IMG/VR virus record: IMGVR_UViG_3300037153_000772
Span: 1 to 34,352 of that record
Reading direction: 5' to 3' (one strand)
From: a virus
Length of the DNA stretch: 34,352 nt
Shown: piece by piece, positions 1 through 34,352 of the stretch
Numbering within the stretch: position 1 is the first letter of the stretch
Layout: every line of letters begins with the position of its first letter
The notes under the pieces: generated by a model
The model's database searches: none
Told to the model about the DNA's origin: nothing
The model's input: the letters and a program-made list of their open reading frames with translations, nothing else
Made by a program: the position numbers and the translations under genes

Positions 1-2374
1 TGCCCTTTTGCAGGGCCGCGCCCAGTCCGTCGATCGCGATCTGGACGGCGGTCAACGTGAAGTCGATCGTCGTCGGGATGATCAGGTTGACCCCCGGAAT
101 GTGGCCAACGACATAGAGCGCCACCCACCCCTCAACGGCCGCAAACACCAGATTGGCCGTCTTGATCGGATCGAGGATTTCCGGGGCGCGCAGGATCATG
201 CTCCACGAGAGATGGGGCACAATTTTGTCACGCAGGAAGTGCTCGACGGTCTTCGCCCGCTGATCGGCCGAGGCCCACTCGGCGCTGAAATCAACATCGG
301 TGGGAATCCCGAGTTGCATTTTCCAGTCGGGCTCGACCACGATGGTGCCGAGCGCGGCCTTGATCGCATTGGCGGCGGCATCCTTCGTCCCCGCCGCCAG
401 TTCGACGATCACGCCGGAGACCACGACCGCGACATCGCCGAGGTCGAGTTCCTGCTGCTGACCGAACATCGGGCTCGCCGGGTCTTGACTAATCGAGCCG
501 CCGGCCAGTTGCCGTTTCACCCACGACCAGAGATCGGTGATCCCGGCCCAGGTGAGTGTGCCGATGGTGACGACCAAATCGAGCATGATCCCGGCTTCCT
601 TCGCCGCGGCCTGGAGTTCGGTGACGACCGTGTCCCAGATCGTTCCCCAGTCGATGTCCCCGACTGCGCGCGTCACCGTGTCCCAGATCGTGGTCGCCAG
701 CCCGGCGAACCAATCAAGGAGATCAGGCAGCTTGTCGATCGCGCCCTGGAGGAATCCGGCGAGCATCGACACCCCGGCCCCTTTGAGCCAGTCGAAGGCG
801 CGGCTCACAAACTGCACGACCACCGCCTGGATCAGGCCGAAGGCGGCGACGGCAACATCTTTGAAGCGCCCGAGGATGCGCTCCCCGACCGTCAGCGCCC
901 CCGAGAAATCCCCCTGGAAGACTTCCTGGATCAACCGCCCGAAGTCAATCCATAAGCTGCCGAGCGTGTGCACCAGGCGATCGAGCGGGCGGAAGCCGGT
1001 GGTGATGGACTTCAGGAACTCGCCGATGGCCTTGAGCGGCGCCGCGAGGAAATCCCCGACCCCGGCGATCGTTTTGCGAAGCTTGCGGAAGGCGCGGTCT
1101 AAGTCACCTTTGAGCAACGCCCGGATCATCTCGACGAAGCCGCCGCCGATCTTCTTGATCGCGTTCAAGAGCCGGCCAAAGAGCCGGGCCACCGCCTGCA
1201 ACGGGCCGGGCAGATGACTGAGCCAATCGTTCATGATGTCGCCGTCACTATTGACGGCTTTGATGTAGCGCACGAAGACGCGGAAGAGTTCGCCGAGTCC
1301 ACGGATAGCGTCACCGAAGCCGAGGATATTGGCGCGGTACGCGATGCCGAGCAGGACCAGGGCGGCAATGACGAGCCCGATCGGACCGAGGAGCAGGGCG
1401 AAGACCGGAGCCAGCGCCCCGAGCGCCTGGGCGACGAAGCCGAGCGCGACCAGCACCGGGCCCAGCGCGGCGGCGGCGGCGAGGACGACCACCACCCAGC
1501 GCCGCAGCTGCGGGCTGAAGTCGCGAAACCGGGCCAACAAGCCTTTCAGGCCTGCCGTTGCCCGCAGGACAAAGGGCAACAGCTCCTGCCCCATGACGGC
1601 GGCGGTGTCGAGCAGTTGGGCTTTGAGGCGACGGGTGGCGTTGGCGAGCCCATCCTGGGTATCGGTGAAGTCGCCGGAAACGGCAGTCGTCTGCTGCTGG
1701 ATCAAGGACCAGCGGGCCATCACCTTCGCCTGCTCGCTGACCTCGCTCGTGCTGGCGGCAAGGCCGAGCCGGACCGCTTCTTGGGCGACCGCCTGCTCGG
1801 TCAATAAGACGTTGTAGGCCCGAATCGGCTCGCTTTCCCCAATGAGCGCCGAGCGCAGGGCGTCGAGGGCCTGCGCGGGGTCGGTGTTGAAGGCCGACGC
1901 GAGATCGGCCCCGAGCCCGATGATCTGCTCGCTTAAGCCCGCCGCCTGATCGGAACTCTGCCCCGCCTTCTGGAAGAGGCCGCCGAAGTTGGCGGCGGCC
2001 TCCAGCGCCGCGCTCTGCGCGATGCCCATCGCATCGGCGGTGGTGGTGCTCCAGTCGACCACCGTTTTGCCGGCGCTGCCGAAAATCTTTTCGGTGAGGT
2101 TGACCGCTTCATTGAGATCGCTCGCGGCCGTCACCGCGAGCGCCCCCAGCCCGAGCAGGGGCGTGCTCACCCCGAGACTGAGCGATTGCCCGGCCCCACG
2201 CATCCGCGCCCCGACGGCGGTGAAACTGTCGCCGAGGCCGCGTAGCGACGAGCCGGCCTTTTCTGCCTGGGCCTGGATCGTCTTCAGCGATTGCCCCGCC
2301 GCCTCAAGGCCATGGGCCACCAGATCGATCGTGATCTTGCCCTGGACGTTTAAATCGGCGCCGCCGATGCTCAT
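1..2374 (-). CDS. Tape measure protein, N-terminal part (runs off the left edge)
   Basis: The frame is open from an ATG at 2374 to the window edge, giving 791 codons without a stop. The ATG overlaps the TGA of the tail chaperone frame (ATGA), so translation is probably coupled. The protein starts MSIGGADLNVQGKITIDLVA, then has an Ala/Gln-rich helical region, a long hydrophobic stretch at about residues 290-345, and alternating amphipathic segments rich in Ala, Leu and Trp. This is the usual make-up of siphovirus tape measure proteins, which set tail length and pass into the host envelope. The C-terminal part is at 33804-34352, so the whole protein has at least about 973 residues. The call rests on length, composition, and position directly after tube and chaperone genes. 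Confidence 0.88.
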   Translation of the reverse strand, partial: MSIGGADLNVQGKITIDLVAHGLEAAGQSLKTIQAQAEKAGSSLRGLGDSFTAVGARMRGAGQSLSLGVSTPLLGLGALAVTAASDLNEAVNLTEKIFGSAGKTVVDWSTTTADAMGIAQSAALEAAANFGGLFQKAGQSSDQAAGLSEQIIGLGADLASAFNTDPAQALDALRSALIGESEPIRAYNVLLTEQAVAQEAVRLGLAASTSEVSEQAKVMARWSLIQQQTTAVSGDFTDTQDGLANATRRLKAQLLDTAAVMGQELLPFVLRATAGLKGLLARFRDFSPQLRRWVVVVLAAAAALGPVLVALGFVAQALGALAPVFALLLGPIGLVIAALVLLGIAYRANILGFGDAIRGLGELFRVFVRYIKAVNSDGDIMNDWLSHLPGPLQAVARLFGRLLNAIKKIGGGFVEMIRALLKGDLDRAFRKLRKTIAGVGDFLAAPLKAIGEFLKSITTGFRPLDRLVHTLGSLWIDFGRLIQEVFQGDFSGALTVGERILGRFKDVAVAAFGLIQAVVVQFVSRAFDWLKGAGVSMLAGFLQGAIDKLPDLLDWFAGLATTIWDTVTRAVGDIDWGTIWDTVVTELQAAAKEAGIMLDLVVTIGTLTWAGITDLWSWVKRQLAGGSISQDPASPMFGQQQELDLGDVAVVVSGVIVELAAGTKDAAANAIKAALGTIVVEPDWKMQLGIPTDVDFSAEWASADQRAKTVEHFLRDKIVPHLSWSMILRAPEILDPIKTANLVFAAVEGWVALYVVGHIPGVNLIIPTTIDFTLTAVQIAIDGLGAALQKG

Positions 2375-2658
2375 GCCGGTTTCCCAATCAACGCCAAGAC
2401 ATCAACCACCGGCCGTTCACTCGGCTCAACCGTCTCCCGCTCATCGAGCCCGAGCAGTTCGCGGTGTTTGGCCTGCCGCGTGAGCTCACTGGCGTCACCC
2501 GGCAACCGCGCCATCTCCGCCTCGTACGTCAGGCTAAACGCGAGCACAGCGGCGTCAGCGTCGAACCGCAACGGCGGGCTCGTCAGGTACGCCCACGGGC
2601 TCACTCCGTAGCGTTCCCCCAGCCGGTCCAGCAACAGCAGCAGCGGCCGGTTCTGGAA
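2371..2658 (-). CDS. Tail assembly chaperone, frameshift extension (gpGT-like)
   Basis: This is the downstream reading frame of the tail chaperone pair. It encodes about 94 residues after the proposed shift, beginning QNRPLLLLLDRLGERYG and containing SPWAYL, typical of the T domain of tail assembly chaperones, and ends with a TGA that overlaps the tape measure ATG. An in-frame ATG exists at 2760, but the residues between it and the shift site are Arg/Trp-rich and look like out-of-frame translation. A +1 shift at 2659-2656 would join it to the first 161 residues of the upstream frame, giving a product of about 255 residues. Such fusions hold the tape measure protein before tube assembly. Confidence 0.72.
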   Translation of the reverse strand, partial: FQNRPLLLLLDRLGERYGVSPWAYLTSPPLRFDADAAVLAFSLTYEAEMARLPGDASELTRQAKHRELLGLDERETVEPSERPVVDVLALIGKPA

Positions 2659-3139
2659 AGGCCGGGGCCAACGCGGCCGCCTCCTCCCCGCCCTGGCACC
2701 ACGTCCAGTAGGCCAGACGGTCAGCCCGCGCGATCTCCTCCAGCGCCAGTTCGTGCTCACCGTCCGTTACGTCAGCGGGCGTCGCCACCAAGCGTGGATC
2801 GAGAAACCCGGCCAGACAGGCGGCGTCGGCGAGTTGTTGCTGTTGCCGTAATGCCGCCAGCGGTCCCCCCGCCGCCGCCAGCACATCGTCCAGCACGGGT
2901 GCCTCGCCGCCGCCGCCAATCTGCGTCGACAGCATGTCATTCACGACGCTTTGCAGCCCCGCCGGGATGGCGTCAAGGGCGATCAGTTCGAGCAAGTCCA
3001 ACCGCCGCACCAGCGCCTCGCCGCCGGTTGCGGGCAAGGGAAAGACGATTTCCGCGGCGGCCTGGCTCGCCTGCCGGGCCGCCCGGATGGCACTGGCGCG
3101 GGAGACCGGCGCCTGCCCGTTGGCCTTGGTTGCCATCAC
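2555..3139 (-). CDS. Tail assembly chaperone (gpG-like, zero frame)
   Basis: This frame encodes 194 residues between the tail tube gene and the tape measure gene, the invariant place of siphovirus tail chaperones. The GTG at 3139 overlaps the TGA of the tube gene; an ATG follows at once. The N-terminal part is helical (LVRRLDLLELIALDAIPAG) with a middle region rich in Leu, Ala and Gln. After Phe161 the zero frame becomes Pro/Ala/Val-rich and low in complexity, while the +1 frame becomes clearly protein-like. This suggests that the short product ends at 2555 and a fraction of ribosomes shift into the second frame. Confidence 0.75.
   Translation of the reverse strand: MMATKANGQAPVSRASAIRAARQASQAAAEIVFPLPATGGEALVRRLDLLELIALDAIPAGLQSVVNDMLSTQIGGGGEAPVLDDVLAAAGGPLAALRQQQQLADAACLAGFLDPRLVATPADVTDGEHELALEEIARADRLAYWTWCQGGEEAAALAPAFPEPAAAAVAGPAGGTLRSEPVGVPDEPAVAVRR
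2655..2662 (-). other. Candidate +1 ribosomal frameshift site (GCC UUU CC)
   Basis: On the minus strand the zero-frame codons are GCC TTT CCA, with TTT at 2659-2657. Slippage of the Phe tRNA from UUU to UUC moves the ribosome +1 into the frame encoding QNRPLLLLL. UUU-C is a known +1 slip context (influenza PA-X uses UCC UUU CGU), and +1 shifting of tail chaperones is known in SPP1-type phages. No canonical -1 heptamer is visible in the overlap. The exact site is inferred from where protein-like sequence moves from one frame to the other. Confidence 0.5.
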
Positions 3140-3696
3140 GCCAATGCCGCGTAGGTCGCGGCCTCTTCGATCGTGTAGAGGTCACCCACGGCAAAGACCG
3201 GCGGCCCGGTTTGGGCCACGGTCGCGGCATAGGCGACGAGCGCCATCGTCGGCGTCGCGTACTCGCCCTGATTGGCCGTGATCGTGGGCTCGGACGACGC
3301 CGCCACCCGCGGGAAGATATAGGTCGTATGCCCGCCCGATTTGTCCCGTTGCTGCGCCCGCAGGCGGCCATAGGAGCGCTGGTTCGCATTGAGATTCTTG
3401 GTCAATCGGGTGACCAACGTCGCGCCGGTCCCGGTCGTGGCCGGCGTGCTCCCGATCAGGGCGCCCATGAAGGCGATCTCCAGACCGGCGGTTTCGAACT
3501 CCAGTTCGTACCGTTCGTTGTTCTCGCCTTGTTCGAGCTGGACGTCGCCGCCCTCGATGTCGAAGGTATCGGCCTGATAGGTCATCGCCACCCGCCGCGG
3601 CCGCGTCGACAGAATCGGCGTGCCCGGCTGGCTGGTGCTGACATCGAGGAGCGCGAAATCCACCCGGTACAGTCCGCGTGGCAGTTGCAAAGCCAT
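3136..3696 (-). CDS. Major tail (tube) protein
   Basis: A 186-residue protein starts MALQLPRGLYRVDFALLD and has beta-rich sequence, including YELEFETAGLEIAFMGALIG and TTGTGATLVTRLTKN, compatible with a siphovirus tail tube subunit. It lies after the head-completion and terminator genes and directly before the chaperone pair, which is the standard order. Its stop overlaps the chaperone start. Size is near that of many tube proteins (about 150-260 residues). No Ig-like C-terminal domain is seen. The call rests mainly on position, length and beta-rich composition. Confidence 0.75.
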   Translation of the reverse strand: MALQLPRGLYRVDFALLDVSTSQPGTPILSTRPRRVAMTYQADTFDIEGGDVQLEQGENNERYELEFETAGLEIAFMGALIGSTPATTGTGATLVTRLTKNLNANQRSYGRLRAQQRDKSGGHTTYIFPRVAASSEPTITANQGEYATPTMALVAYAATVAQTGPPVFAVGDLYTIEEAATYAALA

Positions 3697-3699
3697 GAC

Positions 3700-4062
3700 C
3701 TAGTCCTCCGTAAAATGCGCCGCTTCCGGCAATCCTTGGATCACGAGCCAGTCATCGTTTTCGACTGCTTGCACGAAGTCCCACGGCGCCGGGCCCCAGA
3801 TATAGGTCCGCGACAAGCCCTCAGCCGGGCCGAGGATGCGGGTGGTGACGCCGGGAATGGCGGCGGTCACCGGATAATGCCCACCGCCCGGTTTCGGTCC
3901 GCCCAACCGCCGGGCATTGAACGCCTCGACATCGGCCATGCCCATCCGCCCGGCGGCGATCGCGGCCCGCACCCGCTCCCCATCGATCACGAGCGGATCA
4001 CGCGCGCCGACATAGCGCACCCGGACGGGCGGCTTATGGCCGTTACTCGTCGTCACCGTCAT
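3700..4062 (-). CDS. Hypothetical protein in the head-tail region
   Basis: About 120 residues are encoded. The ATG at 4062 lies within the end of the upstream gene; a GTG at 4056 has better ribosome-binding spacing (GAGG then 6 bases). The protein contains VRVRYVGARDPLVIDGERV, a Gly-rich GGPKPGGGHYPV segment, and an end rich in Trp, Glu and Asp (WDFVQAVENDDWLVIQGLPE). The first part resembles short beta-strand head-tail or connector-like proteins, but I do not recognise a family. It lies just upstream of the tail tube gene and is presumably a structural or assembly protein. Confidence 0.6.
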   Translation of the reverse strand: MTVTTSNGHKPPVRVRYVGARDPLVIDGERVRAAIAAGRMGMADVEAFNARRLGGPKPGGGHYPVTAAIPGVTTRILGPAEGLSRTYIWGPAPWDFVQAVENDDWLVIQGLPEAAHFTED

Positions 4063-4231
4063 CCTCAGGCGGCGCGGCCGGTTCCGCATCCGCCTTGCGC
4101 CAGCGGGAGCCGCCGCGCGACTCCGCGACCACATCGAGCACCCAGCCCTCCGGCGCGACGCCGGTCTCGGCGTACTCCTGATCGAGCTTCGCCAATTCGG
4201 CGTCCGTGGGTTCCTTTGCTTTGCCTGCCAT
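4043..4231 (-). CDS. Small acidic protein of unknown function
   Basis: This 62-residue ORF starts MAGKAKEPTDAELAKLDQ after a strong ribosome binding site (AGGAGG, 6 bases before ATG). The C-terminus is very acidic (EDDGDDE), with a short Arg/Ser patch before it. It sits between the tail terminator and the next structural gene on the same strand and overlaps the latter by about 20 bases. Acidic small proteins are common among head-tail genes, but no role is assigned. Confidence 0.65.
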   Translation of the reverse strand: MAGKAKEPTDAELAKLDQEYAETGVAPEGWVLDVVAESRGGSRWRKADAEPAAPPEDDGDDE

Positions 4232-4241
4232 ACGTTTCCTC

Positions 4242-4688
4242 CTACCAATCCTGCACATACGTGTCGGGATCGCGTTCTTCCGCCGTCCAGCCAACGTCGA
4301 CGAACAACGCCCCGATCTCCTCATCCATCGCCGGTGGGCCGCCGTGCCCGGTCATGTCGAAGCGATCGGCCAATCCGCCTAAGCGCGGGTCGGCCCGGAA
4401 GGCGGCATCGACGGCGTCGATCAACGGGATCAGGGCGCGCACCGCATCGTCGAGCCGCATGCCGCGGTTGACATAGAGGCGCACGGCGCCGTTCCTGACG
4501 CGGTAGCGCTCCAAGCCCAGGGCGTCGTGATCACGGGTGAAACTGGCCAGGCCGAAGCGGACCTCGGCCGCCGGGAACTCCTCGGTCTGCTCGGCGATCC
4601 CGGTCCGCACCCGTTTCAAGGTGCCGTCGGCGACGAGCGGCAGCAGTAACGCCGTCACGGCGTCACAGGTAGCCGCGAGGGTGGTCAT
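4242..4688 (-). CDS. Tail terminator / tail completion protein
   Basis: A 148-residue protein starts MTTLAATCDAVTALLLPLVA, with an N-terminal helix, a central beta sheet (EVRFGLASFTRDHDAL, AVRLYVNRGM) and a helix with DAVDAAFRADPRL. This alpha/beta pattern and its place directly after an HK97 gp10-like gene fit tail terminator proteins that cap the tail tube and join it to the head. Its start overlaps the upstream stop (ATGA at 4685-4688), indicating coupling. Assignment is by context and fold pattern rather than a diagnostic motif. Confidence 0.65.
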   Translation of the reverse strand: MTTLAATCDAVTALLLPLVADGTLKRVRTGIAEQTEEFPAAEVRFGLASFTRDHDALGLERYRVRNGAVRLYVNRGMRLDDAVRALIPLIDAVDAAFRADPRLGGLADRFDMTGHGGPPAMDEEIGALFVDVGWTAEERDPDTYVQDW

Positions 4689-5179
4689 GGCCGGCCTCTG
4701 AGCGCGGCGATGATCGCGCCCTTCAAGCCGACGACTTCCCGCGCCAGCACCGGCCGCAGCTCGGCGAGGGTTTGCGTCAAGACGCGTTCACCACGGATGC
4801 CCCGGCGGGCGATCCGGCGGCGCATGATGAATTCCAATTCGAACGGGATGCCGTGCCGTCGCATCCAGCCGCGGAGGACGCCGGGCGGCGGCATCCGCGC
4901 CCCGGCCCGGCGCCCGAACTCGCGGACCGGGGCGTAGGGCACATTGCTGCCAAAGCGGCCCGTCACCGTGCGCGGCCCGGTCTGGACGTCGCTGGTGATG
5001 GAGCGCCGGTAGTGGCCGGTATCGACCGCGACCTTGCTCTTGGCGCGGTGCTCCCCTTCCAGCACCGCCCGGCGAACGACCCGCTCCGTGCCCTGCTCCA
5101 GGGCCGGCAGAAGCTGCGGGAAGCGCGCCGCCAGGGCGTGCACATCCCGCATATCGACGGTGACGCGGATGCCGTCCAT
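4685..5179 (-). CDS. HK97 gp10-like head-tail joining protein
   Basis: The 164-residue product has the family pattern: an N-terminal helix (VHALAARFPQLLPALEQG), then ARS-type motif AKSKVAVDTGHYRRSI, followed by YAPVREFGRRAGARMPPPG. The VDTGHYRRSI and YAPVREFG segments are hallmark features of the HK97 gp10 / minor head protein family, which takes part in neck completion. The gene lies between the connector (5183-5755) and tail terminator genes, as in HK97-like phages. C-terminal residues 110-164 are Arg-rich helices. Confidence 0.85.
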   Translation of the reverse strand: MDGIRVTVDMRDVHALAARFPQLLPALEQGTERVVRRAVLEGEHRAKSKVAVDTGHYRRSITSDVQTGPRTVTGRFGSNVPYAPVREFGRRAGARMPPPGVLRGWMRRHGIPFELEFIMRRRIARRGIRGERVLTQTLAELRPVLAREVVGLKGAIIAALRGRP

Positions 5180-5182
5180 GAC

Positions 5183-5755
5183 TTACACGGGCAGCGGCGG
5201 CAGGCGGTAGCGGGCAACGGCCCGCTTCACCCGCTCGTCGGACCAGGGATTACTCGGGCGAAACGTCAACCCTTCCGGGCCACTGACCTCGCCGGCCGGC
5301 GTGCGATCACGCCGGAGATAGCCGGCGACGAGGACGCTGGCAGCCTCGACGATCTCGGGCGGGACCGGACCCGGCGGCAGATCGGCGAAGGCGCCGGTCA
5401 CCGCAACGGGTCCGCTGAAACCCGAGGGATAGGTCCATCCGGCCCGCACGAGCCCCCAGTACCGGTCATACGTGGGCCACACCAGCCGGTAGTCCTCGGC
5501 GGCCACGGTCGTGCCGTTATCGTCAACTGCGCTCACGGTGAGCGCCGGCGGATCGAGCACGACGGGACCGCTGCCACGACAGGGACAGAAGGTCAGCGTT
5601 CGCGGTTCCGGCTCCGTGCCAAATCCGCTCACGCGGCAGGCGGCGTCAAGCTCGGCGCTGGCCGTGGCGTTGAGCGCATCGAACGTCGTCAGGTCGGGCT
5701 CGACCTCGGCGTCGAGGATCGTCTTGACGCGGGCAATGTCAGCGTACGCGCTCAT
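5183..5755 (-). CDS. Head-tail connector protein (HK97 gp6-like)
   Basis: The 190-residue product begins MSAYADIARVKTILDAEV, a helical start typical of gp6-like adaptors (often seen as a DNA-packaging or connector family). It has a central beta-rich insert with FCPCRGSGPVVLDPPALTV and ends in helices including PPEIVEAASVLVAGYLRRD and DERVKRAVARYRLPPL. Such proteins form a ring below the portal. The start overlaps the upstream stop by 4 bases. The two Cys in FCPCRG are unusual but no metal-binding role can be claimed. Confidence 0.78.
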   Translation of the reverse strand: MSAYADIARVKTILDAEVEPDLTTFDALNATASAELDAACRVSGFGTEPEPRTLTFCPCRGSGPVVLDPPALTVSAVDDNGTTVAAEDYRLVWPTYDRYWGLVRAGWTYPSGFSGPVAVTGAFADLPPGPVPPEIVEAASVLVAGYLRRDRTPAGEVSGPEGLTFRPSNPWSDERVKRAVARYRLPPLPV

Positions 5756-6102
5756 GACCGGGTCTCGTCTGGGGTCACCGTGCGATTCTCAGGCGCAGCC
5801 GAGAGCTTGCGCGCTTCCTCGGCGGCGGCGGGATCGGTTTCACCCGCCTCGGCATCAGCCGGCGGCGTCTCCTCCTCATCCGCAGTCGGTTCGTCCTCAG
5901 TCTCGTCTTCCTCGTCCTCGGCGGGCGGAAGGATCGTCTTGTCATCGTCAGGCATGATTGCTCCAAAGGCGCGGACCAGGCTCAATCGGGGATTGGCCGG
6001 CAGGATGGTCACCAGATGCCGCGGTTGCGGCGTGCGTTGGGCCAGCCCGGCCTCCTCCAAGGTGGCTTCGGGGCTGCCCGGTTGCTTGATGCGGGTGTTC
6101 AC
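5752..6102 (-). CDS. Acidic head-region protein, unknown function
   Basis: The 116-residue frame starts with GTG at 6102, overlapping the upstream stop (GTGA). Residues 1-49 are mixed; from MPDDDKTILPP on, the protein is extremely acidic with many Glu and Asp. An internal ATG at 5955 has a strong GGAG site 5 bases upstream, so a 67-residue acidic product is an equally good or additional start. It lies between the capsid and connector genes. An acidic scaffolding-like or DNA-mimic role is possible, but nothing in the sequence proves one. Confidence 0.6.
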   Translation of the reverse strand: MNTRIKQPGSPEATLEEAGLAQRTPQPRHLVTILPANPRLSLVRAFGAIMPDDDKTILPPAEDEEDETEDEPTADEEETPPADAEAGETDPAAAEEARKLSAAPENRTVTPDETRS

Positions 6103-6314
6103 GGTCTCGACTTGGCGGATTTCTCCGCGGGTTCCGGTTCAGGCTTGGCGGATTTCTCCGCGGGTTCCGGTTCAGGCTTGGCTTCGGGTTGCCCGATCTT
6201 CTTCGGCGCATCCACCGGGCGCATGGTCGCGCCCTCGGGGAGCTCGTCCCCTTTGCGTACTCGGCGCGGAAACCCGCCGATGTCGATCACGCCATCCGTT
6301 TCGGCTCTGGCCAT
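6099..6314 (-). CDS. Small capsid-region protein with PEPEPAEKSA repeats
   Basis: The 71-residue product begins MARAETDGVIDIGGFPRRV, includes KGDELPEGATMRPVDAP, and ends in a repeated tail with two copies of KPEPEPAEKSA. The first half resembles the short proteins often found right after the major capsid protein gene in HK97-type phages (head fibre or decoration candidates). The repeated tail comes from an exact 33-base tandem duplication. Its role is unknown. It follows the capsid gene by 13 bases on the same strand. Confidence 0.62.
   Translation of the reverse strand: MARAETDGVIDIGGFPRRVRKGDELPEGATMRPVDAPKKIGQPEAKPEPEPAEKSAKPEPEPAEKSAKSRP
6111..6176. repeat. 33-base perfect tandem repeat, two copies
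   Basis: Two identical 33-base units lie at 6111-6143 and 6144-6176, followed by the first five bases of a third. They are in frame with the small capsid-region gene and encode an 11-residue Pro/Glu/Lys repeat. The perfect identity points to a recent duplication and probable copy-number variation. Confidence 0.9.
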
Positions 6315-6327
6315 GTCAGGTCTCCGA

Positions 6328-7611
6328 TCACGCCAAAGTCACATTGGCAAATGCGTTTGCTTTATGAACCGCAAGTGCGATTCGTTCCTCAGCAAGAAAC
6401 ACGAAGATGTTGCGAATGAAGAAATCACTGTGCTGGTCGGCGACGAAGATCGTGCCGGCCATGCGGTCGAGAATCGTCGCCTGGCTGCCAGCGCCGACGA
6501 GGGCCGTGCCCGCGGTGACGGCATTCGCCTCAACCACGGTCAAGCCCCAGAGGCGGGCGGGATCGGCCGCGCCGTACGGGCCCAGCCCATAGAACGCGCC
6601 GGTGTCCATCACCGCGCCACTGAACAGGACCCAGTCGGCCGGGTTCAGCGCGACGAAGGTCGCCCGCGTTTTCGAGGCGGCGTAGATCGCGCCTTTGGCC
6701 GCGTTGATCCGGTTGAAGTTCTCGGCGGCGGTGCCAACACCCGGCACCGGATTGGCCGTGAAATAGGTGGCGTCGAGGACCAGGATGCCGGTCTGGTCGA
6801 GGATGCCGCTCATATTGGGCGAGGTGCCGTCGCCGGCCACCACCTGGTCGATCTCTTCTTCGACCAGCCCGTTGAGCAGGTTGCCTTCGAGGAAGGCCCG
6901 CATCTGGCCGTTATCGTCGAGCGATTGCCGCGTGATCGGAATCCAATGGGCAATCGTCACCACCGGCGCGACCACGTTCTCGAAGACTTTGGCGCTTTCG
7001 GGTTTGGCTCCGGTGCTGACCGTGGTCGCCTCGGCCACGGCGGCGGCGTTATTGGTAAAGCTGACTTCCCGCACGTAGTTGATCGCCGATTGATCGGTCG
7101 TGCCAACGTTGAGCACGCTCCGCAGCGGATTCGCCATCAGGGGCGTGCCGCCCGAGATCGCGTCCACCCGTTCGCTGCCGCCGACGCCGTGGATCAAGGC
7201 CCGCTGTTCGGACTCCGTCCGGGTGCGAAAGAAACTGCCGATCGTAAAGGGCGCGCTCTTGCCGCTGGGCCGGGCGCGGTACTCCTTGAGCTCGTCACTC
7301 GCGGCGAAGCGGTCGGAGAGCGGCCGCCGGTCGGGCGGTTTGCCCGAGGCGGGGTCGACATCGGCCTGACCGTTCGCCGGAACGGTCCGTTCGTCGCGGA
7401 TGATCACCGTGTCGGCGATGGCGCGGCGCGTTTCGTCGATGCTGATCTCGCGGGCCAGTTTCGGCCCGACCTCGTTCAGTTCGGCGATGAGCTGATCGAG
7501 TTTGCTGTTGTCCTCGTCGCTGCGTTTGTCTTGCAGAACGAGGGCCTCCACCTGGGTGGAGAGCGCCGCCTGCTGCTCGCGTAACTGCACGAGTGCCGGT
7601 GATGGGTTCAT
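6328..7611 (-). CDS. Major capsid protein (HK97 fold)
   Basis: This 427-residue protein follows the prohead protease with a 4-base overlap. The N-terminal ~100 residues are helical and charged (RSDEDNSKLDQLIAELNEV), matching the delta scaffolding domain that is cut away after assembly. The body has HK97-type features: NPLRSVLNVGTTDQSAINYV, an E-loop-like region with TKSG-type sequence (VSTGAKPESAKVFE), then ITRQSLDD and LVEEEIDQVVAGDGTSPNMSG. The end (LAEERIALAVHKANAFANVTLA) is typical of these proteins. Length, order and motifs agree, so the assignment is strong. Confidence 0.94.
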   Translation of the reverse strand: MNPSPALVQLREQQAALSTQVEALVLQDKRSDEDNSKLDQLIAELNEVGPKLAREISIDETRRAIADTVIIRDERTVPANGQADVDPASGKPPDRRPLSDRFAASDELKEYRARPSGKSAPFTIGSFFRTRTESEQRALIHGVGGSERVDAISGGTPLMANPLRSVLNVGTTDQSAINYVREVSFTNNAAAVAEATTVSTGAKPESAKVFENVVAPVVTIAHWIPITRQSLDDNGQMRAFLEGNLLNGLVEEEIDQVVAGDGTSPNMSGILDQTGILVLDATYFTANPVPGVGTAAENFNRINAAKGAIYAASKTRATFVALNPADWVLFSGAVMDTGAFYGLGPYGAADPARLWGLTVVEANAVTAGTALVGAGSQATILDRMAGTIFVADQHSDFFIRNIFVFLAEERIALAVHKANAFANVTLA

Positions 7612-8423
7612 ACGATGCCTCCTGCGGTGATGACTTGCGATCGAGCGAGGGCCACCAGGCCCAGGATGTGCCGGCGCGCTTCGTCGTCCGCCGGGACCGG
7701 CTCGTGCGTGGCGTGTTCAGCCGGCGCGGCGAGGAGGGCGTAGGCGGCGGCGATCTCCGCGGCAAGGGACCGCTGACGTTCGTCAACGTCACCGGTCTCG
7801 AGGGCAGCGAGGAGGGCGGCGAGGGCGTCATCGTCGAGTTGGGAGCGCACCGCCGTGATCACGGCCTGCTCGTTCGCCGGAAACGTCACGACCGAGCTCT
7901 CCCAGAGGCGGACCTCGGTGATCACCCGGATGTCGGCCTTCGTCGTGTCTTTGTCGAGTTGACTGAGGTCGATCTCGTCCTCGTCGGCGGCACTGCGGTC
8001 CTTGAGCGTGGTGAAGCCGAAACTCAGACCGAGCGGCACACCGGCGCGCAGCCGTTTGAGCGTGGTCGAGCCGTCGGCGCCATCGTCGACCAGGGCGACC
8101 TCGACGGCGAGCCCGGTGCGGTCCTCGCGGATCGCCGTATGGCGTCCGATCGGAATCGCCGGGTCATGGTTCCACAGCACGGGCAGGCGTTCGCCACGGT
8201 CCTTCAGGCTCTTCTTGAAACACCCACGGGCGAAGCAGGAGAGATAGGCGTCGGCCGCCATGAACGTACTGGCGTAACCGGTGAAGCCGTCGGCCGTCGG
8301 CTCGGTCAGGGCCGTGCGGTATTCGAGGGCAGCACTGGGCGGCCGCCGGGCGAACCACGCCGGGAGCAGATGAGGTTCGGTGACGGGGAGTTCGGGCGCT
8401 GCGTCGACCGCAAAATCGGCCAT
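7608..8423 (-). CDS. Prohead maturation protease (S78, HK97-like)
   Basis: The 271-residue product contains EYRTALTEPTADGFTGYAS, then PVLWNHDPAIPIGR with the likely catalytic His86, and PLGLSFGFTT with the likely catalytic Ser134. These are the conserved blocks of the U35/S78 prohead proteases, which cut the delta domain of the capsid protein during maturation. The C-terminal ~60 residues (from about 215) are charged and helical and may act as a scaffold or tether. Its stop overlaps the capsid start (7608-7611). An extended -10 element lies about 80 bases upstream. Confidence 0.92.
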   Translation of the reverse strand: MADFAVDAAPELPVTEPHLLPAWFARRPPSAALEYRTALTEPTADGFTGYASTFMAADAYLSCFARGCFKKSLKDRGERLPVLWNHDPAIPIGRHTAIREDRTGLAVEVALVDDGADGSTTLKRLRAGVPLGLSFGFTTLKDRSAADEDEIDLSQLDKDTTKADIRVITEVRLWESSVVTFPANEQAVITAVRSQLDDDALAALLAALETGDVDERQRSLAAEIAAAYALLAAPAEHATHEPVPADDEARRHILGLVALARSQVITAGGIV

Positions 8424-8500
8424 GATCGACCTCGCGGCGACGTTGCGCCGTCTGTCTCATGGCCCGCATCGGGACGCTGCTCCTGTGTTCGTTCAGGTGG

Positions 8501-8509
8501 ATTCTAGCA
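8501..8509 (-). promoter_or_regulatory. Candidate late promoter upstream of the protease-capsid genes
   Basis: On the minus strand this reads TGCTAGAAT, an extended -10 element (TGn plus TAGAAT). It lies in the gap between the Com-like gene and the protease gene. The same nonamer, with one variable base, occurs at 12547-12555 and 12402-12410, both upstream of the terminase genes. No good -35 is visible, as often with extended -10 promoters. Confidence 0.5.
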
Positions 8510-8514
8510 CAGCC

Positions 8515-8697
8515 TCATTTCGGGACGGGGACAACGAACGTGATCCGGGTCCGGCAGCGTTTACAGAACGCCTCGACTTCGGTCCCCGGCGGCAATTGCG
8601 CCCGGATCAGCAGACGCCCGCAGTAGGGACAGAGATGGACGACCAGTGGCGGTGGACGCGACGGTTGCGGTGGCCGGCGGCCCGGTTGCACGCTCAT
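8515..8697 (-). CDS. Com-like small zinc-binding protein
   Basis: A 60-residue protein (start at ATG 8697, just after the portal stop) has HLCPYCGRLLIRAQLPPG followed by FCKRCRTRITFV, i.e. two C-x2-C pairs 20-odd residues apart. This matches the zinc ribbon of Mu Com, which activates translation of mom, and of Com-like proteins found near head genes in other phages. The Pro/Arg-rich N-terminus (residues 1-25) may bind RNA. An upstream in-frame start at 8718 lies inside the portal gene. Function is inferred by similarity; no mom-like target gene is seen in the window. Confidence 0.72.
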   Translation of the reverse strand: MSVQPGRRPPQPSRPPPLVVHLCPYCGRLLIRAQLPPGTEVEAFCKRCRTRITFVVPVPK

Positions 8698-8698
8698 C

Positions 8699-10774
8699 TC
8701 ACTCCGCGCCGAAATCACTCGTCAGCACGGGCGAGACGGCCAATATGCACGAGGGGTGCGTCCCCATCACATGCGTGTCCACCTGAGACAGCGGCACGAT
8801 CATGCCGTTCCGTTGGGCGCAGGTCAGCCCGTCACCGTCGCCGCCATAGCCGCCGTGTTCGGCGTTGTCATGGAGCTGGGCGCGATCCACCACGCCGCTC
8901 TCGCGGTACGCCAGCGTCGAGGCGGTGTTGAATGACACTTGGCTCTCAGAACGCGCCACCACCATCGCTCTCGCTTCGCCGAAGTCGTCGAACTGGCTGC
9001 TGATGCGGTTCGACAATTCGGCCAACGTCACCCCTTCGCTCAAACTATCGGTGATCAGGGTGGCCATCGCCTGCCGCGTCGTCTCGTTAATTCCTGACGC
9101 CCGGGTGAGGAGTTGCTCCATCGTCCGCCCGAGCTGCGGATTGGCGAGATCGAAACTGATCGCAATGTCCAACTGCGCACTGGCCGCCGCGAACGCGCCC
9201 TCGGCCGCCTGGATGGCAAGTTTCTTCAACTCCTCGGCGAGCAGTCGGTCCTCTTCGGCCCAGTCAATCTCCTCCAGCGCCCGCGTCTCGAACGTCGTTC
9301 CGTCCTGCCGGAATCCGGTCTGCTCCATCAGCCGTTGGCCTTGTGACCGCCAGAAGCGGCCCAGGACGGGCGCAAAGCGTTCGGCTAACCGCAGCATCGT
9401 TGTCCGGTTCGTCGCGGCGTGGGTCGCCCTGATTTCCTGCGCAGCGGCCATCCCGGTGGTCAAGGCCGGCGTCACCTCGCGCCATTCGCCCGCAACCAGG
9501 CGGCTCCGCGTCGGCAGCAGCTCGTCGCCGGCTGGAACTTCGATCTGGGCAATACTGAGGATCCTGACGTCACCGCCGGTCAATGGTGGCAGGCCGACCA
9601 ACGCCCGGCGCTCGTTGATCGTGGCGAACTCGGCCACGCCGGGCATGGTGGCATGGGCCCAGTCGACGGAATCGTCGTCGGCCAGGGCGGGGACACGGCT
9701 CGTGTCGAACTCCAGGCTAATCGCCGGATTCGTCTCGAACTCCGGCAGCAGACTGCGCGTCAGGGCGCCGTCGAGTCGGGCCCAGAGCGGCGTAATCGTG
9801 TCCTCGTAGAAACTGCGCCGGGCTTCCTCGTACTTGCTCCAGGGCGAGTTCTCCAAGCCGACCAGGGTGCCGAGCATGACCGGCGGCACGCGGAAGGCGG
9901 TCGCGATCTGCGTGCTGCTCAGCGCCCGCAGATCTTTGTACGCCATCTCGTTCAGGTCGAAGCCGAGGCGCTTCACGTCGATGATCGCCTGCATCACGAT
10001 TGGCACCCACTGCTGCCCACTGAACTGCATGAACTTCTCGCGCAGGACGTCGGCCTCGGCCTGATCGAGTTCCGCCCCCTCGGCCGGGACGAGCCCGATC
10101 TGGGGGATGGCGCCGGAGTCGAAGAACGATTTCACAAAGCCCGTGGCGTCGTTCTCGATCGCGATCTCGCGGCGGGCGGCGGCAATCGGACTGATGCCGG
10201 CGGCGCCGAGCAGCGGCCCACTCTGAAACGTCCAGGCGAGGACGTCTTCGGCCAGGAGGTGGTAAGTGACGCTGTCGCCCGGCACGCGGTACTCCCAGTC
10301 GACGCGACCGTCGCGGCGGGCGATTGGTTGCAGCCAGTCGGAACGGAGCGGGTAGAGCCCGGTGGGGCGGCGGGTGCCATCCCGCGTGATTTCGTTGACA
10401 CAGAAGCCGGCGACGGCGGCGATCTTGACGTTGGCATTGATCCACTCGGCCTCGCTCATGCTCGGATTCGGCTGGCGCATCAGTTGCCGGAGTGGGTGAT
10501 CGGGCAGCTCAATTCCGTCCTGGCGTTCGTCGACAACGGCGACGCGGGCGGTGGCGGCGGCGTCGGCCAACCAGTTGATGCAGGCGAAAACGACGACCAC
10601 TTGCTCATAGGCGGTCAGGGCGGTGTGCACATTCGCCTCGGGCCAGACGGGGCGGCCGTAGCGGTAGAGCGCCACGGTCGGCAGGGCGCGGCGCTGGGGT
10701 GGGCTGAGTTGACTGCTGGTCATGGCTGGGTACGGGGCGCGCAAGGCATCGGCGATCCGGGTGCGTAAGGTCAT
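8699..10774 (-). CDS. Portal protein fused to a MuF/SPP1 gp7-like head morphogenesis domain
   Basis: The gene encodes 691 residues from ATG 10774, which has an AAGGAG site 7 bases upstream; the longer frame upstream is not protein-like. Residues ~1-400 are a HK97-type portal: DHPLRQLMRQPNP, LAWTFQSGPLLGAAGISPI, and FRVPPVMLGTLVGLENSPWS, which builds the dodecameric DNA channel. The C-terminal ~250 residues resemble MuF/SPP1 gp7 proteins: long helices, TTRQAMATLITDSLSEG, RAMVVARSESQVSFNTAS, and a Cys/His-containing end (GLTCAQRNGMIVPL, MGTHPSC). Usually these are separate neighbours; here they form one chain. The family regions are recognised from motifs, not a search. Confidence 0.88.
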   Translation of the reverse strand: MTLRTRIADALRAPYPAMTSSQLSPPQRRALPTVALYRYGRPVWPEANVHTALTAYEQVVVVFACINWLADAAATARVAVVDERQDGIELPDHPLRQLMRQPNPSMSEAEWINANVKIAAVAGFCVNEITRDGTRRPTGLYPLRSDWLQPIARRDGRVDWEYRVPGDSVTYHLLAEDVLAWTFQSGPLLGAAGISPIAAARREIAIENDATGFVKSFFDSGAIPQIGLVPAEGAELDQAEADVLREKFMQFSGQQWVPIVMQAIIDVKRLGFDLNEMAYKDLRALSSTQIATAFRVPPVMLGTLVGLENSPWSKYEEARRSFYEDTITPLWARLDGALTRSLLPEFETNPAISLEFDTSRVPALADDDSVDWAHATMPGVAEFATINERRALVGLPPLTGGDVRILSIAQIEVPAGDELLPTRSRLVAGEWREVTPALTTGMAAAQEIRATHAATNRTTMLRLAERFAPVLGRFWRSQGQRLMEQTGFRQDGTTFETRALEEIDWAEEDRLLAEELKKLAIQAAEGAFAAASAQLDIAISFDLANPQLGRTMEQLLTRASGINETTRQAMATLITDSLSEGVTLAELSNRISSQFDDFGEARAMVVARSESQVSFNTASTLAYRESGVVDRAQLHDNAEHGGYGGDGDGLTCAQRNGMIVPLSQVDTHVMGTHPSCILAVSPVLTSDFGAE

Positions 10775-10785
10775 GGGCAACTCCT

Positions 10786-11970
10786 TCAGACGAAGCGGAC
10801 CCGCTTGCGTGGTCCCATCACGGCGAGACAGACATAGCGAAAACTGTCCATGCAATGATCGAACTCCTTCACCGGGACATCGCGCTCGGCGTGGCGTTCG
10901 GGATAGTGATAGCTCTCCATCTCGGCGATGAAATTGATGCACGACGCGTCAACCGTGAAGTGCGGCAGGACGGCGCTCACCCGTTGGATGCCGGTGATGA
11001 TGTCGTTATTGGCTTTCCGCACCTGGAGCCCAGCGCGTTGCAGATCGAGGATGAGGCCGGTCGACGAGGGATCGACCACGACCAGACTGGCGCCCGAGCG
11101 CTCGTACTCACGGACGGTGGCCGCGACGATCTCGCTGGCGCTCATTCCGGTGCGATAGAGCTCCCGTTCGAGATGGACCCGCTCACCCGAGGAGCGGACG
11201 GTGAGACAGGCGGTCGGGTTCCGCGTCCCGGTGTCGAGCCCAAGGGCGGTCGCCCAGCCGGTGCAGTCGACCGTCTGGATGTGCTGCTCGCGGTGGAAGC
11301 CGGGATAGACGAGTCCCTCGAACGCCACGAACTGGGCGTCGATCTCCTGAGCGTAGGTTTGCCCGGTGTAGCCAAGATCACGGACGAAGGTGGCGGCGTC
11401 GACGAAGGGATTACCGAGGGTGCCGGCGCGGTAGAGGGCATGCTGGGGATCGGGGTGCTGCACCCATTCGCTCCAGACGAGGCGGCGGCCGCGCGGCGTG
11501 GTCGTGGCGAAGAGCTGCGGGTTCGGACCTTCACGCACGGCGCCTTTGAGCGCGGTCCAGGTGCTCTGCCGGCTGACGTATTCAAGTTCATCGACCCAGG
11601 CCCAGGCGAAACCGGGACCGCGGATTCGGCTCTCGGTTTCCAGCGTGGCGAAGACGACTTCGGCGCCGGTCCGGGGGATGGTGAGGGAGCCGAGGCTCTT
11701 GTGTTGCTCGTAGGGCAGGCCGAGGGCGTCGAGGCGGTCGAGAAAGGTCCGTTTGGCGGCGTGTTCGAGCATGGGGAAGTTGGGGGCGGCGACCAGCCCT
11801 AAGCCCGGCTGGGTGCATTTCAGGGCGGCTTTGACGGCGCCGGCGTGACTCTTGCCGGCGAAGCGGCCGCCGAGGAAAACGACGTACTTGTGGTCGTCGT
11901 GGACGAAATCGTCCTGCACGTCATAGAGGGCGATTTCGACGCGGGTACCCGTTTCGGGTGTGGCGACCAT
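10786..11970 (-). CDS. Terminase large subunit
   Basis: The 394-residue ATPase/nuclease packages DNA into the prohead. Walker A is GGRFAGKS (34-41), Walker B is AWAWVDELE with D127/E128, and the coupling motif is TTTPRGR (157-163). The C-terminal RNase H-like nuclease has ALGLDTGTRN (D246), VVVDPSSTG (D300) and EFDHCMDSFRYV (D371, D375), giving the acidic cluster. The ATG at 11970 overlaps the stop of the small subunit (TAATG). The protein is slightly short for the family but contains all expected motifs. Confidence 0.95.
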   Translation of the reverse strand: MVATPETGTRVEIALYDVQDDFVHDDHKYVVFLGGRFAGKSHAGAVKAALKCTQPGLGLVAAPNFPMLEHAAKRTFLDRLDALGLPYEQHKSLGSLTIPRTGAEVVFATLETESRIRGPGFAWAWVDELEYVSRQSTWTALKGAVREGPNPQLFATTTPRGRRLVWSEWVQHPDPQHALYRAGTLGNPFVDAATFVRDLGYTGQTYAQEIDAQFVAFEGLVYPGFHREQHIQTVDCTGWATALGLDTGTRNPTACLTVRSSGERVHLERELYRTGMSASEIVAATVREYERSGASLVVVDPSSTGLILDLQRAGLQVRKANNDIITGIQRVSAVLPHFTVDASCINFIAEMESYHYPERHAERDVPVKEFDHCMDSFRYVCLAVMGPRKRVRFV

Positions 11971-12347
11971 TAGGCGTCACCGTCCGGGCTGGGCTCGGCT
12001 TGGTTGACCCGTTTGAGGATGACGGTCAATGGATGGTCGAGATCGCCGACATGCTCGGTCTGCAATCGCTCGCGGTACTTCTCCGGGCGACGGGCTTTGA
12101 GCAAGAGGACCATCAGGGAGGTGTTGCCGTCGGTGGCCTGGCGGGTGGCGACATCTTCGAGGTAATCGGTGCCCATTTCGATCGCGTCATCACAGAGGGC
12201 GGCGAAGTCCTCGTCCTCGGTGCGCCAGGTGTAGTAGGTCTGCCGGCTGATCTTGGCGACTTTGCAGGCGGCGTGAATGCTCCAGCCGCGGGCCAGCTTG
12301 GCGACGATCCGTTCCTCATGCTCCGGGGTCCTGACAGTCGGGGTCAT
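11970..12347 (-). CDS. Terminase small subunit
   Basis: A 125-residue protein has an N-terminal helix-turn-helix (IHAACKVAKISRQTYYTW, residues ~23-41) followed by EDEDFAALCDDAIEMGTDYLEDV, the arrangement typical of small terminase subunits that recognise phage DNA and load the large subunit. It lies first in the late transcription unit and directly precedes the large subunit with overlapping stop and start. The C-terminal LKARRPEKYRERLQTEHVG also fits this family. Confidence 0.88.
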   Translation of the reverse strand: MTPTVRTPEHEERIVAKLARGWSIHAACKVAKISRQTYYTWRTEDEDFAALCDDAIEMGTDYLEDVATRQATDGNTSLMVLLLKARRPEKYRERLQTEHVGDLDHPLTVILKRVNQAEPSPDGDA

Positions 12348-12401
12348 GTGTCCAAATGGTCAAGATGACGGCGCGAACGAATTCCCGTACGTTGTGCCCG
12401 T

Positions 12402-12410
12402 AGTCTAGCA
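12402..12410 (-). promoter_or_regulatory. Candidate late promoter, proximal to terminase
   Basis: The minus strand reads TGCTAGACT, an extended -10. It is 55 bases upstream of the small terminase ATG, and the preceding bases GTT are shared with the copy at 12547-12555, giving GTTTGCTAGAMT in both. Position at the head of the late operon and recurrence upstream of the protease gene support a promoter role. Confidence 0.5.
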
Positions 12411-12546
12411 AACACCGACAAGATGGCAGCCGTCGCTGGAGGCAACGGCTGCCGGCGGCGACGATGGCCCCGCGTGCCCAACAATCGTTCAAGAAACGAA
12501 GCGGCATATGGCTGCTCGATGACTGAACGATCCGGTCGCCGGGACG

Positions 12547-12555
12547 ATTCTAGCA
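12547..12555 (-). promoter_or_regulatory. Candidate late promoter, distal copy
   Basis: The minus strand reads TGCTAGAAT, preceded by GTT. It lies 145 bases upstream of the similar element at 12402-12410 and could form a tandem promoter for the late genes, or a promoter within an attachment region. No -35 hexamer at the expected distance is evident. Confidence 0.42.
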
Positions 12556-12568
12556 AACGCGAACGAGT

Positions 12569-12610
12569 GACGTTACCGGGGTATGGGTGGCCTCAACGGC
12601 CGGTAACGTC
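12569..12610. other. Candidate phage attachment site (attP) inverted repeat
   Basis: Perfect 11-base arms GACGTTACCGG (12569-12579) and CCGGTAACGTC (12600-12610) flank a 20-base centre. The structure is 15 bases past the integrase stop. Serine integrases use attP sites of about 50 bp with inverted half-sites around a central dinucleotide, usually next to the integrase gene; here the centre falls at GG (12589-12590). A transcription terminator is less likely because the loop is long and no T run follows. Confidence 0.42.
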
Positions 12611-12625
12611 GCTGTAGACGCGTTT

Positions 12626-14128
12626 TTATGGCCCGTCAGCGCGCGAAATGAACTCTTGCAGTGTCGCAGGCCATGCTAAGCGAATCGTCGCATAACGACC
12701 GGAATCCTTCGCAATCACGACATGCACGTCCAGGCGTTGCAGCATGCGGCGCAGGGCGGCCGGCTCATGGGTCGCCACCCGCTCGACGGCCGATTGGAGC
12801 GTCGACAAGGCGGCGGCGGCGGAACGGTAGGTCTCGGCATCGGGTGGCGGTGGGTGGGTGGCCAGGAGCTGCGTCAGGCTCTCGGCTTCGCCGGCGAGGC
12901 GGACATCGGCGGCATCCCAGCGCGCCATCGTCAGTTTGCCCTGGGCGTAGAGATCGAGCAGGCGTTCCCGTTCGCGCTCCAGCTCGGCCAGGCGGCAGGC
13001 GAGGCGGTGGCGCTCGCGTTCGGCATCCGGCAGCTGCCGCCGCTGCCGCTCCTGGGCCTGCCGCAGGGTCGTTGCCCAATCCGTGACCCGCTCCAGATCG
13101 GCGATCAGGGCGGCGACGGTGGCGGCTTCGGCTTTGGCCACGGTGATATTGCGGGGGATGGTGCCGCACTCCTGGCCGGCGCGGAGATCGGCGGTACAGC
13201 GGAACTGCAAACCGTCGCGTTGGGTTCGGGCCACCCGGCAGCGTTGGCCACACCCGCAAAAGACAAGGTGCTCGAGCCAGGAGGTGGGCCGCTCGCGGCG
13301 GACGCGCTTCTGTTGCCGGCGCAGCCGCTGGGCGATGGCGAAGGTCTCCGCGGAGATGATCGGGTCGTGGAGCCCGGCGGCCACGATCTCGCCGGTCTGG
13401 ACCTGGCCGGTGTAGGTGAGGCGGTCGAGGATGTCGTGCACCATCTGGCTATTCCACGATTTCCCGAGGGCAGACTCGGCGCGGCGGCTGTTCGGCGTCG
13501 GGACGTGCTGGGCCGTGAGCGCGCGGGCAATGGCGCGGCCGGACCAGCCGGCCAGGTACTGGGTGAACACCCACTCCACCCAGGTGGCCTCCGCCGGCAC
13601 GAGGATGAGGCGGTCGTCGGCTTTGCGGTAGCCGAAGGGGGCTTTGCCGTGATGGATGCCACGGCGGGCCCGTTCGGCGCAGGCGGCGGCGACATAGCGG
13701 GCGATCTCTTCGGTTTGATATTGATTGACGACGCCGATGATGCCGCGGTTCAGGGTGTGGTCGATGTGGGGATCGTGCAGCGAGATGACGCGGACGCCGC
13801 GGGCGGTGAGCTCGCGGTAGGTCAGTTCTTGCCAGACATAATCGCGGGCAAAGCGTTTGAGATCGAAGACGATGACGGCGTCGACGCCGCCGGCGGCAAT
13901 CCGCTCGCGCAACGTCTGGATGCCGGGGCGATCGGGATCGGCGCCGCGCAGGTCGTGGTCGCGGATGGCGGGGAGGAGCGACAGGCCGTGGGCCGCGGCA
14001 TGGCGGCGGATGGCGGAGAGTTGGGCGTCGAGACTGAGGCTATCGTCGGCGGTTTCGTCGTCCTTTGATTCAGACTGCCTCAAATATGGCAACACCACGA
14101 GCCTTTTTGCTATACTTCCGTCAGTCAT
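12626..14128 (-). CDS. Large serine recombinase (site-specific integrase)
   Basis: From ATG 14128 the product has 500 residues. The N-terminal resolvase domain has LPYLRQSESKDDE with the likely nucleophile Ser19, and SLSLDAQLSAIRRHA, VDAVIVFDLKRFARD and RGVRVISLHDPHID. A recombinase domain follows (GKAPFGYRKADDRL, ~161-260), then a zinc ribbon with Cys291, Cys293, Cys297, Cys311 and Cys321, a coiled coil (~350-400) and a C-terminal tail. This is the full architecture of integrases that catalyse attP x attB. A start at ATG 14149 or GTG 14095 (AAAAGG upstream) is also possible; the latter leaves the HNH promoter outside the gene. Confidence 0.92.
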   Translation of the reverse strand: MTDGSIAKRLVVLPYLRQSESKDDETADDSLSLDAQLSAIRRHAAAHGLSLLPAIRDHDLRGADPDRPGIQTLRERIAAGGVDAVIVFDLKRFARDYVWQELTYRELTARGVRVISLHDPHIDHTLNRGIIGVVNQYQTEEIARYVAAACAERARRGIHHGKAPFGYRKADDRLILVPAEATWVEWVFTQYLAGWSGRAIARALTAQHVPTPNSRRAESALGKSWNSQMVHDILDRLTYTGQVQTGEIVAAGLHDPIISAETFAIAQRLRRQQKRVRRERPTSWLEHLVFCGCGQRCRVARTQRDGLQFRCTADLRAGQECGTIPRNITVAKAEAATVAALIADLERVTDWATTLRQAQERQRRQLPDAERERHRLACRLAELERERERLLDLYAQGKLTMARWDAADVRLAGEAESLTQLLATHPPPPDAETYRSAAAALSTLQSAVERVATHEPAALRRMLQRLDVHVVIAKDSGRYATIRLAWPATLQEFISRADGP

Positions 14129-14151
14129 GGTCGTTGCCAGAGGAGCCAAAC
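14108..14151 (+). promoter_or_regulatory. Extended -10 promoter and leader of the HNH-AP2 gene
   Basis: TGCTATACT (14108-14116) is an extended -10. The following bases TATACTTCCGTCA match the leader of the HNH gene at 24096 (TATAATTCCGTCA) in 12 of 13 positions. A GAGGAG ribosome site precedes the ATG at 14152. No strong leader hairpin is seen here, unlike the other three cassettes. Confidence 0.6.
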
Positions 14152-14853
14152 ATGGGCCCGTTTAGCCAGCAATTTCTCGATCGGTTTTGGTCCAAGGTCG
14201 ATCAGTCCGGTGAGTGCTGGATGTGGCTTGGAGCGACACGCGGCAAACCAAATCGCCGCTACGGTGTCTTTACTTTCCGCGGCGAGGACATGGCGGCCCA
14301 TCGCATCGCGTTTGCCATCGCCCAGACATCGCCCCCTGATCACCTGGTCGTCTGCCATCGCTGCGACAACCCGCTCTGCGTGAGGCCAGATCATCTTTTT
14401 CTGGGCACCGTTGCCGACAATAATCACGACCGCGATCGGAAGGGAAGACAGCGCACGCTCCGTGGTTCCGCCAATGGACGGTCGGTGCTGTTCGAGGATC
14501 AAGTGGTTTCGATGCGTGAACGATTCGCGGGCGGCATGATCACGCAGACACAGCTGGCGAAAGAGTTTGGGGTCGCGCGCAGCTTGGTGGGGATGATCGT
14601 GCGTGGTGAAGTTTGGCAACATGCGCCCGGACCAAGAACCGAGCGGCGCATGCCACGAAGCAATTCTGGGTACCGCGGCGTTTCGTATATGTCCGATTCT
14701 GGCTCGTACCAGATCTACATCACCTTTCAGGGCAAGCGCTATGCGTTGGGGGAAACACGCGACCCCGTCACCGGCGCGCGCCGCTATGACGCCAAAGCAC
14801 GCGAACTCTACGGAGACGCGGCTGCTCCTCACTTGAACTTTCCCGACGAATAG
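14152..14853 (+). CDS. HNH endonuclease with C-terminal AP2 domain
   Basis: The 233-residue product starts at ATG 14152 behind GAGGAG. Residues ~7-100 form an HNH_3-type nuclease: FWSKVDQSGECWMWLGATR, AAHRIAFAIAQ, VVCHRCDNPLCVRPDHLF (first His, Asn, second His) and FLGTVADNNHDRDRKGR. A linker with a helix-turn-helix-like segment (TQLAKEFGVARSLVGMIVRG) follows. Residues ~178-230 are an AP2 DNA-binding domain (GYRGVSY, YQIYITFQGKRYALGETRD, ARRYDAKARELYG, LNFP). HNH-AP2 proteins are mobile homing-type endonucleases. It is inserted between integrase and repressor region on the plus strand and has its own promoter. Confidence 0.92.
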   Translation: MGPFSQQFLDRFWSKVDQSGECWMWLGATRGKPNRRYGVFTFRGEDMAAHRIAFAIAQTSPPDHLVVCHRCDNPLCVRPDHLFLGTVADNNHDRDRKGRQRTLRGSANGRSVLFEDQVVSMRERFAGGMITQTQLAKEFGVARSLVGMIVRGEVWQHAPGPRTERRMPRSNSGYRGVSYMSDSGSYQIYITFQGKRYALGETRDPVTGARRYDAKARELYGDAAAPHLNFPDE

Positions 14854-14888
14854 CCGCAGATAGGGCAGCCAGATCAGCGGTATCCCTC

Positions 14889-14917
14889 TTGCCATGCGAA
14901 CACCTGTTCGCTACGAT
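14889..14917 (+). promoter_or_regulatory. Promoter with a LexA (SOS) box in its spacer
   Basis: TTGCCA (14889-14894) and TACGAT (14912-14917) are separated by 17 bases. Within the spacer, 14897-14910 reads CGAACACCTGTTCG, a perfect palindrome of the type CGAAC-N4-GTTCG, which is the LexA box of Bacillus and many high-GC bacteria. The box would block RNA polymerase until DNA damage. It lies about 70 bases upstream of the small gene at 14987. Confidence 0.68.
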
Positions 14918-14986
14918 AGTCCTCACCCTGCGAGCGCTGAAGCGCCGGCCACATGACCGATCGAGACGCGGAAAGCTGGTGCGCCG

Positions 14987-15271
14987 GTGAACACTGATGT
15001 GCGGACGCAATCGTGGGACTTCGACCTCTTCGGCACCGCCAGCGTCATCACCCCCAGCGGGGCTGAGATCATCCTCACGACGCGGTTGCAGTGGCTCCTC
15101 ACCGCCGACGCCTCGATCCGCCTCTTGCTCTCCTTCGACGGCATTCCGCTGCCGGTCGTCCGCCTCACCGGCCCAATTGACCCGCACCGACTGACGACCG
15201 CGCTGGTGGCGGCGCTGGCCGCGGTGACGGACGAGCTGACACCGCATTCCGCAGGCGCTGAAGCGACTTGA
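14987..15271 (+). CDS. Small protein under a LexA-type promoter; candidate SOS-induced switch factor
   Basis: A GTG at 14987 begins a 94-residue ORF with protein-like composition: SWDFDLFGTASVITPSGAEI, TRLQWLLTADASIRLLLSFDG, VVRLTGPIDPHRLTTALVAAL. No family is recognised. No strong ribosome site is visible; a 14-codon ORF (14953-14997) overlaps the start and may couple translation. The gene converges on the repressor gene and overlaps its 3' end by 107 bases, so its transcript is antisense to the repressor. With the LexA box upstream, an antirepressor or induction role is plausible but inferred. It could also be non-coding leader with a chance ORF. Confidence 0.5.
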   Translation: MNTDVRTQSWDFDLFGTASVITPSGAEIILTTRLQWLLTADASIRLLLSFDGIPLPVVRLTGPIDPHRLTTALVAALAAVTDELTPHSAGAEAT

Positions 15272-15593
15272 TCGAATTGGCGAGCTGCTCCTCGGGCAAC
15301 TGCAAGACCAGGGCGACCGCCTCGATCCGTAAGGCCGCGGGCGGCACCTCCGGCGGTGGGGCGGTCGACGCCTGGAGATAGCCGAGGGCACGCAGCATGT
15401 CCGCCTGCGGCAGGCGCAAATGCTGACTGAGCTGGTCGAGCACATACGGGGCCGGCGGGTGCGTCTGTTTGTCGCTCTCCATGCGCGAGAGCGTGCCGGC
15501 ATCGATCCCGAGGAGGTCCGACAGGTCGTGCCCCGTCAGCCCGCGCTCGTGCCGCGCCCGCTTAATCAATTGGCCAAACGTCAGCTGGTCCAT
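15165..15593 (-). CDS. XRE-family repressor (cI-like)
   Basis: A 142-residue protein begins MDQLTFGQLIKRARHERGLT and has a clear helix-turn-helix (GHDLSDLLGIDAGTLSRMES, residues ~21-40) of the XRE type, then helices with YVLDQLSQHLRLPQADMLRAL. The C-terminus after residue ~115 is Pro/Ser/Arg-rich and overlaps the convergent small gene. It has no autocleavage protease domain. It is transcribed divergently from the early operon from a promoter only 8 bases from its ATG, making a leaderless mRNA, as for lambda cI from PRM. It is most likely the lysogeny repressor. Confidence 0.8.
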   Translation of the reverse strand: MDQLTFGQLIKRARHERGLTGHDLSDLLGIDAGTLSRMESDKQTHPPAPYVLDQLSQHLRLPQADMLRALGYLQASTAPPPEVPPAALRIEAVALVLQLPEEQLANSIKSLQRLRNAVSARPSPRPAPPPARSSVGAGQLGR

Positions 15594-15601
15594 ATTGCAA
15601 T

Positions 15602-15631
15602 AGCATAAACACTATGTTACACTATTGACAA
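15602..15631 (-). promoter_or_regulatory. Repressor promoter (leaderless transcript)
   Basis: On the minus strand TTGTCA (15631-15626) and TATGCT (15607-15602) are separated by 18 bases. The -10 ends 8 bases before the repressor ATG at 15593, so transcription would start at or next to the start codon. The promoter overlaps the -35 of the divergent early promoter. Confidence 0.62.
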
Positions 15632-15655
15632 TTATGATTACAACATTAACAATGT
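15609..15655 (+). promoter_or_regulatory. Early promoter and operator region
   Basis: TTGACA (15625-15630) is a consensus -35; the best -10 is TAACAA/AACAAT at 15647-15653. Two direct repeats ACACTAT (15609-15615 and 15619-15625), one helical turn apart, overlap the -35 side, and a palindrome ACATT-AAC-AATGT (15643-15655) covers the -10. These are the best repressor-operator candidates. The region is strikingly AT-rich compared with the rest. Confidence 0.58.
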
Positions 15656-15695
15656 GCAAGGACACTTGACCGTTGGCCAATCAAAGGAGCGAGCC

Positions 15696-15926
15696 GTGAG
15701 CGCAGCCGCAACCGAGCCGCACAGTTCCACCGTTCCGCAATTGATCCGTCCGCGTGAAGTCAGCATGCGGCTGGGGCTCTCGCGGGCCATGACTTACCGC
15801 CTTATCGAATCGGGCGAGCTCAAGTCAATCCGCATCGGCAAGTCGATCCGGGTCGATGTCGCCGAGCTCACCCGGTTCATCGACGAACGCCGGACGCGGG
15901 AACCAGACAACGGGGAGGCCGCGTAA
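15696..15926 (+). CDS. Excisionase-like HTH protein
   Basis: The GTG at 15696 follows AAAGGAG by 6 bases, giving 76 residues; an upstream GTG at 15654 lacks a site. The core PQLIRPREVSMRLGLSRAMT and YRLIESGELKSIRIGKSIRV is the winged HTH pattern of MerR/excisionase-type (HTH_17) proteins, ending with DVAELTRFIDERR. It is the first early gene after the switch. It may act as a recombination directionality factor for the serine integrase or as an early regulator; the sequence does not distinguish these. Confidence 0.78.
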   Translation: MSAAATEPHSSTVPQLIRPREVSMRLGLSRAMTYRLIESGELKSIRIGKSIRVDVAELTRFIDERRTREPDNGEAA

Positions 15927-16087
15927 TGATGCCGTGCCGCTGCTGTGGCAGGCCGGACACGGTTGAGGATCACTGCACCCGCTGTGACGCCGAACTCACC
16001 GCCCTCGCCATCCTCGCCCTCGACTGCCTGATCGAGCAACTGCTCGCCCTGAGCACGCGGGCGCCGCCGGCCATCGCCGCGACCTGA
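15926..16087 (+). CDS. Small zinc-ribbon protein
   Basis: A 53-residue ORF starts at ATG 15926, overlapping the upstream TAA, with GGAGG 7 bases before it. It has CRCCGRPDTVEDHCTRCDAEL, two Cys pairs suitable for zinc, and a hydrophobic helix (ALAILALDCLIEQLLAL). It is too short for most gene callers but has good signals and location in the early operon. Function is unknown. Confidence 0.62.
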   Translation: MMPCRCCGRPDTVEDHCTRCDAELTALAILALDCLIEQLLALSTRAPPAIAAT

Positions 16088-16136
16088 ACCGCCATGGACC
16101 CGCAGTCGCCCTTTCGCCCCCACCAGAAAGACATCC

Positions 16137-16385
16137 ATGAAACCCAATGCAGTTGACACCCTCATCGCCGAAGAACCCATGACCCATCGCCGCTACACCC
16201 AGTGGGTTGGCTTTCACGGCATCGACGCCCACGACATCGGCCTGGCCCTCAACCGCTGGTTGCTCAATCACCCCGATTGGCACGTCCACCGGATGCAGGC
16301 GTTTTCCGCGATGAGCGGCGACGGCGGCTTCTGGCAGTGTGAAGCCCTGTGTGAGATGCGGAGCGAGCCGAAATGGCCCGAGTAA
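16137..16385 (+). CDS. Hypothetical early protein
   Basis: The 82-residue product MKPNAVDTLIAEEPMTHRRY includes WVGFHGIDAHDIGLALNRWL and HVHRMQAFSAMSGDGGFWQC. An alternative start is ATG 16179. The pattern of beta strand, helix, then beta strand with Trp and His suggests a compact globular protein. No family is recognised. It lies between small zinc-ribbon and basic proteins in the early operon. Confidence 0.65.
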   Translation: MKPNAVDTLIAEEPMTHRRYTQWVGFHGIDAHDIGLALNRWLLNHPDWHVHRMQAFSAMSGDGGFWQCEALCEMRSEPKWPE

Positions 16386-16507
16386 CGAGCGAGATCGACT
16401 GTCGCTATTTCGGGCGGGTCGTGCCGAACATGCATCGCCGCCGCCGCCACTGGCATCGCCCTTGGAAGTGTTTTTGTCCGCGCGGCATGCGCCGGGCCCG
16501 TCGGTAA
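16373..16507 (+). CDS. Small very basic protein
   Basis: A 44-residue ORF starts at ATG 16373 (GGAG 9 bases upstream) and overlaps the previous gene by 13 bases. It contains MHRRRRHWHRPWKCFCPRG and ends MRRARR. The high Arg/His content suggests nucleic-acid contact. Coding status is supported by ribosome site and overlap only. Confidence 0.45.
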   Translation: MARVTSEIDCRYFGRVVPNMHRRRRHWHRPWKCFCPRGMRRARR

Positions 16508-16588
16508 TCCGGGCCCGGCACGAGCAAGGTTGGGGGTCTCGGTCCGTTGCAGGGACCGGCCTCACTCTAGCACAGAACGGAGGAATCA
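16508..16588 (+). other. Leader region of the recombination gene
   Basis: Between the small basic ORF and the annealase gene is a short hairpin: CGGTCC (16540-16545) and GGACCG (16553-16558) around a 7-base loop. A GGAGG ribosome site precedes the ATG. There is no T run, so this is not a clear terminator. Confidence 0.4.
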
Positions 16589-17623
16589 ATGACCGACGCC
16601 CTGGTCGTCGTCGAGGAATCGAGTTTTAGCGCCGAACGCCGCGCCTTTATTCGCAAGCACTTTTGCGCCGATGCGCCCGACCATATCGCCGAGCCCTTCA
16701 TCGCGCTCTGTGAACGCCGCGGCTTGGCGCCGGAGGAGAAGCAGATCTATCTCGTCAAGCGCGGCAAGGACTGGATCACCCAGACCGGGATCGATGGCTA
16801 CCGCGCCCTGGCCGATCGCACCGGCGCCTACGCCGGCAGCGATAAGCCACGCTTCCACTACGACCCCGACAACCTGGTCACCCCCGATCTGGCCGAAGTC
16901 ACGGTCTGGAAACTCGTTCAAGGTCAGCGCTGTGGCTTCACTGGCGAGGCCAGCTGGGACGAATACTGCCCGGAGCAGGGGCAGGATTTCATGTGGCGCA
17001 AGATGCCGCGCACGATGCTGGCCAAGTGCGCCGAAGCCCTGGCCTTGCGCAAAGCGTTTCCCGCCCAACTCTCCGGCATCTACGTGCAGGAAGAGCTCGA
17101 CCAGGCCGAGCGCCGCCCGGTGACGATCATCGCCGAGGAGGACGCCCCAGACCCAAAAGCATCACCCTCCGGGCATGAGCCCGCCTGGATTGAGGCCAAT
17201 AAGTACCTGCACTTCGTCGGCGGGACGAAGGGGCTCGATGACGCGGACGATGCCGCAGCGCTGCACCGGACACTGCACAACATCGCCTATTTCCACTATC
17301 CGCCGACGCCGGAAGGCCGCGGTATGACCGTGCGCCAACTGTGCACGCTGGGCATGGCCGGGATGAGCCTCTCAGACCTCAAGCCCGCGCAATTGACGGA
17401 GCTGACCGCGACGATCGAGACCGCCACCCCCGGACAACTGCTCTTCTGGAGCACCGACTGGTTCGCCGAAATCCGCGACGCCACGCGCCAGATGCTGACC
17501 GACATCGGCGCCGGCTTCGCCGAGTTCAAGGTGACCAAGGATTCGCACCCGGCTTTCGCCGAAGCGTGGGCCCAACGGAATGAGCAATTGAAACGGAAAG
17601 AGGCGAGCAAATACGCGGCGTAG
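16589..17623 (+). CDS. bet: RecT/Redbeta-family single-strand annealing protein (Bet)
   Basis: This 344-residue protein starts 5 bases after GGAGG. The N-terminal core has FCADAPDHIAEPFIALCERR, EEKQIYLVKRGKDWITQTGI and DGYRALADRTGAYAG, followed by WRKMPRTMLAKCAEALALRK and AFPAQLSGIYVQEELDQAE. These are signature blocks of the Bet (Redbeta/RecT) annealases that pair single strands during phage recombination. C-terminal residues ~190-344 form an extra, less conserved domain, unusually large, perhaps for SSB or nuclease contact. A RecE/Exo partner is not adjacent; the VRR-NUC protein downstream could serve. Confidence 0.92.
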   Translation: MTDALVVVEESSFSAERRAFIRKHFCADAPDHIAEPFIALCERRGLAPEEKQIYLVKRGKDWITQTGIDGYRALADRTGAYAGSDKPRFHYDPDNLVTPDLAEVTVWKLVQGQRCGFTGEASWDEYCPEQGQDFMWRKMPRTMLAKCAEALALRKAFPAQLSGIYVQEELDQAERRPVTIIAEEDAPDPKASPSGHEPAWIEANKYLHFVGGTKGLDDADDAAALHRTLHNIAYFHYPPTPEGRGMTVRQLCTLGMAGMSLSDLKPAQLTELTATIETATPGQLLFWSTDWFAEIRDATRQMLTDIGAGFAEFKVTKDSHPAFAEAWAQRNEQLKRKEASKYAA

Positions 17624-17656
17624 GAGAGCGGCGTCCGTGATCGGGAGGGCGGGCCA

Positions 17657-18163
17657 ATGGAGGATCACTGTCCGCATGAGGACCAAGCATTGCGCCAGCG
17701 CCATCACAGCAATGGCACGCTCCATTTCGTCATGCAGTGCCTGAGCTGTGGACGCCAGGTTCGCGCCGTCCGTCATGTCGACGCGGTTGCGGCGGGCGGC
17801 GCGGAGGCGCTGCCATGGGATGACACCATCGCCGATGCCTATTGGCAGCGCCGGTTCACTGAACGCCGACAGGTCTGGGCCGAGGCCCGCAGCCAGCGCC
17901 GCGCCGACTATGACGAGTACCTCGACTCCGCGGCCTGGCGCGCGCGCCGCGCCGCCCGTCTGGCCCTCGATCAGGGGCGATGCCAGGCGCGGCTCGACGG
18001 CTGCCAACGGTATGCCACCGAAGTCCATCACCTGACCTATCGCCATTGTGGCAATGAGCCGCTCTTCGATCTCGTCTCGGTCTGTGGCTGCTGCCACCGC
18101 CAAATCTCCGAGATGGAGGGAGCGCTCGCGGGCGAGGAGGCAACTGATGACGGCACCTCCTGA
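17657..18163 (+). CDS. HNH endonuclease in the early operon
   Basis: The 168-residue product starts at ATG 17657 behind GGAGG. It has an N-terminal Cys/His cluster (EDHCPHEDQALRQRHHSNG, CLSCGRQVRAV) and a C-terminal HNH: QARLDGCQRYATEVHHLTYR, then NEPLFDLVSVCGCCHRQI. The HH in EVHHLTY and the later Asn/His place it in the HNH nuclease family with a zinc-binding CxxC. Unlike the other four HNH genes it has no own promoter, so it is probably part of the replication/recombination operon. It overlaps the primase start by 17 bases. Confidence 0.85.
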   Translation: MEDHCPHEDQALRQRHHSNGTLHFVMQCLSCGRQVRAVRHVDAVAAGGAEALPWDDTIADAYWQRRFTERRQVWAEARSQRRADYDEYLDSAAWRARRAARLALDQGRCQARLDGCQRYATEVHHLTYRHCGNEPLFDLVSVCGCCHRQISEMEGALAGEEATDDGTS

Positions 18164-18962
18164 GCTCCCGTTCGGGCGCTGGGCTGATTGGTATGCCGAG
18201 CGCGGACTCGCCGTTTTTCCGCTCTATACGATCGAGCGGGGACAGTGCTCCTGTGGCCGCGCCACGTGTCCATCCGCCGGCAAGCATCCGATCGCCACCT
18301 TGGTGCCACATGGCGTGCTGGAGGCAACGACGGATCGGGCCGCCCTGGCCCAATGGTGGGCGATCTATCCCGACGCCAATGTGGGCGTGGCGACCGGCGA
18401 CGCCAGTGGCGTGGTCGTGATTGACATCGATCTCGGGGGCGAGGACATCTTCGACAATCTGATCGCGCTTCATGGCAAGCTCGAACCGACTTGGATGGCC
18501 GGTACCGGCTCCGGCGGCATCCATCTCTACTACCAGATGCCGGGAGCGGATATTCGCAATTCAGCGTCAGCCATCGGTCCGGGGATTGATGTGCGCGGCA
18601 ATGGCGGCTATGTGGTCGCGCCCCCATCGCGCCACGTCAGCGGCGCTGCCTATTGCTGGGACGACTCGTGGCATCCCGATCAGGTCGCGCTCGGCGCGCT
18701 GCCCGAGTGGCTGCTGGGCAAAGTGATCCCCGGCGGCGCCCGGATCGCCAGTCCGCTGCCGCGGGTCTTATCCGAGGGCATGCGCAACACCTGGTTGGCG
18801 TCTGCCGCCGGCTCCATGCGTCGCCGGGGCTTCGGCGAAACGGCGATTACGGCGGCCCTCCAGATCGAGAACCGGGAGCGCTGCAAGCCGGCGCTCGATG
18901 AGCGCGAGGTCGTGCGAATTGCGCGTTCGATCGGGCGCTATGACCCCGCGGTGCGGGACTAA
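18147..18962 (+). CDS. Bifunctional primase-polymerase (prim-pol domain)
   Basis: From ATG 18147 (GAGGAGG 6 bases upstream) the protein has 271 residues. The N-terminal prim-pol motif set is present: AGKHP (44-48), ANVGVATGDASGVVVIDID (catalytic Asp93 and Asp95), GTGSGGIHLYY (His126) and GIDVRGNGGYVVAPPSRHV. The rest (from ~190) is a helical PriCT-like segment with EREVVRIARSIGRYDP. Such enzymes synthesise primers and often pair with a helicase, here the RepA-like gene next to it. The iteron region begins immediately after its stop. Confidence 0.92.
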   Translation: MTAPPELPFGRWADWYAERGLAVFPLYTIERGQCSCGRATCPSAGKHPIATLVPHGVLEATTDRAALAQWWAIYPDANVGVATGDASGVVVIDIDLGGEDIFDNLIALHGKLEPTWMAGTGSGGIHLYYQMPGADIRNSASAIGPGIDVRGNGGYVVAPPSRHVSGAAYCWDDSWHPDQVALGALPEWLLGKVIPGGARIASPLPRVLSEGMRNTWLASAAGSMRRRGFGETAITAALQIENRERCKPALDEREVVRIARSIGRYDPAVRD

Positions 18963-18976
18963 GACCGCCATCGTAT

Positions 18977-19073
18977 GCGGTCTATGCGGTCTATGCAAAA
19001 AAGCCCGTCGTGACGCCATTTTTTCGATGTGCGGTCGAGGCGGTCTATGTGGCGGTCTATATGGCGGTCTTGG
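18977..19073 (+). repeat. Iterons upstream of the RepA gene (candidate origin)
   Basis: Five copies of GCGGTCTWTR-like sequence lie in the same orientation: 18977-18986, 18986-18995, 19040-19049, 19052-19061 and 19064-19073, the last with a variant end (GCGGTCTTGG), spaced 9 or 12 bases within each cluster. A shorter piece, GCGGTCGAG, is at 19031. Between the clusters is an A/T-rich 27-base element. Iterons next to a replicative helicase and primase are a usual origin layout. Confidence 0.72.
18996..19022 (+). repeat. 27-base direct repeat, left copy
   Basis: This element starts CAAAAAAGCCCGTC and ends GACGCCATTTT. It is identical to 20201-20227. It has A and T runs at its ends and sits inside the left iteron cluster, between the second and third full copies. 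It may be part of the origin as a melting region. Confidence 0.85.
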
Positions 19074-19083
19074 GAGGGGGAGC

Positions 19084-20235
19084 ATGAGCGAACAACGGCA
19101 CGCCGGCGTCACCACATTTCCGGGAACGGCGTTGCTCCTGCCGTTCGCCGAGCGGGTGGCGGATATCCCGCCCGAGCGCGTCGAGTGGCTCTCGATGAGC
19201 CGGCTCGCGGTCGGCAAGATCACGGTCCTCGACGGCGATCCGGGATTGGGTAAGTCGACGGTCACGCTCGACTGGGCGGCGAAACTCACCCGCGGTGAGA
19301 ACCTGCCCTATGGACCCGCCAACCGCCCCCGCGGCGTCCTCATCCTCTCGGCCGAAGATGGCAAAGCCGACACCATCCGCCCACGGCTCGAAGCCGCCGG
19401 CGCCGATCTGCGCCGGGTCTTTCTCTTCGAGATGCGGGACGAGCAGGGGAACAGTTATCTCCCGAGCTTGCCCCATCACCTGGAGGCGCTGGGATCGCAG
19501 ATCGAGGCGACCGACGCCGTGCTGGTGATCATCGATCCGCTGGTGGCCTATCTCTCGGGCGAGCTCAAGGCGATCAACGATCAGGATGTGCGGCGGATGC
19601 TTTCCCCGCTGGCCACGATGCTCACCCGCGCGCGCGCGGCCGGACTCGCCCTGCGCCATCTCAATAAAGCGACAGGGATGGCGAGTCTGTATCGCGGCGG
19701 CGGCAGCATCGGCATCATCGGCGCCGCCCGCTTCGGTCTGCTGATCGCGCGCGACCCCGAAGACGAGACGGGCAAGCGCCGCATTCTCGCCGTCCAGAAG
19801 GCGAACATCGGTGAGGACGATGCGCCCTCGCTGGTCTATCGCCTGGCGCCTGTGCCGGGGACGGATGTTGCTCGCGTGGTCTGGGAGGGCGAGTCAGCCC
19901 TCCGCGCCCATGCCCTGACCGCCGGTCCTGTCGACGAGAGCGAGCGCTCCATCGTCGATGAAGCCCGCGCCTGGCTGATCGAGGTGCTGGGGGGCGGATC
20001 GCTGTCGGCGAAGGAACTGCGGCGGCAGGCGACCGAGGACGGCATTGCCTGGCGCACAGTCGAACGGGCCAAGACCCAGGCGGGCATTTTTACGGGTCGG
20101 GTGGGCTTCGGCCGGGGCGGGCACTGGGTCTGGAGCCTAGCGCCAATCGCCCCCGACGATTTCGCTATAGACCGCCATATAGACCGCCACGAGGAAGACA
20201 CAAAAAAGCCCGTCGTGACGCCATTTTCTCCATAG
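19084..20235 (+). CDS. repA: RepA-like replicative helicase (AAA_25)
   Basis: The 383-residue protein starts at ATG 19084 after GGGAGG. RecA-fold motifs are clear: Walker A GDPGLGKST (51-59), VLILSAEDGKAD, Walker B AVLVIIDPLVAY with Asp151, and LALRHLNKATG, typical of plasmid RepA/AAA_25 hexameric helicases that load at origins. Its C-terminal domain (~290-360) has a winged-helix look: SLSAKELRRQATEDGIAWRT. The last 25 codons hold two iterons in inverse orientation and the right 27-base repeat, so coding and replication signals overlap. Confidence 0.9.
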   Translation: MSEQRHAGVTTFPGTALLLPFAERVADIPPERVEWLSMSRLAVGKITVLDGDPGLGKSTVTLDWAAKLTRGENLPYGPANRPRGVLILSAEDGKADTIRPRLEAAGADLRRVFLFEMRDEQGNSYLPSLPHHLEALGSQIEATDAVLVIIDPLVAYLSGELKAINDQDVRRMLSPLATMLTRARAAGLALRHLNKATGMASLYRGGGSIGIIGAARFGLLIARDPEDETGKRRILAVQKANIGEDDAPSLVYRLAPVPGTDVARVVWEGESALRAHALTAGPVDESERSIVDEARAWLIEVLGGGSLSAKELRRQATEDGIAWRTVERAKTQAGIFTGRVGFGRGGHWVWSLAPIAPDDFAIDRHIDRHEEDTKKPVVTPFSP

Positions 20236-20241
20236 ACCGCC
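20167..20241 (-). repeat. Iterons at the 3' end of the RepA gene, inverted
   Basis: Three copies of ATAGACCGCC (reverse complement GGCGGTCTAT) lie at 20167-20176, 20179-20188 (12-base spacing) and 20232-20241. They are inverted relative to the left cluster. The first two are translated within the helicase (AIDRHIDR). The right 27-base repeat sits between the second and third. Confidence 0.72.
20201..20227 (+). repeat. 27-base direct repeat, right copy
   Basis: Identical over 27 bases to 18996-19022, in the same orientation, but inside coding sequence (encoding KKPVVTPF near the end of the helicase). The surrounding iterons are inverted relative to the left side. Confidence 0.85.
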
Positions 20242-20246
20242 GGAAT

Positions 20247-20282
20247 CTCGTGTGGTGGCGGTGTATGTCGCCGTGCCACGAG
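20247..20282 (+). other. Stem-loop before the second XRE gene
   Basis: CTCGTG-(t)-G at 20247-20254 can pair with CCACGAG at 20276-20282, with an inner GGCG/CGCC stem. It lies just upstream of the ribosome site of the gene at 20298. It may regulate translation or be a protein site. It lacks a T run. Confidence 0.35.
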
Positions 20283-20297
20283 TTGAAAGGATCACCA

Positions 20298-20690
20298 ATG
20301 GCCCTCGGCCCTACCCTCGACACCGCCTTGGCGCGAACGATGCGCCTGGGCGAACTCCTCGCCTATTACCGCACCACCGCCGGCTATTCGCAGAACGCCC
20401 TCGCCCGCCGCGCCGCGATCGATCACTCGTTGCTGCACCGCTACGAACTGGGGGAACGCCGGCCCAGCCGCGGCCGCACGCTGGCCCTGGCCCGCGCCCT
20501 CGGCCTGTCACAAGCCGAAACCGACGAGCTCTTGCAGGCCGCCGGACTGGCGCCGGAAAGTGAGCAGCTGCGGCAGTTGATTGTCAGTCTCGCGAGGTGC
20601 GCCGATCCCGTGCGGCTGCGCAAAGGCCAACGGTTGCTCGAGACGGCGCTGGAGACGCTCACCCCGCCGGTGGTGCAGTTCGATGACTAG
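20298..20690 (+). CDS. Second XRE-family HTH regulator
   Basis: The 130-residue protein starts at ATG 20298, 6 bases after AAAGGA. It has a well-formed HTH: GELLAYYRTTAGYSQNALA, RRAAIDHSLLHRYELGERRPS (residues ~15-55), then a helical C-terminus with SQAETDELLQAAGLAP and LRQLIVSLARCADPV. It resembles Cro/cI-type DNA-binding proteins and Streptomyces-type XRE regulators. As it is within the early replication operon, it probably controls early expression or replication rather than being the main repressor. Its stop overlaps the next gene. Confidence 0.8.
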   Translation: MALGPTLDTALARTMRLGELLAYYRTTAGYSQNALARRAAIDHSLLHRYELGERRPSRGRTLALARALGLSQAETDELLQAAGLAPESEQLRQLIVSLARCADPVRLRKGQRLLETALETLTPPVVQFDD

Positions 20691-22083
20691 CGGACGTGAC
20701 GGCATGAGCTATGACGCCTTTCGCGCGACAAAGGGGCGATCCGTCGATGCGGTCGGGATCGAGGTGGCGCCCGATGCGATCCATCCCAGTCTGCACGGCT
20801 TTCAACGTGATCTCGTGCGCTGGGCGCTGCGCAAAGGGCGCGCCGCGATCTTCTCGACGACCGGCACGGGCAAAACGCGGATGCAGCTGGAATGGGCGCG
20901 GCTGAGTGGCGAGCGGGTGTTAATCGTGGCCCCGCTGGCCGTAGCTCAGCAGACGGTGCGAGAGGCGGGAGCGCTCGGCATTGAACTGACCTATGCCCGC
21001 TCCCAGGCCGATGCGGCGGACCTGACGATCACCAATTACGAAATGGTGCATCACTTCGACGCTGCGCAGTTTGGCGCGGTCGTGCTCGATGAATCGTCGA
21101 TCCTCAAGGCCATGGACGGCAAGCTGCGCACGGCCCTGATCCGGCAGTTTGCGGCCACGCCCTACCGTCTCTGCTGTACCGCCACGCCGGCGCCGAACGA
21201 TCTCGACGAACTCGGCAATCACGCGGAATTCTTGGGCATCCTCACGCTGGCCGAGATGCGGGCGACGTTCTTTGTCAACGATCAGGGGACGAAGGAGCGG
21301 ATTGGCTGGCGCCTCAAAGGTCACGCCCGTGAGCCCTTCTATCGCTGGCTGGCGTCGTGGGGTATGACGCTGACCAGACCGTCTGATCTCGGCTATCCCA
21401 ACGACGGCTATGATCTGCCGCCGTTGACGATAGTGCCCATGATTCTGGCCACCGACTACCGCCCGCCGGGACAGCTCTTTGCCACCAGTCTCCACGGCAT
21501 CACCGATCGCGCCGCCGTGCGCAAACAGACCATTGCCGAACGAGTCACCGCCACCGCCGCCCTCGTGGCCCAGGAACCAGACGAGCCCTGGTTGCTCTGG
21601 CCCGGGCTGAACGAGGAGGCCGACCGCCTGACGGCAGCGATTCCGGGCGCGGTCAACGTTCAGGGCAGCATGACGCCCGAGGCGAAAGCAGATGCGCTCC
21701 TCGCCTTCGCCGACGGTCACATCCCTGTCCTCGTCACGAAACCGTCGATCGCGGCCTTTGGCCTCAACCTGCAACACTGCGCCCGCATGGCCTTCGTCGG
21801 GCTGTCGGATAGCTACGAGCAGTATTTCCAAGCGATCCGCCGCTGCTGGCGCTACGGTCAAACCCGTGAAGTCAAGTGCTTCATTGTCCTGACTGAACCG
21901 GAAGAAGTGATCTACGAGAACGTCTTACGCAAGGAACGGGAAGCGGCGACGACTGCCCGCGAACTGGTCAAGCACGTCGCTGAATACGAGAAAGCGCAAC
22001 TCGGACAGGCACGACACCGCGTCACTTATGACCCATCCGTTCCCATGACTCTGCCGAACTGGCTGAAAGGATTCGCCGCGTGA
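20683..22083 (+). CDS. SF2 (DEAD/SNF2-like) helicase
   Basis: A 466-residue product starts at ATG 20683 inside the end of the XRE gene; ATG 20704 is an alternative. Motif I is FSTTGTGKTRM (57-67), motif Ia VLIVAPLAVAQQTV, motif II VVLDESS (D136/E137), motif III CCTATPAPNDLDEL, and the second RecA lobe has SYEQYFQAIRRCWRYGQTRE (motif VI) and LVTKPSIAAFGLN. This matches phage SNF2-like helicases often found beside a DNA methyltransferase and a VRR-NUC nuclease. A role in DNA replication or repair is likely, without proof. Confidence 0.88.
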   Translation: MTSGRDGMSYDAFRATKGRSVDAVGIEVAPDAIHPSLHGFQRDLVRWALRKGRAAIFSTTGTGKTRMQLEWARLSGERVLIVAPLAVAQQTVREAGALGIELTYARSQADAADLTITNYEMVHHFDAAQFGAVVLDESSILKAMDGKLRTALIRQFAATPYRLCCTATPAPNDLDELGNHAEFLGILTLAEMRATFFVNDQGTKERIGWRLKGHAREPFYRWLASWGMTLTRPSDLGYPNDGYDLPPLTIVPMILATDYRPPGQLFATSLHGITDRAAVRKQTIAERVTATAALVAQEPDEPWLLWPGLNEEADRLTAAIPGAVNVQGSMTPEAKADALLAFADGHIPVLVTKPSIAAFGLNLQHCARMAFVGLSDSYEQYFQAIRRCWRYGQTREVKCFIVLTEPEEVIYENVLRKEREAATTARELVKHVAEYEKAQLGQARHRVTYDPSVPMTLPNWLKGFAA

Positions 22084-22961
22084 ACGTGATCGATCAAGTC
22101 ATCACCGACAAATACGCCCTCTACAACGGCGACAGCGCCGACGTGCTCGCGGGCTTGCCCGATCACAGTGTCGACTTCTCCGTGTTCAGCCCGCCGTTCA
22201 TGAGCCTGTTCACCTATTCGGCGAGCGAACGTGACCTTGGCAATAGCGGATCGCCGGCAGAGTTCTGGCAGCATTTCAGTTTTATCTCGGAACAACTCGT
22301 CCGGGTGATGAAGCCAGGACGCATTGTGGCGATTCACGTCGCACAAGTACCGAGCACCAAGGCCACACATGGCGTGACGGCCCTCTTTGACTTCCGCGGT
22401 GACACCATCCGGCACTTTCAGCAAGCCGGTATGCATTATCACGGCGAAGTAACGATCGATAAGGACCCTCAAGCCCAAGCGATCAGGACGAAAAGCAAAG
22501 CCCTGCTCTTTGTCCAGATGGAACGGGATTCGTCCTGGTCACGCCCTGCCCTTGCTGATTACATCGTCCTGATGCGGGCGCCGGGAGAGAACGCCATCGA
22601 CATTCATCCTGACATTAGTCGCAATGAATGGATCGAATGGGCTCGCCCGATCTGGTACGGCATTCGCGAAACCGACACGTTGCAAGTCGCGGAAGCGCGG
22701 GACGAGCAGGACGAGCGCCATATCGCGCCATTGCAACTCGGCACGATCGAGCGCTGCATTCGCCTCTGGAGCAATCCCGGTGAGACGGTCTTGAGTCCGT
22801 TCGCCGGCATCGGCTCCGAGGTCTACATGGCGGTCAAGCTCGGGCGGCGCGGGATCGGCATTGAGCTCAAACCGAGCTACTTCCAATGCGCGGTTACGAA
22901 TCTGGAGCGGGTCACGGCGCGGGTGGAATTGCCGCTCTTCGCCGAGCAGACAACCCCATGA
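22080..22961 (+). CDS. DNA methyltransferase (SPPF-type, N4-cytosine or N6-adenine)
   Basis: The GTG at 22080 overlaps the helicase stop (GTGA). The 293-residue product has the catalytic motif SVFSPPF (34-40), a central GRIVAIHVAQVPSTKAT block and the AdoMet site near the C-terminus (LSPFAGIGSEVYMAVKLGRR, GIGIELKPSYF). The order catalytic motif then AdoMet motif is the beta class. SPP motifs suggest N4-cytosine but N6-adenine is not excluded. Without a restriction partner it is a solitary methyltransferase, likely protecting phage DNA. Confidence 0.88.
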   Translation: MNVIDQVITDKYALYNGDSADVLAGLPDHSVDFSVFSPPFMSLFTYSASERDLGNSGSPAEFWQHFSFISEQLVRVMKPGRIVAIHVAQVPSTKATHGVTALFDFRGDTIRHFQQAGMHYHGEVTIDKDPQAQAIRTKSKALLFVQMERDSSWSRPALADYIVLMRAPGENAIDIHPDISRNEWIEWARPIWYGIRETDTLQVAEARDEQDERHIAPLQLGTIERCIRLWSNPGETVLSPFAGIGSEVYMAVKLGRRGIGIELKPSYFQCAVTNLERVTARVELPLFAEQTTP

Positions 22962-23356
22962 GCATGAGCGCCGCCGAGTTCCAGGCCACCATCCGGGAAG
23001 CCGATTTTACCGAGCACGTCATCGCCGAGGCCGAGGCCGCCGGCTGGCTCGTCTATCACATCCCGGACTGGATGTACCGCACGGCGATGGCGAAATGGCG
23101 GGATGACGGTCACCGCCGCGGGCGGTGGTGGCCGCCCCGTGGGTTTCCCGACCTCATCTTGGTCAGAGCCCATCCGCCGCCGCCGGAGCTCCTCTTCGTC
23201 GAGCTCAAAAGCCGCTACGGCAAGCAATCGGTGGACCAGATCGCCTGGCGTGATGCGCTGGTGGCCTGTGGGCAAACGGTCGAACTGTGGCGGCCCAAGG
23301 ATTGGCATTGGATCGTGGCGCGGTTAGCGCCGAAACCGAAGGAGGGACGGGAATGA
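22958..23356 (+). CDS. VRR-NUC domain nuclease
   Basis: The 132-residue product begins at ATG 22958, overlapping the methyltransferase stop. It has a helix FTEHVIAEAEAAGWLVYHIP, an Arg/Trp patch, then the PD-(D/E)XK core: GFPDLILVR (Asp), LLFVELKSRYGKQS (ExK) and QIAWRDALVACGQTVELWRP. This is a single-domain VRR-NUC enzyme, which are small structure-specific nucleases; in phages they often accompany helicases and annealases. It could process ends for the Bet protein. Confidence 0.9.
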   Translation: MSMSAAEFQATIREADFTEHVIAEAEAAGWLVYHIPDWMYRTAMAKWRDDGHRRGRWWPPRGFPDLILVRAHPPPPELLFVELKSRYGKQSVDQIAWRDALVACGQTVELWRPKDWHWIVARLAPKPKEGRE

Positions 23357-24000
23357 TCCGCATCATCATCGTGGGCGTGCTCATCGCCGTGGCGGCGGCG
23401 GCGGTGCCGGTGGAAAAGGCGAGTGCGCATCGTGGCACCTATCGTGTCGCCGCCGGATCGTTAGGTCTGAATATCAGAACGGGCCCCGGCGGCGACTTCA
23501 GACGGCTGTATACGATGCCAAATGGCACCTTAGTCAAGGCACGGGGGCATCGCGGCTCGTGGCTGTATGGCACCGATCTCTCGACCGGGACGACCGGTTG
23601 GATGTGGCTCGCCTACATGCAGCCGGTGACGGGCGGCGGGGGATCGGGTGGGGGGACACCGTCTCTCACGCTGTGCTGGGACTCGTCATTCGGGGTTGTG
23701 TACTGCGCCCCCTATTGGATTGCCGAGACGATTTACAACGCCGCGATCCGCTGGGGGGTGCCGTACTGGGCACTTATGGGAATTTCCTCGTGCGAGAGTG
23801 GCTACGACCCTTATGTGGTGAATTACGCCGGCGGTGCCTACGATCCGCCGAGTGGCATTTTCCAGATACGGCCCTCCACGATGGCGTGGATTTATGGTGG
23901 TTCGGTCTTCAGCGTGTATGACAGCGCCAACGCCGCTGGCAAGCTGCTGGCATACAATTATTCGTACATGTTCGATTGCGCATGGCGCATCGGATATTAG
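23353..24000 (+). CDS. Exported SH3b-lytic transglycosylase-like protein
   Basis: The 215-residue product starts at ATG 23353, overlapping the VRR-NUC stop. Residues 1-25 are a signal peptide (MIRIIIVGVLIAVAAAAV, cleavage after ASA). Residues ~29-92 form an SH3b domain (RVAAGSLGLNIRTGPGG, WMWLAYMQP). After a Gly-rich linker, residues ~120-205 resemble Slt/goose-lysozyme folds: WALMGISSCESGYDPYV with the likely catalytic Glu149, SGIFQIRPSTMAWI, and AGKLLAYNYSYM. It should cleave or bind peptidoglycan outside the membrane. Its place in the early operon rather than the lysis region is odd. Confidence 0.85.
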   Translation: MIRIIIVGVLIAVAAAAVPVEKASAHRGTYRVAAGSLGLNIRTGPGGDFRRLYTMPNGTLVKARGHRGSWLYGTDLSTGTTGWMWLAYMQPVTGGGGSGGGTPSLTLCWDSSFGVVYCAPYWIAETIYNAAIRWGVPYWALMGISSCESGYDPYVVNYAGGAYDPPSGIFQIRPSTMAWIYGGSVFSVYDSANAAGKLLAYNYSYMFDCAWRIGY

Positions 24001-24007
24001 CCGTGAA

Positions 24008-24095
24008 TGGTATAATTCCGTCACAACATAAGGTGGCTGAGGCGGTGTTGATCGCACCCCTCAGCCTGTCACCGCGATTCACTGGAGGAATCACG
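24008..24095 (+). promoter_or_regulatory. Promoter and hairpin leader of the zinc-ribbon HNH gene
   Basis: TGGTATAAT (24008-24016) is a perfect extended -10. The leader folds as GGCTGAGG (24035-24042) with CCTCAGCC (24059-24066), with an inner GGTG/CACC stem and a TTGATCG loop. A GGAGG site lies 7 bases before ATG 24096. This gives the gene its own expression within the early operon. Confidence 0.68.
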
Positions 24096-24884
24096 ATGCC
24101 CAAGAATCCTACCATCCCCCGAACCTGCCAGAACTGCGGCACCACCTTCTTGGCCAGAGATGACCACGTTGCGCGTGGTGGCGGGAAATTTTGTAGTAAG
24201 CGTTGCAGTGACAAAGGTCGCGACTTCTCAAGTCGCAGGCGTCCCATTCCCCGAATCTGCGAGGAATGCGGGGCGGCATTTACCGTGGTGCCAAAGACCG
24301 TGAAGCGCGGCGGCGGTCGCTATTGCAGCAACAAGTGCAAGTTTGCGAGCAAGCAAGACCGCGTACCACGGACGTGTCTCATCTGTGGAGCGGCATTTGA
24401 AGTACGACCGTCTGTTGTGGCACGGGGAAGTGGCAAATGCTGTTCTCGTGCTTGTCGGTGGGCGCTGCGTCATCAGACTGCCTCCGGCCCCACGATGGTC
24501 ACGCGCATGTGTGAAGGCTGCGGCAAGTCGTACGAGACCACGAAGCACTGCGCCGATCGGGGTGAGCGCAGTTTCTGCTCCAATGAATGCCACTACGCAT
24601 GGAAGCGATCCTATTTCGCGGAGACGCGGCCAAGCACCTCCCGCCGAGTTGGCTGGACTCGAACCCGCCGCCGTGTCTGGGAACGCGATCAGGGTATCTG
24701 TCATGTCTGTGGAGTGTATGTCGAGTTCGGCCCCGACTATCACTGCGGTCACATGGTTGATCGCATTTTTGGCGGCTCCGATGACATGACGAACTGCGTG
24801 GTGCAATGCCGACAGTGCAATTTACGCAAGCCCAAAAAACACCACACCCGCGAGGAGTATGAGACGTGGCGGCTGGACCGCTGA
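24096..24884 (+). CDS. HNH endonuclease with four zinc-ribbon repeats
   Basis: The 262-residue protein has four tandem units of about 38-45 residues, each of the C-x2-C ... C-x3-C form: RTCQNCGTTF/FCSKRC, RICEECGAAF/YCSNKC, RTCLICGAAF/CCSRAC, RMCEGCGKSY/FCSNEC. The HNH core follows (~195-262): VWERDQGICHVCGVYV, YHCGHMVDRIFGG, MTNCVVQCRQCNLRKPKKHH. The repeated ribbons probably act as a modular DNA-reading array, and the HNH as the cutter, as in homing-type endonucleases. It sits as a cassette between the transglycosylase and three small genes of the early operon. Confidence 0.9.
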   Translation: MPKNPTIPRTCQNCGTTFLARDDHVARGGGKFCSKRCSDKGRDFSSRRRPIPRICEECGAAFTVVPKTVKRGGGRYCSNKCKFASKQDRVPRTCLICGAAFEVRPSVVARGSGKCCSRACRWALRHQTASGPTMVTRMCEGCGKSYETTKHCADRGERSFCSNECHYAWKRSYFAETRPSTSRRVGWTRTRRRVWERDQGICHVCGVYVEFGPDYHCGHMVDRIFGGSDDMTNCVVQCRQCNLRKPKKHHTREEYETWRLDR

Positions 24885-24897
24885 GGGACGTGCGGTG

Positions 24898-25026
24898 ATG
24901 ACCGGCCGCGCCCAGCCCCCGAGCGGGAAGGAGCTGCTCGTCTCGCTGCTCCTGCTGCTCGCCGCCGGGCTCACCGTGCTCACCTGTCTCATCATCGCCG
25001 TATCCATCGCCGTGGGAGGACGCTGA
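24898..25026 (+). CDS. Small membrane protein
   Basis: ATG 24898 starts a 42-residue ORF with a charged N-terminus (MTGRAQPPSGKELL) and one long transmembrane segment rich in Leu, Ala, Val and Ile (VSLLLLLAAGLTVLTCLIIA). Its TGA overlaps the next ATG (25026). The pattern supports a real single-span membrane protein at the end of the early operon. Function is unknown; a holin-like or inhibitor role is possible. Confidence 0.55.
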   Translation: MTGRAQPPSGKELLVSLLLLLAAGLTVLTCLIIAVSIAVGGR

Positions 25027-25094
25027 TGCCGTTTGTGCTGCTCTTCGTGGTCGCTGTGATTTGCGCCTGGCTGATTGACCGGCTGTGGCCGTGA
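25026..25094 (+). CDS. Tiny membrane peptide
   Basis: A 22-residue ORF (MPFVLLFVVAVICAWLIDRL then WP) starts on the overlap with the previous stop and its TGA overlaps the next GTG. A GGAGG lies 8 bases upstream. It is nearly all transmembrane. The chained overlaps are the main evidence for translation. Confidence 0.42.
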   Translation: MPFVLLFVVAVICAWLIDRLWP

Positions 25095-25324
25095 GCGATG
25101 ACGACCTGAGCCCCCGCATGACCACCTGGCAACGGGGCCAGCTCGCCCGCCAACGCAACCGCCTGGGGCTCTCGCCGCAGGCGCTGGACGATTACTGCCT
25201 ACAACGGTTCGGCAGTCGTCTCGCCCACCTCTCGCGACGGCAGGCGCGGCTCCTCGGCGATGAGCTGGGGCGGTGGCGGCGGGTTCCGCCCGAGGTGAGC
25301 GGCACGCCGGTGGATGAGGCCTGA
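25091..25324 (+). CDS. Hypothetical last gene of the early operon
   Basis: The GTG at 25091 overlaps the preceding TGA; 25085 is an alternative. The 77-residue product MSDDDLSPRMTTWQRGQLAR has helical, charged sequence with QRNRLGLSPQALDDYCLQRF and LSRRQARLLGDELGRW. No family is recognised. The helical pattern resembles small DNA-associated proteins. It ends the plus-strand operon, 47 bases from the convergent late gene. Confidence 0.6.
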   Translation: MSDDDLSPRMTTWQRGQLARQRNRLGLSPQALDDYCLQRFGSRLAHLSRRQARLLGDELGRWRRVPPEVSGTPVDEA

Positions 25325-25370
25325 GCCACGATGCCGCCCAGACGCGCGGAACCGGGCCGTCAGCGCGCGA

Positions 25371-25493
25371 TTAGGGTCGCCAGCGGCCCAGCACCCAGGC
25401 CAGGATGTAGAGCGCCCCACAGACGATAAAGACGATCAGGGCGACGGTGAACAGGGTGTCGTCGGTGATGGAAATATCGGCGAACGTGCGCAT
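25371..25493 (-). CDS. Small membrane protein at the end of the late operon
   Basis: ATG 25493, with GGGAG 9 bases upstream, starts a 40-residue ORF: MRTFADISITDDTLFTVALI, then a transmembrane segment (VFIVCGALYILAWVL) and a basic end GRWRP. It follows the holin-type genes on the minus strand and may be a lysis accessory protein. Its ribosome site overlaps the end of the holin-like remnant. Confidence 0.58.
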   Translation of the reverse strand: MRTFADISITDDTLFTVALIVFIVCGALYILAWVLGRWRP

Positions 25494-25499
25494 GGCGCG

Positions 25500-25559
25500 T
25501 CACTCCCGCCGGCGCGATTGCCGGCCATCGCGGTAGAGGGCTAGGGAGAAGTTGATTGG
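25500..25559 (-). pseudogene. C-terminal remnant of a second holin-like gene
   Basis: The minus strand encodes INFSLALYRDGRQSRRRE then TGA. This matches the holin end [18 protein letters not shown]: Asn-Phe, Leu, Leu and Arg-Asp-Gly are identical and most others are similar. It has no plausible start of its own, since upstream (on the minus strand) is the antisense of the HNH gene, whose -10 starts 1 base away at 25561. It looks like the 3' end of a related holin gene cut off by the cassette. Confidence 0.6.
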
Positions 25560-25625
25560 GTATAATGAGTCCCTGGTCGTTTGTGCCGACCAGGGACTCC
25601 GCATCCAGTGATTGGAGCACTGAAA
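25558..25625 (+). promoter_or_regulatory. Promoter and strong hairpin leader of HNH gene 1
   Basis: TATAAT is at 25561-25566. Directly after it, GAGTCCCTGGTCG (25567-25579) pairs perfectly with CGACCAGGGACTC (25587-25599) around a 7-base loop, a 13-base stem at the very start of the mRNA. GGAG is 8 bases before ATG 25626. The hairpin may stabilise the mRNA or block entry from longer transcripts. Confidence 0.7.
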
Positions 25626-26084
25626 ATGCCCCGAAAGCGTAACCTTATTCCCTTCATTTGTCCCCAGTGTGGCAACCACTTCACCGTCCACGCCTCGCAG
25701 GTGAAGCATCGTGCGGCGCCACCGTGTTGCTCTCTTTCCTGCTCTTCTCGCTTCCATTACCGTCAAGAAGTCGTACCGTGGCAAGAACGGTTCTTGGCGA
25801 AAGTTGACTGCAGTGGTGGACCCGATGCTTGCTGGCCGTGGCAGGGAGCGAGAGCGCGTCATGGGTATGGGAAGTTTAATACTGGAAATGGAATAATGAC
25901 CGCTCATCGCCTCGCCTTTGCCTTGGCGTTTGGGCATCTTCCTGCTGACCTGTGCGTGTGCCATCACTGTGACAACCCGACCTGTTGCAATCCGAACCAT
26001 CTTTTTCTCGGCACCCAGGCTGAGAACATGCACGACATGCTCCAGAAGGGCAGACACCGAACCTCAACGAGCAGGGGTACCTAG
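25626..26084 (+). CDS. HNH endonuclease (flanking the holin genes, left side)
   Basis: A 152-residue HNH_3 enzyme. Residues ~10-40 form a zinc ribbon ([21 protein letters not shown]); ~50-143 have [62 protein letters not shown] and [15 protein letters not shown], with the HNH residues in HHCDNP and NPNHLF. It is on the plus strand inside the minus-strand lysis region, with its own promoter. Its TAG overlaps the stop of the convergent holin by 3 bases. Related to the N-terminal domain of the HNH-AP2 protein. Confidence 0.92.
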
Positions 26085-26413
26085 TTGAACGGCGGGGGCG
26101 CGGGCGGATCATCGCGCGGCGTCCGCTGTCCGTCGCGCCATAGGCCGAGGGCGAAGTTTAGCATGACCACGGCGAGCAAACTGCGTAACCCCGCCCAACA
26201 ATAGACGCGAGCGTGGCTGCCGGCGGTGGCCTCAAAGAGCCACTCGATGCTATACCCCACCCCCGTCACGGCGAGTAAGAGCATCGCCGCCACCCGCGTC
26301 CGCCGGCCAGTCGGGCGATCGAGCCCGAAGCTGACATAGAACGTCACCAGGGCGATGATGGAGGCCACCCCGAGGAAGGCCGCGCCGAAGGTGGCGACGT
26401 CACCGGCGTCCAC
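26081..26413 (-). CDS. Holin-like membrane protein, three spans
   Basis: GTG 26413, preceded by GAGGAG at 10 bases, starts a 110-residue protein. Three transmembrane segments are visible: [20 protein letters not shown] (~9-28), [19 protein letters not shown] (~42-60) and [20 protein letters not shown] (~72-91). The tail is charged and Pro-rich. Size, spans and proximity to the amidase suggest a class I-type holin. It overlaps the 49-residue gene by 14 bases. The end [11 protein letters not shown] is echoed in the remnant at 25500-25559. Confidence 0.7.
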
Positions 26414-26549
26414 GCAGCACCCGCTCCTCGACCCGGTTACGCCAGCGTTGACAGTCCTCGAGCTCGCGCACGAGATAGCGCAGCACCGCGAAATTGAAGA
26501 CGAGGAGGACGGCCAGCGCGCCGCCGTTGATCAGGTCGCTCAAACTCAT
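26400..26549 (-). CDS. Small membrane protein paired with the holin
   Basis: ATG 26549 (AAGGA 8 bases upstream) starts a 49-residue ORF: MSLSDLINGGALAVLLVFNF, one transmembrane segment, then a charged helix [20 protein letters not shown]. This is the look of a small holin/antiholin or spanin-like partner. It overlaps the holin gene. Its start resembles the first 16 residues encoded at 27130-27068, on the far side of an HNH gene. Confidence 0.65.
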   Translation of the reverse strand: MSLSDLINGGALAVLLVFNFAVLRYLVRELEDCQRWRNRVEERVLRGRR

Positions 26550-26561
26550 GAGCGTGTTCCT

Positions 26562-26641
26562 TGGTAAAATGGCAGCGAAAGGCCGGGCAGCGGTTGCACA
26601 CTCCCGGCTTGGTCACACCCCGACCTAGGACGGAGGTCAGC
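26562..26641 (+). promoter_or_regulatory. Promoter and hairpin leader of HNH gene 2
   Basis: TGGTAAAAT (26562-26570) is an extended -10. GCCGGG (26582-26587) pairs with CCCGGC (26603-26608), with AA/TT extension. GGAGG lies 5 bases before ATG 26642. The promoter overlaps the upstream region of the small membrane gene on the other strand. Confidence 0.6.
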
Positions 26642-27067
26642 ATGCCACGCCACGAGTTTAGACCATCCGTTGACTATACGATTGAAGATCGTGGGTTTGA
26701 AACGCCCTGCTGGATCTGGCAGGGAGCCAAGAATCAGGACGGGTACGGCAACGTGTATTCCCAGGGGAAGACGCGCCGGGCCCATCGTTATGCCTACGAG
26801 CGACGCCATCGCCCGATCCCTCTTGGACAGGAGCTTGATCACCAGTGTCGCCAGCGGGATTGCGTCAATCCCGATCACCTGGAGCCGGTGACTCACCGCG
26901 AGAACACTCTGCGCGGGACATCCCCTCGTATCCTGGCGTACCACGCCAACACCTGTTCGAATGGGCACCCGCTCTCGGGAGCGAACCTGATTCGGAATAG
27001 CAATGGAAGTCGACGATGTCGCGCCTGTCATAACGCCCGGCGCCGGAAACCAGCGAATCCCCAGTAG
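26642..27067 (+). CDS. HNH endonuclease (flanking the holin genes, right side)
   Basis: A 141-residue protein from ATG 26642. It has CWIWQGAKNQDGYGNVYSQG, AHRYAYERRHRPIP and LDHQCRQRDCVNPDHLEPVT (HNH His67, Asn77, His79), then a second zinc-binding site with CSNGHPLSG and CRACHNARRRKPAN. It resembles the HNH homing family with a C-terminal zinc finger. It is on the plus strand within the lysis genes and ends exactly where the remnant at 27068-27130 starts. It is distinct in sequence from HNH gene 1. Confidence 0.9.
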   Translation: MPRHEFRPSVDYTIEDRGFETPCWIWQGAKNQDGYGNVYSQGKTRRAHRYAYERRHRPIPLGQELDHQCRQRDCVNPDHLEPVTHRENTLRGTSPRILAYHANTCSNGHPLSGANLIRNSNGSRRCRACHNARRRKPANPQ

Positions 27068-27130
27068 GCCGTTCATTACGCGGAGATTCAGGCTCAATTC
27101 ATTGGCTCCGATCAGCTCCGCCAGGGTCAT
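27068..27130 (-). pseudogene. N-terminal remnant of a holin-type gene
   Basis: Directly after the amidase stop, an ATG at 27130 opens MTLAELIGANELSLNLRVMN, then the frame runs antisense into the HNH gene. It resembles MSLSDLINGGALAVLLVFNF of the small membrane gene at 26549: M, L, LI and L are identical and T/S, A/S, E/D are conservative. It looks like the start of the earlier resident gene, broken by the HNH cassette. The match is short. Confidence 0.48.
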
Positions 27131-28006
27131 TTACTTGACCTTGGTCACAATGCCGACCGTGCCGTTCTTGTCTTTGGCGATGACCAGGCCATTGTCGAAC
27201 TGATAGAGCGTGTAGCCGTCGTGCTTGTCATTCCACAGCTCCCCGCCAACGGGCGCGCCCCAACTCCCGGTCGCCTCGCCGTATTGCCGCCACAAGGCGC
27301 CGACTGGGCCGGACGACGCATCGTCCCAGATCAGATTTGGGTCAAGCACATAGGTCGACTTTGGCAGATTCGCCAACGCATCATCCTCCTCCGCCGGGCC
27401 CACATCCGTCCCAGCCGTCTCCAGCCAGCGATTGACGCGGGCCACGATCGGATCGAAATAGACGCCGGGACAATTGGCGCGGGTGCAGGAATTGATCCAG
27501 CCGTGGCGCAGGATGCCGTAGGTCGAATCGAGGATCGCCGGGTAGCGCATGATCCAGTCCTCGACCTGCCACAGGATCGCATCCATCTGCGGCTTCGGTT
27601 TCGTCTCCTGGTAGTAGCCTTCGGCCTCGATCGTCAAACTCCAGCAGTTCGCGTTTCCGCCCTTCGCCAGAATCTCCGCCGCCTCATGCGTCGGCTCGCA
27701 GACATCGCCGTTCGTCCAGGGACCATGCTCCTCGGGCACGATCCGCAAGATTGAGCCATCCTTCTGGATCATGACCGTGGAGCTGGCGTCGACGTCCGCC
27801 GCCGACCAGTAGGCGAGCGAGGACTTCGTCGTCCCCTCTTGCACGTGCAGGACCACAAACAGCGGCTCGGCCCCGTTGCGATTATTGAACCGGCTGTGAA
27901 TGATCTCGTTCGCCTGCTGCTTCGTCAGTCCGAAGCGGGCGTAGTCGCGTTCGAGCGCATAGATCGTTGGCTGCGGGACATCCGGCGTCGTGGGAATGGC
28001 ACCCAT
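27131..28006 (-). CDS. Endolysin: N-acetylmuramoyl-L-alanine amidase with LGFP-like repeat
   Basis: The 291-residue product has an Amidase_2/PGRP fold: FVVLHVQEGTTKSSLAYW with His54, TVMIQKDGSILRIVPEEHGP, SLTIEAEGYYQ, and GILRHGWINSCTRANCPG with His168 and Cys179, giving the His/His/Cys zinc site. It cuts the amide between muramic acid and peptide. The C-terminal ~70 residues have VGALWRQYGEATGSWGAP and GYTLYQFDNGLVIAKD, similar to LGFP repeats that bind cell wall. Its ATG overlaps the upstream TAA. There is no signal peptide, so a holin is needed. Confidence 0.9.
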   Translation of the reverse strand: MGAIPTTPDVPQPTIYALERDYARFGLTKQQANEIIHSRFNNRNGAEPLFVVLHVQEGTTKSSLAYWSAADVDASSTVMIQKDGSILRIVPEEHGPWTNGDVCEPTHEAAEILAKGGNANCWSLTIEAEGYYQETKPKPQMDAILWQVEDWIMRYPAILDSTYGILRHGWINSCTRANCPGVYFDPIVARVNRWLETAGTDVGPAEEDDALANLPKSTYVLDPNLIWDDASSGPVGALWRQYGEATGSWGAPVGGELWNDKHDGYTLYQFDNGLVIAKDKNGTVGIVTKVK

Positions 28007-28131
28007 TAGCCCTCCTCAGCCGTTTCCTCCTCGGCGTCGTCTTCCGTCGCTGCGTTCTCCGCCGGCGCTTCTTCCGGCGCCTGCTTTGGCACGTCCTCGT
28101 CCTCGACTTGGGGCTCGTCTTTCTCGCTCAT
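28006..28131 (-). CDS. Small acidic protein before the endolysin
   Basis: A 41-residue ORF (ATG 28131, AAGGA 8 bases upstream) reads MSEKDEPQVEDEDVPKQAPE and is mostly Glu, Asp, Pro and Ala. Its TAA overlaps the endolysin ATG. The signals and overlap support translation. Role unknown. Confidence 0.58.
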   Translation of the reverse strand: MSEKDEPQVEDEDVPKQAPEEAPAENAATEDDAEEETAEEG

Positions 28132-28197
28132 GGTGTGCGTCCTTTCTCGTTCAGTTGCGCGTTCCCCGCGCTGGGCCGTCCCAGCCGCTGATCCATC

Positions 28198-29427
28198 TTA
28201 GCCTGCGCGCACGCCGACGCGCGGGATGTGGCCTTGGCGCAGGCTCGCCGTGCCGAACGGGTCGGGCAAGGCGCCATAGGTAAAACTGCGGTCAACCGCG
28301 CCGCCCTCGTTCGTCGTCGCCGCCAATCCGCTATAGCCAATTGGGCCGCCGGCGGGGACCAGGCGGAAGAGGACGCCGGTCGTCCCCGAAAAGGTGCTCG
28401 CCAGCCAATACCACGCCCCGCCGGTCAGACTCTGGCTGATCGTCGTCTCGACCGTGGCCGTGCCCGAGGTGAGCGAGACCGCGCCGGCGTCGAGGACGAG
28501 GGCACCGGGATTGCCGTCGCTGCCCGTGGCGTAGATGCCGAGCCGCGCCGTCGTCGCGCTCGTCGCCGAGACGCCGATGGCGATGCGGTCGACCGTGTTC
28601 GTGTTCGGGACATAGATCGGGGCCGCGATCAGGGTGCCGGTGGCATACGTCCCGGTCGAGAGACTGACCGGGAGCGACGAGCCGAAATCGTAGTAGCGCC
28701 CGGTCACCCAGCGCGTCCGTACCGCCTGCCCGACCGAGGGCGACCCGATATCGGTCGCCAGTGTCGTCCCCGAGATGCCCAGGCCAGCGCCCGCGGTCAG
28801 ATAGGCGTACGCTCCCGCCGAGTCGTCCCAGAAGAGGATGCGGTCGGCGTTGGGATCGGCCAGGGCCGCGAGCTGGGCGAGTTCGGCGTCATACGCCTGC
28901 ACGTTCGTCCCGATCGCCAGCCCGAGGTTGGTCCGGGCCGTCGCCGCATCGCTCGCCCCGGTGCCGCCGTCGGCGATGGCGAGATCGGTGATCCCGGTGA
29001 TGGACCCGCCGGTAATGGCGACCGCGCTCGCGTTCTGACTGGCCAACGTGCCCTCATCCGTGATATCGGCCAGGGTGTGGCTATGGGGCGCCGGCGGCGC
29101 CCCGGTGCCGGCGAGCGCGATCGTGATCGTGTCGCTGGGATCGTTCAGGGTAATGGCGATGCCCGTGCCGGCGACCAGGGCCGCGGCGAGGGCATCCCGC
29201 GCCTGCTCATCGCTGTAGCCGCTGCCGGACCCGCCCACCTGGACCCAGGTAATCGGGGAATCATCCGTCAGCATCCAGATCGAGTTGTTGTCGAGCTGGC
29301 GCGCCGACTTCCCGACGTCGGTGCTAGCAAAGCCCGTTGCCGCCGTCCGCGCCGTGGCGTCGGCATAGTCCCAGGCATAGGAGCGATGAAGATCTTCGGG
29401 AGAGCTAATCGTTCCATGAAAGGACAT
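28198..29427 (-). CDS. Tail fibre / receptor-binding protein
   Basis: The 409-residue product has [20 protein letters not shown], then fibre-like repeats: [80 protein letters not shown] and a C-terminal beta-rich domain from ~200 ([17 protein letters not shown] and others). [17 protein letters not shown] is a very common phage fibre motif. It probably lies at the tail tip and binds the host. GGAG lies 8 bases before the ATG. Confidence 0.82.
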
Positions 29428-29445
29428 CGTTCTCGCTCCTCGTCG

Positions 29446-30345
29446 TCAATTCGCCGGTAGCGTTTCGGCGGTCGGCGCTTCGAGCAGTTGCACGTTGCCA
29501 CCCGTGCCGATCATGCGCCACGTCGTCGCCGTTTCGCCGAGCAGGATGAGGAACGCTCCCCGTGACGACAACCCCTGCGATGCCACGCCATTGGCCCCCG
29601 GCCCCCAAATCCGATCCGCGCCGTCGGCGAGGACGGTCACCGCTCCATTCGCCGAGTGGCGGCAGACGGTGAGGATGCGCCCCATCCAGCCCGGCGCCGG
29701 CGGCAGCCGCACCGTGGCCGGTCCCCCGGCATCGACCACGATCACCTCATCACCGGCGACGACGGTCGTATCGGCCGTCACCCGGCGCAGCGCATGGACC
29801 GGCGGCGGATGGAGGTGATTGCCTTCCGCGACGGTGCCCGCGGCCGTGCCAAAGATGGCATCGGCGCGGAAAACCGCGGCGGCATCGTCATAGCTCAGGC
29901 GCACCGACGCGGTGGCCTGTGCCATCCCCCCCACCGCGTCCTGCGCCGCTTCGCTGAAATCACTGACCTCGGTCGACGGGTGCTGGTGCGCCGGCAGATC
30001 ACTGCCGCTCGCAATCGAGAGGACGCCGGTCGTGGCCGTGTTCTTCAGGATGCCGGTGGGCAGGGCCGAGAGCGCCTGCTCGTTGGTCAGCTCGGCCGAT
30101 GGCCGCTGCGTGATGTAGGGCGCCATCGTCGAGGCCCCAATCGGATCCCAAGCGGTATTGGCGTCGTTGCGCCGGCGCAGGCGGAAGGGCGTCGAGGAGG
30201 TGTCGAGCCACCACATCCCGGCCAGGACGGGTCGTTTCGGGGCGACACTCGACGGGTAGCTCATCGGCGTCACCATCGGCGGTTGCGCGGCCGGATCGCT
30301 CGCCTGGATGAACTGGACGACGCCGTCCTGCGGCCCAACGCTCAT
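29446..30345 (-). CDS. Tail fibre-like structural protein
   Basis: The 299-residue product has MWWLDTSSTPFRLRRRNDAN near its start, the usual module of phage fibre connectors, then a helical-beta middle with HQHPSTEVSDFSEAAQDAVG and GNHLHPPPVHALRRVTADTT, and a beta domain (VIVVDAGGPATVRLPPAPG). HxH-type motifs fit metal-binding fibre trimers. Its start overlaps the stop of the preceding gene (30342-30345). Confidence 0.75.
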   Translation of the reverse strand: MSVGPQDGVVQFIQASDPAAQPPMVTPMSYPSSVAPKRPVLAGMWWLDTSSTPFRLRRRNDANTAWDPIGASTMAPYITQRPSAELTNEQALSALPTGILKNTATTGVLSIASGSDLPAHQHPSTEVSDFSEAAQDAVGGMAQATASVRLSYDDAAAVFRADAIFGTAAGTVAEGNHLHPPPVHALRRVTADTTVVAGDEVIVVDAGGPATVRLPPAPGWMGRILTVCRHSANGAVTVLADGADRIWGPGANGVASQGLSSRGAFLILLGETATTWRMIGTGGNVQLLEAPTAETLPAN

Positions 30346-30722
30346 TCAAGGTTCTCCAGCACGTACACCAAATGTCCAGCCCCATTAAACACGAGTTGGC
30401 CGCCGGCATAGGTCACATAGACGGGCGAGCGATACTGCCCGCCGCCGCCGCCCGTCGCATCCGCCCACGCCGCTTTGCCGGAAACCACGGTCAACACTTG
30501 CCCCGTCGCGCCCACCCCGAGCCGCGTCGCCGCGCCGCTCGTGCCGCCCTGGATCAGATCGCCAGATGCCGTCATCGGATTCTTGAAGCCCACGCCTTTG
30601 CCCGGCGCCGTGATCACCGTGCTCGCCGAGTTGCTGCCCAAGCGCAACTCCTCATCACTCACCGCCAGCAGCCGCCCGATCCGGCGCACGACATCGTCGG
30701 CCGTGATCCGCTTCTCGACCAT
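30342..30722 (-). CDS. Short tail fibre-like protein
   Basis: The 126-residue product includes MTASGDLIQGGTSGAATRLG and VGATGQVLTVVSGKAAWADA, the signature fibre repeat of many phages (GDLIxGGxxGxxTRL, GQVLT). The N-terminus MVEKRITADDVVRRIGRLLA is helical and may attach to the tail tip. It is 3 bases downstream of the hub gene and overlaps the next one. Confidence 0.75.
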   Translation of the reverse strand: MVEKRITADDVVRRIGRLLAVSDEELRLGSNSASTVITAPGKGVGFKNPMTASGDLIQGGTSGAATRLGVGATGQVLTVVSGKAAWADATGGGGGQYRSPVYVTYAGGQLVFNGAGHLVYVLENLE

Positions 30723-30725
30723 GCC

Positions 30726-32924
30726 CTAGAAATCCTCCACGAACGGCGGGATGTAGTCGGGATTGGCTTCACAGGTGGCATACCCGACCTGGGCAACCCC
30801 GCGCAGCCGCACTTGCCAGGTGGATGGATCATCGAGCTCCTCGTCACCACCCGTGGATGGGGTCAACCCCGTCGCCGACAGGAACAGCCGGTGCGCGGTG
30901 TCGTCGCAGACGTCGTAATGCTGGTCGTCGCAGAGCAGATCGATCGCCGCATCGACGCAGATGCTGCGCAGGTCTTCCATGTAGCCGTTGGCCTCACCGA
31001 TCGTATACGTCACCCGCTGGTACTCGCCGGAGAAATCAAAGGCAAAGCTGAACGGCAGCCACTCGCCCGTGGGAAACCCGCCGAACTGGCCGATGCCGCC
31101 GTTGTTGCAGGTGCGAACGACTTCATTGCACTGGTTCGGCGGGCCGTGGGGACTGTAGACATAACTGCTGTTCTCGGTGTTGGCGAAGAGCCCAACGTCG
31201 AAGTCCTCGTCATCCTCCGTCCCCACCGCCCCGGTGAAGGTATAGGTCCGGCCGGGTACGGCCAGGAGCTCAACCCCGAGATCATTCGTCGTGATCCCGC
31301 CCGCGCCGTAGCCCTGGACTTCGATCTCCAGGACCGCGCCTTCCCAGACGAACCAGACCTCGCCGGAGACGGTCACCACCCCCGGCCCGGCGCTGACGTT
31401 GAGATCGTTGTCAAACGTCTTGGCGGCATAGGGCGTGGTCTCGTTGAGGAAGAGGTGGCCATTGAGCCCGACGGCGGTATAGCCGATCAGCTCGGGATCG
31501 CCCGATCCGCCGGGGATGCAATTGAAGGCCACGCGGCCGCTGGTGCGCCAGTCGAGCACGGGCATATCGGCCGGAGAAGTGAAGTCGGTCGCCCCGACCG
31601 GACAGACGATGTTGCCCGTTTCCGTGCAATTGATAAACGGATCGTCGGTGTTGTCGGGCTCCTCCGGCTCCTCAATCGGCGGCAGATCGGGCGGGACGGT
31701 AGCAAGCGGCGGGAACCCGGGCAATTCGGGGTCAGGCGCGCCAGACGCCGGCGGGTCAGTACCCACATCGCTCACGTCGTCGTTACATTGGCGGTACAGA
31801 TGCGAAACGACCGTGCCATGGACCCCCGTGGGACCGCCGACGCCGTCGAGCAGCATCGTGTCGCCCTCACGCGTGACGCCGGTCACCAGGTAGCGTTTAT
31901 CGCTCGTCAGGTCGATGCCGTAGCTCTTGTCTTTGACCAGGATCAGCGACCCGACGCCAACGCGGGCGTCGTTGCCGCAGGAAATGCGGATCGTGTCGGG
32001 CTCGCGGTTGTTCCACTGCATCAGCCTGGTCGCGACCGCTTTGGCCAGTGCTTCCGAATCAATCAGGTCACTCGAAAACTCGTTCGGACCGACATCGACG
32101 CCGGGACCTAACGCGGCATGATCGGCGTTCGCCGTGGCGACGAAGCTGAACTGGCAGCCAGCGGCATCGTCGCCCTCGCCAGGCGTGTACGAGAGACCGC
32201 GCACGATCCAGTAATTCTGAATCTGATCGAGATCGCCACGGTCGCGCTCGTTGCCGTAGAAGCTGACCCCGGCCTGGCCCCGCGTGAACGTCTTGGCGTA
32301 GACGGGATCGACGTACAGGTACGGCGCCCGGCTGTACGGAAAGCGAAGAATCCGGCCGTCGCCTAATTCGATTGTGGCGCAGGCAAAGACGCGGTCCAGT
32401 TCGCCGATGATCTGCGCCCCGGATTGCCCGGCCCGCCAGTAGGGCTGCTCGTCATCCCCCTCACCCCCAGCCAGGTCGTGCATGCCGAGCTGATAGTTCC
32501 AGCCATGAATATCCCCGGCGGTGTAGTCGATGTCGCAAAAATCGAGGATGATCTTGACCATCTCGACGTCGGTTTTCCCGTGCATCTGATAGTCCGTGGG
32601 CCGCGTCCGCCTGAGTTTGGCCAGTTGGCCGGTGCAGGAGAGACTGACGCCGTGGGGAAAGCCGACGCCACCGACGCGGTTGACGATGCCGCTGAACAAC
32701 TGCCGGCTGTCATAGTTCGGATCGGGCGCATCGTTGCGGTTGACATGATGGACCGTGACGGGCGTGTTCATCGCCAACGCCGGGCTCGTGCCGGCGAGGG
32801 AAATCTCGGCGACGGTGGTGACGGCGCCTTCGAGCTGCTGCTGGATGCGGACGGGCGCGGATGCGCTGACGAGCTCGCCGTCGACGGTGACGCGCAGCCA
32901 CAGATCGCGGGCAATCGCGCTCAT
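30726..32924 (-). CDS. Tail hub / tip protein with cysteine-rich C-terminal domains
   Basis: The 732-residue product starts at ATG 32924, overlapping the upstream TGA. Residues ~1-370 look like a tail-hub protein (VTVDGELVSASAPVRIQQQL, HVNRNDAPDPNYDSRQLFSG, MVKIILDFCDIDYTAGDIHG, ILVKDKSYGIDLTSDKRYLV). A Pro/Asp/Glu linker at ~377-425 leads to two beta-rich regions with about a dozen Cys, such as QCNEVVRTCNNGGIGQFGG and ICVDAAIDLLCDDQHYDVC. The C-terminal part resembles carbohydrate-binding modules. Disulfide-rich tips are unusual and may need an oxidising exterior. Confidence 0.78.
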   Translation of the reverse strand: MSAIARDLWLRVTVDGELVSASAPVRIQQQLEGAVTTVAEISLAGTSPALAMNTPVTVHHVNRNDAPDPNYDSRQLFSGIVNRVGGVGFPHGVSLSCTGQLAKLRRTRPTDYQMHGKTDVEMVKIILDFCDIDYTAGDIHGWNYQLGMHDLAGGEGDDEQPYWRAGQSGAQIIGELDRVFACATIELGDGRILRFPYSRAPYLYVDPVYAKTFTRGQAGVSFYGNERDRGDLDQIQNYWIVRGLSYTPGEGDDAAGCQFSFVATANADHAALGPGVDVGPNEFSSDLIDSEALAKAVATRLMQWNNREPDTIRISCGNDARVGVGSLILVKDKSYGIDLTSDKRYLVTGVTREGDTMLLDGVGGPTGVHGTVVSHLYRQCNDDVSDVGTDPPASGAPDPELPGFPPLATVPPDLPPIEEPEEPDNTDDPFINCTETGNIVCPVGATDFTSPADMPVLDWRTSGRVAFNCIPGGSGDPELIGYTAVGLNGHLFLNETTPYAAKTFDNDLNVSAGPGVVTVSGEVWFVWEGAVLEIEVQGYGAGGITTNDLGVELLAVPGRTYTFTGAVGTEDDEDFDVGLFANTENSSYVYSPHGPPNQCNEVVRTCNNGGIGQFGGFPTGEWLPFSFAFDFSGEYQRVTYTIGEANGYMEDLRSICVDAAIDLLCDDQHYDVCDDTAHRLFLSATGLTPSTGGDEELDDPSTWQVRLRGVAQVGYATCEANPDYIPPFVEDF

Positions 32925-33283
32925 GACAGCAGCACCCATTCGGCGGCGGCGGTGAACCGCTGCCGGGCATCGTGGGCATCAGCCCGGATGGTGGCCAGAC
33001 TGACGAGCACCGCCTGCCGGCTGATCGTCGAGCCGGCGGCGGCGGGCATGACGAGGGTGGCGGCGCCGGCGCCGGCGGCGATGTGGCAGTTTGAGCCAAG
33101 CCGGCCATAACAGGGCAGGACGGTGACGACGCTGATCAGATTGGCGAGCGCATTCCGGTCGCTCAACGAGGCCAGACGGATCGAGGCGCGGAATCTGGGC
33201 GTGCCGTCCGTGTCCCGCTCAATCGTCGGGAGTTGGCCGCTCTCGCCCATGACGGCAAACGTCACGCCGCCGAAACTGGCCAT
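32921..33283 (-). CDS. Distal tail protein (short, Dit-like position)
   Basis: The 120-residue product starts at ATG 33283 with AGGAG 9 bases upstream; an upstream start at 33349 is unlikely because its first residues are Arg-rich. Sequence includes SFGGVTFAVMGESGQLPTIE, FRASIRLASLSDRNALANLI and CYGRLGSNCHIAAGAGAATL. Its place between tape measure and hub genes is that of distal tail proteins, but it is much shorter than typical Dit, so it may be another tail-tip part. Confidence 0.6.
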   Translation of the reverse strand: MASFGGVTFAVMGESGQLPTIERDTDGTPRFRASIRLASLSDRNALANLISVVTVLPCYGRLGSNCHIAAGAGAATLVMPAAAGSTISRQAVLVSLATIRADAHDARQRFTAAAEWVLLS

Positions 33284-33376
33284 TAGGGGAAACTCCTGGC
33301 GCCCACTGGGTATTTTCCCCCTGCGCGCGCGCGCGGCGCGAGGCCACACTCTGGCCTGACCCCCGTCGCAGTTGTC

Positions 33377-33423
33377 GGTATCAGGAGCTGCGGCGCGGGT
33401 TCCTGATACCTGATCCTGATACC
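33377..33423 (+). promoter_or_regulatory. Three copies of a 10-base motif before the membrane gene
   Basis: GGTATCAGGA lies at 33377-33386, and its reverse complement TCCTGATACC at 33401-33410 and 33414-33423. The first two form a hairpin with a 14-base loop; the last two are direct repeats 13 bases apart. Position just upstream of the plus-strand gene (33439) suggests operator sites for a regulator. No matching protein can be named. Confidence 0.55.
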
Positions 33424-33438
33424 AATGGAGTGTCTTTC

Positions 33439-33798
33439 GTGCGTATCGCGGTTATGGTCCTGTCGCTCGTCCTCATGTGGGCCGTGCTCTTTCAGACGCT
33501 CGCTGCCGATATCGGCGGCAACCTGGCCAACGATAACGAGTTGGCCCATGGGGCGGGCTTTGGTCTGGTCGTCTTTTTCCTCTACTTGCTCGGCGGGGCA
33601 TTTTCGCTCGGACTGCCTCGGGTCTCGATGGTCCTGTTCATCGCCGCCGCCGCCCTTGGGATCACCGGCGGGGCCACGACCGCGTATAGCGATCTGTACG
33701 TCTGGGGCGGCGTGGCGGCGGGCCTCGCGGTGATGTCCTATTTCGGGGTCCGCGAGAAGCGGCGCAATCAGCGTCGGCCGGTGGGCCAATGGGCCTAA
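33439..33798 (+). CDS. Plus-strand membrane protein in the tail operon (moron candidate)
   Basis: GTG 33439 has GGAG 8 bases upstream, giving 119 residues (an upstream GTG at 33430 overlaps that site). Four hydrophobic segments are visible: MRIAVMVLSLVLMWAVLF, GFGLVVFFLYLLGGAFSLGL, VSMVLFIAAAALGITGGATT and WGGVAAGLAVMSYFGV. The end is basic. It runs opposite to the late genes, between the tape measure and the distal tail gene, with repeated motifs upstream. This is the layout of a moron expressed from the prophage, such as a superinfection-exclusion protein; no family is recognised. Confidence 0.7.
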   Translation: MRIAVMVLSLVLMWAVLFQTLAADIGGNLANDNELAHGAGFGLVVFFLYLLGGAFSLGLPRVSMVLFIAAAALGITGGATTAYSDLYVWGGVAAGLAVMSYFGVREKRRNQRRPVGQWA

Positions 33799-33803
33799 GG
33801 AGC

Positions 33804-34352
33804 TCATCGTCGGACCTCTAACTCAAGTCGTCCAAACGCCGCATCAAGGTTGCGGTACACCGCCTGCGCCACCGCCTCGGGATCGCCCGCCCCATGCACA
33901 TTGATCACCACCCCGCCGGCCTGGACCGTGCGGGAGGCGGCGGCAGCGGGTTGCGGCACGATCACCGCCGGGACGAGGCTGCCGGTGATCGTGCCGAGGG
34001 TGCGCTCGACATCGCTAAAACCCGCCATCAGCCCAGCGCTGAACCCGGCCATCACCGTCTGGCCCGACTCGTAGAGCAGCCGCAGGTCTTTTTCCCGCGG
34101 CCCCTTCCAGTCGGGAATCTGGTCGGTGATCCATGTCAGCATCGGCGTCACGAGATCGAGGAAGCCGCGATAGAGACCGGAGGCTAACCCGCTCATCAGG
34201 TCATAGCCGGAATTGAAAATCGAGTTGAAACTGACGTTCCAATCAATGCTCCCGGTCACCCAGCCGGGTAAGCCGCTGATCCAGTTGAGCAACTGCGTGA
34301 TCCGGGCCTGGGCGCCGTCGATGAAGCCCGTGATCAGGTCGTAGCCATCACC
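33804..34352 (-). CDS. Tape measure protein, C-terminal part (runs off the right edge)
   Basis: This frame is open from the right edge to a stop at 33804 (182 codons). It repeats a motif of the type GYDLITGFIDG / GYDLMSGLASG with Trp-rich amphipathic segments, and ends in a small domain with VVINVHGAGDPEAVAQAVYR, a C-terminal signature common in phage tape measure proteins. It carries on from the gene entering at the left edge, as expected for a circular genome. Direct joining of the edges gives AGG then TGA, so 3n+2 bases are missing or there is an indel at the junction. An internal ATG at 34292 is not the true start. The gene ends 5 bases from the convergent membrane-protein gene at 33439-33798. 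Confidence 0.82.
   Translation of the reverse strand, partial: GDGYDLITGFIDGAQARITQLLNWISGLPGWVTGSIDWNVSFNSIFNSGYDLMSGLASGLYRGFLDLVTPMLTWITDQIPDWKGPREKDLRLLYESGQTVMAGFSAGLMAGFSDVERTLGTITGSLVPAVIVPQPAAAASRTVQAGGVVINVHGAGDPEAVAQAVYRNLDAAFGRLELEVRR

Follow-up and report, generated by a model that had tools for sequence, protein, structure and literature searches.

How a pair of lysis genes came to lie between two endonuclease genes, with what look like spare ends of the same pair left outside them, is the question raised by one locus in a 34,352-base uncultured IMG/VR virus record (hereafter the window, meaning the whole stretch that was analysed). Phage terminase, portal and major head genes were present in the window. 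The minus-strand lysis block consisted of an amidase, two small genes designated A' and B' and the gene of a 40-aa membrane protein, and was interrupted by two plus-strand HNH_3 genes, with HNH2 placed between the amidase and A' and HNH1 between B' and the small membrane-protein gene (Table 1). A first-pass annotation had described two plus-strand HNH genes enclosing a minus-strand holin pair, and this layout was borne out as all of the open reading frames were recovered and both endonuclease genes belonged to HNH_3. The explanation that we prefer, with confidence slightly above even, is that free-standing homing genes, each with a replacement gene end, invaded the holin pair and displaced its native ends.

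Table 1. Features of the interrupted lysis locus in the window and of the comparable locus in Geobacillus phage PK5.1
Feature	Coordinates	Strand	Evidence
40-aa one-TM protein, last lysis-block gene	25371..25493	-	55% identity to same-place gene in G002
Orphan end (INFSLALYRDGRQSRRRE, then stop), displaced end of native putative holin B	25500..25556	-	best 18-mer match to B' end
Perfect 13-bp inverted repeat, 7-nt loop, between HNH1 and stub	25567..25599	+	z -5.5 vs shuffles
HNH1, free-standing HNH_3 homing endonuclease gene, N-terminal zinc ribbon, antisense to lysis genes	25626..26084	+	PF13392 E 1.4e-12; phrog_1872 E 4.1e-32
B', intact 110-aa protein, three TM segments, putative holin	26081..26413	-	ORF, hydrophobic segments
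A', intact 49-aa small membrane protein, one TM, putative holin or antiholin	26400..26549	-	aligns with A of the relatives
HNH2, free-standing HNH_3 homing endonuclease gene, antisense to lysis genes	26642..27067	+	PF13392 E 1.7e-9; phrog_826 E 8.6e-43
Orphan start (MTLAELIGA), probable displaced start of native holin A	27104..27130	-	position after amidase stop
Amidase_2 endolysin, first lysis-block gene	27131..28006	-	Pfam PF01510 E 1.2e-12
PK5.1: displaced endolysin start (MVRIVLDAGHGG), HNH gp20, second divergent start	3021-3720 of segment OP341628 13000-24000		

Two relatives (G001 and G002) were identified in IMG/VR by a portal search, their portals being 58-59% identical to that of the window. 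The comparison with relatives lacking the HNH genes, which the first-pass annotation had proposed, gave an uninterrupted order of endolysin, A, B and small membrane protein in both, and neither HNH genes nor orphan stubs were present at either lysis locus. The start codon of A overlapped the endolysin stop in both relatives (TAATG, TAGTG). No closer relatives were found among the viral contigs queried with holin B', the amidase, the portal, the small membrane protein and the amidase C-terminus or among the genomes searched with portal and amidase alignments; all of these searches returned only G001, G002 and one distant portal match. A tblastn search with the amidase and B' against phage records gave no match. 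The C-terminal region of the amidase, about 110 aa, was 44% identical to the endolysin of G002 (L008 11399-12382) while the catalytic parts of the two endolysins had no similarity, so that the endolysin is a mosaic as well. In the window the replication-type genes (20250-24000) were on the strand opposite the head (6300-12350) and lysis (25371-28006) genes, and in G002 genes of all three kinds were on one strand, indicating an inversion between the relatives.

The small membrane proteins adjoin the endolysin in the window, with the same gene order in both relatives, and contain one (A') and three (B') hydrophobic segments. No significant match to a curated holin family was obtained for A' or B' in Pfam, PHROG or a further family search, and their designation as holin-like, taken from size, membrane segments and place alone, is putative. 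A' aligned with its counterpart A in each relative (36-39%) across the border that the first-pass annotation had supposed, and it is therefore an intact gene. B' had no detectable relation to B of either relative, and homologues beyond these two were not detected among viral contigs or, by tblastn, among phage records. The stop codon of B' overlapped that of HNH1 (CTAG). An antisense frame running from the orphan ATG ended in a TGA that overlapped the ATG of A' (ATGA, 26546-26549), which may allow translational coupling or may be a chance occurrence.

Both HNH1 and HNH2 scored beyond the curated cut-off of PF13392 and also matched PHROG HNH endonucleases. Bracketing A' and B', the two genes have their own starts and stops, are antisense to their neighbours and do not lie in an intron or intein, and no intron or other structured RNA family was identified at the locus in Rfam. 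Both would encode active homing enzymes. GC3 was 0.60 in HNH1 and 0.65 in HNH2 relative to 0.82 in A' and 0.85 in B', the latter two resembling the structural genes (0.81-0.86). Since their GC3 is below that of A', B' and the late genes, the HNH genes look like recent arrivals that came later than the holins. A second carrier of the HNH2-A'-B'-HNH1 segment was not found, and no relative had HNH genes at this locus, so that the donor, the native state and the number of events are approached indirectly and not by direct observation.

Other HNH genes were considered in the same way. Homologues of HNH2 and HNH1 that were examined elsewhere were located between genes, which in the case of HNH2 were unrelated ones, and no evident duplication of gene ends accompanied them. 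A crude screen of the surroundings of 13 HNH genes for gene ends present twice yielded nothing clear, although it picked up the repeat in the Geobacillus phage described below. A third HNH gene in the window (14131-14853) was 51% identical to HNH1 over 96 aa, had extra C-terminal domains and had no clear duplicated gene end in its flanks. A fourth (23976-24884) had several zinc-ribbon-like repeats before the nuclease domain, where HNH1 has one similar ribbon. The inverted repeat just upstream of HNH1 was located beside a TATAAT box, was not terminator-like and was unique among the loci compared. Long antisense frames joining the stubs to the HNH genes were considered and rejected as meaningful, being expected by chance from codon usage (P about 0.5 each).

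The orphan end between HNH1 and the small membrane-protein gene stops 6 nt before the latter, and its resemblance to the end of B', which had been proposed from the first-pass annotation, held up in each comparison. Among 152,291 stop-free 18-mers from three genomes it matched the B' end better than any other except B' itself, with a score of 48 against 39 for the next, the reverse search agreed, and tblastn recovered the likeness within the window at E 0.002. These results confirm the orphan end, at the level of sequence, as a genuine displaced end of holin B. The two DNA ends were 61% identical over 54 nt, and the 21 differences fell at codon positions 1, 2 and 3 in the numbers 4, 6 and 11. 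When either copy was mutated neutrally by an equal number of changes, the amino-acid score was kept in just 0.1-0.4% of simulations (P about 0.001-0.004), a test that covers a small sample of 18 codons. Both the stub and the B' end seem to have evolved within working proteins, and this protein-level conservation is more in keeping with two related holin genes than with a local duplication followed by decay. Having diverged under coding selection, the stub would derive from a separately evolved holin gene. A GGAG within the orphan end is likely to serve the next gene as its ribosome-binding site, and the stub may persist by carrying this site.

On the other side of the pair, the orphan ATG directly follows the amidase stop (TAAATG), which is where holin A starts in both relatives. 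The first-pass annotation had likened this orphan to the start of A', and the likeness stood by position at the syntenic A start while the similarity itself was slight. The peptide score against the A' start was 18, a value reached by 9 of 5777 start-codon peptides including the query (about 1 in 600), no similarity to the DNA of A' was above chance, and no match to the A profile was obtained. The earlier version of the orphan start, MTLAELIGANELSLNLRVMN, extends to about 27071. The holin-like or late-gene-like part covers about the first nine codons only, and the AT-richer remainder may belong to the flank of HNH2. The orphan start is thus a probable displaced start of holin A, mainly by position.

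A parallel was present in Geobacillus phage vB_GthS_PK5.1 (OP341628), for which an HNH gene between holin and endolysin has been reported; the available part of that report (PMC10459684) gives the position of the HNH gene only and does not mention a displaced endolysin start. The 37 nt directly after the holin stop of PK5.1 were identical to the endolysin start of its relative PK3.6. This native start was followed by the HNH gene (gp20) and then by a second, divergent endolysin start, and the endolysin body was essentially identical to that of PK3.6 from about 120 nt onward. Judged by these identities, the body and the stranded start of the PK5.1 endolysin are native and only the HNH-adjacent start is foreign. 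The new start has an in-frame TAG in the record, where an internal TTG is annotated as the beginning of the endolysin. The anatomy of PK5.1 is that deduced for HNH2 and, mirrored, for HNH1, with an HNH gene at a lysis gene, a native start displaced after the upstream stop and a divergent second start joined to the body. Unlike the locus in the window, PK5.1 has one HNH gene, in sense orientation and in the endolysin start, and its close relatives reveal which end is native.

With PK5.1 as a guide, the locus can be read as follows. The ancestral order of amidase, holin A, holin B and small membrane protein, as seen in both relatives, would have been invaded by two free-standing HNH homing endonuclease genes. 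HNH1 would have broken holin B near its 3' end, a step for which the indications are strong, and HNH2 would, more tentatively, probably have broken holin A near its 5' end. On the model of PK5.1 and of the fungal cases below, repair would have copied each endonuclease gene and the holin end next to it out of a related donor, so that a foreign end made the broken gene whole and the native end was stranded beyond the endonuclease gene. This outcome would be expected if homology within the target gene guided repair on one side of the break and imprecise joining closed the other, bringing the donor end in. The lysis pair would have stayed complete after both invasions. End replacement is supported by the uninterrupted syntenic locus of the two relatives, the best match of the holin B stub and its divergence under coding selection, the holin A stub that abuts the amidase stop, the distinct composition of the HNH genes, the lack of an intron or other RNA family and the anatomy of PK5.1. 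Counting against it are the weak sequence match of the holin A stub, the lack of either HNH gene at this locus in the relatives, the absence of a detectable B' homologue and the position of other HNH2 and HNH1 relatives between genes.

The same two junctions are predicted if an HNH2-A'-B'-HNH1 segment from one donor replaced the middle of the resident pair in one event and left its ends, and essential genes bracketed by HEGs have been described as HEG islands (PMC10448857). The composition of A' and B', however, is that of the resident late genes and unlike that of the HNH genes (a related donor would match too), A' aligns with its counterparts across the supposed border, and in PK5.1 the gene body is resident and the foreign part is the HNH-adjacent end only. 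The arrival of the holin pair as an HNH-bounded unit, as the first-pass annotation had read it, was not borne out by these comparisons and appears rather unlikely. Replacement of the gene ends is favoured over a swap of the whole segment on account of the composition and the PK5.1 case. The suggestion that homing enzymes moved a lysis module is supported as far as the reshaping of the lysis locus is concerned, and movement of the module as a unit is unproven because the junctions follow equally from either model and the HNH genes were not present in any relative. It is also unlikely, to a slightly greater degree, that HNH1 alone displaced a gene end and that HNH2 was inserted between the amidase and A', leaving the orphan start as a chance ATG. 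This would fit an orphan start with a modest peptide score and no DNA or profile similarity, and homologues of HNH2 elsewhere are located between genes, but the orphan ATG stands right against the amidase stop, the very place at which holin A begins in both relatives.

A tandem duplication that was then invaded had also been offered as an origin, and if the extra copies of the holin pair decayed to stubs it would likewise leave partial copies outside both HNH genes. It is disfavoured because the holin B stub diverged under protein-level selection, its conservation exceeding that expected of neutral decay and its differences being mostly at third positions; extra deletions would also be required, and this origin is very improbable. 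Slightly less credit still can be given to a metagenome assembly chimera of two strains, an origin that a single uncultured record brings to mind, as it requires two misjoins within 1.6 kb and the repeated ends, about 60% identical, are too dissimilar to confuse an assembler. HNH genes are often located in introns, and splicing by a group I intron or another element could be imagined to restore the holins from the stubs. With no intron in Rfam, with A' and B' each an entire frame from its own start to its own stop and with the HNH genes antisense to the holins, the chance of this is smaller still.

Displacement of a gene end by an endonuclease gene has precedents. In fungal mitochondria, mobile ORFs replace the 3' ends of genes, as in Allomyces atp6 and in Glomus atp6, atp9, cox2 and nad3 (PMC3630166). 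There, as proposed for the window, a foreign gene end arrives with the endonuclease gene and pushes the native one aside, and the second copy of a gene end that lies beyond the endonuclease gene in such cases corresponds here to the holin B stub. The fungal elements encode LAGLIDADG or GIY-YIG enzymes and affect carboxy-terminal ends in organelles, unlike the HNH enzymes of this phage, where a gene start may be affected in addition to an end. HEG islands share the bracketing of essential genes by HEGs but are regions, given in the abstract of their description as over 10 kb, with high nucleotide identity between phages (PMC10448857); the segment here is 1.5 kb, has no second carrier found and is accompanied by stubs. 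Free-standing enzymes of the T4 type (mob, seg) cleave alleles that lack the HEG, and the ensuing repair transfers the gene together with its flanks by co-conversion (PMC2988022), which resembles the present case of free-standing HNH genes near or in essential genes with a proposed co-conversion of flanks. Where insertions of this type fall within genes, as in Aeh1 nrdA, the product is divided into two polypeptides, whereas here the gene is whole again and a surplus end remains. In ShiLan an HNH gene was inserted in a phage gene, a methylase, and as here no splicing element was found (PMC11855218); that insertion is in-frame and the host gene reads through, whereas the HNH genes of the window are antisense and outside intact genes.

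The anatomy is related to that of the fungal mitochondrial mobile ORFs and HEG islands, which were already known, and its occurrence at phage holin ends is a variant. Free-standing homing endonucleases are usually viewed as lying between genes or as splitting them. PK5.1 makes end swapping readable in cultured phages with close relatives, and because gene ends that are duplicated, divergent and placed to either side of an endonuclease gene form a searchable signature, its frequency in phages is measurable. The wider proposal, that phage lysis genes are repeatedly reshaped by HNH homing genes carrying foreign ends and that two such events left this pair chimeric at both ends, is put forward tentatively, as a possibility that we hold with less than even confidence. 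Swapping of gene ends with the gene kept whole would explain how essential genes can be invaded without killing the phage, and it would create chimeric lysis proteins within single genes.
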